In this document: piece after piece, positions 1 through 33,384 of the stretch
How the letters are laid out: each line of letters opens with the position of its first letter
How positions within the stretch are numbered: the first letter of the stretch is position 1
Assembly (NCBI GenBank): GCA_947177205.1
Contig: CAMWTO010000008.1
Coordinates: forward strand, 1 to 33,384
Direction of reading: 5' to 3'
Length of the DNA: 33,384 nucleotides
DNA from: an uncultured Ruminococcus sp.
GTDB lineage: Bacteria > Bacillota > Clostridia > Oscillospirales > Ruminococcaceae
Position numbers and translations under genes: made by a program
Notes under the pieces: generated by a model
Told to the model about the DNA's origin: nothing
What the model saw: only the letters and a program-made list of their open reading frames with translations
Databases searched by the model: none

Positions 1-322
1 TATTTTAGGTGAAACAGATGTGGAGACGTTGGCTCACTATGTCACAGCAGAAGATTTATATCAGCAGACCGTTAAGGATATAAGAACTGCACAAAAATGC
101 AAGCCAAAGAGTGGACAATTGATGGAGATGTCAGAATGGGCGAAAATGATGGATAGGCTCGACAAACGGCAAGAGAGATATTTCAAACAGGCACATACAA
201 CTGCTGCAAGCTTAGGCTTGACAATTAGTAGCAGGTGTAAGCTTGTTGTTCCGACAGCTCCAGAAGCTCCAAAAGAAAATAAATTTACTCAAATCATGAA
301 AGTTGGTGATAGTGATGGTTGA
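1..322 (+). CDS. terS: Terminase small subunit, C-terminal part (P27 family; continues from 33203)
   Basis: The frame is open from base 2 and the track's GTG at 20 is only an internal codon. Read after the last bases of the window, the residues LAEQLL are followed directly by ILGETDVETLAHYV, the usual helical core of P27-type small terminases. The two pieces give 167 residues, normal for the family. The protein recognises phage DNA and recruits the large subunit for packaging. It overlaps the start of the large terminase gene, as usual for translationally coupled terS-terL pairs. The split is an artefact of where a circular genome was opened. Confidence 0.88.
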   Translation, partial: ILGETDVETLAHYVTAEDLYQQTVKDIRTAQKCKPKSGQLMEMSEWAKMMDRLDKRQERYFKQAHTTAASLGLTISSRCKLVVPTAPEAPKENKFTQIMKVGDSDG

Positions 323-2054
323 TCGTGTAACGGATTACGCTGAAAAAGTCTGTTCAGGGCAAGTTATTAGCGGAAAATTCCACAAACTGGCTTGTGAACG
401 TCATCTCAATGACTTGGAACGGCAGAACACAGAAGATTTTCCGTATTACTGGGATTGCGAATCGTCCGAACGAGTTTTGGAATATGCGGAAATTTTAACG
501 ATTGCTGAGGGTGATAAGCCTAAGCCATTACAGCTTATGGAGTATCAGGCGTTTGACATTGGTTGCACTTTCGGATGGAAAAAATCATCGAACGATAAAA
601 GGAGATTTCGTAGAAGATACAAGTCCATTTCAAGGCAACAGGGAAAATCCATGGAAAACGGTATTTTGGGAACGTATATAGCTGGCTTTTCAGGCTATCA
701 GCACGGAAAGCTTTTCGCAGCAGCACCAAAAAGAAAACAGTCCAAAATTGCTTGGGAAGAGATGATGAAGTTTATACAAGCAGACAGTGACCTTTCTCAA
801 TTTTTCAGGATTCAAGAATACAAGCATTTGATTACAGCGTTAAACACAAATTGTACAATCGAAGCAGTTAGCCGTGATTCTGGAGCTGATGACGGTTTTA
901 GACCTATTTTTTGCTCACTAGATGAAATACATCAAATGCGTGACAACAGCATCTATAAGGCTATGTATAACGGAACACGTTCGTTGCCAGAAACTTTGAT
1001 TTCCATGATTACAACCAGAGGAAAAAGACTAAATTCTTTCTGTTTTGAAATGGACAAGTATGCACGTGATATTCTGATGGGATTGCACACAGCAGATGAT
1101 TTTTTTGTGGATATTTACTGCTTAGATGATGATGACGACATCTGGGACGAAAAAAACTGGATTAAAGCTTGCCCTTACACTTGTGCCGACCCTGAGCGTT
1201 TAAAAATTCTTCGGCAAGACGCACAGACCGCAAAAGATATGGGCGGTTCTGACTTGGCTGATTTCTTGTGTAAATCTTTGAACTTGTGGGTAAAAAATGC
1301 TGATGACAATTTCATTAATCCTGAATCGTGGAAAGCATGTGGTTCTAAGCGGAATTTACAGGAAACTTCAAAACAATATAAAAAATGCTATGTTGGTATC
1401 GACTTATCCCAAAGTGGAGATTTGACAAGCATAGCGTTAGTTTTCCCTCTTGGAAACGGCTTGTATTACATTTACAGCCACAGTTTCATGCCACGTGGTA
1501 GATTAGATGAACATCAGGAGACAGATTTAGCACCTTATGCCCTGTGGGAGCAACAAAAATTGTTGACCGTAACAGGCGGTGCTATGGACTTCATGAACGA
1601 TTACGGTTTCATTATTAGGCATTTGTCAGAGCTGAAAGAAAAATTCAAGCTAGAATTTTTAGGAATCGGCATTGACCCACATAACGCAGGCGGTGTTATG
1701 GAAAATTTAGAAAATTTTGGGTGTCCTGTTGTGACTATCACACAAAGTGCGAGAAGCTTGAACGATGCAACTAGAAAAGTGCAGTTACTAGTAAAAGGAC
1801 ATAAATGTGAATATGACGAAAAGAATGAGCTGTTGACGTGGAGTATGGTGAATGCAGCTGTTGTAAATAATTCTTTCGGCGAAATTAAGGTTGACAAGAG
1901 ACGTAGGAACGGACACAAGGAAGAATGCAAACGTATTGACCCTGTTGATGCCGTGATTGATGCATTTGCATTAGAGGACATGAACAAGCCATCCGAAATT
2001 ACTAGTCTTGACGAAAACCTTGAAAAATTCCTGAAATTCATGAATTGGAAGTGA
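315..2054 (+). CDS. terL: Terminase large subunit (ATPase-nuclease)
   Basis: This is the packaging motor. The N-terminal ATPase shows a Walker A-like stretch SRQQGKS near residue 110 and a Walker B FCSLDEIHQM near 210. The C-terminal RNase H-like nuclease shows acidic motifs in CYVGIDLSQSGD, GIGIDPHNAG and DPVDAVIDAFA. About 579 residues is typical for Terminase_1 proteins of HK97-like phages. I prefer ATG at 315 with GGTGAT just upstream; the track's TTG at 303 is possible. The gene overlaps the end of terS and is followed closely by the portal gene. Confidence 0.95.
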   Translation: MVDRVTDYAEKVCSGQVISGKFHKLACERHLNDLERQNTEDFPYYWDCESSERVLEYAEILTIAEGDKPKPLQLMEYQAFDIGCTFGWKKSSNDKRRFRRRYKSISRQQGKSMENGILGTYIAGFSGYQHGKLFAAAPKRKQSKIAWEEMMKFIQADSDLSQFFRIQEYKHLITALNTNCTIEAVSRDSGADDGFRPIFCSLDEIHQMRDNSIYKAMYNGTRSLPETLISMITTRGKRLNSFCFEMDKYARDILMGLHTADDFFVDIYCLDDDDDIWDEKNWIKACPYTCADPERLKILRQDAQTAKDMGGSDLADFLCKSLNLWVKNADDNFINPESWKACGSKRNLQETSKQYKKCYVGIDLSQSGDLTSIALVFPLGNGLYYIYSHSFMPRGRLDEHQETDLAPYALWEQQKLLTVTGGAMDFMNDYGFIIRHLSELKEKFKLEFLGIGIDPHNAGGVMENLENFGCPVVTITQSARSLNDATRKVQLLVKGHKCEYDEKNELLTWSMVNAAVVNNSFGEIKVDKRRRNGHKEECKRIDPVDAVIDAFALEDMNKPSEITSLDENLEKFLKFMNWK

Positions 2055-2058
2055 TAAT

Positions 2059-3306
2059 ATTTTTGAGAAAATATTTAATAAATTCAAGCAAGGAATCTCA
2101 AAAAAATCTGCATTTCAAAGTAAAACACTCTCACTAAATCAACTAATTGATGCTTTGGGCTTGCAAGACGTAGACAGAAGTGCGTTGAGTGAAGCAACAT
2201 ATTTCGCTTGTTTAAAAGTTTTATCAGAAAGTATCGGAAAATTGCCACTAAAAATCCAACAACAGACTGAAAATAAGGGCATTAGAATTGCAAGAGAGCA
2301 TTTATATTACAGAATGCTGAATGTCCGACCAAACAAGTACACGACAGCAACGGCGTTCTGGAGTACAATGGAGCTGTTCCGCAATCATTTTGGCAATGCC
2401 TATGCTTGGATTGATACCAGAGAGTTGACAGTTCCGCAACTATGGTTAATGCGACCGCAAGACGTGCATATTTGGTATGATAATGCCTGTATACTAGCTG
2501 ACGTGCCTGATGTTTATTATCAGTATAGCACACCAAAAGGTTTACTTGTACTCGGTTCTGAAGAAGTGTTACACGTTCGTTCCCACAACACAATTGACGG
2601 AATTGTGGGAATCAGCGTGCAGGAACAGCTTGCCGGGACAATCCAAAGTAATATCAAAGCACAAAAAATGCTGTCTAAACTTTACGATTCAGGCATGACG
2701 GCAAAGGCAGTTTTGAACTATACAGGTGGTCTCAACGACCAAAATGTCGATACACTGGTTAAAGGCTTTCACGAACATGTAAGCGGAGAAGATTATGGAA
2801 TTATCCCTGTTCCAACAGGTTTCAGTTTACAGCCGTTGAACATGAAACTTGCAGATAGTCAATTTTTAGAGATTAAGCAGTACAGTGCCTTGCAGATAGC
2901 AGCGGCTTTCGGTGTGAAACCATATCAGATAGGCGATTACACAAAATCCAGCTATGCCAGTGCAGAATCACAGCAACTGGCTTTCTTGACAGACACACTA
3001 TTATATATCATCAAGCAGTATGAAGAAGAAATTGCCTACAAGTTGCTGACCGACAAGGAAATGGCGGACGGCTATCATGTGAAATTCAATACCAAGGCAA
3101 TTCTGCGAACCGACCACAAGACCCAGGTGGAAACGCTAACAACCGGTATCGGAAACTTTCTTTATACGCCAAACGAGGCAAGAGAACAGATTGACTTGCC
3201 ATCCATTGACGGCGGTGACACGCTGATCGGCAACGGCAATGCGATTCCGATTCAAATTGTTGGACAGCAATATGTAGATCATGCGGAAACAGGAGGGAAT
3301 CCATGA
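2059..3306 (+). CDS. Portal protein (HK97 family), probable non-canonical start
   Basis: The portal forms the dodecameric DNA gate at the capsid vertex. Recognisable stretches are SEATYFACLKVLSESIGKLPLK near the N-terminus and AAAFGVKPYQIGDY in the C-terminal half. The first ATG/GTG/TTG in frame is TTG at 2155, but the frame is open back to 2044 and encodes IFEKIFNKFKQGISKKS, just what family members have at their N-terminus. There is no ATG, GTG or TTG in that stretch. ATT at 2059, about 7 nt after GGAAG, is the best candidate start. The 3' end overlaps the protease start (ATGA). Function is sure; the start is inferred. Confidence 0.92.
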   Translation: MFEKIFNKFKQGISKKSAFQSKTLSLNQLIDALGLQDVDRSALSEATYFACLKVLSESIGKLPLKIQQQTENKGIRIAREHLYYRMLNVRPNKYTTATAFWSTMELFRNHFGNAYAWIDTRELTVPQLWLMRPQDVHIWYDNACILADVPDVYYQYSTPKGLLVLGSEEVLHVRSHNTIDGIVGISVQEQLAGTIQSNIKAQKMLSKLYDSGMTAKAVLNYTGGLNDQNVDTLVKGFHEHVSGEDYGIIPVPTGFSLQPLNMKLADSQFLEIKQYSALQIAAAFGVKPYQIGDYTKSSYASAESQQLAFLTDTLLYIIKQYEEEIAYKLLTDKEMADGYHVKFNTKAILRTDHKTQVETLTTGIGNFLYTPNEAREQIDLPSIDGGDTLIGNGNAIPIQIVGQQYVDHAETGGNP

Positions 3307-3962
3307 AAATTCAAAAAAATACGGCAATCAGTGAGAGTGAAATTTCAGAATCCGAGCTTGCCGTCATCAATACAATGGCAATGACGGAGCTGAAAGCAGA
3401 GGATATTTTCACATTTAAGGCAATTCTGTGTGATAATCAGGTAGACAGGGACTTTGAAGCATTTTCAGAAACAGCCCTGCATCAGCTTGCCAATTTATTT
3501 GTCGGCAAGCCCGTGATTAAAGATCATCAGCCGTCATCTGACAATCAGATTGCACGGATTTACCGGACGGAAGTCACTCAGGGGCGGTTAATTGCCTACT
3601 GCTACATGATGAGAACCGCCAGGAATGCAGACTTGATTAAAGAAATCCAGGGTGGTATCAAGAAAGAGGGAAGCGTAGGTTGTGCGATTAATGCGAGAAA
3701 ATGTAGTATTTGTAGAGCTGATCTGACAAAAAGTCATTGCAGACATATTCCAGGTAAGACCTATAGAGGACAATTATGTTACTCGGTGCTGTCTGATGCA
3801 CAGGATGCCTATGAATTTTCCCTGGTAGCTGTTCCGGCACAGCGAAATGCAGGCATTAGTAAAAATTTTGATACAGAACAGCAAAAAGCAGATGAGATCC
3901 GGATTCGTTCCAGAATTGCCGGGTTGTATGTAAAAATAGGAGGTAATTCAAATGATGACTAA
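3303..3962 (+). CDS. Prohead protease (HK97 S78 family)
   Basis: This is the capsid maturation serine protease. The candidate catalytic His lies in GKPVIKDHQ (about residue 75) and the nucleophile Ser in IKKEGSVGCA (about 124), followed by the family signature FSLVAVPAQRNAG near 180. Its 219 residues fit S78 proteases. An unusual insert with Cys/His residues (CSICRAD, SHCRHIPG) sits after the Ser motif and is also seen in some Firmicute phages; it could bind metal. The start overlaps the portal stop (ATGA), and the end overlaps the capsid start by 11 nt. Confidence 0.92.
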   Translation: MKIQKNTAISESEISESELAVINTMAMTELKAEDIFTFKAILCDNQVDRDFEAFSETALHQLANLFVGKPVIKDHQPSSDNQIARIYRTEVTQGRLIAYCYMMRTARNADLIKEIQGGIKKEGSVGCAINARKCSICRADLTKSHCRHIPGKTYRGQLCYSVLSDAQDAYEFSLVAVPAQRNAGISKNFDTEQQKADEIRIRSRIAGLYVKIGGNSNDD

Positions 3963-5073
3963 GAAAATGCGTGAGTTGCAGACCGAAATCCTGAAAAAGA
4001 CGAACGCTGCACAAGCTTTGATGGAAGAAGAAGTCAAAGATGTAACAAAGGCGACCTCTTTGCTGGACGAAGCGGATGAACTCAAGAGAGAATTTGATAC
4101 GCTTGCCAGGATTGAAAATGCCGAAAAAGCAAGTGTTCCGAATGAGATTGCCAAAAAAACAGATAGTTCAGGTTTTGCCCTGATTTCTAAAATGCTTTCT
4201 GGTAAGCACTTGGATCAGACAGAAAAAGCCGCATTAATCACCGGAACGGATGCCGCAAATGGCGAAAATTTCTTAATTCCGGAAGATGTCCGGCTGGAAA
4301 TCAACGAACTCAGACAGTCGTACATTTCCGCCAAAGACATTGTGACGATTGTGCCGACGTTTGGCTTGACCGGTTCGGAGAACTACGAAGCAAACGCTCC
4401 GGCAGGACTGATTGCATTTGACGACGGCGAAGATGTTCCAGATGCTGCTCTTCCGAAATTCATCAAGAAGAATTTTGCAATTAAATGGTATGGCAGTCTG
4501 ATTCCAATTTCTAACATCCTGGTTGGTGCGGAAAAAGCCGGACTGATGAGCTATTTGAACAACTGGTTTGTCAAAAATGCAATTATTACAGAAAATTCCG
4601 CTATTTTTGACGCACTAAAAAGTGGCTACAATGCAGGAACACCTAAGGCGGTTGCCGGATGGCAAGCCCTGAAAAGCTCCATCAATAAGGATTTAGACCC
4701 GTCCTGCCTGATTAATGGCATGATTATTACGAATCAGAGCGGATTTGACTGCCTGGATAGTGCGACGGATGCCGATGGCAGACCAATTTTGCAGCCGAAT
4801 CCGGCAAGTGCAACAGAATTGTTATTCCAGGGATTGCCGATTAAAGTATTTCCGGATACACAGCTTGCTAATATTGATGCAACGCATTTCCCGATTTTCT
4901 ACGGTGACACCAAGGCAGGTTGTAAGTTCATTGAATACCAGTCTTTGCAGTTTGCATACTCGGAGCATTTCGGTTTTGGCAAGAACCAGAACTACATGCG
5001 TGTGATTGAGGGATTTGACATCATGAACGCTGACACGTCTGCCTACATCTATGGCAGTCTGAGTGCAGATTAA
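3952..5073 (+). CDS. Major capsid protein (HK97 fold) with N-terminal scaffold domain
   Basis: This 373-residue protein starts with about 60 residues of charged predicted coiled coil (KKMRELQTEILKKTNAA), the delta or scaffold domain that the upstream protease would remove. The HK97-type shell domain follows, with NGENFLIPEDVRLEI, SYISAKDIVTIVPT and PIKVFPDTQLANI. The order portal, protease, capsid is the standard HK97 cassette. AGGAGGT lies 7 nt upstream of the first ATG. Its TAA overlaps the ATG of the next gene (TAATG). Confidence 0.94.
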   Translation: MMTKKMRELQTEILKKTNAAQALMEEEVKDVTKATSLLDEADELKREFDTLARIENAEKASVPNEIAKKTDSSGFALISKMLSGKHLDQTEKAALITGTDAANGENFLIPEDVRLEINELRQSYISAKDIVTIVPTFGLTGSENYEANAPAGLIAFDDGEDVPDAALPKFIKKNFAIKWYGSLIPISNILVGAEKAGLMSYLNNWFVKNAIITENSAIFDALKSGYNAGTPKAVAGWQALKSSINKDLDPSCLINGMIITNQSGFDCLDSATDADGRPILQPNPASATELLFQGLPIKVFPDTQLANIDATHFPIFYGDTKAGCKFIEYQSLQFAYSEHFGFGKNQNYMRVIEGFDIMNADTSAYIYGSLSAD

Positions 5074-5381
5074 TGCCGACGTTTGAAGAGGCGTTGGATT
5101 ACCTGGGGATTGATTATGCGGATGATATTGTTAGCCGGAATGTGCAGAGGGCATTGGATGCCGCTGTTGGAGTCGTTAAAGGGACTGTCGGGGATGATAT
5201 TTTTGAATATTTCCCGAATAGTCCCAAGCTCCGGGAGCTGATCTTACTACACATGGCAGATCTGTACGACGAACGAAATACTATCACACTAAAAGCAAAT
5301 GCCGTCAATCGTAGGATTATAGATTCTATGGAGTGGCAATTGAAACTGGAGCTGAAACGGCAAAAGGAGGATTCTGCTTGA
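5073..5381 (+). CDS. Head-tail connector (gp6-like)
   Basis: A 102-residue helical protein with the pattern EEALDYLGIDYADDIVSRNVQRALDAA and ELILLHMADLYDERN, typical of gp6-like phage connectors that sit beneath the portal. It begins on the TAATG junction with the capsid gene and ends at the start of the next adaptor. Assignment rests on pattern and position. Confidence 0.82.
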   Translation: MPTFEEALDYLGIDYADDIVSRNVQRALDAAVGVVKGTVGDDIFEYFPNSPKLRELILLHMADLYDERNTITLKANAVNRRIIDSMEWQLKLELKRQKEDSA

Positions 5382-5683
5382 CATATGATAAACCTGTTGT
5401 AATTCAGAAGCAAAATCAGACCACAGAAGAATGGAAAACGGTTCTGTGTCTTCATGCTAGGGTAAACAAAACAGGCGGATCACAGACGTTCGCCGCTGAT
5501 GCAGAACAATTCCACGCCCGGCTAAATTTCGATCTCCGGTATTGCAGGGCATTAGAAAAAATCAGGTATCAGCCACAAATTTACCGGCTGTTGTACAGAA
5601 ATCATCATTTCCAAGTCATAGATTATGACGACTACCAGGAACAGCATAAAACTGTTAGAATTGTAGGGGTGTTGTATGAGTAA
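5378..5683 (+). CDS. Head closure / head-tail joining protein
   Basis: I read the start as TTG at 5378, overlapping the previous stop (TTGA), with a perfect AAAGGAGG 7 nt upstream. The track start at 5333 is too early. The protein is about 101 residues of mostly beta character (KPVVIQKQNQTTEEWKTV ... YRNHHFQVIDYDDYQEQ), matching the head-tail joining family (SPP1 gp16-like stopper). It plugs the portal exit and provides the tail docking surface. Position between connector and gp10-like protein supports this. Confidence 0.8.
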   Translation: MTYDKPVVIQKQNQTTEEWKTVLCLHARVNKTGGSQTFAADAEQFHARLNFDLRYCRALEKIRYQPQIYRLLYRNHHFQVIDYDDYQEQHKTVRIVGVLYE

Positions 5684-6077
5684 TGTTGTAATTGATCCGG
5701 ATCAGCTTAGCAGTGCGATTGCTGAACAATTAGGGTTATACCACAAAAACATTGAACAGAAAATCAATAAGTGCGGTGCAGAATCCATGAAAGATCTGGT
5801 ACGTATTACGCAGGAAACAGCACCATTCAATGCAAAGCATCATGGACGGCACTACGTTAGTTGCATTGCAAGCCGGAAAGAAAACAGCAGACTAGGAATT
5901 GCAACCTATACATGGTATGTAAAAGCCCCATGCCACCGTCTGACGCATTTGCTTGTGCATGGTCATGCACTTAAGGACGGCAACAGAACGAAAAAAGACC
6001 CATTCTTGAAAAACGCCTGCGATAAAGTCATGCCAGAGTATGAGAAGAAAATCATTGAGGCGGTGCAGGACGGATGA
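5676..6077 (+). CDS. HK97 gp10-like tail component
   Basis: A 133-residue protein resembling HK97 gp10-type tail completion proteins. The family pattern includes AETAPFNAKHHGRHYV-like residues after an amphipathic helix, a short LLVHGHALKDG loop and the closing KKDPFLKNACDKVMPEYEKKI. The start overlaps the preceding gene by 8 nt and the stop forms an ATGA with the next gene. Its likely role is at the head-tail interface during tail attachment. Confidence 0.8.
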   Translation: MSNVVIDPDQLSSAIAEQLGLYHKNIEQKINKCGAESMKDLVRITQETAPFNAKHHGRHYVSCIASRKENSRLGIATYTWYVKAPCHRLTHLLVHGHALKDGNRTKKDPFLKNACDKVMPEYEKKIIEAVQDG

Positions 6078-6400
6078 TAACCGAAATTCTGAAAAATACA
6101 GGCATTCCATTCCGGCGAACCCGGTTTTTAAAACCGCCGCCCGGAACATATGCCGTTTATGATGATGATATTGAAACGTCTGGCGGCGATCACCTGGTAG
6201 CTATCTATCATCATCAAATCACGATAGAATTGTATGAATCCGGGCTTGACGACGCAGCAGAAGAAAAAATCCAGACTATTCTTGCTGAAAAAGGTCTGCA
6301 ATTCGAGAAACAAGACCGGCTATGGCTACCCGATGAACAGCGTTATCAGGTCATTTATGAATTTAATTATTACAAAAAAAGGAGATTTTATCATGCCTGA
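6074..6400 (+). CDS. Tail completion / tail terminator-like protein
   Basis: A 108-residue protein starting on an ATGA overlap. The pattern TGIPFRRTRFLKPPPGTYAVYDDD followed by ITIELYESGLDDAAEEKIQ is typical of small Firmicute siphophage proteins placed just before the tail tube gene, where the tail terminator is expected. Its end overlaps the tail tube start. No catalytic motif is visible, so the role is inferred from order and length. Confidence 0.72.
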   Translation: MITEILKNTGIPFRRTRFLKPPPGTYAVYDDDIETSGGDHLVAIYHHQITIELYESGLDDAAEEKIQTILAEKGLQFEKQDRLWLPDEQRYQVIYEFNYYKKRRFYHA

Positions 6401-7007
6401 AATTAAAAGTACAGCAAAAAGAAGCAACAGAGTAATTACGTTGGGAAGTGGACACATCTATGTGAATCCGTACAGCGGAAAAATTCCGAATACCTACTCT
6501 GAAATTGCCGCATTCTGTGCGGAAGAACGCAGATTAGGCTACATCAAGGGCGGTGCATCCCTGGAATACAGCCAGGAGACATACGAAGAAAAAGATGACT
6601 TCGGCATTGTCCGTAAGATCATCACGACATCTGAAACGGCTGTCATGAAATTTGGCTTAATCACTTGGAACGGCGAAACACTGAAAACATTAATTGACCG
6701 CTGTAAGACAACTGAAATGCCCAAATCCGGAAACGATGCGGACAGTTCAAACGTCCGTGTGACAAAAATCGGTGGTGGCGGAAATGCACAGGGCGGTTAC
6801 TACCTGGCAGTTTTCCACCATGTTGACAAGATTGATGGTGATGTGTATGTTGCTATCGTCGGCAGAAACACCGCTGGGGCAACTCTCAGCTTCACAATGG
6901 ATGCCGGAACGCTGATCGAACCGGAATTTACGGCAATCCCAAGCGACGAGGATGGGACGTTGATCTTGATGTTTGAAGAGATCAAGGATGCTGATGAAGC
7001 AAATTAA
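6393..7007 (+). CDS. Major tail tube protein
   Basis: The true start is ATG at 6393, with AAAAGGAG 8 nt upstream; the track ORF begins too early in the overlapping frame. The 204-residue product begins MPEIKSTAKRSNRVITLGSG and is rich in beta strands and glycine (KIGGGGNAQGGYYLAVFHHVD), as expected for a tube subunit of the phi13/TP901 type. It is followed by the tail chaperone pair and the tape measure, the usual order. Confidence 0.86.
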   Translation: MPEIKSTAKRSNRVITLGSGHIYVNPYSGKIPNTYSEIAAFCAEERRLGYIKGGASLEYSQETYEEKDDFGIVRKIITTSETAVMKFGLITWNGETLKTLIDRCKTTEMPKSGNDADSSNVRVTKIGGGGNAQGGYYLAVFHHVDKIDGDVYVAIVGRNTAGATLSFTMDAGTLIEPEFTAIPSDEDGTLILMFEEIKDADEAN

Positions 7008-7026
7008 ATCCTTGGAGGTGTAAATT

Positions 7027-7362
7027 ATGGCTAAATTCGATTTTAATGCGATTTCACAACCGGTACTGGAGATCACCATGCCGGACAAGGAACACTCACG
7101 GCTTCGTTTGACAACTCCCTCGACTTCTCTTGTCGAAAGATTTGGAGCTGCCTCAGAAGAACTTGACGAAATTTTTGCTAAAAAAGATTCGTCTACGATT
7201 CAGCAAGTCTATCGGTTGATTGCCGAAATTTTGAGCTGTAACCTGGAATTTCGGAAATTTACAGCGGAAGAACTGAAAGAATATCTAAGTTACGATCATA
7301 TTGTTGCTTTTGTTCTGGCATATATGCAATTTCTTGCCGATACCAAATCGGCAAAAAACTAA
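7027..7362 (+). CDS. Tail assembly chaperone G
   Basis: A 111-residue helical protein (SLVERFGAASEELDEIFAKKD ... FTAEELKEYLSYDH) between tail tube and tape measure, which is the position of gpG. It is preceded by TTGGAGGTG. The last sense codons are GCA AAA AAC before TAA; these are part of a frameshift signal described separately. It would coat the tape measure protein during tail assembly. Confidence 0.85.
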   Translation: MAKFDFNAISQPVLEITMPDKEHSRLRLTTPSTSLVERFGAASEELDEIFAKKDSSTIQQVYRLIAEILSCNLEFRKFTAEELKEYLSYDHIVAFVLAYMQFLADTKSAKN

Positions 7363-7643
7363 CAATTCCGTACTATCCATATAGCCAGAATAGTACGGAA
7401 CACAGCTATCAATACGAAATTTCTACATTCTGGAAACAGCTTGTCGCAGAGTACACCGGACTAAATTTTTTGCAGATCGGGGATCTGAATTTTTTGCAAT
7501 ACCTGGCGTGGCGGCGTGATGCGTTTATCCGTCGCCTGGAACAGTCCGAACAGGGCAGAGAATATCTGGACAACGCATGGCGGATGGAACAAACTAAACC
7601 CGACAGAAAGGCACTCCGGGAGAAACTAACAAAGGGGCAGTGA
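7027..7643 (+). CDS. Tail assembly chaperone GT (-1 frameshift fusion)
   Basis: If ribosomes slip back one base at 7353..7359, translation continues in the -1 frame to TGA at 7641, adding about 94 residues (LTIPYYPYSQNSTEHS, FWKQLVAEYTGLNFLQI, RRLEQSEQGREYLDNAW). No start codon with a ribosome binding site opens this T part alone and no other gene fits the gap of about 280 bases. The fusion is about 205 residues. GT would recruit tail tube subunits to the tape measure. The minus-strand ORF in this interval is a shadow. Confidence 0.85.
7353..7400 (+). promoter_or_regulatory. Programmed -1 ribosomal frameshift site with stimulatory hairpin
   Basis: The heptamer A AAA AAC (7353..7359) is in the correct X XXY YYZ phase relative to the G frame and directly precedes its TAA stop. 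Seven bases later comes a perfect 11-bp stem, TTCCGTACTAT (7366..7376) with ATAGTACGGAA (7390..7400), with a 13-nt loop. This is the classical architecture of a -1 slippage signal. Confidence 0.92.
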
Positions 7644-7646
7644 CAC

Positions 7647-10600
7647 ATGGCAAGTCAGACCATCAAAGGCTTGACGGTACAAATCGGCGGAGATACGACA
7701 AAATTTAGTGCTGCGATCAAACATGCAGAAGACGAATCAAAAAAACTGAGCAGAGAACTGACTGACGTCAATAAACTGCTGAAAGCCGACCCTGGAAATA
7801 TCAACCTACTAGCACAGAAACAGCAGATTTTGACAGAGAAAGTCGCTGCCACCAAGGAAAAATTAGACACTCTGAAACAGGCAGAAGCCCAAGTACAGGC
7901 ACAATTTGAAAAAGGTGACATCACTGCCGAGCAATATCGGGCATTTCAGCGTGAAATTGCTTTTACCACGAATGAAATGCAAGGCTATGAGAAACAAATT
8001 GCAACAACAACACAAAAACTCACAGAAGCTAAAGCCAAAACTGATGAGGAAGTATCTTCTTTAGAGATACTTCGGGCAAAAATTTCTTTGCAAGAAAAAG
8101 AACTTTCAGGACTGAGAGAACAATACAAAAGCACTGTTATCGCAGAGGGCGAAAATTCCGAAAAAGCAAAGGAATTAAAATCACAATACGAAGCCTTAAA
8201 TGACAAGCTTACTGAAAGTAAGCAGAAAATGAACGAAGCTGAAACAGCAGCATCTTCTTTAGGAAAAGCAGAAACAGAAGTAGCCACACCACTGGAATCT
8301 TTAAAAAATACGATTTCTGAACAAGAAAAAGAACTTTCAGAATTAAAAGACCAATACAAGAGTGCTGTGCTTGCAGAGGGTGAAAATTCTGAAAAAGCAA
8401 AAGAGTTAAAAGCAGAGTATGATGCCTTGAACAGCAAGCTTGGCGAAAGTAAGCAGAAACTGAATGAAGCGGAAACTGCTGCCGCTTCACTCAGTCAGGC
8501 AGAAGAAGCAGCTCTTTCTCCTATGGATTCTCTGAAAAAGACAATTTCGGAACAGGAGAAAGAACTTTCTGCCCTGAAAGATGAATACAAGAATGTTGTC
8601 ATGGAGCAAGGGAAAGACTCTGATGCCGCCAGACAGCTTGAAAGTCAGTTTGATTCACTGAATCAGGAACTACAAGAAAATCAACAGAAGCTAAATGAGA
8701 TAGAGCAGGAAGCAAATCAACTCGGCAAGGCGGAAGAAAAAGCCTTGACTCCACTGGAATCCCTGAAAAAATCTATTGCCGATCAGGAAAAAGAGCTTGA
8801 CCAGTTGAACACGGAATACAAAAACGCCGTTGTGCAGTATGGCAAGAACTCGGACGAAGCAAAAGAATTAGCAACAAAAATAAAAAACTTGTCCGAGGAA
8901 CACCAGAACGAAAAAGCCAAATTGCAGGAAGCGGAAAAAGCCACTCAAAGTATCACAGCGACCGAAAAAACGCTGACAGAGCAATATGAAGATCAAAAAT
9001 CAGAGCTTAGTACATTAAAACAGCAATATATCAATGTTGCTGCACAATATGGTGAAAATTCCAAAGAAGCCAAAGCACTTGCCAAACAGATTGATTCTTT
9101 GTCTGGTGAACTTGCCGAAGAAGAAAAGAAAATCAAGCAAGCTGAGAGTTCCGCAGACAAGTTTGATAAAACTTTGTCTGATACTTCCAAAGATGCTGAC
9201 AAAGCGTCTGATAATGTTAAGGATTTAGGCAATTCTGCAAAAGATGCTGAAAGCAGTTTTAGCACCGCTGCCGTAGCTGTCGGCGAATTTATGGGCAATC
9301 TAGCTATCGAGCTATTACAGAGAGCAACAGAGCTGATCAAAAATTTTGCATCCGGGACAGTTGAAACAGGCGAGACATTTGAAGCTTCTATGTCCAAAGT
9401 GAAAGCGATTTCCGGAGCGACTACTTCTGAGCTTGCCGATCTGGACGCTGTCGCACGTCAATACGGACGTGATACACAGTTCAGTGCATCAGAGTGTGCA
9501 GATGCTTTGACCTACATGGCACTCGCCGGATGGAAAGTTGATGATATGATCAAGGCACTCCCCGGCGTGCTGAATCTGGCTGCCGCCTCTGAGATGGACT
9601 TGGCAAAGGCGTCCGATGTTGTCACAGACTATATGACAGCATTCGGTTGGGAAGCCAACAGAGCCGGAGAATTTGCTGACAAAATGGCTTTTGCTATGGC
9701 AAATTCCAACACTGACACAGAAATGTTAGGCGAAGCGTACAAGAACTGTGCCTCAACAGCAGACTCCCTACATTATAGTATGGAAGAAGTAACCGCCGCT
9801 ATCATGACAATGGCAAACGCTGGTGTCAAAGGCGGTGAATCTGGCACGGCACTCAATGCTGTCATGACTCGACTTGCAACAGACACTAAGGGCTGTGCTT
9901 CTGCATTAGCCGAATATGGTGTAAATATCTATGATGAAGAAGGGAATATGCAAAGCCTGTCCAGTATCCTGACTGGCATTTCAGATGTATGGAGCGATCT
10001 GACAGACGAACAGCAGGCAAATCTTGCGAAAATCATTGCCGGACAACAGCAATACTCCAGTTTCCAGACCATCATGAAAGGCTTGTCTGATACTGCCAAA
10101 GAATCCGGAAAATCATTTGAAGATTATACAGAAGCACTTCTGAATTGTGATGGTGCGGCTGACACTATGGCAAAAACCATGACGGATAATCTGCAAGGCG
10201 ATCTCAAAAAGATGGAATCTGCTTACCAGGATCTACAGCTTTCTATCTACGATGGTGTCAACAAGCCGTTGAGAGACGTTGTGCAAACCATCACAGATAA
10301 TGTTCTTCCGGCGTTCAGCAATCTCATCAAGGGTGCTGATGGAGCAGAGAAAGAAGTCAGCGAAGCAATTGGGAAACTAGCTTCTGTCGTTCTGAAAAAA
10401 ATCAAAGATTTATTGCCAAAAATTCTGCCAACGCTATCTAAAATCATACAACAGCTTGTTTTTAAATCAATCAGCAATATCAAGAATTTGGGATATATGC
10501 TTGCCAACAGCATCCAAGCACTGACAAAAGATATCATTCCTGCTTTTTCCAGAAACTTCCCGAAATTGATTGCAAGAATTTCCAGTCTTGTCAAGAAAAA

Positions 10601-12797
10601 TCTCCCTGCAATTGTAAACAGCCTGAAAAGAATTATCAAAAATCTGACTTCTGCTTTCAAGTCAGTTGTCTCAGACTTACTTCCAGAGCTATTAAAAACA
10701 GCTGTACAGCTTTTAACTGGCGGTATTCCTTTAATAGCATCGACAGCTTCGGAACTATTTGGAGCGATTATAGATGCTTTGCCGGACTTATTAGAATCTT
10801 TAGGAACGGCTTTGCTGCAAGTCATAGATGATATTACGGATTTCTTCTCTAAAGAAGAAAATCTGGATAAGCTGAAAGATACCGGTAAGAAATTACTGGA
10901 AAAGATTGCAGTCAGCATGAAAGAAAATACCGGGGTATTGAAAAAACAAATTCCCGGAATAATGAAGAAAATCCGGGATGAATTAAAGAATGCTGTTCCA
11001 AAAATGGCTTCTGTAGCAGATAAAATCATCACAAACATAACAGATGCCTTTGATGTAAGCGACAAGTGGCAGGATTTTAAAAATGCCTTTTCCACTATCT
11101 TTGCAGGCGTTCCAGAAAATTTAGAAGAAAAATACAGAATTTTTAAAGAAACAGCCACAGAATCTTTTGACAGAATTAAAAAGTCTGCTGAAAATCTAAA
11201 AAATGCTGTAAAAAATTTATTTGACCGTCTCAAGGAATTGTTAAACATCCATGCTGGTGACGCAAATGATGCTGTCAACGCAATTGTAGAAATTGCCGGG
11301 GCAATTGCATCTATTAGCGTTGATGCGGTTAGTAGGGCAATAGAAGCTATTTCTGATTTCTTATTATGGATCTCTGGTGATAGTTTTGGAGCTGAAACAA
11401 CAAGAGATGCTATTGTTGGCGTTGTCACGGCAATTGCGACGTTTGAGACATTGAACGGGGCAATCACTATTATACAAAATCTACCTAATTTGCTATCTGG
11501 TCTTTCCGGTGCTTTTACAGGTTTCTGGGGGGTAATCGCAGCAAATCCACTTTTAGCATTAATTTCATTATTGGTTGGTCTAATCGCTGTCTTAGGAAAT
11601 GTCATGAAAACAAGCGAAGAATGGCAAATTGGTTGGCAGATGATAAAGGATGCCTTTAATGACGCTGTAGATTCCTGGAAAGTCGGCGAAAAAACACTAG
11701 AAGAATTTGGCGGAAAAGTCTATGACTTTATTCAAGATTTCAAAAATTCATGGGAAGTGGGGGAAAAATCGCTTGAAAAATTTGGCGAGAGCATCTACGA
11801 TCTGATTCACGAAGAAATTCCGAGCAAATTTAAAGAATTAATCGAAAATGCGAAACAATGGGGAAATGACTTCTTGATGAACTTCGTAGAGGGTGTCAGT
11901 GAGAAAATCAATCCATTGCATGATACATTCGAGGAACTTGGTGGATGGATTTATGACAGATTCCATTTCTCTACGCCTGACAAGGGTGTTCTGGCGGATT
12001 CCGACACATGGTTTCCGGATATGATGCAGAATTTTGCAAATGGTATCCGTGAAAATTCAGTACTTGTCATGGATCAATTAGGAAATCTGTCAAACAACAT
12101 GGCAGAACAATCCCAAAATGCAGGTAATCGGTTCTTAAATGGTATATTAAGCCTGACAGAGAAATTACCTGGAAACTTAGGGATTCACCTGTCAAACGCT
12201 GTAAACCGTGTAATCGACTTTGGAAGAAATCTACATCAAAAGGCAGATTCTGCCGCATCTGACATGGTCAATGCTATCGAGAACAGAATCCGCAGTCTGC
12301 CAGATAAAATGACCGAAGTCGGACAAAATCTGGTTCAGGGATTATGGAACGGCATTCAAGGTATGAAAAACTGGGTATTATCTCAGATTTCGGGATTCTG
12401 TAACAATATTCTTGACAGCATTTTTGCAACATTCGATATTCACTCTCCGGCGAAAACAACTATCTACGTTGGCAAAATGCTGGATTATGGCATTGCTGGC
12501 GGTGTAACCGAAAATCAGGACGAACCCATTCAGGCTATTCGCCAAATGGCACACAATTTGTTAAACGAAACTGCGGTCATCCCGGAGCGGCTACCAGTAC
12601 AGCAAACGCAATTCCAGGCATCCACAATGCAAAACGTTGCAAATATCAGTACGCTGTCCGAAAAACTAGACAACATCTTACAAGCAATCCAAAACGGACA
12701 AGTTATCATGCTAGATGGTGACAAACTGGTTGGCGGCACAGCAAACCAAATGAACGCAGCACTCGGAAAAATTCAATTACTCTCGGCAAGGAGATAA
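7647..12797 (+). CDS. Tail tape measure protein
   Basis: At 1716 residues this is the largest protein. Residues 1-135 are coiled coil (FSAAIKHAEDESKKLSRELT). Residues 139-500 hold five diverged copies of a 77-residue repeat with core SLKxTISEQEKELSxLKxxYK and GENSEKAKEL. A TP901-type tape measure core follows near 570-800 (GETFEASMSKVKAISGATTSEL, ADALTYMALAGWKVDDM). Then come hydrophobic segments around 1270-1320 and a C-terminal FSTPDKGVLADSDTW and IHSPAKTTIYVGKM typical of the family. It sets tail length and likely aids DNA passage. GGGGCAG lies upstream. The 452-aa minus ORF inside is a shadow. Confidence 0.95.
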   Translation: MASQTIKGLTVQIGGDTTKFSAAIKHAEDESKKLSRELTDVNKLLKADPGNINLLAQKQQILTEKVAATKEKLDTLKQAEAQVQAQFEKGDITAEQYRAFQREIAFTTNEMQGYEKQIATTTQKLTEAKAKTDEEVSSLEILRAKISLQEKELSGLREQYKSTVIAEGENSEKAKELKSQYEALNDKLTESKQKMNEAETAASSLGKAETEVATPLESLKNTISEQEKELSELKDQYKSAVLAEGENSEKAKELKAEYDALNSKLGESKQKLNEAETAAASLSQAEEAALSPMDSLKKTISEQEKELSALKDEYKNVVMEQGKDSDAARQLESQFDSLNQELQENQQKLNEIEQEANQLGKAEEKALTPLESLKKSIADQEKELDQLNTEYKNAVVQYGKNSDEAKELATKIKNLSEEHQNEKAKLQEAEKATQSITATEKTLTEQYEDQKSELSTLKQQYINVAAQYGENSKEAKALAKQIDSLSGELAEEEKKIKQAESSADKFDKTLSDTSKDADKASDNVKDLGNSAKDAESSFSTAAVAVGEFMGNLAIELLQRATELIKNFASGTVETGETFEASMSKVKAISGATTSELADLDAVARQYGRDTQFSASECADALTYMALAGWKVDDMIKALPGVLNLAAASEMDLAKASDVVTDYMTAFGWEANRAGEFADKMAFAMANSNTDTEMLGEAYKNCASTADSLHYSMEEVTAAIMTMANAGVKGGESGTALNAVMTRLATDTKGCASALAEYGVNIYDEEGNMQSLSSILTGISDVWSDLTDEQQANLAKIIAGQQQYSSFQTIMKGLSDTAKESGKSFEDYTEALLNCDGAADTMAKTMTDNLQGDLKKMESAYQDLQLSIYDGVNKPLRDVVQTITDNVLPAFSNLIKGADGAEKEVSEAIGKLASVVLKKIKDLLPKILPTLSKIIQQLVFKSISNIKNLGYMLANSIQALTKDIIPAFSRNFPKLIARISSLVKKNLPAIVNSLKRIIKNLTSAFKSVVSDLLPELLKTAVQLLTGGIPLIASTASELFGAIIDALPDLLESLGTALLQVIDDITDFFSKEENLDKLKDTGKKLLEKIAVSMKENTGVLKKQIPGIMKKIRDELKNAVPKMASVADKIITNITDAFDVSDKWQDFKNAFSTIFAGVPENLEEKYRIFKETATESFDRIKKSAENLKNAVKNLFDRLKELLNIHAGDANDAVNAIVEIAGAIASISVDAVSRAIEAISDFLLWISGDSFGAETTRDAIVGVVTAIATFETLNGAITIIQNLPNLLSGLSGAFTGFWGVIAANPLLALISLLVGLIAVLGNVMKTSEEWQIGWQMIKDAFNDAVDSWKVGEKTLEEFGGKVYDFIQDFKNSWEVGEKSLEKFGESIYDLIHEEIPSKFKELIENAKQWGNDFLMNFVEGVSEKINPLHDTFEELGGWIYDRFHFSTPDKGVLADSDTWFPDMMQNFANGIRENSVLVMDQLGNLSNNMAEQSQNAGNRFLNGILSLTEKLPGNLGIHLSNAVNRVIDFGRNLHQKADSAASDMVNAIENRIRSLPDKMTEVGQNLVQGLWNGIQGMKNWVLSQISGFCNNILDSIFATFDIHSPAKTTIYVGKMLDYGIAGGVTENQDEPIQAIRQMAHNLLNETAVIPERLPVQQTQFQASTMQNVANISTLSEKLDNILQAIQNGQVIMLDGDKLVGGTANQMNAALGKIQLLSARR

Positions 12798-12800
12798 ATT

Positions 12801-13529
12801 ATGATAAATGGCATTACATGGCATGGCAAGCATTCACTGGTGGATTTCGGTGCAACGCTGATCGCACGAGATACTAACGTTCCGATAAGAGACCGTGTGA
12901 CGGAGCGTGTTCCGTACAGCTCCGTTACCTATGATTTTACAGCACTGTTCGGGGCTGACAGCTACCCGGAACGAAAATTGCAGTATCAGTTTGTCATATC
13001 GGATGAACACGGTATGCCGATCCTGAAACAGCGTGTCAATGCGTTCCGGCACTGGCTGTATGACCCTAGTGAAAAGTCAAAGCTTTTTGACGACAGAGAA
13101 CAGAAATATTATTTTTATGCTGTTTGCATAGAATTTACCGAAAAATATACAAATGGTGTTATGGCTGAAATTACAGTCACCTTTGCGGCTGATCCGTTCA
13201 TGATTCCAGATGTTCCACCCGAACAGCTTGCCATCCCGGCATCTGACAGCCACTATCCGGATATTGATGGAGATGGATCTGTTACTAGTGAAGATGCGGC
13301 ATTGGTCTTATCAGCCGCCGCTAATCTAAATACCGGTCTGGAATCCGGTTTAACAGAAGAACAGGAACTGCTTGCCGACGCAGACCGTGATGGCAGGATC
13401 ACAGCAAACGATGCGGCATTGATACGAACATTTGCGACACAATGTGGGGCAGGTATCTGGGATAATGATCCTCAAGGATGGGTAGATTTCTTGAATCAGC
13501 AGACCGGCAGACTGTCAGAGGTGATTTAA
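12801..13529 (+). CDS. Distal tail protein (Dit) with C-terminal dockerin type I domain
   Basis: Residues 1-135 are a Dit/TP901 ORF46-like domain (WHGKHSLVDFGATLIARD, RHWLYDPSEKSKLFDD, AEITVTFAADPFM) that forms the hub joining tail tube to tip. Residues 150-218 form a dockerin: two F-hand calcium repeats, DIDGDGSVTSED (D154, D156, D158, T162, D165) and DADRDGRITAND (D193, D195, D197, T201, D204), each followed by AALxL/IR helices. A tail of about 24 residues follows. AAGGAG precedes ATG at 12801. Dockerins normally bind cohesins of cellulosome-type scaffoldins, so the phage tip may dock on host surface cohesins. The domain call is firm from the repeat pattern; the adsorption role is inference. 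Confidence 0.9.
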   Translation: MINGITWHGKHSLVDFGATLIARDTNVPIRDRVTERVPYSSVTYDFTALFGADSYPERKLQYQFVISDEHGMPILKQRVNAFRHWLYDPSEKSKLFDDREQKYYFYAVCIEFTEKYTNGVMAEITVTFAADPFMIPDVPPEQLAIPASDSHYPDIDGDGSVTSEDAALVLSAAANLNTGLESGLTEEQELLADADRDGRITANDAALIRTFATQCGAGIWDNDPQGWVDFLNQQTGRLSEVI

Positions 13530-15478
13530 TGTATATTATCGAAATCGAAAATAATGGTGCAACGGAGCTACTGCATGAGATGAATCCCCAGAGTCTAAGG
13601 AGAGTTGCAAGCTGTGAGTTCACGGACGACTTAGAGTCCGTGGACTCGGCAGCCATCACAATTCATCCACAAAATCCGGCATATGCTAATCTGCACGAAC
13701 TAAAGACATTAATCCGCATTATCAATACGAAAACAGGAGAAACCGAGTTTGACGGACGAATTTTGCAGATTTCGGAAGAATCTATGGACAGCAACGGCGT
13801 TATCACAAAAAGTATCATCTGTGAGGGCGTATTAGGCTATTTATGCGATACTGTGCAGTTATATCATCACTACCAGGACACCGAAGTAACTGGTTTTCTA
13901 GCCAGTTTGCTGGATTATCATAATTATATCATGGGCTGGCACAGCCCAGAGCGTTGTATTCTACTGGGGGCTGTAACCGTACACGGAGACGCAAGCAAAA
14001 CTACGGCACAGCGGTCTACTATGGATGAGATCAAAGAGAATCTAATTTCAAGATTAGGTGGCATTCTGCGTACAAGGCGAAATGAAAATAATCAGATCTT
14101 GCTTGATTATTACAAAGAAGAAGATTTTGGTCAGATTTGTGATACAAAAATAGAAATTGCGGTCAATATGAAGTCAATTTCCTCCGGCACGGATGTAACT
14201 GGTATTATTACCCGGTTATACCCGTTAGGTTGTCAGATCAACAATGAAACAGCGGAACGGCTGACAATCTCTGGAGTGAACAACGGCTGTCCGTATATTG
14301 ATGATGAGGATGCTATTATAAAATATGGCGTAAAATGCGGCACTTACACTTGGGATGATGTTACTCTGCCTGAAAATCTTCTTGCCAAAGGCAGAGAATA
14401 TCTGAAACAAGCGTGCCAGATCAAGAAAAATTATCAGGCAGTTGTTTTAGACTTATCAACCATAGGCAAGGCAGCAGACAGCTTCCGGGCAGGGAATACT
14501 TACCGGTTTATCAACAAGCTAATCAATCTTGACGAATATCTCAGGATTATCCGCCGGACTGTCAACATTTTTCATCCATATCAACCAACTATTGAAATCG
14601 GCGACAAAATCCAGCCAATCACAGATGTTGTCACGCAAGCCAGAAATTATATAGAGTACGAAGTGCCAAAACAGCGTTCTGAAATCTTGCAACAGGCAAA
14701 AACAAACGCTTCCGCATTGATTACATCTGCAACACACGGACATGTTGTCGTCGAGCCGGAAGAAATCCTGATTATGAATACTGACAGCAAGGACACCGCA
14801 ACAAAAGTGTGGCGTTTTAACATTAACGGCTTAGGCTATAGCCATAGCAACGAACCGGGTGGAGCATATAACGGAGAATACGGATTAGCCATGACAATGG
14901 ACGGAGCAATTGTTGCCGATTATATCACGACTGGTACAATGTATGCTGATCGGATCAAGGGCGGTACGCTGACAGTCGGAGGCTACAACAACGATAACGG
15001 CGTGATCGAAGTTAGAAACAATTCAGGTGACGTAATATGTCTATTCGACCAGAACGGAGCTGACATCCTGGGGACGATCAAGACCCGTTCACTAGACGGC
15101 TACTGGCTGAATCTTGAAAACGGCAATCTAATCGGCGGTCAAGGTGATAATAGATATACTACTATCAATGCGACCGGACAAATCACGGATGCTGACAACA
15201 ATATCACCTATAACGGACTTTTGGTTGAATCTGATGCAATTGATTTTAGATGCAGATTATTTGCCATTAATGGTGGCACTGGGACTTCTGGAGGCATGAC
15301 ACTGATCGACAACCTGGAGCTAAGTTATTCTGATATAGAAGTAATCACAAATGCCTGGATTGACGAAAATGGCTATTTACAAACAGAACGAGCAACAATC
15401 AGCTATCTGTCAGGCTACAGCATTAACAGTACGACATATTATTTCACAAACGGTATCATGACAACCAGCCTGAACTAG
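13529..15478 (+). CDS. Tail-associated endopeptidase / baseplate hub protein (Tal-like)
   Basis: The start is ATG at 13529 on a TAATG overlap with the Dit gene and after AGAGGTGA; the track start is too early. The 649-residue product has an N-terminal minor structural (gp44/Tal hub) region with ATGELLHEMNPQSL-like and ITKSIICEGVLGYLCDTVQ motifs, AGNTYRFINKLINLDEYLRI near 340, and a C-terminal part rich in MYADRIKGGTLTVGG and LDGYWLNLENGNLIGG repeats typical of tail lysin C-termini. It forms the tail tip below Dit and may contact or degrade the cell envelope. Confidence 0.82.
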   Translation: MYIIEIENNGATELLHEMNPQSLRRVASCEFTDDLESVDSAAITIHPQNPAYANLHELKTLIRIINTKTGETEFDGRILQISEESMDSNGVITKSIICEGVLGYLCDTVQLYHHYQDTEVTGFLASLLDYHNYIMGWHSPERCILLGAVTVHGDASKTTAQRSTMDEIKENLISRLGGILRTRRNENNQILLDYYKEEDFGQICDTKIEIAVNMKSISSGTDVTGIITRLYPLGCQINNETAERLTISGVNNGCPYIDDEDAIIKYGVKCGTYTWDDVTLPENLLAKGREYLKQACQIKKNYQAVVLDLSTIGKAADSFRAGNTYRFINKLINLDEYLRIIRRTVNIFHPYQPTIEIGDKIQPITDVVTQARNYIEYEVPKQRSEILQQAKTNASALITSATHGHVVVEPEEILIMNTDSKDTATKVWRFNINGLGYSHSNEPGGAYNGEYGLAMTMDGAIVADYITTGTMYADRIKGGTLTVGGYNNDNGVIEVRNNSGDVICLFDQNGADILGTIKTRSLDGYWLNLENGNLIGGQGDNRYTTINATGQITDADNNITYNGLLVESDAIDFRCRLFAINGGTGTSGGMTLIDNLELSYSDIEVITNAWIDENGYLQTERATISYLSGYSINSTTYYFTNGIMTTSLN

Positions 15479-15494
15479 GCTAGAGGAGCAGAAT

Positions 15495-17309
15495 ATGTGG
15501 AAATTTATTGTTAAAAGTCAAAAAATTGAAACTCTAGAACATGATGTGATTGCTTCTGATCAGATTTCTTTTGTCACTCTAAACTTCATCTTTGAAGAGG
15601 ACTGGAGGAAATTCCACAAGGTTGTGCAGTTTTCACAGTGCAATGAAACATACAATCTTGTGCTTGGTACAGATGGCACTTCCTGTCTTCTTCCATCAGA
15701 GTTACGTTCTGGTATGGTAAAAATGTCTGTGTTTGGCTACGATCCTGCAAATATGTCTGGACTTCGTGCGACAACTGTTCCGGTAATTTTGCATATTCGT
15801 CCGTCTGGATTTGTACAGGACAGTATTTCACCTGTACCACCAACGCCGGATTTGTATCAGCAACTATTAGCCGAAATGGAAAAGAAAATTGCTGAAATGC
15901 CTGGCGGTTCTGCCGGGGAATCTGGCAAGGACGGAGCAGACGGCTTGTCAGCCTATGAAATCGCCGTCCAGAACGGTTTTACAGGTTCTGCGAGCGATTG
16001 GCTGGCAAGTTTACAGGGTGAAAAGGGCGACAAGGGTGATCCTGGTGAACAAGGCATTCAGGGAATCCCCGGAGAAAAAGGAAACCCCGGAGAGCGTGGC
16101 TTACAAGGTGAAAAGGGTGAGAAAGGTGATCCGGGCGAACCAGGCAAACAGGGTGAAAAGGGCGATCCCGGAGAACCCGGACAGCAAGGCATCCAAGGAA
16201 TCCCCGGAAAAAAGGGCGAACCTGGTGAGAACGGCAAAGATGGTGCTGATGGATTCAGTCCAGTTGTCACCACAGAGCAGACCAACGACGGAGCAATTAT
16301 TATGATCACGGACGCAATCGGTGTCCATACTGTCACGCTGCATAATGGACTGGATGGGAAAGATGGTCAGGACGGACAAGCCGGAACACTTGACAGCGTG
16401 GATTTGACGAATTATGCTACAATTGACTATGTAGAAGAATTAACTGCAAATATTAGTAAAACATCACATACACATGTCAATTTTACAACGCTCAACTCAC
16501 TGAGTATCAATGATATTGATACATGGAATCTTGCTGCTTCCAAGGCACATTGGCATAAAAATGCCGAAATTCTGGACACTCTGACAGCAGACATGATTGC
16601 AAGATGGAATCAGACAGCAGAGCAATTAGCTGATACTGCTACAGTGATTGCTCAGAATCTGACAACGATGGGCGTTCCGGCTACAGCAGATGAGAATCTG
16701 AATACGCTAGCCGCAAAAATACTGGAAATACCACAGGATGGGACTTCTTCACCGGTAGGCAAAGAAATCCTGCTGAATACGCTGGACTTTTCCAGTTCGG
16801 AAGAAACTCTGGAAAATTATGCAAATTCTATCTATATCTATGAATCTTCCGCAGAAAATTTCCAGACACTTGCTGAAATTGTCGATAAATGGGGCGGTGT
16901 AGCATCCAATAATAATTTTGTCAGCAAAACAAATCCAAATTTCGGAATCAACATGGCGAACTGGTCGGAAACGAATATTGACACTGGAATTTTGTTTGCT
17001 CATAAGCTGGAATTATTCACAGGACGATTACTATTTTCCATCTATGCAAGCTTTTCTAACTGGACGAATCAGACCTTGCATTTTCATCTGATCCAGGCTG
17101 AAACGCCGGAGCAGGCTATCGAAAAAGCACTTGCCGGAGAGTATGTGCAGAGTGCAGACTATACAATGGCAGGAGCTATCGCACAGACGGATGATATTTT
17201 CGCATTCGGATCTGTATCAGCTGGGAACTATTATTTGTACATTGATGGTACGTCAAAAGGCGATAATTCTAATTTCACATATGCAAAAATTGAATATCTG
17301 AATTACTAA
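15495..17309 (+). CDS. Collagen-like tail fibre / receptor-binding protein
   Basis: Of 604 residues, the first 110 are beta-rich (MWKFIVKSQKIETLEHDVI) like upper-baseplate attachment domains. Near 150 lies AYEIAVQNGFTGSASDWLASL, a short motif frequent in Firmicute phage fibres. Residues about 176-250 are an almost uninterrupted run of Gly-X-Y triplets (GEKGDKGDPGEQGIQ), a trimeric collagen helix. A short GKDGQDGQAG run and then a C-terminal globular region without recognisable motif (about 420-604) follow. AGAGGAG precedes the start. The C-terminal domain probably determines host range. Confidence 0.85.
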   Translation: MWKFIVKSQKIETLEHDVIASDQISFVTLNFIFEEDWRKFHKVVQFSQCNETYNLVLGTDGTSCLLPSELRSGMVKMSVFGYDPANMSGLRATTVPVILHIRPSGFVQDSISPVPPTPDLYQQLLAEMEKKIAEMPGGSAGESGKDGADGLSAYEIAVQNGFTGSASDWLASLQGEKGDKGDPGEQGIQGIPGEKGNPGERGLQGEKGEKGDPGEPGKQGEKGDPGEPGQQGIQGIPGKKGEPGENGKDGADGFSPVVTTEQTNDGAIIMITDAIGVHTVTLHNGLDGKDGQDGQAGTLDSVDLTNYATIDYVEELTANISKTSHTHVNFTTLNSLSINDIDTWNLAASKAHWHKNAEILDTLTADMIARWNQTAEQLADTATVIAQNLTTMGVPATADENLNTLAAKILEIPQDGTSSPVGKEILLNTLDFSSSEETLENYANSIYIYESSAENFQTLAEIVDKWGGVASNNNFVSKTNPNFGINMANWSETNIDTGILFAHKLELFTGRLLFSIYASFSNWTNQTLHFHLIQAETPEQAIEKALAGEYVQSADYTMAGAIAQTDDIFAFGSVSAGNYYLYIDGTSKGDNSNFTYAKIEYLNY

Positions 17310-17328
17310 ATTATGGAGAGACAAAACC

Positions 17329-17715
17329 ATGCAATATATTATCATGATTTTTATCATCACAGGACTAGCCGTTGTGGACTATCTGACCGGAATTATCAAG
17401 GCATACTGCAAGAATGCGATCAGCAGTCGCAACATGCGGATCGGCGGATTGCATAAACTTTCCGAAATCCTGATTATGACAGCGTCCTGTGGTCTAGATC
17501 TGGGGATCAACGTGCTGGGCGATTATTACAACGTAACAGAACTTTCCGTGATCACAGGGGCTGTTACGGCATTCTGTATCTTTTCCTACATTGTCATCAT
17601 GGAAATGATTAGTATTTTCGAGAATTACGCTGAAATCAATCCAGAAGCACAGTGGGCAGCTAAGATCATTAAAAGATTGAAAAATAATAGTAAGGAGAAT
17701 GATAAAAATGACTAA
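17329..17715 (+). CDS. Phage holin (holin_4_1 / TcdE-like family)
   Basis: The product is a 128-residue membrane protein with an N-terminal hydrophobic segment (YIIMIFIITGLAVVDYLTGI), the family signature DYLTGIIKAYCKNAISSRNMRIGGLHK, and two further hydrophobic segments around 50-65 and 78-97. A charged Lys-rich tail ends the protein. It permeabilises the membrane to release the lysin. The gene overlaps the start of the lysin gene, the usual lysis cassette. Confidence 0.92.
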   Translation: MQYIIMIFIITGLAVVDYLTGIIKAYCKNAISSRNMRIGGLHKLSEILIMTASCGLDLGINVLGDYYNVTELSVITGAVTAFCIFSYIVIMEMISIFENYAEINPEAQWAAKIIKRLKNNSKENDKND

Positions 17716-18436
17716 TGCAGAAAAAATTTGGTGCAAACTGATCTCTGCCGGTATGACAAAAGCCGGAGCTGCCGGACTGATGGGGAATTTGGAAGCAGAG
17801 TCTGCTTTAAATTCAAAAAATTTACAAAACAGCTACGAAAAAAGCCTGGGCTATACGGACGAAAGCTACACCAAAGCCGTCGATACTGGCACATATGCCA
17901 ATTTTGCGAAAGATTGTGCAGGCTATGGCTTGGCACAGTGGACGTACTGGACAAGGAAGCAAGCTCTGCTGTCTTACGCCAAATCTTGCAACAAATCTAT
18001 CGGAGATCTGGACATGCAGCTTGATTTTCTGCTGAAAGAGCTGTCCAAGAGCTATCCTGCTGTGCTGAAAATTCTGAAAACAACGGATAATGTCAAGACA
18101 GCTTCTGACTGTGTGATGTGCCAGTACGAAAGCCCAGCGGACACTTCCACAACTGCCAGATCAAATCGTGCGGCACTCGGACAGAAGTATTATGACATGT
18201 TTGCAAGCAGAACTGTTACAGGAACAGCAACAAAGAGCATTTCTGAAATCGCACAGGAAGTGCTTGCCGGACTGTGGGGAGACGGTTCTGAGAGAAAAGA
18301 AAAGCTGATCTATGCCGGATATGATTATGATATGATTCAGACGGAAGTTAATAAACTCCTGAATGAAAAACTCGGAAAATATTTTTCTATTAGTGTAGAT
18401 GGCAAGATGTATGCTGGAATACTGCAAGAAATGTAA
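17708..18436 (+). CDS. Endolysin: lysozyme-like domain plus Cpl-7 cell wall binding domain
   Basis: I choose ATG at 17708 (TAAGGAG 10 nt upstream) over the track's ATG at 17699, which is only 2 nt from the binding site. The N-terminal region GAAGLMGNLEAESALNSKN carries the likely catalytic Glu of the phage_lysozyme2 family, with CAGYGLAQWTYWTRKQALL behind it. Residues about 178-218 (ISEIAQEVLAGLWGDGSERK, AGYDYDMIQTEVNKLL) are one Cpl-7 (CW_7) repeat, which binds muropeptide. It overlaps the holin by 8 nt. Confidence 0.92.
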   Translation: MTNAEKIWCKLISAGMTKAGAAGLMGNLEAESALNSKNLQNSYEKSLGYTDESYTKAVDTGTYANFAKDCAGYGLAQWTYWTRKQALLSYAKSCNKSIGDLDMQLDFLLKELSKSYPAVLKILKTTDNVKTASDCVMCQYESPADTSTTARSNRAALGQKYYDMFASRTVTGTATKSISEIAQEVLAGLWGDGSERKEKLIYAGYDYDMIQTEVNKLLNEKLGKYFSISVDGKMYAGILQEM

Positions 18437-18452
18437 AAATATTGAAAAATAG

Positions 18453-18480
18453 AATGCCCTAGCAATCTGCAAGGGCATTT
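18453..18480. terminator. Bidirectional terminator between converging operons
   Basis: AATGCCCT (18453..18460) pairs with AGGGCATT (18472..18479) across an 11-nt loop. It sits between the end of the rightward late operon and the leftward maintenance operon. The T tract is short, so strength is uncertain. Confidence 0.55.
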
Positions 18481-18489
18481 CATCAATCG

Positions 18490-18726
18490 CTAAATCAAAT
18501 AAATTCCGTCATCCGCAACAATCACGGATGAATCAATAATTGGTATAGAATTGTTTTCACATTTTTTGCTTTCATTATCATCATGCAAATCAGGCATAAA
18601 CGAACACCGTCCATAATCGTAGCAGGATTTGCAATTCTCAAAACATATTCCTTCGTACCCGTCATCATCGTTGTCAAGTTCATGTTCTGCAATCCGTTGT
18701 TGCATCAATTCGTCAAATTCTGACAT
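18490..18726 (-). CDS. Small acidic cysteine-rich protein, unknown
   Basis: The best start is ATG at 18726 after TTTGGAGGTGGACAT; the track start adds 15 unlikely residues. The 78-residue product (MSEFDELMQQRIAEHELDND) is very acidic and has a Cys cluster CFENCKSCYDYGRC that could bind a metal. It follows the serine recombinase gene by 34 nt on the same strand, probably in one transcript. I do not recognise the family; a recombination accessory or regulatory role would be a guess. Confidence 0.7.
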   Translation of the reverse strand: MSEFDELMQQRIAEHELDNDDDGYEGICFENCKSCYDYGRCSFMPDLHDDNESKKCENNSIPIIDSSVIVADDGIYLI

Positions 18727-18760
18727 ATGTCCACCTCCAAAGCTAAAATTCAAAAATAGT

Positions 18761-19339
18761 TTACAGACCATATTCCTTAACTTTCCTGTAGAACCTGTTT
18801 GGCTTCATGCCGAGTTTCTGCATGGTTCTTTTCGCCGTCTGCTTTCCCTCACGCCACAGTTTACACTCCATCTGTAAAGCTGTCAGATCAACTGGAATTG
18901 GTTGCCGTCCTTTGTACTTACCGGCTGCCTTTGCAATGGCAATACCTTCACGCTGACGCTCTCGAAGTGTTTCACGTTCCAACTCTGCCAATCCTGCGAA
19001 CACAGTTAGGATAAATCTGCCCTGTGGTGTAGTAGTATCAAGTTGCTCTCTCAGACTAATGATTTCCACGCCTTTCCCTTGAAGTTCATCCACAAGCCGG
19101 AGCATGTCGGCACTACTCCTGGCAAGCCTGGCATACTCACTGACTACCAGGACATCCCCATCACGAACATAGTCCAACATTTTCTTTAGCTCCGGACGGT
19201 CAGTGTTCTTGCCACTACACTTATCAATGAAGATCTTATGCATTGGTTTGCCAAAATTTTCTAATGCTTTCAGTTGTCTGGCTTCATTCTGGTCGACACT
19301 GGATACCCGAACATAGCCTATGTATGTTTTTTCTTTCAT
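18761..19339 (-). CDS. Small serine recombinase (resolvase/invertase family)
   Basis: I choose ATG at 19339 after GGTGAG; the upstream ATG at 19366 lies right against the -10 box. The 192-residue protein has the catalytic serine motif GYVRVSS (S13), VSEYARLARSSADM and LAGLAELER-type helix E, then a short helix-turn-helix C-terminus ending NRFYRKVKEYGL. The length fits Tn3/Hin-type resolvases, not large serine integrases. Such enzymes resolve multimers or invert DNA. Position beside an iteron-like origin suggests dimer resolution of an episomal form; no invertible segment is obvious. Confidence 0.93.
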   Translation of the reverse strand: MKEKTYIGYVRVSSVDQNEARQLKALENFGKPMHKIFIDKCSGKNTDRPELKKMLDYVRDGDVLVVSEYARLARSSADMLRLVDELQGKGVEIISLREQLDTTTPQGRFILTVFAGLAELERETLRERQREGIAIAKAAGKYKGRQPIPVDLTALQMECKLWREGKQTAKRTMQKLGMKPNRFYRKVKEYGL

Positions 19340-19372
19340 GGACTCACCAACCCTCAGTTTTTTCATAATATA

Positions 19373-19401
19373 AGTCTAACATATTTCAAAATATATGTCA
19401 A
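19373..19401 (-). promoter_or_regulatory. Promoter of the serine recombinase operon
   Basis: On the minus strand TTGACA (19401..19396) is followed after 17 nt by TAGACT (19378..19373). The spacer holds an inverted repeat CATAT..ATATG, a possible self-binding operator of the recombinase. Confidence 0.65.
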
Positions 19402-19482
19402 TAGGAAACCTCAACTTATATAAAATGATAATCAAAAAATTTGTGGGGTCTACACAAATAGCACACGAAAGAGCTATTGATT

Positions 19483-19510
19483 AAAAAGTTGATACATATA
19501 TCAACTTTTT
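19483..19510. terminator. Hairpin AAAAAGTTGATA..TATCAACTTTTT (terminator or operator)
   Basis: A 12-bp perfect stem with a CATA loop is flanked by A on the left and T on the right, so it can terminate transcripts on either strand. A near copy with a different centre is at 30415..30446. It would separate the origin region from the recombinase promoter. Confidence 0.6.
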
Positions 19511-19540
19511 TCGTTGTAAGTAAAGATGACAAGGAAATAT

Positions 19541-19995
19541 AAGGGTTGACAGATCAATTTTTATCTGACAACCATTGAAAACAAGTAATTTAGCCAAATT
19601 TTATGTAAAAAAAGAAAAAGTTGACAGATCAATTTTTTTATCCGGCAACCTCTAAAACACGTATTTAAGCCAAAATTTTAAAAAGTTGACAGATGTAGAC
19701 AAATTTTCTTTAAGAGTATAAAAAATACACGACAATCTCTAGAGATCGTCGTGTATTTTTATATTTTTTCTTATTTTACAAAGAGATCTGTCAACCTTTT
19801 AATATAAACGGCTTATTTACGTCTTTTAGAGGTTGACAGATCTAAAATTTACATCTGTCAACCTCTATGTGTAAAATGGCTTATTTACGTCTTTTAAAGG
19901 TTGACAGATTACATCTGACAACCCTATAATTTATCTGTCAACCTTTTGCTTTTTTTCAAAAAAAGTTGTCAGATGTAAATTACATCTGACAACCG
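19541..19995. repeat. Iteron array, candidate replication origin
   Basis: The decamer GTTGACAGAT or its complement ATCTGtCAAC occurs 13 times. Forward copies start at 19545, 19620, 19685, 19832, 19900 and 19965. Reverse copies start at 19563, 19640 (degenerate), 19786, 19853, 19913, 19933 and 19984. Most form short inverted pairs 3-11 nt apart. Longer units that add a roughly 22-nt spacer (GGCTTATTTACGTCTTTTAG) appear twice on the right and twice mirrored on the left. The centre is the palindrome at 19721..19760. No gene fits. The array lies directly downstream of the primase-helicase gene, so I infer an origin bound by that protein. Confidence 0.75.
19721..19760. repeat. 40-bp near-perfect palindrome at the centre of the iteron array
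   Basis: Arms of 20 bp (AAAAATACACGACAATCTCT and its complement) match except for one pair (19734/19747). It is the symmetry axis of the surrounding repeats. It could be a cruciform or initiation site, or a bidirectional terminator, since A and T runs flank the stem. Confidence 0.75.
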
Positions 19996-20017
19996 CCTAA
20001 CAACTGTAAGATTTTGA

Positions 20018-21883
20018 TTAATACTTTATGAATGGAAGTTCTCTTAATCTAATTACTTGTCCATGCTGTTTCTTTTTTATTTCCGGTATTCCTAATTTTG
20101 CTAATACTCGTCCAATTTGAATGGTACTGTATCTCATTAATTCGGAATATTCATTTTTAAATTCTGTTGTTGTTACATACCTATATTCTATTTTATTCGG
20201 ATTCATTCTTTCAATTCGTTCAAGAATATCTAATACTTCTGTTTCACCTTTCAATGGCTTTGTAAATTCTAAATTTCGTCTTTCAAGTTCAACTTTTTCA
20301 TCATCGCTCAAACGGAAACATCCGCCAATCGTTTCACCGCTTTCAATTTCAGCTTGTACAATACTATAAATTTGCGCCCAAAACTGCAAGCTGTCGAACG
20401 GAACGATCTGGGTCTCATAGTTCAGAGAAATTCCCTCTTTGATAGGGATTGTTGCGAAGCGTCGGTTGCCTGTTTCGTCAATCAGATATTTTTCATCATT
20501 CACAGTCCCGACGAAGCTTGTACGACGAGGGTACTTCAAAGGAGTTCTTCCATATGGCGCACGGTATTCATCCATAGACTTGGTAAGAAATGCTTTCAGA
20601 CTATCTATGTCTTTTCTCATGGTGCTTCCGATCTCACCAAGTTCCACAATCCAGTTACTTGTTACTTGGATAATATCGTCTTTATTTCTAGTGTCGATTG
20701 TATAGCCTTCACCGAAGTATTGATGATTCATAGCCAGATGTTCAAAAAAGCGTGTTTTAGCAATACCCTGTGCACCCTGAAACACCAGAACAATATCTAA
20801 AGAGAACGGACTTTCGTATTTGTTATACAGTCCTGCGATTGCTTGCATACTCCATTTCCGGAATAAAGTTCGGCTCATGGTGTCTGCTTCATCAATGCCG
20901 AACATCGTATAAATTTCTTCCAGACGGTCTTTCCCATCCCATGCAGTATTTTCAATCATGGTTCTGATGGGATTTACTTTGTTTCTGGTTGCAATGATAT
21001 TTAGAAATTTTGCAATTTTTGTAGAATTGCATCCGGATAATTCAAATTGCAGTTCATTGTAAATTAGATCTGGTGCATTTTCTTTCAGATGCTCTTGGGA
21101 TTCACCTTGAAAACCTGTGAAAATGTAATCCCTCAGAATTTCGTCATATGTGACCGTATAGCCTTTCTGACCCAGGTAGGCAGTCAGATTTTCGATTGTA
21201 AGCGAGCCAGTTCTGTCAACATCATAGTTTGACAGAAATTTTTTTCTCGCTTTTGTCGTCCGTTTCGTAGGTCTTACTGTTTTTGGAACGGCTTTCAGTG
21301 TGTAGTGTTTTGTTTTCTCAATTGCATTAGTCAGGAGCTGTTTGGTCTCGTCTTTGCCTAGAGCCTGCACAATGTCGCTGATGTCACCTTTTTCAGGACA
21401 TTCGTCCCAGATACGTTTTGCTGGGACAATCATTACGGATTCAGCAATCGGATGGACATTTTTCGCAATAAATTCTCCATACGCTGTTCCGGTTTCGTCA
21501 TTATCCGTCAGGATCATGATTGCTTTTCCGTGCAGATCCTGATTATATAAATCGGCGTTCCATCCAGATTGCCGTCCACCACTGGAAGTGCAAGTTGCTG
21601 TGAATCCGAAACAGTTTTCAAGCGTTTCTACATCCTTTTCACCCTCAGCGAACCAAACCAGGGGACTTTTGCTTGCACGGAGTTTCTCGGCGTGGTATAA
21701 CGGCATTTTCATGCCATTCAGTCCTGTGGTCTTTCTTCCAGTCTTTTGATCAATGGAATACCAGTACGTCTTTTTCTCACCGTCCGGAAGCTTTGTAATG
21801 TGTTTTTCAGCCAGTACAGCTCCGTTTCTATCTTTATAGACATGGATTCGTTTCACGCCCTGGTTGTTGAAATTATTTTCCAT
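20018..21883 (-). CDS. TOPRIM-VapE/VirE primase-helicase (replication initiator)
   Basis: The 621-residue protein starts with a TOPRIM-type region: WFAEGEKDVETLENCFG near 78 and the acidic motif IMILTDNDETGTAY near 125. The second half is a VirE/VapE superfamily-3-like ATPase with Walker A VFQGAQGIAKTRFF near 370, Walker B WIVELGEIG and a TGNRRFATIPI arginine motif. This architecture is common in phage and satellite replication proteins that unwind and prime at an adjacent origin. AAAGGAG is 11 nt before ATG. The gene lies behind the repressor in the leftward transcript, and its leader overlaps a predicted antisense RNA. Confidence 0.9.
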   Translation of the reverse strand: MENNFNNQGVKRIHVYKDRNGAVLAEKHITKLPDGEKKTYWYSIDQKTGRKTTGLNGMKMPLYHAEKLRASKSPLVWFAEGEKDVETLENCFGFTATCTSSGGRQSGWNADLYNQDLHGKAIMILTDNDETGTAYGEFIAKNVHPIAESVMIVPAKRIWDECPEKGDISDIVQALGKDETKQLLTNAIEKTKHYTLKAVPKTVRPTKRTTKARKKFLSNYDVDRTGSLTIENLTAYLGQKGYTVTYDEILRDYIFTGFQGESQEHLKENAPDLIYNELQFELSGCNSTKIAKFLNIIATRNKVNPIRTMIENTAWDGKDRLEEIYTMFGIDEADTMSRTLFRKWSMQAIAGLYNKYESPFSLDIVLVFQGAQGIAKTRFFEHLAMNHQYFGEGYTIDTRNKDDIIQVTSNWIVELGEIGSTMRKDIDSLKAFLTKSMDEYRAPYGRTPLKYPRRTSFVGTVNDEKYLIDETGNRRFATIPIKEGISLNYETQIVPFDSLQFWAQIYSIVQAEIESGETIGGCFRLSDDEKVELERRNLEFTKPLKGETEVLDILERIERMNPNKIEYRYVTTTEFKNEYSELMRYSTIQIGRVLAKLGIPEIKKKQHGQVIRLRELPFIKY

Positions 21884-21906
21884 GAAAATTTTTTCTCCTT
21901 TTTATC

Positions 21907-21935
21907 TTGATTTTATTCGGAGAATATGTTATAAT
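21907..21935 (+). promoter_or_regulatory. Consensus promoter for an antisense RNA
   Basis: TTGATT (21907..21912), a 17-nt spacer and a perfect TATAAT (21930..21935), pointing rightward and so opposite to the primase gene. No coding sequence lies in this direction before the terminator at 22015. Confidence 0.72.
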
Positions 21936-21980
21936 AACACTGTCATATTGAGTTGGTGTTATTATACATCTTCTCCGAAT
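21915..21980 (-). promoter_or_regulatory. Leader inverted repeat of the primase mRNA (candidate translation switch)
   Basis: In the leftward transcript ATTCGGAGAA...TATAATAACAC pairs with GTGTTATTATA...TTCTCCGAAT, about 22 paired bases around a 15-nt loop. The 3' arm UUCUCC is also complementary to the GGAGAA of the primase ribosome binding site (21898..21893). The 5' arm lies inside the region covered by the predicted antisense RNA, so pairing could switch the binding site between open and closed. Confidence 0.6.
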
Positions 21981-22015
21981 CCGTTCAGTGTTGGTCTCAC
22001 TGGGCGGATTTTTTT
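21942..22015 (+). ncRNA. Predicted antisense RNA to the primase-helicase leader, about 74 nt
   Basis: It would start about 7 nt after the TATAAT and end in a strong intrinsic terminator: AATCCGTTCAGTG (21978..21990) pairs with CACTGGGCGGATT (21998..22010), including two G-U pairs, followed by a T run to 22015. The 7-nt loop TTGGTCT contains a YUNR U-turn motif, which is typical of plasmid copy-number antisense RNAs. It is complementary to the mRNA between repressor stop and primase start. No such RNA is recalled for this phage type; existence is predicted from signals only. Confidence 0.65.
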
Positions 22016-22043
22016 GTTTACTTTCTTTTGCGTCGATAGATTT

Positions 22044-22559
22044 TTATGCTGTTTCTCTGCGTTTAGCCTCTTCATCACATTTGCGACGCTCCAATTCTTC
22101 GCCGACCGTGCCACAATATTCCATTGGGCTTTCATTTGTAGTTTGCTGGATTTGCAATTCAGATGCGTGCGGATTTGATTCATTTTGTTTAACTGTTTCT
22201 TCGATGGTTCTAACAAATTTTTCACGTTCCGTAGGGCTGATAGCAATATAGGCTTGAACAATTGCTTTTTCTAATTCCGTAAGATTAAACTCTTGTGCCA
22301 GTCGTGTTAATATATCTGGCTCTTCCATCTTTTTTATTCCCAGAAGACAATCTATCGAGACATTATAAAAATTTGCAAGAATAATTAATGCGTCTATTGT
22401 TGGGTCAGCTTCACCATGTTCGTATTTTAAGTAGGCTTGTTGTGAAATTCCTAAGATGTCAGCAATAGTAGATTGCTTTACATTTCTTTTTTTTCTTAAC
22501 TCAAGGAGAATGTCTCCCCGTTTTTGCATTGCTTCTTTGTCTTTCTTTACCTTTGGCAT
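22044..22559 (-). CDS. CI-like repressor (Xre-family helix-turn-helix)
   Basis: The 171-residue protein has a clear HTH_3 domain at about 15-70 (LLELRKKRNVKQSTIADILGISQQAYLKYEHGEADPTIDAL), then a helical and charged C-terminal part with no LexA-type peptidase motifs. AGGAGGTGAG precedes the start. It is transcribed divergently from the early operon, with AAAAGTTGT half-sites over both promoters, so it should be the lysogeny repressor. The primase gene lies 160 bp downstream on the same strand with no terminator seen between them in that direction. Confidence 0.88.
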   Translation of the reverse strand: MPKVKKDKEAMQKRGDILLELRKKRNVKQSTIADILGISQQAYLKYEHGEADPTIDALIILANFYNVSIDCLLGIKKMEEPDILTRLAQEFNLTELEKAIVQAYIAISPTEREKFVRTIEETVKQNESNPHASELQIQQTTNESPMEYCGTVGEELERRKCDEEAKRRETA

Positions 22560-22588
22560 GTACTCACCTCCTCTCTCTGTTTATTTTT

Positions 22589-22617
22589 ATTATATCACTA
22601 AAAGTTAATTATGTCAA
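22589..22617 (-). promoter_or_regulatory. Repressor (maintenance operon) promoter
   Basis: On the minus strand TTGACA (22617..22612), 17-nt spacer and TATAAT (22594..22589), a full consensus promoter. The spacer contains a TTAACTTTTAGTGATA half-site, so the repressor probably controls itself. Confidence 0.85.
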
Positions 22618-22746
22618 TATAAAGTTGTATAAAATTTATTTTTATCCTTAAAAGTTGTCAGTTTTTCACAAATAACAACTTTATTTTTAGTTAAATCTCT
22701 AAAAGTTGTTTTATGCTATTGACATATACAACTTTTTGTGATAGTA
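22593..22746. promoter_or_regulatory. Operator region with repeated AAAAGTTGT half-sites
   Basis: Half-sites resembling TATCnCTAAAAGTTGT occur near 22594, 22620, 22645 and 22696 on the plus strand, and as ACAACTTT(TT) near 22675 and 22729 on the other orientation. Two of them fall in the spacers of the divergent promoters, one in each. This is a multi-site lysis/lysogeny switch. Confidence 0.68.
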
Positions 22747-22747
22747 T
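22719..22747 (+). promoter_or_regulatory. Early (lytic) rightward promoter
   Basis: TTGACA (22719..22724), 17-nt spacer and TAGTAT (22742..22747). The spacer carries ACAACTTTTTGTGATA, the same half-site as in the repressor promoter. It should drive the rightward early operon. Confidence 0.8.
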
Positions 22748-22802
22748 ATAACTATAGCAAAGACAACAGCCCAGGCTAAATAAGAGAAAGGGGGGATGTG
22801 CT

Positions 22803-22994
22803 ATGACTTCTGATGAGAAAATTCTGAAAATTGCCGATATTACAGCCGGAACTAACATTGATGCTAAACAACTGGCTACCTTATTGGCAATAATGGGGAA
22901 ACTTAGTCCTTGCGACGTTGCAAAAGTTGTATGGATGGCTATCGGGACGGCGAATACGTTGGGATGTGTAAACGGAGAAAACGGACAGGAATAA
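22803..22994 (+). CDS. Small protein in Cro position, unknown
   Basis: A 63-residue protein (MTSDEKILKIADITAGTNID) starts after AAAGGGGGGATG, the first gene of the early operon and divergent from the repressor. It is helical with a hydrophobic stretch VAKVVWMAIGTAN. I see no clear helix-turn-helix signature, so a Cro role is inferred from position only. Confidence 0.68.
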   Translation: MTSDEKILKIADITAGTNIDAKQLATLLAIMGKLSPCDVAKVVWMAIGTANTLGCVNGENGQE

Positions 22995-23006
22995 AAATTA
23001 AGAACA

Positions 23007-23033
23007 GGTTCTGAGAGGCATCCAGTAAAAAAG
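23007..23033 (+). repeat. Intercistronic repeat GGTTCTGAG.GGCA, copy 1
   Basis: GGTTCTGAGAGGCATCC followed by AGTAAAAAAG. A second copy lies at 25368. Both sit just downstream of the stop codon of a very small gene and just upstream of a hairpin. Confidence 0.5.
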
Positions 23034-23035
23034 AA

Positions 23036-23059
23036 CAGCTCCGGATCATTCCGGAGCTG
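23036..23059 (+). other. Strong 10-bp hairpin upstream of the CRISPR-like repeat
   Basis: CAGCTCCGGA pairs perfectly with TCCGGAGCTG around a TCAT loop. No T run follows, so it looks more like a structural or processing hairpin than a terminator. Confidence 0.7.
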
Positions 23060-23075
23060 CAAAAAGCAAATCTGC

Positions 23076-23107
23076 GTTCCGCCCCTTGTGGGCGTGTGAG
23101 TTGAAAT
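23076..23107 (+). CRISPR. Solitary type I-C-like CRISPR repeat unit
   Basis: The 32-nt unit begins GTTCCGCCCCTTGTGGGCG and ends GTGTGAGTTGAAAT. It has the length, the 3' TTGAAAT handle and the stem register (bases 5-9 with 15-19, CGCCC/GGGCG, 5-nt loop) of type I-C repeats. I see no second copy in the window and no cas genes, so it is not an array. The antisense frame reads ISTHTPTRGGT, a peptide pattern familiar from mis-called ORFs over I-C arrays. Solitary phage repeats can act as RNA anti-CRISPRs; that role is inferred. Confidence 0.68.
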
Positions 23108-23239
23108 GACCATGCTACGTTCAGTTATAAATTGAATGGAATAAGACCATTCACATTGGAACAAGGTCTGACAATTTGGAAAACATTTTTTTATGATATT
23201 CCGATTGATGAGTTATTTTTTCACGAGGTGAAACCATGA
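23108..23239 (+). pseudogene. Truncated duplicate of the downstream Xre-like gene
   Basis: Starting right after the repeat, the frame reads DHATFSYKLNG, then LEQGLTIWKTFFYDIPIDELF and stops at 23239. It is homologous to the C-terminal half of the gene at 23453 (TFSNKLSASIGFSLEQGL). A 23-bp stretch CAAGGTCTGACAATTTGGAA.. is identical in both. The N-terminal helix-turn-helix half is missing and there is no start codon with a binding site. Its stop overlaps the next ATG. Confidence 0.75.
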
Positions 23240-23415
23240 ATGAATCTGAAAAAAGAAAAATAGAAATGCGACTTGAAAAATTGGAGAGCAGCAAGTCAAA
23301 GCTGGACAGGCATGAGTTTGTTATGGATGTTTGCATAGTTGTGCTTACAACTCTGGCAAGCTGTGTGTTGATCACCGAAGCAATTGTTGCTATAGCCGGA
23401 ATTGTATTCAACTAA
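23236..23415 (+). CDS. Small coiled-coil membrane protein, unknown
   Basis: This gene of 59 codons is too short for the track. ATG at 23236 follows CACGAGGTGA. The N-terminal half is charged and helical (NESEKRKIEMRLEKLESSK) and the C-terminal half is one hydrophobic helix (CIVVLTTLASCVLITEAIVAIAG). It overlaps the upstream pseudogene stop by ATGA. A membrane role such as exclusion is possible but not shown. Confidence 0.65.
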   Translation: MNESEKRKIEMRLEKLESSKSKLDRHEFVMDVCIVVLTTLASCVLITEAIVAIAGIVFN

Positions 23416-23452
23416 TCAAACGTGGTAAACCACTGTTTAGGGAGGGATTAAA

Positions 23453-23671
23453 ATGTCTGTAAGACAAAAAATCGTATATCCGACACTGGAGGCGGAAATC
23501 GCACGACGTGGTATTAAAAAATATGAAATTGCCAAATTTTTGGGTATCAGTCCAAGAACTTTTTCAAATAAGCTGAGTGCTTCAATTGGTTTCTCGTTGG
23601 AGCAAGGTCTGACAATTTGGAAAACGTTTTTTAGCGACGTTCCCATTGATGAATTGTTCAGAAAGGAGTGA
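23453..23671 (+). CDS. Small helix-turn-helix regulator
   Basis: The 72-residue protein contains a HTH of the Xre/DUF739 kind (TLEAEIARRGIKKYEIAKFLGISPRTFSNKLS) and a conserved tail FSLEQGLTIWKTFFSDVPIDELF. AGGGAGGGATTAAA precedes ATG. A truncated copy lies upstream at 23108. It probably regulates early genes or works with the repressor. Confidence 0.82.
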   Translation: MSVRQKIVYPTLEAEIARRGIKKYEIAKFLGISPRTFSNKLSASIGFSLEQGLTIWKTFFSDVPIDELFRKE

Positions 23672-23676
23672 AATGT

Positions 23677-23928
23677 GTGGAAGAAACAAGACTCGTAATC
23701 GTCCGCAAGGAGTCAGAAGACTCAAAGAACAACAATGTTACTGTGTACACGAACAATCCCCATGCCGATACAGAGGAGCTGCTTTCGATGTTGACGGCTC
23801 ATGTAGCCTATTTCATCAGGAATATGATGCTGGATCATATGCCGCCCACCGAAGTGGCGAAAATGATTGAAAATGCTGTGAAGATAGCTACTGACCGGCA
23901 TATGGATAGCAAGAAAGGAGCTGAATAA
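23677..23928 (+). CDS. Hypothetical early protein
   Basis: I choose GTG at 23677, 8 nt after AAAGGAG; the track's GTG at 23668 overlaps the binding site. The 83-residue product (VEETRLVIVRKESEDSKNNN ... AYFIRNMMLDHMPPTEVAKM) is mixed beta then helix. The alternative frame ORF (23646..23870) is a shadow. It is followed by AAAGGAGCTG for the next gene. Function unknown. Confidence 0.65.
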   Translation: MEETRLVIVRKESEDSKNNNVTVYTNNPHADTEELLSMLTAHVAYFIRNMMLDHMPPTEVAKMIENAVKIATDRHMDSKKGAE

Positions 23929-23929
23929 C

Positions 23930-24139
23930 ATGCAGGATAAAGCAAAGTTCGTCCAGATGATCGGACAGGCATTGCACGAATGTGCAACCAGAACTGAAGT
24001 CATCAAAGCGGAATACGTTCGGGACGGCTATGAGGAATTTGCAGTCATTACATTCACAGATGATAGTCAGAAGAATGTTTGCATTACTGCTGATAGCTGT
24101 CTGGCAATCATGGGCGACATTTATAAGGCACTGAGGTAG
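23930..24139 (+). CDS. Hypothetical early protein
   Basis: A 69-residue product with helix-beta-beta-helix pattern (AKFVQMIGQALHECATRTEV, EEFAVITFTDDSQKNVCITA, CLAIMGDIYKAL). AAAGGAG is upstream of ATG. It is the last gene before a short gap with a hairpin. Function unknown. Confidence 0.7.
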   Translation: MQDKAKFVQMIGQALHECATRTEVIKAEYVRDGYEEFAVITFTDDSQKNVCITADSCLAIMGDIYKALR

Positions 24140-24210
24140 TTTTCAACAGCATTTTCTACAATCTGTGGAAAAACAGGGCTAATCTAGAAATATAGAGGAT
24201 ATTGGTATAA

Positions 24211-24235
24211 GTCAGCATAGCAAAGCTATGCTGAC
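24211..24235. other. Perfect 11-bp inverted repeat upstream of the Rha-like gene
   Basis: GTCAGCATAGC and GCTATGCTGAC flank AAA, 29 nt before the likely start codon. There is no T run. It could be an operator or an mRNA hairpin. Confidence 0.65.
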
Positions 24236-24264
24236 TGCTAGACACAATTATGAGGACAAAGAAA

Positions 24265-25017
24265 ATGTACGAACTGAAACTGACAAACTTCAACGGCATT
24301 GAGACCATTGACAGCAGACAGGTTGCGGAGGCAACCGGAAAGGCACACAAAAATCTTTTGCAGGATATTCGCACATATTGCGGATATTTAGCTGAGCTGA
24401 ATTTTCAGCTTAGTGATTTCTTCATTGAAAGCAACTACACAGATTCCACCGGCAGGACACTTCCTTGCTACCTCTGCACCAGAAAAGGTTGTGAGATGAT
24501 CGCCAACAAAATGACTGGACAAAAGGGTGTTACATTCACAGCATTGTACATCAACGCATTTCACAAGATGGAGCAGAAGATTGCAAAGCATTACACAGAA
24601 CTGCAAGCACTTGAAATCCGAGCAAAAGCGGACAGAGCCACAGCGATGCGGATCAATGCAGAAAACAGGCGGCTGAAAATGCTGTTAGATAATCCGCATC
24701 TTAAGGAACTATCACCGGAATCACTTGCAGCACTGGGAATCAGCAGAATGCAGGAGACTACCGGGCAGGATCTGAGCCACGCACTGCCGGAAGCCGAAAG
24801 GACTTACAGTGCCACGGAAGTCGGGCAGATGCTAGGTGTTTCTGCCAACAAGATCGGCAAGACCGCCAATGCCTACAACCTGAAAACAAAGGAATACGGG
24901 ATTTTTGTCATTGACAAGGCACGGCACAGCAGCAAGCAAGTCACCACGTTTCGCTATAACATGAACGGTGTATCACGGCTTGCGGATATTCTGGGCGTCG
25001 AGGTAGTGATAGCATGA
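24265..25017 (+). CDS. Rha-family antirepressor-like regulatory protein
   Basis: ATG at 24265 follows GAGG at a better distance than ATG at 24250. The 250-residue protein has an N-terminal pRha domain (IDSRQVAEATGKAHKNLLQDIR, LCTRKGCEMIANKMTGQKG, LYINAFHKMEQ), a central helix and a C-terminal winged-helix type domain (YSATEVGQMLGVSANKIGKTAN). This two-domain layout is common in phage antirepressors that help the switch to lytic growth. It overlaps the next gene by ATGA. Confidence 0.87.
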   Translation: MYELKLTNFNGIETIDSRQVAEATGKAHKNLLQDIRTYCGYLAELNFQLSDFFIESNYTDSTGRTLPCYLCTRKGCEMIANKMTGQKGVTFTALYINAFHKMEQKIAKHYTELQALEIRAKADRATAMRINAENRRLKMLLDNPHLKELSPESLAALGISRMQETTGQDLSHALPEAERTYSATEVGQMLGVSANKIGKTANAYNLKTKEYGIFVIDKARHSSKQVTTFRYNMNGVSRLADILGVEVVIA

Positions 25018-25205
25018 ACATTAAAAAATATGTTGTTATTCATATGATCGAACCTTTGTCCCTAAAAGAGCTGCTCACACTGCACGAATGTTTTATTAAC
25101 ATGATTATCAAAGATATGACCGCAAAAGGAATGACAGAGCGAGAAATATTTGAAGTGATTGCAAACATTGAACTTTACAGAGATTGCCGAGATCCTGAAC
25201 ATTGA
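25014..25205 (+). CDS. Hypothetical small protein
   Basis: A 63-residue product (MNIKKYVVIHMIEPLSLKEL ... MTAKGMTEREIFEVIANIEL) begins in an ATGA overlap with the Rha-like gene, which indicates translational coupling. Mostly helical. Family not recognised. Confidence 0.62.
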   Translation: MNIKKYVVIHMIEPLSLKELLTLHECFINMIIKDMTAKGMTEREIFEVIANIELYRDCRDPEH

Positions 25206-25217
25206 AGTGGTGATGGT

Positions 25218-25361
25218 ATGAGCCAGGAGAAAAAAATCAGCTCTCCCTTTTCGGAAGGGCTGACAAAAAAGAACAAAACACCAGATTATAGTTTATATTT
25301 CGCTATTTTAATATTAGCTGTTGATTTTGTACTAATTATTGTTATTTTAGTATTGTCATAA
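25218..25361 (+). CDS. Very small single-span membrane protein
   Basis: This 47-codon gene is below the track limit. ATG at 25218 follows GTGGTGATGG. A polar N-terminus (SQEKKISSPFSEGLTKKNK) is followed by one long hydrophobic helix (LYFAILILAVDFVLIIVILV). A copy of the intercistronic repeat follows its stop. Function unknown. Confidence 0.55.
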   Translation: MSQEKKISSPFSEGLTKKNKTPDYSLYFAILILAVDFVLIIVILVLS

Positions 25362-25367
25362 AATCTA

Positions 25368-25394
25368 GGTTCTGAGGGGCAAATCCTAAAAAGC
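25368..25394 (+). repeat. Intercistronic repeat GGTTCTGAG.GGCA, copy 2
   Basis: GGTTCTGAGGGGCAAATCC followed by TAAAAAG; partner of the copy at 23007. Here GGGGC (25376) can pair with GCCCC (25393), and AGCC GAAA GGCT follows at once, giving two stacked hairpins before the next gene. Confidence 0.5.
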
Positions 25395-25441
25395 CCCATC
25401 CCAGCCGAAAGGCTAACAGATCAAAAAAGGGGTGAAAAAGC

Positions 25442-25753
25442 ATGAAAGGCAGAACCGTCTATGCGATTGACTGGGAGGATAACGAAGAAGATTTACGCTG
25501 CGAAAACGCAGCAGAACAGGAAACAATGCCAGAGGGGCAGCGACCCGATGAAGATTTGCTTGCTTACATAAAACGTATAAATCCGGAGCTGTTTGCAAGC
25601 ATGAAATACCTTGCTGGATCTGCTTCTTCTGTTTTAAAATCAGAACAGATAGAAGAAATTTCAGAAGATCCGGAGAACATCCGACCGCCCCCCCATATGT
25701 CTGCATTAATTAAGGCAAGGAAACAATACAATTGCATTTTGAAAATTGAATAA
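25442..25753 (+). CDS. Hypothetical acidic protein
   Basis: A 103-residue acidic protein (YAIDWEDNEEDLRCENAAEQ) with a helical middle (LLAYIKRINPELFASMKYLA) starts after AAAAGGGGTGA. The Cys and acid content is unremarkable. I do not recognise it. It precedes one of the paralogous EF(E)xLTGF genes by 21 nt. Confidence 0.65.
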   Translation: MKGRTVYAIDWEDNEEDLRCENAAEQETMPEGQRPDEDLLAYIKRINPELFASMKYLAGSASSVLKSEQIEEISEDPENIRPPPHMSALIKARKQYNCILKIE

Positions 25754-25774
25754 AATAGGAGGTATTTACAAGAG

Positions 25775-26023
25775 ATGCAACAAGAAGAGTTTGAGAGTCT
25801 GACCGGGTTCAGACCGTCGCAGGGCATGTATCGTGTAATCGTAAACGAGTACATCAAATCAGCATTGGACGAGGCAGAGTTTTGTCGGCAATATAGCCTG
25901 AACATCGGTGGTATTGCCCAGAAAATTCAGCATATTACAGATATGGCGGAAATCGAACAGCAACAAGAAATTGCCAAACTCCAGGAACGGCTTGAACGAA
26001 ACATTAAAAATTCCCTTGCCTGA
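25775..26023 (+). CDS. Hypothetical protein, paralog of 30019..30351
   Basis: The 82-residue protein starts after TAGGAGGTATTTACAAGAG. The core EFESLTGFRPSQGMYRVIVN and EFCRQYSLNIGGIAQKIQ closely matches the gene at 30019 (EFEKLTGFYPPENLFAVIEE, DFCIQYRFNMNGIAEKIQN). Helical; function unknown. Its stop lies inside a hairpin. Confidence 0.75.
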   Translation: MQQEEFESLTGFRPSQGMYRVIVNEYIKSALDEAEFCRQYSLNIGGIAQKIQHITDMAEIEQQQEIAKLQERLERNIKNSLA

Positions 26024-26041
26024 CAACAGTCAGGTAGGGAA
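26011..26041. terminator. Hairpin after the small paralog gene
   Basis: TTCCCT..CCTGAC pairs with GTCAGG.AGGGAA around AACA, 12 bp in total. A run of A lies on both sides, so it is a good terminator only for leftward transcripts; for the rightward operon it may stabilise the mRNA end. Confidence 0.45.
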
Positions 26042-26084
26042 AAAATCTCAATCTTATTCTATCAGAAAGTGAGGAATTTGTCAA

Positions 26085-26441
26085 GTGGATTTTGAAAAAT
26101 ATTTTGACAAAAAAGCTATTACTGGCAGAGTGCAGCGTGCCATTGCGGCAGAAACTGCACAGGCATTGAAACAATTCTGTGAACAGGAACAGGAATTTGC
26201 ACAGGCAATCGAACAGTCGGAGAAAAGCTTTCAGGATTGCCTTGACGCTGTCGCAAAGAATGCCGGACAGAGTATTTCTGACTTCAAAGCCTACTCCCAG
26301 GCAGCAAAATTCTATTTCCCAGGTGCAACAGTTCATTTTCGTATGGAAATTGATCTGATTGGCGATGCTGATGCGGTAGCTCCGGCACAAAACGGAACTA
26401 GGACGCTATCCGCCGTATTCCACAATCTTACAGACTGGTGA
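26085..26441 (+). CDS. PcfK-like protein (AcrIIA9-type family)
   Basis: GTG at 26085 lies after AAAGTGAGG. The 118-residue protein has a long Gln/Glu-rich helix (AAETAQALKQFCEQEQEFAQ) then SFQDCLDAVAKNAGQSISDF and YSQAAKFYFPGATVHF. This is the pattern I know from PcfK-like proteins (PF14058), the family that includes the Cas9 inhibitor AcrIIA9. It directly precedes pcfJ, the same pair as in conjugative plasmids such as pCF10. Family call is moderate; an anti-Cas9 function is only a possibility. Confidence 0.65.
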   Translation: MDFEKYFDKKAITGRVQRAIAAETAQALKQFCEQEQEFAQAIEQSEKSFQDCLDAVAKNAGQSISDFKAYSQAAKFYFPGATVHFRMEIDLIGDADAVAPAQNGTRTLSAVFHNLTDW

Positions 26442-26450
26442 GGTACTGCC

Positions 26451-27740
26451 ATGAAAAAAGCAAGAAAAGAAGAACTGCTGTGCGGTTTTCCGGCAATACC
26501 GGATGAGATCATGGAGCAGATGAAAGGCAAAGGAGCAGAAAATTTTGCTGTTATGCTCACTTGGGGCAGAGAACTGTTTGTGCGTTGCTATCATCGTTAT
26601 AGCAATGGAAAGATTGCAGAACGTCAACGTTATGTATTCGCTGATGACGGAGCTGTTCGTTACGGAAGTGATGACAGCAAGCATTGGACAGTCAGAAAAA
26701 ATTTTCGTGAACCTGTTTTCTGTAAAAGCGGCTATGGATATAGCTTTGACAACAGATATAACATACTGAACCGGAAAGTTTTGGCTGAATCCTGCATGAA
26801 ATATTCACAACTGGATAAGTACAAAGATACATTTTGCATGGAATATCTGCATTTTTACTGTAAGCACAGGAATCTGGAATATATTATGAAATCCGGCTTT
26901 GATGTTGTGCTTGGCAGAACTTATGGCGGATTTTGGAATAATCAGGCGAGTTTTTATGTGGAATCCTGTATCAACTGGAAAACAAACAACTTGCTGAAAA
27001 TGCTTGGATTAACAAAAACAGAATTTAAGAGATTGCAGGGAAATCAGGAATATTATCTGTCTTATCTGATCTGGCGTGGAACATTTCCGACATATCAGCC
27101 TGAAGAACTGCTGACGCTCTGTCGAGTCTTTGGGAATGAACATGGCACACTGGAACGGTTTTGCCGGACGACTGGACTGAAGCCCAGGCGGATAGCGGCT
27201 TATCTGGAGCAAAACAAAATTACCAGTCATGATTATAATGATTATCTTGACCAGTGCCAAAAACTTAAATATGATTTGCATGATACAGCAATTAACATGC
27301 CGCATCACTTCTGGGAAATGCACACAAGGCTGACAAAAATCATCAAGTATAAAGCTGATGAAACACACAGGCGGCAGTTTGCAGAGCATATGCTGGAACG
27401 CAGAAAACTGGAATTTCGATCCGGAAACCTGGTTATCTGTCAGCCGGACAGCATGGATAAAATTATTGCAGAGGGAAAAAGTCTTTGCCATTGTGTCGCT
27501 GGATATGCTGAACGTCATGCAGAGGGTAAACTGCATATTCTGTTCATCAGACAGAAAGAAAGCATGGAAACACCGTTCTATACGATGGAAGTCAGTAGAG
27601 AGGGAAAAATTGTGCAAGTTCGGGGGGAACGGAATCGTGATCCCACGCCGGAAGTAGCAGAATTAATTGAGGAGTATAAGAAATACCTGGAAATAATTTC
27701 TATAAAATCAGAAAGGAGCATGTTGAATGTCGGAAAATAA
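26451..27740 (+). CDS. PcfJ-like protein
   Basis: The 429-residue product ends with the PcfJ signature: EGKSLCHCVAGYAERHAEGK followed by HILFIRQKESMETPFYTMEV and VRGERNRDPTPEVAELIEEY. Its N-terminal two thirds are rich in aromatic residues. PcfJ genes occur on conjugative plasmids, ICEs and many gut phages; their molecular role is unclear. It follows pcfK by 9 nt and overlaps the next gene by 14 nt. Confidence 0.88.
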   Translation: MKKARKEELLCGFPAIPDEIMEQMKGKGAENFAVMLTWGRELFVRCYHRYSNGKIAERQRYVFADDGAVRYGSDDSKHWTVRKNFREPVFCKSGYGYSFDNRYNILNRKVLAESCMKYSQLDKYKDTFCMEYLHFYCKHRNLEYIMKSGFDVVLGRTYGGFWNNQASFYVESCINWKTNNLLKMLGLTKTEFKRLQGNQEYYLSYLIWRGTFPTYQPEELLTLCRVFGNEHGTLERFCRTTGLKPRRIAAYLEQNKITSHDYNDYLDQCQKLKYDLHDTAINMPHHFWEMHTRLTKIIKYKADETHRRQFAEHMLERRKLEFRSGNLVICQPDSMDKIIAEGKSLCHCVAGYAERHAEGKLHILFIRQKESMETPFYTMEVSREGKIVQVRGERNRDPTPEVAELIEEYKKYLEIISIKSERSMLNVGK

Positions 27741-28731
27741 AAATGAAGTAGCTGTATCAGCTCCGGAAGTTGCCATTTTGTCGGACAGGCATAATATGGC
27801 AACCATGCTTGATAAAAGTATCAAGTCACACGCAATTATTGCACAGCAGTCATTATACGAAGTCTGCAAAGGTTTGAAAAAAATGCGAGATGACAAACTC
27901 TACATGGAGCTTGGATACAAAAATTTTGAGGATTATTGTGTAAATGAAGTTGGATTTAACAGAAATCAAGCGTATAAATACATTTCTGTTGCTGAAAATC
28001 TTTCAAATGATTTTGTATCCTCGAGGATACAAATTGGAGTGAACAAGCTTGCCTTACTTGCAAAACTGGATGAATCTGACCGGGAACAGCTCCAACAGGA
28101 AACAGATGTGGAAAGCGTAACTGTTAAGGAACTGCAAGAGAAAATCAGAGAACTGAAAGAGCAAAAGCAGAAGTTAAAGATTGCTCTCGGTGAGAGTGGT
28201 GAAAAACGCAGAAATCTGGTGAAAGAGAATGAGCAATTGACATTCGCAGTTTCGGCTAGTCATCAGGAAACAGAAAAAGTAAAAGCAAAATTTGAAGTAC
28301 ATATTGCAGAATTAGAAAAACAGCTCCGGGAGCTGGAAGATCGTCCTGTTGAAGTCATGCAATCCACAGCAGAGCTGGAAGAAATCGAGCGTTTGAAGTC
28401 TGAGTTAGAAGAAGTCAAAAACCGGGAACAGGAAGCGAAAGCAGAAGCCAAAAGAATGCAGAACACCAATGCGGAAACAACAAGCGAGATTGAAAGATTA
28501 CAGACAAGAATCAGCAAACTTGAAAATCAGCCTGTTTCGGGAGCTGTTCCCGATGCAAAGGAACTGTTCCGACCGTATTTCCAGGCTTGCACGCACAGCA
28601 TCGGCTTAATGATGGACTTTATCAGCAAACAGAAGAACAGCCCTGATTTTGCGTTCTTGACTTCCAAAGCATCCCAGATTGCAGAAGTGATTGAAAGTCA
28701 GCTCCAGGCTTTAAAAAATCAATCAGAATAA
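27727..28731 (+). CDS. DUF3102-like protein with long coiled coil
   Basis: The 334-residue protein has an N-terminal region of about 110 residues (QSLYEVCKGLKKMRDDKLYM, FEDYCVNEVGFNRNQAYKYI) of the DUF3102/ParB-HTH-like kind. A coiled coil of about 150 residues follows (KELQEKIRELKEQKQKLKIA), then a globular end (SIGLMMDFISKQKNSPDFAF). The layout recalls KfrA-type plasmid proteins that bind DNA and form filaments. GGAGCATG is upstream. A 22-bp palindrome lies inside the gene. A partition or replication-support role is inference. Confidence 0.7.
   Translation: MSENKNEVAVSAPEVAILSDRHNMATMLDKSIKSHAIIAQQSLYEVCKGLKKMRDDKLYMELGYKNFEDYCVNEVGFNRNQAYKYISVAENLSNDFVSSRIQIGVNKLALLAKLDESDREQLQQETDVESVTVKELQEKIRELKEQKQKLKIALGESGEKRRNLVKENEQLTFAVSASHQETEKVKAKFEVHIAELEKQLRELEDRPVEVMQSTAELEEIERLKSELEEVKNREQEAKAEAKRMQNTNAETTSEIERLQTRISKLENQPVSGAVPDAKELFRPYFQACTHSIGLMMDFISKQKNSPDFAFLTSKASQIAEVIESQLQALKNQSE
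28012..28033. repeat. Perfect 22-bp palindrome inside the DUF3102-like gene
   Basis: TTTGTATCCTC and GAGGATACAAA meet without a gap, encoding FVSSRIQ in the gene. A binding site for a dimeric DNA-binding protein, possibly the gene's own product, is the simplest guess. Confidence 0.7.
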
Positions 28732-28752
28732 GAACAATTTTTTTATTAAATA

Positions 28753-28788
28753 AAACATTGGTGGAATAACAGTATTCCACCAATGTTT
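28753..28788. terminator. 16-bp perfect hairpin between DUF3102-like gene and integrase
   Basis: AAACATTGGTGGAATA pairs with TATTCCACCAATGTTT around ACAG. On the plus strand no T run follows. On the minus strand the stem is followed by TTTATTTAATAAAAAAA. It could be a terminator, a processing hairpin, or part of the integrase attachment site. Confidence 0.6.
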
Positions 28789-28817
28789 GAAAATCAAAAA
28801 AAAGTAGGTGAATTTCT

Positions 28818-29864
28818 ATGATGACATTTGCACAACTCGGACAACTGTCTTTGCAAATGCAGATGCTTTATGTGCAGGGAGTCAATTCCGGATCAAAGCC
28901 GGATGATCCTGTAGAATTGCCGGACAACGACCTGACATTTTCAGCTTCGGAATTTCCTGAAACACCCACAATAAAAATCTGTGCCGAAGCGTTCTTGAAT
29001 CTAAAAAAGTACACAGTAAGGCAAAGCACCTATCATAGATATATACGTTGTTTTAGAAATTCTGTGTTGCCATTCTTCGGAGATATGCAGTTAAATGCTG
29101 TCAGCGGAAAAGTGGTGCAAGAATTTGTCAATGCCATGCTCCGGCAAGGTATGAATCCGAAAGCGATTAAATATTGTGTGACGATGTTGAAAAGCGTTTT
29201 GTTGTGTGCTGAAGCTGATGGAATTATTACAATGCCGGTAATTCGCCCAAACTATCCGAAACAGTGCAAGCAGGAACGTCCGATTTTGTCCGATGAAGAT
29301 TTCAACAGGTTGAGTGAATATCTATTACAAGAAGGCAGCTCCATTTCAACGGCATTGCTGATTGTCATGCACACCGGAATCAGACTCGGCGAAGCGTGTG
29401 CCTTGCGGTGGTCTGATATGGATTTTAAGACCAACAGCATTTACATCCGGTACAGCGTCAAGCGTTACTACATACCGGAAGAAAGGCGAACCGTTTGCGA
29501 ACTCGGAGAACCAAAGACACTCAAGAGCAAACGGCGGATCTATATTTCAAAATGGCTTGTTGATGTTCTGAAACAGCGTCGGGAAACGGGTTTCATCTGC
29601 ACTGGAGTTGACAGATTTTGCAATCCCGAAACCATGCGAAACGCATTGAACAGGCGACTGAAGCAATTGAATATTCCGCACATCAGATTCCATGATTTGC
29701 GACACGGATTCGCTACCAGGGCTATCAATGGTGCAGGAGTCGATCCGAAGACGGTCGCAGAGATTTTGGGACACGAACACTGCGACATCACACTGGATAT
29801 TTACACTTCTTGCACGGCACAGATGCAAGTTGAAGCTATGGAAAAAATTCAAAAAATGAAATGA
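28818..29864 (+). CDS. int: Tyrosine recombinase / phage integrase
   Basis: The 348-residue protein has an N-terminal core-binding SAM-like domain (ICAEAFLNLKKYTVRQSTYH) and a C-terminal catalytic domain. Catalytic residues are visible: Arg in HTGIRLGEACALRW (about 189), HxxR in HDLRHGF (H292, R295), His in ILGHEHCDITLDIY and Tyr about 329. Lys in PKTLKSKRRIYI fits the beta-hairpin position. AGTAGGTGA precedes the start. It would integrate the phage DNA at a host site, or resolve multimers. It lies far from the repressor, in the rightward operon. Confidence 0.94.
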   Translation: MMTFAQLGQLSLQMQMLYVQGVNSGSKPDDPVELPDNDLTFSASEFPETPTIKICAEAFLNLKKYTVRQSTYHRYIRCFRNSVLPFFGDMQLNAVSGKVVQEFVNAMLRQGMNPKAIKYCVTMLKSVLLCAEADGIITMPVIRPNYPKQCKQERPILSDEDFNRLSEYLLQEGSSISTALLIVMHTGIRLGEACALRWSDMDFKTNSIYIRYSVKRYYIPEERRTVCELGEPKTLKSKRRIYISKWLVDVLKQRRETGFICTGVDRFCNPETMRNALNRRLKQLNIPHIRFHDLRHGFATRAINGAGVDPKTVAEILGHEHCDITLDIYTSCTAQMQVEAMEKIQKMK

Positions 29865-29875
29865 GGAGTATTTAT

Positions 29876-30017
29876 AGTCCTATACAGTAGTGGCGAAGTG
29901 AATACGCCTGTAAGAATAAGGGTTGCCTGATTTTCAGGTGGAAACTGAAATACCAATCTTCTTACGAAGCCCCCACCTCTTAGCGAGTGTAACGAGCGTA
30001 GGTGGGGGAGAGTTCAC
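29876..30017 (+). mobile_element. IS200/IS605-type remnant or mini-element (right end / omega-RNA-like), no transposase
   Basis: The segment after TTTAT (29871..29875) contains GGTGGAAACTGAAATACC, a small CCTGATTTTCAGG hairpin, then GAAGCCCCCACCT...AGGTGGGGG (9-bp stem 29970..29978 with 30000..30008) and GTTCAC at the end. This order is what I recall from 3' ends of TnpB-carrying IS605-family elements, where the same DNA forms the end of the omega RNA. The element lies between an AGGAGTATTTAT, matching the binding site of the paralog at 25775, and the paralog's coding part. About 142 bp; boundaries estimated. Confidence 0.6.
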
Positions 30018-30018
30018 G

Positions 30019-30351
30019 TTGAGAAGTGAGTTCGAGAAGCTGACAGGATTTTATCCGCCGGAAAATTTGTTTGCAGTGATTGAAGAATATTACACGCAAT
30101 CAGAATTGAATGTGGAAGATTTTTGCATACAATACAGATTCAATATGAATGGAATCGCCGAGAAGATTCAGAATGAGACAAACAGTCGATTATGTCGAGA
30201 GGCATTTCAAGCAGGAGCGATGTTGGGCGAAACTAAGCTTGAAAATGAAAAAGCTATTGTGAAAACTCTCGCTGTAATTCTGAAAAGAGCAGGCGAGATT
30301 AGTCCTGAAGATTTCAACGCCATTGTGAAACAGTGTGAGATACAAATATGA
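30019..30351 (+). CDS. Hypothetical protein, paralog of 25775..26023
   Basis: I choose TTG at 30019, with GGGGGAG 8 nt upstream. The track start at TTG 29923 runs through the IS605-like remnant and adds the residues VETEIPIFLRSPHL, typical of translated IS605 ends. The 110-residue product shares the core LTGFYPPENLFAVIEE and FCIQYRFNMNGIAEKIQN with the other copy, but has a longer C-terminal helix (AIVKTLAVILKRAGEISPED). Function unknown. Confidence 0.72.
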   Translation: MRSEFEKLTGFYPPENLFAVIEEYYTQSELNVEDFCIQYRFNMNGIAEKIQNETNSRLCREAFQAGAMLGETKLENEKAIVKTLAVILKRAGEISPEDFNAIVKQCEIQI

Positions 30352-30414
30352 AACATGATGTGGTATTTACGAGGTGAACAAGTACCATTTTAGAACGGTT
30401 AGTATATGTACCGT

Positions 30415-30446
30415 GAAAAAAGTTGATACTAGTATCAACTTTTTTC
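30415..30446. terminator. 32-bp perfect palindrome, terminator or operator
   Basis: GAAAAAAGTTGATACT and AGTATCAACTTTTTTC meet with no gap. With the T run it would end the early operon transcript. Its core matches the hairpin at 19483. Confidence 0.75.
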
Positions 30447-30602
30447 TTTTCAGTTTAGTAGAAAAGAGATTCGGAAGATTTTCAGGTTGATGGAGTCAAC
30501 AAGAAAGTTTTGTAAAATTTTCTGTGAAAATCTTGTGAAAACTTGTCAGAGATGATTAAAGGATTTAGTTATCAATGTTGTAGACTTTGTCCAATAAATG
30601 AA

Positions 30603-30678
30603 GCGGAGCGGAATGCTCTGTTTTGCACTGCCGATCAGGTTGTGCAAAACAGGTATTGGGTAAACACTACCCGTTTTG
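30603..30678. other. Cluster of hairpins in a non-coding stretch
   Basis: The roughly 700-base gap after the early operon holds this cluster: GAGC..GCTC; an 11-bp stem CTGTTTTGCAC (30618) with GTGCAAAACAG (30642); and GGGTA..TACCC (30658..30672), followed by GTTTTG, which could replace the first strand in pairing with CAAAAC. I cannot tell whether it is a small RNA, an oriT-like site or the attP region. The track ORF 30543..30752 over it is not convincing. Confidence 0.5.
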
Positions 30679-30849
30679 TCATGAATCTATTATTTTTTTG
30701 CTTTAAAAAATTTTTTTTAAAAATTTTCTCAAAAATCATTTTCCCAAGCTGAAAAAATAATTGTGATGATTGTGTGAAAATATTTTATCCTCTTTAAGCA
30801 AGAAGCCTCCTACTTCTATAGATGGAAGATGAATTGCATTCGAAAATAC

Positions 30850-30878
30850 TTGACAAGTAAAAGAATATATGATAGAAT
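30850..30878 (+). promoter_or_regulatory. Promoter of the DUF2441-like gene
   Basis: TTGACA (30850..30855), 17-nt spacer, TAGAAT (30873..30878). The leader of about 165 nt contains an 11-bp hairpin AAGATATAGCA/TGCTGTATCTT. Confidence 0.78.
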
Positions 30879-30946
30879 AAAACTAACATAAAGATATAGC
30901 AAGATGCTGTATCTTCAGTCGCCTATGCCACAAAGAGTGAAAAATC

Positions 30947-31024
30947 ATGTCATTGGTATGGAGATTGAAAGGAATGGATTATCGGTTAGCCGTTACTGCT
31001 TATTATGAATTTGGAATAATATAA
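30947..31024 (+). CDS. Possible leader peptide, 25 codons
   Basis: ATG at 30947 opens MSLVWRLKGMDYRLAVTAYY.. and stops at 31024, 24 nt before the next gene. A weak AAGAGTG lies upstream. It is in the leader between a promoter and an accessory gene, so a regulatory leader peptide is possible. Confidence 0.3.
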   Translation: MSLVWRLKGMDYRLAVTAYYEFGII

Positions 31025-31048
31025 TAAAAATTACAGAGGTGAAATTTT

Positions 31049-31675
31049 ATGATATATTATCATGTTTCTTCATTTTTAAAGGAAGGTCAAAAACTCACTC
31101 ATGATACTAAAAATTATAAGGAAATTTGTGAATGGATATGCTCAACTAATGTTTCATCATATAAGGAATACATAAATCTCATTAAAAATTTGGAAAGTGA
31201 AGACGTTTTTAATAAAACAAATAGAGATGCATTAAAATGGTCATGTGAAAGCATTTTTGAAATGATTAGGTCTCAGTACTATAAGCATATGCCGAGTAGA
31301 GTTTGGGGTATATTCGTATCTGAATCTCTTAAAGAGGCATATTCATTTTATAAAAATTATAGAAAAGGCGAAACTAATATTTTTGAGATTCAACCAGAAA
31401 GCGAAGTTTATAAACTTGATATGGGTATATTTACCGAGGCTGAGGAACTATTAAGACGTGAGCAAAGTGATTCAAATTATGAAAAATCTATAAAATTAGC
31501 ACATGAATATTGGAAAAAAAACATCAGAACAAAGTGTATTGAATATTTATTTGACGAAAAAGAAGTTACTGTTGGCAAAAAAGTACTGAGCATACTTCTC
31601 ACGATAGTCGACGTAGCAAATAAGTCCGATATGACAGTTGCAGAGTTTGAATCAAAGATAGGCTTGAGAACGTAG
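31049..31675 (+). CDS. DUF2441-like protein (ADP-ribosyltransferase-like fold suspected)
   Basis: The 208-residue product starts IYYHVSSFLKEGQKLTHDTK and has PSRVWGIFVSESLKEAYSFY near 85-105, then NIFEIQPESEVYKLDMG and AHEYWKKN. This H..SLKEAYSF pattern recalls DUF2441 and related ART-like domains. It has its own promoter, AGAGGTGA binding site and clearly higher AT content than the structural genes, so it looks like a recently acquired accessory (moron) gene. Defence, exclusion or toxin roles are possible but unproven. Confidence 0.6.
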   Translation: MIYYHVSSFLKEGQKLTHDTKNYKEICEWICSTNVSSYKEYINLIKNLESEDVFNKTNRDALKWSCESIFEMIRSQYYKHMPSRVWGIFVSESLKEAYSFYKNYRKGETNIFEIQPESEVYKLDMGIFTEAEELLRREQSDSNYEKSIKLAHEYWKKNIRTKCIEYLFDEKEVTVGKKVLSILLTIVDVANKSDMTVAEFESKIGLRT

Positions 31676-31764
31676 TAATTATTTCTGAAGAGAACGATTA
31701 CCATTATATAATTATAATTAAGAGGGAAAAGGTGCTGTGCATCTGAAAAAATGAGGTGATGTAC

Positions 31765-31986
31765 ATGCAGACAGAAACTGTTGGGGCAAGAATCCGGTAT
31801 CTGAGAAGAAAGAACGGTATTACACAGAAAAAGCTTGCCGAAATTTTGTATGTGTCAGTGTCAACGGTATCCTGCTGGGAACGTGACAGATCAGAACCAA
31901 GCATCTGTTTCATTGTAAAATTGACAATGCTGTTCTGCATATCTCTGGATTATCTGATGACTGGAAATGAAAAAACAACTCCTTGA
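31765..31986 (+). CDS. Small Xre-family regulator
   Basis: ATG at 31765 after GAGGTGATGTAC is preferred over GTG 31756. The 73-residue product is a single HTH_3 domain (VGARIRYLRRKNGITQKKLA, ILYVSVSTVSCWERDRSEPS) plus CISLDYLMTGNE. It follows the DUF2441-like gene and may regulate it. Its stop codon lies in the terminator stem. Confidence 0.85.
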   Translation: MQTETVGARIRYLRRKNGITQKKLAEILYVSVSTVSCWERDRSEPSICFIVKLTMLFCISLDYLMTGNEKTTP

Positions 31987-32010
31987 ATTTTGTCAGGGAG
32001 TTGTTTTTTT
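31972..32010 (+). terminator. Strong intrinsic terminator
   Basis: AAAACAACTCCTTGA pairs with TCAGGGAGTTGTTTT (15 bp with one G-T), loop ATTTTG, then a T run. It ends the accessory operon just before the tRNA promoter. Confidence 0.88.
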
Positions 32011-32034
32011 TACTTGACATTTTGTAGAATTTTA

Positions 32035-32062
32035 TTGACACAATTAAAAAATATGATATAAT
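32035..32062 (+). promoter_or_regulatory. Promoter for the tRNA-like transcript
   Basis: TTGACA (32035..32040), 16-nt spacer, TATAAT (32057..32062). The next 60 nt contain two hairpins (AAGCC/GGCTT and CAGAA/TTCTG) before the tRNA. Confidence 0.85.
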
Positions 32063-32131
32063 TAATATAACAGAAGCCAGCACGGCTTTTCCCCTCATTT
32101 GATGATGTTTCTAGGTTTCAGAAGCATTTCT

Positions 32132-32203
32132 GGCAGAGTAGAGCAATGGCAGCTCGCAAGGTTCATGCCCTTGAGGCAGGCGGTTCGATTCCGCCATCTG
32201 CAA
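32132..32203 (+). tRNA. tRNA(CAU), initiator-like and unusual
   Basis: The cloverleaf is visible: acceptor GGCAGAG with ATCTGCA (5 of 7 pairs; mismatches at 1-72 and 7-66), TA, D arm GAGC/GCTC, anticodon arm CAAGG TTCATGC CCTTG, variable loop AGGCA, T arm GGCGG TTCGATT CCGCC, discriminator A, no encoded CCA. The anticodon is CAU. The unpaired 1-72 ends and A11:U24 are hallmarks of initiator tRNA, but only two G-C pairs close the anticodon stem, and G37 is unusual. It may be a phage initiator-like tRNA, a decaying tRNA, or a tRNA mimic. Confidence 0.72.
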
Positions 32204-32220
32204 TTGAACATATAGTATAG

Positions 32221-32286
32221 GAACGCCTTTTCTGTAATACATAGTTATGTTATATGTAATACATGAAGGTGTTCTTTGCTTTTTTA
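32221..32286 (+). terminator. Terminator-like hairpin after the tRNA
   Basis: GAACGCCTT (32221) pairs with AAGGTGTTC (32266), followed by TTTGCTTTTTT. The loop carries two GTAATACAT repeats. It may end the tRNA transcript or attenuate reading into mazF. Confidence 0.6.
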
Positions 32287-32301
32287 TTAGGAGATAAAAA
32301 T

Positions 32302-32646
32302 ATGAAACGGAATATTAGAACTATCAGACGTGGCGATATATATTTGATCGATTGCGGCAAGACTGTCGGATCAGAGCAAGGTGGTATCCGTCCAGCGGTT
32401 GTGATCCAGAATAACATGGGGAATCGTTATTCACCCACAACAATTGTGGCAATGATTACTTCGTCTACCAAGAAACATTTGCCGACACATGTCCAGATTG
32501 ACAGGGGACTTGAAATGCAATCCTGTGTTCTTTTGGAACAGATTCGGACAATTTCAATTGATAGATTGAAACAATACATAGTTACATTGGACAGATCTGA
32601 TATGATTCGGATTGACAATGCTCTGAGAGAAAGCCTTGCTATTTAG
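32302..32646 (+). CDS. MazF/PemK-family endoribonuclease, no antitoxin seen
   Basis: ATG at 32302 follows TTAGGAGAT; the track start lies inside the upstream hairpin. The 114-residue protein matches MazF/PemK: RRGDIYLIDCGKTVGSEQGG, IRPAVVIQNNMGN, TTIVAMITSSTKKHLPTHVQ, and VLLEQIRTISIDRL. This family cuts RNA at short motifs. No MazE-like gene is next to it: upstream is the tRNA, downstream an HNH nuclease. Solitary copies at this position are common in Firmicute prophages and may act in phage or host RNA control. Confidence 0.9.
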   Translation: MKRNIRTIRRGDIYLIDCGKTVGSEQGGIRPAVVIQNNMGNRYSPTTIVAMITSSTKKHLPTHVQIDRGLEMQSCVLLEQIRTISIDRLKQYIVTLDRSDMIRIDNALRESLAI

Positions 32647-32658
32647 GGGGTATCATGA

Positions 32659-33093
32659 ATGACCTATAAACCGTGTCCACGATGCAAGAAACTGATACCG
32701 CATGGCACAGCATACTGTGCAGCGTGTAAGCCAATCGTGGAACAGGCTGTGCAGGAGAAACAGCAGTATAACAAATCCATGCGGCAGAAGAAATACAACA
32801 GTCGGAGAAATCAGAAGTATGCAAAGTTCTATCATTCAAAGGATTGGAAGAATCTCAGCCGATACAAGTTAGAACAAGTCAGTTGGAAGTGTGAAGCTCA
32901 TCTTGATGACAGATGTACAGGTGTTGCGGTGGAAGTCCATCATGTCAAACCGATTCAAACGGAAGAGGGTTGGAATCTCCGGCTTGAATGGAGCAATCTG
33001 GAAGCCGTCTGCACACATTGCCACAATCTTCGGCATCCGGAAAAGTTACGCAGAGTGCAGCCTGGTGTGGTAGATATGCGAAAATTTTTGTAA
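32659..33093 (+). CDS. HNH endonuclease (packaging associated)
   Basis: The 144-residue protein has an N-terminal zinc-ribbon-like CPRCKKLIPHGTAYCAAC, a YHSKDWKNLSRYKL segment and the HNH motif: EVHHVKPIQ, WSNLEAVCTHCHNLRH. AGGGGG is 9 nt before ATG. HNH proteins next to terminase genes in HK97-like phages act with the terminase in cutting cos DNA. Confidence 0.92.
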   Translation: MTYKPCPRCKKLIPHGTAYCAACKPIVEQAVQEKQQYNKSMRQKKYNSRRNQKYAKFYHSKDWKNLSRYKLEQVSWKCEAHLDDRCTGVAVEVHHVKPIQTEEGWNLRLEWSNLEAVCTHCHNLRHPEKLRRVQPGVVDMRKFL

Positions 33094-33202
33094 CCGGGGG
33101 GCGGTCGAAATTCTGCGGCTGTCTTAGAGGAAAACGGTTACAGAAGACCTCTTTGTAGAAAAAACTCCCTAAATGAAAAAAATTTTTTTGGATGGTGATA
33201 AC
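33094..33202 (+). other. Probable cos region
   Basis: A GC-rich block CCGGGGGGCGGTCGAAA sits directly after the HNH stop, followed by inverted GAGG/CCTC-type elements and an AT-rich tract before terS. HNH-cos-terS-terL is the usual order in cos-type Firmicute phages. The cut positions cannot be read from one sequence. Confidence 0.55.
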
Positions 33203-33384
33203 ATGGGCAGACCAAAAGAACCAATCAATCTAATCATGACAAAAGGACAAAAACATCTGACAAAAGCCGAGATCAGGGAACGTCTTGCCTCTGAGGTCCA
33301 TCCTTGTACGGACGAAATCAGACCGCCATCCTATCTCACAGCAAAGCAAAAGAAACGATTCCAGGAGCTTGCAGAACAGCTCCT
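33203..33384 (+). CDS. terS: Terminase small subunit, N-terminal part (continues at base 1)
   Basis: ATG at 33203 after GGATGGTGATA opens MGRPKEPINLIMTKGQKHLT, AEIRERLASEVHPCTDEIRP and KKRFQELAEQLL, the classical N-terminus of P27-type small terminases. It runs off the window after 60 codons and 2 bases; the missing third base is base 1 of the window. Confidence 0.9.
   Translation, partial: MGRPKEPINLIMTKGQKHLTKAEIRERLASEVHPCTDEIRPPSYLTAKQKKRFQELAEQL

Follow-up and report, generated by a model that had tools for sequence, protein, structure and literature searches.

How the phage encoded in this stretch of DNA persists in a lysogen is the question raised by its leftward genes, in which a replication initiator stands behind the repressor. 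The window, 33,384 bp long, is an entire contig (G000:C8) of a metagenome-assembled genome. The first-pass annotation had placed a repressor, replication initiator, origin and resolvase in one leftward module, and took this for an episomal maintenance module. All four components are confirmed from the sequence, and in the best explanation the window is a phage-plasmid, a temperate siphophage of Ruminococcus; the episome itself has not been directly shown.

The contig and its leftward operon

According to PHROG, the rightward genes form a full siphophage set: TerS, TerL, portal, major head, tape measure, Dit, tail and endolysin. The virion and lysis genes are thus complete, which satisfies one criterion for a phage-plasmid. 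The rightward features used below are the following.

33173-33384, plus strand: 5' part of the small terminase gene TerS, the rest being at 1-322; 9 nt short in comparison with its homologues
28818-29864, plus strand: early-operon tyrosine recombinase, XerA/XerC-like or a phage integrase (domain and PHROG matches)
32263-32646, plus strand: MazF/PemK-like toxin, a possible stabilisation gene (PHROG MazF-like, 2e-32)

The first and last bases of the contig both lie inside TerS, and the joined ends give one open frame. Five TerS homologues have three extra residues at the junction, from which it follows that the contig lacks 9 nt there; there is no overlap between the two contig ends. A contig that ends where it started is compatible with a circle or concatemer, and not with a prophage with chromosomal flanks. 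Replicating or packaged phage DNA could give such a circle-like contig as well.

The leftward module has the order repressor, 160-nt leader, replication gene, iterons, resolvase and small ORF, preceded by a divergent control region.

22560-22800, no strand: divergent control region with repeated AAAGTTGT/ACAACTTT motifs, putative operators (repeats found, operator role inferred)
22719-22747, rightward: promoter in the divergent control region (promoter scan)
22589-22617, minus strand: promoter of the repressor/rep operon, TTGACA-17-TATAAT, 12/12 consensus
22044-22559, minus strand: XRE/HTH_3 repressor, 171 aa, first gene of the leftward operon (Pfam HTH_3, 3e-14; PHROG transcriptional repressors/regulators)
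20018-21883, minus strand: replication gene (rep), 621 aa, Toprim and VapE-like helicase domain, plasmid-type Rep (Pfam; plasmid homologues)
19545-19993, both orientations: iteron-like origin (repeat count; arrays similarly placed in relatives and in plasmids)
19481-19511, no strand: palindrome AAAGTTGATAC..GTATCAACTTT, second copy at 30415-30446 (role inferred)
19377-19401, minus strand: conserved inverted-repeat site overlapping the resolvase promoter, candidate res
18761-19366, minus strand: small serine resolvase, 201 aa (PF00239, 7e-44; PDB relatives gamma-delta, Hin and Sin)
18490-18771, minus strand: small ORF, 93 aa (ORF list), matching no known family in Pfam or PHROG

The claim that the replication gene is placed behind the repressor promoter holds. 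The promoter is perfect, and scans for promoters and terminators found neither a minus-strand terminator nor a better promoter between it and rep, so co-transcription of the repressor and rep is possible. Rep is the sole replication gene found in the window, and it sits in the repressor's operon.

We infer that the palindrome at 19481-19511 probably serves the rep operon as a bidirectional terminator. Near-identical palindromes (19485-19508 and 30419-30442) end the rep and early operons, with similar ones in relatives and none expected by chance. The possibility that the pair serves as recombination sites was set aside, terminators being simpler.

The replicon and its plasmid relatives

The Toprim match of Rep is weak, while the VapE-like domain is matched at 4e-51 (Pfam); PHROG places the protein in its helicase/primase class. 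When bacterial genomes were scanned for this Rep family, full-length homologues (43-50% identity) were found mostly on short contigs, and, apart from the genus's own phages, it is small plasmids that carry the most similar full-length Reps. Three of the contigs with Rep homologues (10,690, 5,959 and 5,564 bp) have 77-nt identical ends, which is typical of assembled closed circles, and several carry a relaxase and MobC. Strong antisense promoters lie upstream of rep in many of the plasmid homologues, and many have their own iteron array directly after rep; in L063 and L066 this array spans the contig ends.

The iterons of the window, claimed earlier, are present as 12 copies of GTTGWCAGAT just downstream of rep. 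The motif is enriched, with 21 matches in the whole window at up to one mismatch against 2.6 expected, and the iteron core of the L077 plasmid is identical to it. A homologous Rep with downstream iterons on closed plasmids satisfies the criterion of a plasmid-type replication module. The layout recurs in other phages of the genus, where both the Reps and the iterons differ. A search of IMG/VR with the window's Rep gave no relative, plasmid records contained no similar DNA, and phage records gave a single 90-nt match.

The small Ruminococcus mobilisable plasmids L063, L066, L072 and L077 are like the window in having a homologous Toprim-VapE Rep, iterons after rep and an antisense promoter before it, but they have no virion genes and carry relaxase/MobC or cargo instead. 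Phage-plasmids of the P1, N15 and SSU5 types combine virion genes with a plasmid replicon, as the window does, but their Reps and hosts are different, and they have Par or telomere systems that are absent from the window. Many phage-plasmids, though not all, have genes for partition or addiction. Neither ParA nor ParB was found in the window with Pfam or PHROG; both adjoin the repressor, cassette and Rep in the Ruminococcus relative L209. No clear antitoxin adjoining the MazF-like toxin was found in the window with the same two databases. Over 127 aa the toxin is identical to its counterpart in G030:C131.

The antisense cassette and the slot behind the repressor

The leader between the repressor and rep contains a cassette of predicted elements on both strands.

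21907-21935, plus strand: antisense promoter TTGATT-17-TATAAT (promoter scan; kept in 11 leaders)
21942-22015, plus strand: predicted ~74-nt antisense RNA against the rep leader (terminator scan; covariation)
21977-22011, plus strand: terminator stem of the antisense RNA, ~40 nt past the promoter (terminator scan)
21915-21980, minus strand: rep mRNA leader hairpin (inverted repeat; fold z -7.1; switch computation)
21924-21919, minus strand: anti-SD UUCUCC in the 3' arm of the hairpin (switch computation)
21895-21900, minus strand: rep Shine-Dalgarno (SD) AAGGAG, predicted to be sequestered once the antisense RNA is bound

An antisense RNA was part of the original proposal, and as a predicted RNA it is well supported, by a promoter, a terminator and a covarying stem in an alignment of 11 leaders. 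The terminator stem is 98.3% paired on the antisense strand and has five double-changed pairs, with a covariation score that was matched by none of 500 shuffles. Read on the opposite strand the stem has 15 mismatches, as against 2, which identifies the antisense RNA as the strand under selection. The covariation persists with 30 cassettes, in an alignment fitted to the model. No Rfam family matches the cassette RNA at a meaningful score, and the cassette model gives only weak matches to most plasmid leaders (E 3e-4 to 0.04). We predict that the rep leader is opposed by a counter-transcribed RNA with its own promoter and terminator. In one operon the cassette is duplicated, occurring before an antirepressor-like gene and again before rep (L021:506-642; L022:1105-1239).

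The antisense RNA, made from the promoter at the start of rep, would bind the 5' arm of the leader hairpin and so release the 3' arm, whose UUCUCC would then pair with GGAGAA and cover the rep Shine-Dalgarno. The computed probability that this SD is open falls from 0.48 in the free leader of the window to 0.00 in the antisense-bound one, and it drops in most of the leaders scored. Complementarity between anti-SD and SD exceeds that of shuffles at p<0.05 in 19 of 37 leaders, integrase leaders included (combined p ~3e-16, with the leaders mutually related). These are computations with no experiment behind them; they predict that antisense pairing sequesters the Rep ribosome-binding site as in pSK41, and the switch would then act as a copy-number control.

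In pSK41, RNAI is an antisense RNA of ~83 nt against the rep leader, and a stem-loop sequesters the Rep ribosome-binding site (PMC5703833); the same SD-sequestering logic is predicted for the window. Unlike that of pSK41 and the RepA_N plasmids, the window's Rep is an unrelated Toprim-VapE protein, and unlike that of pSK41, its cassette is on a phage, behind a lysogeny repressor, and has versions that precede integrases. A counter-transcribed RNA also controls Rep in pIP501 (CopR/RNAIII, where a small repressor protein is added) and in pT181 (RNAI), but these plasmids attenuate transcription at a terminator before rep (PMC5703833), and none of that kind is seen in the window.

It could be argued that the cassette is no antisense regulator at all, and that its promoter and terminator serve to insulate the repressor gene or to lower transcription by collision; its promoters are indeed convergent against the rep operon. 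We regard this as quite unlikely, in view of the predicted closing of the SD on antisense binding and of the anti-SD:SD complementarity, which tracks the SD sequence across unrelated target genes.

A survey of the genus gave 29 cassette matches (E up to 1e-4). By our classification, downstream of the cassette are Rep initiators of several kinds in 20 and large serine integrases in 5; the rest comprise antirepressors (two), another gene (one) and a locus that is cut off (one). The family was surveyed in 396 genomes using a model, R3, built without any tyrosine-integrase cassette. Here 28 further loci were examined, and the cassette is followed by a tyrosine integrase in 19, a large serine integrase in 6 and other genes in 3; Pfam confirmed every slot integrase in these family loci except one short fragment. 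The serine-integrase prophages adjoin chromosomal-looking genes and carry separate lytic replication genes. Because the same cassette precedes integrases in relatives, the Rep, origin and resolvase of the window can be seen to occupy the integrase slot of a lysogeny operon. An integrating temperate phage should have an integrase behind its repressor, and this criterion is unmet, since the window's slot holds Rep.

We think it likely, if by no means settled, that the prophages of this family share a conserved and unnamed antisense RNA switch of ~75 nt and a slot behind the repressor operon, in which a plasmid replicon and integrases of two kinds, tyrosine and large serine, are interchangeable and all held back by that RNA through SD sequestration, such that one gene-block swap would convert chromosomal into episomal lysogeny or the reverse. 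If this is true, integration and episomal maintenance are two options for a single regulated slot, governed by a single RNA, across a large group of gut bacteria. The cassette would also be a sequence signature for phage-plasmids that have been overlooked by surveys based on keywords or integrases; a literature search for phage-plasmids and Ruminococcus gave no study on the subject by title. The hypothesis proposes antisense control of integrase translation, which is directly testable, and the replicons might become vectors for Ruminococcus, which is hard to handle.

A precedent for such a swap exists in the cluster A mycobacteriophages Miko, RedRock and Alma, in which the integrase is swapped for parABS with RepA or noncoding RNA origins (PMC7157519). 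As in these phages, plasmid maintenance replaces the integration cassette in otherwise similar temperate phages, and as in the RepA type, the replication gene is opposite in direction to the virion genes (PMC7157519). The window differs from them in its Toprim-VapE Rep, iterons and resolvase, in having no Par, and in a cassette that is common to the integrase versions.

Chromosomal integration, free circle and multimer resolution

In a lysogen, the repressor promoter would also drive Rep, which would fire the iteron origin behind its own gene, and the prophage would replicate as a circle. Maintenance of the lysogen as a free circle is in our view the best explanation and a probable one. What favours the proposal of an episomal maintenance module is comparative evidence, namely plasmid homologues with the same layout, the integrase slot, the circle-like contig and the ParAB of L209. 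Against it, Rep could serve lytic growth only, the tyrosine recombinase is intact, a chromosomal relic of a relative exists, the window has no ParA/ParB, the plasmid matches to the cassette are weak, and there are no expression or copy-number data.

A different reading is an ordinary integrating temperate phage, with the early tyrosine recombinase responsible for integration and the Rep-iteron module reduced to a lytic origin that is oddly placed in the leftward operon. In its favour, the integrase-family protein is intact, VapE-type primases are common in phages, and the rep-type relative G030:C136 is fused to chromosomal genes, from which it follows that such elements have integrated at least once. 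We nevertheless judge it unlikely. In G010:C23 a homologue of the early recombinase (62%) is found together with a slot serine integrase and is therefore probably not the lysogenic integrase there; by this comparison, the window's recombinase probably need not be one either. Rep belongs to the repressor operon, without a better promoter preceding it, and takes the place of the relatives' integrase, and its nearest full-length relatives outside the genus's phages are those on small plasmids. No shared att core was found beside the recombinase gene, and the phage tRNA has no match among host tRNA genes. A third reading, which is a sub-case overlapping the episomal one, is a dual-mode element with plasmid replication and occasional integration through the tyrosine recombinase. 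Both modules are intact, and the G030:C136 relic would suit it, but the junction of that relic cuts a cargo-gene remnant and looks decayed. The search for integrated copies suggested in the first-pass annotation gave a mixed result: this relic was found, but there was no integrated copy of the window's own phage in 38 genomes, and no intact one with both ends. We treat dual-mode maintenance as possible but doubtful.

Several candidates in this region were rejected. The early tyrosine recombinase is not a marker of rep-type phages only, since a homologue accompanies the slot serine integrase of G010:C23. The conserved tRNA-Met was considered as attP, but it matches phage contigs only. The ~140-bp element after the integrase (29876-30018) was likewise considered and rejected, being dispersed in many Ruminococcus genomes at ~80-95% identity; we take it to resemble an IS605-type end or omega-RNA relic. 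The junction in L024 may or may not be an att site, as the DNA that flanks it is also present close to other members of this element family.

The serine recombinase had been described as resolvase-sized, and this is correct: it is of the class of ~180-210 aa with an N-terminal catalytic domain and a C-terminal HTH, and its closest PDB relatives are of gamma-delta, Hin and Sin size. It is 70-99% identical among elements with differing Reps. The 25-nt inverted-repeat site is near-identical at the resolvase promoter in all seven cases examined, and has one match in the window where none is expected. A single site suits dimer resolution and not inversion, for which there is no inverted pair. The resolvase would act at this single upstream site to resolve multimers. 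The protein may still be thought an invertase, since its PHROG family is named DNA invertase and DNA invertases are among its PDB matches; with a lone candidate site in the whole window we consider this very unlikely, and retain the assignment as a resolvase. In L027 (1-3912), dockerin genes in tandem are interspersed with 3' fragments of the resolvase gene, close to an intact copy of it, a pattern that would fit acquisition of cargo beside the resolvase.

Some further genes of these phages deserve mention. The distal tail protein, Dit (12801-13529), includes a dockerin of type I (PF00404, 3e-8), so that a phage tail protein here bears a module of the cellulosome type; homologues of 67% identity occur in G000:C26 and G029:C2. 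A protein at 31049-31675 has a DUF2441 match (9e-9) and unknown function, and relatives have a conserved intergenic block there. A ~110-bp element at 30572-30682, also of unknown role, is repeated many times in genomes of the genus, and frequently precedes the HTH gene of these phages. In the related phage L044, an apparent type I restriction-modification system, read from sequence only, lies between the lysis genes and Rep (2961-9787). The tRNA-Met gene is complete (32131-32204) and has the same position in several phage relatives; at the same place in L043 the tRNA has the anticodon TTA, and is a possible ochre suppressor.

Follow-up and report, generated by a model that had tools for sequence, protein, structure and literature searches.

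The early region of a temperate phage from an uncultured Ruminococcus sp. carries a solitary type I-C CRISPR repeat-like unit (SRU) that is probably a phage-borne mimic of the host I-C repeat, serving as a Racr-like RNA decoy for Cas5c. The unit mimics the host repeat in sequence and structure, stands alone in an early sense position, recurs in other mobile elements and is accompanied by the cognate I-C system, whose Cas5c lineage matches. On these sequence grounds, a new Racr-type candidate within a known class is supported, with inhibition by the SRU and binding to Cas proteins as its candidate role. The original prediction had read the unit in this way, and as a candidate that reading is supported by the cognate host system and by the recurrence of solitary sense units in early regions. 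Its premise, that solitary repeats of phages act as anti-CRISPRs, is established by experiment, including RacrIC1 for type I-C, and this tested precedent favors a decoy (PMC10651486).

The window, a stretch of 33,384 nt, is contig C8 of a 2.23-Mb assembly that is 88.5% complete (G000, here its own genome). It represents a temperate tailed phage, with terminase, portal, major head, tape measure and tail genes together with lysogeny genes for an integrase, a Rha-type anti-repressor and a CI-type repressor. As to signs of integration, the two contig ends do not overlap and no host flank was identified. A DNA invertase gene of the Resolvase family is located beyond the tail and lysis region (18761-19366), and an invertible segment near it is possible. 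The early region is organized as follows.

22044-22559, minus strand: divergent CI-type HTH repressor (HTH_3, 3.3e-14; phrog_8 transcriptional regulator, 4.2e-18)
22719-22747, plus strand: predicted early promoter TTGACA-17-TAGTAT with extended -10, from a consensus scan, divergent from the repressor gene
22803-22994, plus strand: first early ORF, 63 aa, without a known family
23035-23060, minus strand: strong hairpin, read as a leftward intrinsic terminator, with a T-rich tail on the minus strand
23076-23107, plus strand: solitary type I-C CRISPR repeat-like unit, 32 nt, candidate RNA anti-CRISPR
23108-23239, plus strand: 3' half of a second Cro-like gene, beginning exactly at the end of the SRU (DHATFSYKLNGIRPFTLEQGLTIWKTFF...)
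23453-23671, plus strand: intact Cro-like HTH gene, in a region 97% identical to contig C74 of genome G030 (G030:C74)

The predicted promoter would drive an early plus-strand transcript containing the SRU and supports the place in the early transcript that was originally claimed for it. Between the two divergent promoters (22589-22747), several AAAGTTGT/ACAACTTT words look like repressor operators. As expected of a Racr, the SRU is intergenic, lying between the ORFs at 22803-22994 and 23236-23415; the sole frame overlapping it is an unsupported 157-aa frame on the minus strand. The truncated gene remnant directly 3' of the unit shares 68% identity with the intact Cro-like gene across 38 aa. 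General family models, rather than a dedicated acr/aca set, recognized no known family in the neighboring small ORFs, which counts against a decoy.

The SRU, GTTCCGCCCCTTGTGGGCGTGTGAGTTGAAAT on the plus strand, is identical at 26 of 32 positions to the array repeat of its own assembly, GTCACGCCTCTCGCAGGCGTGTGAGTTGAAAT, with differences at positions 3, 4, 9, 12, 14 and 15 and none in the 3' 17 nt. The second-best site in the window for the host repeat reaches 19/32, and 200 first-order Markov sequences, each of window length, peak at 23 matches. Such a match to the repeat of an intact I-C system, above all controls, favors the decoy reading. No second repeat stands out in the flanks of about 150 nt, where the best sites reach 13-16/32 (control mean 14.4, 95th percentile 16). 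The unit is solitary within a mobile element, without a partial repeat within 100 bp, in agreement with the definition of a Racr, and it is not a mini-array, which would have at least two repeats around a spacer.

These results confirm the solitary 32-nt I-C-like unit of the original prediction at 23076-23107 on the plus strand and bear out the absence of a second repeat, the flanks remaining within the control range. The stated lack of cas genes also holds for the proteins of the window that were scanned, and a full I-C operon is encoded in the host assembly. Comparison with host I-C repeats, named as the test that could refute the prediction, was run and gave a complete I-C system in the host, with the core stem and the 3' 17 nt shared. 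The identity of 81%, both to the own-host repeat and to that of genome G025, counts against a decoy in being below the 90% cut-off of SRUFinder (bit score 41.1; database of 17,823 repeats), which is a search threshold and not a functional requirement. Since the unit falls below this published cut-off, divergent decoys may be undercounted.

The host system is encoded on contig C11, with the gene order cas3-cas5c-cas8c-cas7-cas4-cas1-cas2. Each gene scores above its curated family-model cut-off, the models for Cas5c, Cas8c, Cas7 and Cas1c being those of subtype I-C, and the array behind the operon contains 11 copies of the repeat. A host CRISPR-Cas system of the same subtype, a further property of Racrs, is present, the window contig belonging to this genome by assembly only. 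Spacers 3 and 5 of the array (L008, 9103-9138 and 9237-9272) are identical, which suggests a repeat-spacer duplication. None of the 10 host spacers matches the window (at least 11 mismatches), and none was found to target related elements. With no host spacer against the phage, self-targeting that would make an anti-CRISPR necessary is absent, a further point against the decoy reading.

Comparison of Cas5c proteins links the phage handle to one lineage of the enzyme. Cas5c of G030 is 93% identical to that of G000, Cas5c of G025 is 69% identical and those of six other I-C genomes are 24-37% identical. Among the arrays read, the handle GTGAGTTGAAAT occurs only in G000 and G025; G030, in whose assembly no array of its own was found, has GTGAGTTGAAAT in mobile elements. 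The five other I-C genomes of the genus with arrays read (Cas5c 24-37% identical) use GTGGATTGAAAT or GTGAATTGAAAC. By these comparisons the variant GTGAGTTGAAAT tracks one divergent Cas5c lineage, common to G000 and G030, in favor of a decoy.

In the I-C layout, a repeat comprises an 11-nt 5' handle and a 21-nt 3' part (PMC5965380). Judged by this layout, the SRU retains the whole handle and the scissile strand.

23080-23094, plus strand: core stem-loop of the SRU, CGCCC (23080-23084) pairing with GGGCG (23090-23094) by folding
23097-23107, plus strand: would-be 11-nt crRNA 5' handle TGAGTTGAAAT, equal to positions 22-32 of the host repeat

The Cas5c cut site in SRU RNA is predicted between 23096 and 23097, after G21. 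In the I-C Cascade structure the 5' handle is clamped by Cas5c and Cas7.7, nucleating assembly (PMC7684278), which makes retention of the handle meaningful. Two of the six differences from the host repeat form a compensatory stem pair, two are in the loop and none is in the handle. The compensatory change is two-sided, the apical pair of the core being T9-A15 in the host and C9-G15 in the SRU (columns 9/16 of alignment A2). Both this pair and the invariant handle favor the decoy reading.

Related units are found in other mobile elements of the own genome and of G030, a relative from the same genus. Solitary relatives occur in G030:C74 (31/32) and in contig C20 of the own genome (29/33), and a mini-array occurs in G030:C235.

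C20 (L003), 1501-1533: solitary I-C unit GTTCCGCCCTACGTGGGGCGTGTGAGTTGAAAT, with a perfect sigma-70-type promoter, TTGACA-17-TATAAT, about 60 nt upstream of it
G030:C235 (L055), about 1050-1143: mini-array in the corresponding early slot, its degenerate first repeat separated by about 34 nt from a full second one

All of these units are sense-oriented in early regions, and the recurrence of solitary ones in this setting favors a decoy. In G030:C74, the cassette of hairpin, linker and unit matches that of C8 in 76/87 columns (87%), and the Cro-like gene behind the unit is 97% identical to its C8 counterpart. The DNA before the cassette and between the unit and the Cro-like gene cannot be aligned; a cassette shared between unalignable adjacent flanks points in the same direction. 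In C20, a degraded integrative element, the unit is flanked by a D5-type primase gene on the opposite strand and, on its other side, by a 5'-truncated integrase gene.

Are these units simply scars? In both units of the own genome, the base directly 3' of the repeat falls inside a 5'-truncated gene (Cro-like in C8, integrase in C20). Since the repeat ends abut the truncated genes exactly, the units were probably acquired by recombination. A crossover between spacer and protospacer would yield joints of this kind, and the type I-C PAM is TTC. As an origin it is not supported: no intact parent gene was found, and the homologues have no I-C PAM at the junction. The scar-like junctions are also what would be expected if the SRU were a neutral relic, taken up from an array by illegitimate recombination and devoid of present function. 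A plain relic does exist in G010:C36 (L153, around 440-470), where a solitary I-C repeat with a GTGAGTTGAAAC end stands beside broken cas7 and cas4; it is plainly what remains of a collapsed CRISPR locus and a model of simple decay. However, no phage unit of the SRU family adjoins cas remains, and all are sense units of early regions. The phage units in three elements of two genomes share a GTTCC start that differs from the host repeats; they keep the core stem, with one compensatory pair, and their handle does not vary. A neutral relic is distinctly unlikely.

Alternatively, the SRU and the sequence downstream could form a crRNA-like guide, as a mini-array or a CreA-like RNA, that would enlist the host Cascade to attack rival elements or to silence a gene. 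Targeting of related viruses is known for viral mini-arrays (PMC11656645), and the mini-array of G030:C235 occupies the matching early slot of a related element, although its spacer had no match among the loci compared. Against a guide, no second repeat was found near the C8 unit, and a search of the rest of the own genome gave no good match to the downstream "spacer" (best E 1.6). This sequence is wholly different among the three solitary units; in C8 and in C20 it belongs to coding DNA of the element itself. Such a role is highly improbable.

The decoy reading has to accommodate the base of the stem. Folding predicts that the SRU keeps the five-pair core and does not form basal pairs 3-21 and 4-20, with a predicted pairing probability of about 0, compared with 0.95-0.97 in the isolated host repeat. 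The change responsible, T3C4, opens the two pairs beside the Cas5c cut site; it is common to all three solitary units (window, G030:C74 and C20) and absent from the unit of the mini-array. RacrIF1 became inactive when C6 and G20 at the base of its stem were mutated (PMC10651486), and the loss of the basal pairs in the SRU therefore speaks against a decoy. Given that RacrIF1 needs its stem base, T3C4 can be read in two directions, as possibly weakening the decoy or as possibly turning the SRU into a dead end. About 50 solitary canonical I-C repeats were observed on viral contigs in IMG/VR (L165-L226), mostly with intact stems. Both basal pairs are kept in 40 of 50 such units away from contig edges and in 30 of the 31 array units used for comparison; some of the ten exceptions resemble register artefacts. 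A general loss of basal pairs among solitary I-C units is therefore rejected. It is conceivable, though rather doubtful, that in this lineage of Ruminococcus elements a true handle and scissile strand joined to the opened stem give a poorly cleavable dead-end RNA, which would hold Cas5c, the nucleating subunit of I-C Cascade, and would escape the processing that a crRNA undergoes.

Cutting could also serve the phage. The SRU, in sense orientation, follows the first early ORF and precedes the Cro-like gene in the lysis-lysogeny operon, where cleavage of early mRNA by host Cas5c at 23096/23097 would part the first ORF from the Cro and anti-repressor genes. The phage would thereby sense active CRISPR and shift its lysis-lysogeny output. 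However, the C20 unit directly follows a promoter and precedes a broken integrase gene, so that no regulated gene is conserved, and the weakening at the base of the stem gives no hint of selection for efficient cutting. A switch of this type is more remote than any of the other readings.

The hairpin upstream of the SRU (CAGCTCCGGATCATTCCGGAGCTG, 23036-23059) has 10 bp, a folding energy of -19.5 kcal/mol and a z of -8.1. A strong 10-bp hairpin had been correctly described here; its spacing, given as 17 nt, is corrected to a gap of 16 nt. The hairpin had also been implied to be part of the anti-CRISPR. Read on the minus strand, it leads into TCTTTTTT and is scored as an intrinsic terminator, and similar hairpins without an SRU occupy the early slot in G030:C136 and G029:C79, just before the start of the next gene. 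Because of the minus-strand T-run and these repeat-less relatives, a leftward terminator for the early region is the better explanation of the hairpin, and a part in the decoy is rejected as its main reading.

Wider searches added little to this set. Rfam returned nothing credible, only GlmZ on the opposite strand and far below the gathering score. No related early region was found in a phage collection, and handle patterns and early-protein queries found no relatives in IMG/VR. The 16-mer AAATCTGCGTTCCGCC gave 64 matches in IMG/VR, most commonly in unrelated sequence contexts, and one GTDB scan recovered the sister unit in G030:C74 only.

How would the decoy act? After infection or induction, the SRU would be transcribed in the early rightward operon, and the early mRNA would display one repeat stem-loop with an authentic 11-nt handle. 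Host Cas5c would bind the SRU and be occupied, or would cut after G21. The cut product would carry a correct handle, its "spacer" would be the early mRNA of the phage downstream of the cut, and no second repeat would set its 3' end. Cas5c, perhaps with Cas7 and Cas8c, would in this way be diverted onto non-targeting RNA and away from crRNAs. We infer transcription of the SRU, its binding or cutting by Cas5c and the inhibition of immunity.

The closest known system is RacrIC1 from a Bifidobacterium pseudocatenulatum prophage, an RNA anti-CRISPR tested against type I-C (PMC10651486). Like the SRU, it is a solitary I-C repeat unit, in sense orientation in a phage operon, directed against a system with Cas5c processing. 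Unlike the SRU, near which no known acr gene was recognized, RacrIC1 lies 11 nt behind the acrIC5 gene; host and Cas5c lineage differ as well, and the basal stem pairs are predicted to be open in the SRU. RacrIF1 is likewise a solitary mimic of a host repeat and competes with crRNA for Cas proteins (PMC10651486). Its I-F system has Cas6f, bound to the upstream stem-loop product, whereas type I-C has no Cas6 and uses Cas5c, and RacrIF1 requires a stem base of which the SRU lacks two pairs. Virus-borne mini-arrays (PMC11656645) share with the SRU a repeat borrowed from the host, and the mini-array of G030:C235 sits in the matching operon slot; the SRU differs in having neither a second repeat nor a conserved spacer.

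As a candidate decoy, the SRU would bring the type I-C systems of gut Ruminococcus within the range of RNA anti-CRISPRs. The setting is unusually clear, with a single assembly holding the candidate together with the cognate cas operon and array, and with other elements carrying sister units, and the roughly 50 solitary I-C units in IMG/VR provide a ready pool of further Racr candidates. Does an I-C decoy need the stem base or the handle? The SRU allows this question to be asked.

Follow-up and report, generated by a model that had tools for sequence, protein, structure and literature searches.

An initiator-type tRNA(CAU) and its adjoining hairpin as an optional insert in the late-operon leader of temperate Ruminococcus-group phages

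The window analysed (the whole stretch of 33,384 nt) carries a single tRNA gene with a CAU anticodon, situated directly downstream of a hairpin in the leader of the late operon of a temperate phage. Comparison with related leaders shows that the hairpin and the tRNA together form an insert that is optional, since sister phages have the same late (packaging) leader without it. The likeliest role of this unit in temperate gut phages of the Ruminococcus group would be to supply extra initiator Met-tRNA during late gene expression, and we put the probability of this reading at about one half.

The tRNA gene and its phage setting

The window is spanned by a temperate phage, recognised in Pfam and phrog scans by its terminase, portal, capsid, tail, lysis, replication and integrase genes. 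The tRNA had been predicted to be phage-encoded, and terminase, portal, capsid and integrase genes do surround it; the tyrosine integrase gene lies 2 kb upstream. The contig comes from a metagenome-assembled genome (MAG), as apparently do the genus genomes compared with it, which consist of many contigs and are incomplete. The features discussed below are as follows.

303-2054: large terminase, with the portal gene and the other genes named above following it
31756-31986, + strand: small Xre/HTH_3 regulator, 76 aa (Pfam HTH_3, 9e-11), Met start probably at 31765
31974-32011, + strand: the regulator gene's intrinsic terminator (AACTCC...GGAGTT and a run of T), conserved in the alignment
32012-32030, + strand: operator-like palindrome abutting the -35 box, in the window with hybrid half-sites CTTGAC / GTAGAA
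32035-32062, + strand: sigma-70 promoter TTGACA-16-TATAAT, 12/12 match, kept in every sister cassette, whether tRNA-plus or tRNA-less
32072-32096, + strand: leader hairpin I (fold and alignment), then UCCCCUC, kept in leaders with and without tRNA
32101-32130, + strand: leader hairpin II (covariation), directly 5' of the tRNA and absent where the tRNA is absent
32132-32203, + strand: initiator-type/hybrid tRNA(CAU), anticodon at 32164-32166, G37 at 32167, A66 at 32196
32219-32285, + strand: stem-loop with U-tract, putative leader terminator before the late genes (fold, z = -5.4)
32302-32646, + strand: mazF/pemK toxin-like gene, first after the leader (PF02452, 7e-32)
32659-33093, + strand: HNH endonuclease, opening the packaging module (PF01844, phrog_144)
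from about 33203, continuing at the window start: small terminase, frame continuous across the contig ends

The 33384/1 joint divides the small terminase gene, which reads on in frame with exactly 9 nt absent (GAAAATAAA in sister L119); the gap could represent a trimmed overlap or the cohesive ends of linear phage DNA. Directly after the integrase gene, a 143-bp stretch (29876-30018) was found to recur on several other contigs of the same genome with up to 95-98% identity. Its copies mostly share the right edge, and two stand at contig starts. It is a dispersed host repeat that may be the attachment site.

The tRNA itself is real, as both ARAGORN, which reported it as tRNA-Met(CAT) at 32131-32204, and the Rfam covariance model RF00005 (32132-32203, 46.9 bits against a gathering score of 29) matched it. 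The letters listed in the original prediction (CAU, A11:U24, unpaired 1-72, the 7-66 mismatch and G37) were all present when checked position by position. The acceptor comprises unpaired G1xA72, G2:C71, C3:G70, the G7xA66 mismatch and A73, with CCA not encoded; G26 follows in the body and the anticodon arm reads CAAGG-UUCAUGC-CCUUG. An unpaired 1-72, G2:C71, C3:G70 and A11:U24 are the initiator and formylation determinants (PMC7949028, PMC4611024), and the window tRNA possesses all of them. Moreover, a strong 1:72 pair is absent from 13 of 13 cassette tRNAs, where position 1 is G, U or A and A72 is constant.

The anticodon arm is of a different kind. The three-GC signature of the anticodon stem (29-31:39-41), which two reviews describe as occurring throughout, or strongly conserved across, the initiator tRNAs of every domain (PMC4611024, PMC7949028), is complete in 0 of the 13 distinct cassette tRNAs, with 29:41 being A:U in every one. 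The anticodon loop is often of the elongator Met kind, UUCAUAC in sister copies and UUCAUGC in the window; other copies have CUCAUAA. The paired 1-72 and C11:G24 of elongator tRNA-Met are lacking in the window tRNA, whereas C11:G24 occurs in all 21 host elongator Met tRNAs, with G1 paired to U or C.

A three-way profile trained on Bacillota tRNAs, correct for 79/79 in a leave-one-out test, scored the window tRNA as closer to elongator Met, by 13.6 bits in total, owing to acceptor and anticodon-arm letters; with the D arm alone the initiator was favoured by 19.6 bits. A better fit to a degraded elongator or isoleucine tRNA had been named as the outcome that would count against initiator identity. 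Isoleucine identity was ruled out by the same profile (+28.5 bits for initiator over Ile2), and the G1:C72 and C11:G24 found in 26/26 host Ile2-like tRNAs are both absent; the elongator fit is borne out overall and reversed in the D arm. The tRNA is not a clean initiator, as it lacks G29:C41 and its loop, UUCAU(A)C, matches that of the elongator Met of the phylum. The description "initiator-like" is supported, and on its letters the tRNA is best called an initiator-type hybrid.

The late leader and its optional insert

Every copy with enough upstream sequence demonstrated the same order: Xre regulator, terminator, palindrome, near-consensus promoter, leader, tRNA, stem-loop and packaging genes. 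A profile search with the regulator gave 20 close members in the genus at 109 bits or more, the next best reaching 68. Thirteen of these precede the tRNA, five (L322-L326) are tRNA-less and two are cut by contig ends. The tRNA-less loci retain the regulator, operator, promoter, hairpin I, stem-loop and late gene, and the alignment leaves a clean gap for hairpin II plus the tRNA. The strong promoter, structured leader with hairpins before the tRNA and terminator-like stem had all been anticipated and are present. Their assignment to the tRNA as its own promoter and terminator did not hold: because the same leader occurs without tRNA in five sister phages, the promoter, operator, hairpin I and terminator belong to the late operon. 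A strong promoter and a terminator ahead of the late genes, there whether or not the tRNA is, are what a late-operon leader of the lambda PR' kind would have.

Besides the promoter at 32035-32062, no promoter-like site stands on the plus strand between 31239 and 33384; three perfect promoter sites occur in the window, compared with 0.06 expected. Covariation in hairpin II amounted to 14 double-change cells, compared with 6.1 in shuffles (0/500) and far above slid registers, with the arms extracted by hand and the alignment biased towards the stem. The terminator-like stem consists of 9 bp (GAACGCCTT/AAGGTGTTC) followed by TTTGCTTTTTT. It was missed by a simple terminator scan since its loop exceeds 8 nt; sisters have a stem-loop at the same place with variable U-tracts. 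Hairpin I is followed by UUUUYCCCUC with and without tRNA, a candidate antitermination or processing signal. The domain scans of the window gave no obvious candidate for an antitermination protein.

Wherever the sequence of the sister cassettes reaches far enough, tRNA-less ones included, the Xre regulator gene immediately precedes the promoter, and the 76-aa protein is likely to regulate the leader promoter. Sisters have clean palindromes whose half-sites change together, tracking the recognition helix of the adjoining regulator: DKT or GKT goes with TGTAGAA, QKT with TGTAGTAT, NNT with TGTGCAA and, mostly, EST with TCAAG and HRT with TGGAAT. In L129 the operator goes with its regulator, though promoter and leader derive from another lineage. 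This co-change, among copies that are related, supports binding of the regulator at the putative operator. Among wider HTH relatives in IMG/VR (at most 45% identity) the cassette was absent.

The genes behind the stem-loop vary. They are an HNH gene with one terminase family, a different HNH gene with another terminase, an ArpU/DUF1492-like gene, or mazF. The cassette opens several unrelated packaging modules. In one sister phage (L131), the cassette with regulator and tRNA is immediately preceded, at 11896-12514, by a pair consisting of a Phd/YefM antitoxin and a PIN-domain toxin.

The mazF gene adjoins the tRNA in only three cassettes (window, L121 and L122), for which reason MazF was rejected as a partner of the tRNA, either as the toxin of an RNA antitoxin or as an enzyme with a tRNA target; its position is incidental. 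Matches to mazF turned up in 93 of 100 related genomes, and most of these represent a more distant type; a search with the MazF protein in IMG/VR gave no confirmed relative. The phage mazF (32302-32646) has no visible antitoxin. UACAU is the target of some Bacillota MazF enzymes, and the stem that separates the tRNA from mazF has two such motifs in its loop, near 32238 and 32260, so that self-regulation is possible.

Related tRNAs in the genus and in other phages

The genus search yielded 14 copies of the tRNA in 8 of 100 genomes, the window genome holding three besides the one in the window. Mean identity among copies is 92% for the tRNA against 62% for the leader. Broken pairs number 3 compared with 15.2 expected under random substitution (0/2000 simulations), a figure that is indicative as the copies are related, and compensatory changes were seen at 13:22 and 51:63 and coordinated ones at 32/38. 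Selection on the pairing of the tRNA is thus indicated. The anticodon is retained in 13 of the 14 copies, U33 in all, and A37 in every distinct copy except that of the window. Most copies have the elongator-type loop with U32/C38. The exception in the anticodon, L129 15533-15605 (G016:C2), has an intact tRNA body with CCA and has lost two anticodon-loop bases, so that it cannot read AUG; ARAGORN called it tRNA-Stop(tta).

The positions marked as odd in the original prediction divide in two. G37 is private to the window copy. The 7-66 mismatch is shared with one other copy, L122, which likewise lacks CCA; in most sisters the acceptor is fully paired from 2-71 to 7-66, and several encode CCA. 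L122 is a recombinant from another species, its downstream DNA nearly identical to that of the window and its regulator and leader different; its tRNA differs from the window tRNA by one substitution (A37G). The Rfam score of the window copy (46.9) compares with 54.8-59.3 for three sister copies in the same genome, and with G37 and G7xA66 it may be weaker than they are.

Initiator-type tRNAs were also collected from diverse phage contigs in IMG/VR. Positions 5-13, 22-26 and 33-36 and the D-loop were set in the search pattern, which required purines at 37 and at the start of the variable loop and limited the set to tRNAs with a short D-loop. Since 27-32 and 38-43 were left free, the result for 29:41 is not built in. 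The three GC pairs were complete in 11 of 59 distinct phage tRNAs (5 of 35 clusters at 85% identity), compared with 32/32 host initiators of the phylum. Position 29:41 was always paired, as A:U in 31, G:C in 17 and U:A in 11. Similar tRNAs were present in 116 phage records, often annotated as tRNA-Met. Searches of the open-access literature found no account of initiator tRNAs in phages that lack the three GC pairs.

Of 38 solitary phage initiator-type tRNAs, 19 had a hairpin of -9 kcal/mol or stronger within 12 nt of the 5' end, compared with 19% in shuffles, while arrayed phage tRNAs (6/28) and host initiators (3/32) gave little or no excess. The layout of hairpin, tRNA, terminator and terminase recurs in Javan59 and CN1A with tRNAs of different sequence. 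In Streptococcus phage Javan59 (L332) the initiator-type tRNA at 3994-4066 is unannotated, has a 5' hairpin and a 3' terminator, and lies about 100 nt before the small terminase gene. A further unannotated one was seen in phage CBW1004C-Prop1 (L335) at 3000-3075, shortly downstream of the antitermination protein Q gene and at the start of the lysis/packaging genes.

These data suggest, tentatively and at odds well below even, that a distinct class of initiator tRNA exists in the phages of many bacteria, one in which the charging and formylation determinants are kept and G29:C41 is dropped. Such a tRNA might be a P-site-relaxed and possibly nuclease-resistant starter, delivered in some phages at the late switch. 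If so, phages would bring their own start machinery at that stage. The natural set of phage tRNAs, usually missing one GC pair, would make the three-GC rule testable in vivo, and the cassette with its optional tRNA provides a clean natural comparison, with and without, for the purpose of a lone phage tRNA.

Role of the tRNA and known systems compared

According to the preferred reading, the small Xre regulator would bind the palindrome beside the -35 box and control the strong sigma-70 promoter. The transcript would pass hairpin I, hairpin II and the tRNA up to the stem-loop terminator, and read-through would lead into the HNH gene, the small and large terminase genes and the later genes. RNase P and 3' processing would free the tRNA from the leader transcript, MetRS would charge it (CAU, A73), and the formyltransferase could formylate it through the unpaired 1x72, G2:C71, C3:G70 and A11:U24. 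The charged tRNA would then supplement the initiator Met-tRNA while late proteins are made. Because of its anticodon arm, with A29:U41 and often U32/C38, it would act in the P site more weakly or under less strict inspection, and it might escape host nucleases or other enzymes directed at initiator tRNA. Support for this role comes from the genus copies, every checked one of which stands in this leader, preceded by the regulator wherever the sequence extends that far. The lack of G:C at 29:41, the 13.6-bit lean to elongator, the anticodon loss in L129 and the five tRNA-less sisters count against it. Two further proposals of the original prediction found nothing in their support: an altered start selection in infected cells, the anticodon still being CAU, and mimicry of a tRNA for a regulator.

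Two other explanations are unlikely. The hairpin-tRNA unit could act by shaping the transcript, its processing leaving a protective 5' stem-loop on the late mRNA or the folded tRNA tuning read-through of the terminator, with decoding secondary. The placement of the tRNA between promoter and terminator, the conserved adjoining hairpin, the recurrence beside terminase genes in unrelated phages and the L129 copy, whose body and CCA are intact although its anticodon is destroyed, all fit such a role. The near-constant anticodon, U33 and A37 in the other copies argue against it, as do the charging and formylation determinants, which it would have no need to keep, and the tRNA-less leaders, which manage without the unit. 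On a par with it, the altered anticodon arm could counter host defences or toxins able to disable initiator tRNA (VapC-type cleavage, AtaT-type acetylation or other anticodon nucleases). Phage tRNAs can escape tRNases by changes in the anticodon loop (PMC10264068), and initiator tRNA is given as a known toxin target in the same paper. The changes do fall in the anticodon arm (29:41, 32, 38 and, in the window, 37), and one sister phage has the PIN/Phd pair just upstream. However, no specific nuclease has been linked to the changed sites, the PIN pair was seen once, and the same relaxation of 29:41 occurs in phages of many hosts.

Somewhat less likely still, the window copy may be a decaying passenger without remaining function, whether or not its sisters work. 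G37, G7xA66 and the missing CCA occur together in it, and its Rfam score is below those of the sisters in its own genome; on the other hand, it is a single substitution away from the tRNA of L122 in another species, all its other stems pair, and the host too has intact tRNAs without encoded CCA. Least probable by far is a tRNA-dependent lysogeny as known in mycobacteriophages (PMC10865867), in which the phage, here equipped with a tyrosine integrase, would break a host tRNA gene of the same type on integration and replace it with its own, since the only host fMet gene found in the MAG is intact with CCA, the host-like DNA beside the integrase gene is the 143-bp dispersed repeat and not a tRNA gene, and cassettes with different integrases share this tRNA. 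No prophage junction was seen. A sod-like gene lying near L120 was considered as host flank of a prophage and rejected, as other phage-type genes lie upstream of it, so it gave no att site.

Supply of extra initiator Met-tRNA from the late leader, the reading we prefer, has to be set beside several known systems. The window tRNA shares with bacterial tRNA-fMet the CAU anticodon, an unpaired 1-72 with A72, G2:C71, C3:G70, A11:U24, G26 and A73, but differs from it by A:U instead of G:C at 29:41, by G37 and by a D-loop of 7 nt in place of 8-9; most genus copies differ also by the U32/C38 loop. With Bacillota elongator tRNA-Met it has in common CAU, a GGC start and A73, and several copies the UUCAUAC loop, whereas elongators have C11:G24, a paired 1-72 (G:U or G:C) and A26 where the window tRNA has A11:U24, G1xA72 and G26. 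Prophages of the Sinorhizobium phiLM21 type (PMC12429752) resemble the window phage, by description, in carrying a solitary CAU tRNA in a temperate phage, and Javan59 and CN1A in having a CAU tRNA just before the terminase genes with a hairpin upstream; in none of them was the operator-regulator cassette of the window family found, and Clavibacter phage CN1A has a tRNA-Trp besides. Type III toxin-antitoxin systems (ToxIN-like, with promoter, RNA, terminator and MazF-fold toxin) are superficially similar, with an RNA gene and a terminator before a MazF-family gene, but the RNA here is a tRNA and the constant pairing with a toxin is lacking, as mazF follows the leader in only the three cassettes. 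Finally, the lambdoid PR'/qut late leader, unlike that of the window with its apparent regulation by Xre and operator, no Q-like antiterminator identified and one Met-type tRNA only, nevertheless offers a parallel in position: in the stx2 regions of some prophages (PMC9729726), tRNA genes lie in the leader between the strong promoter and the late genes.
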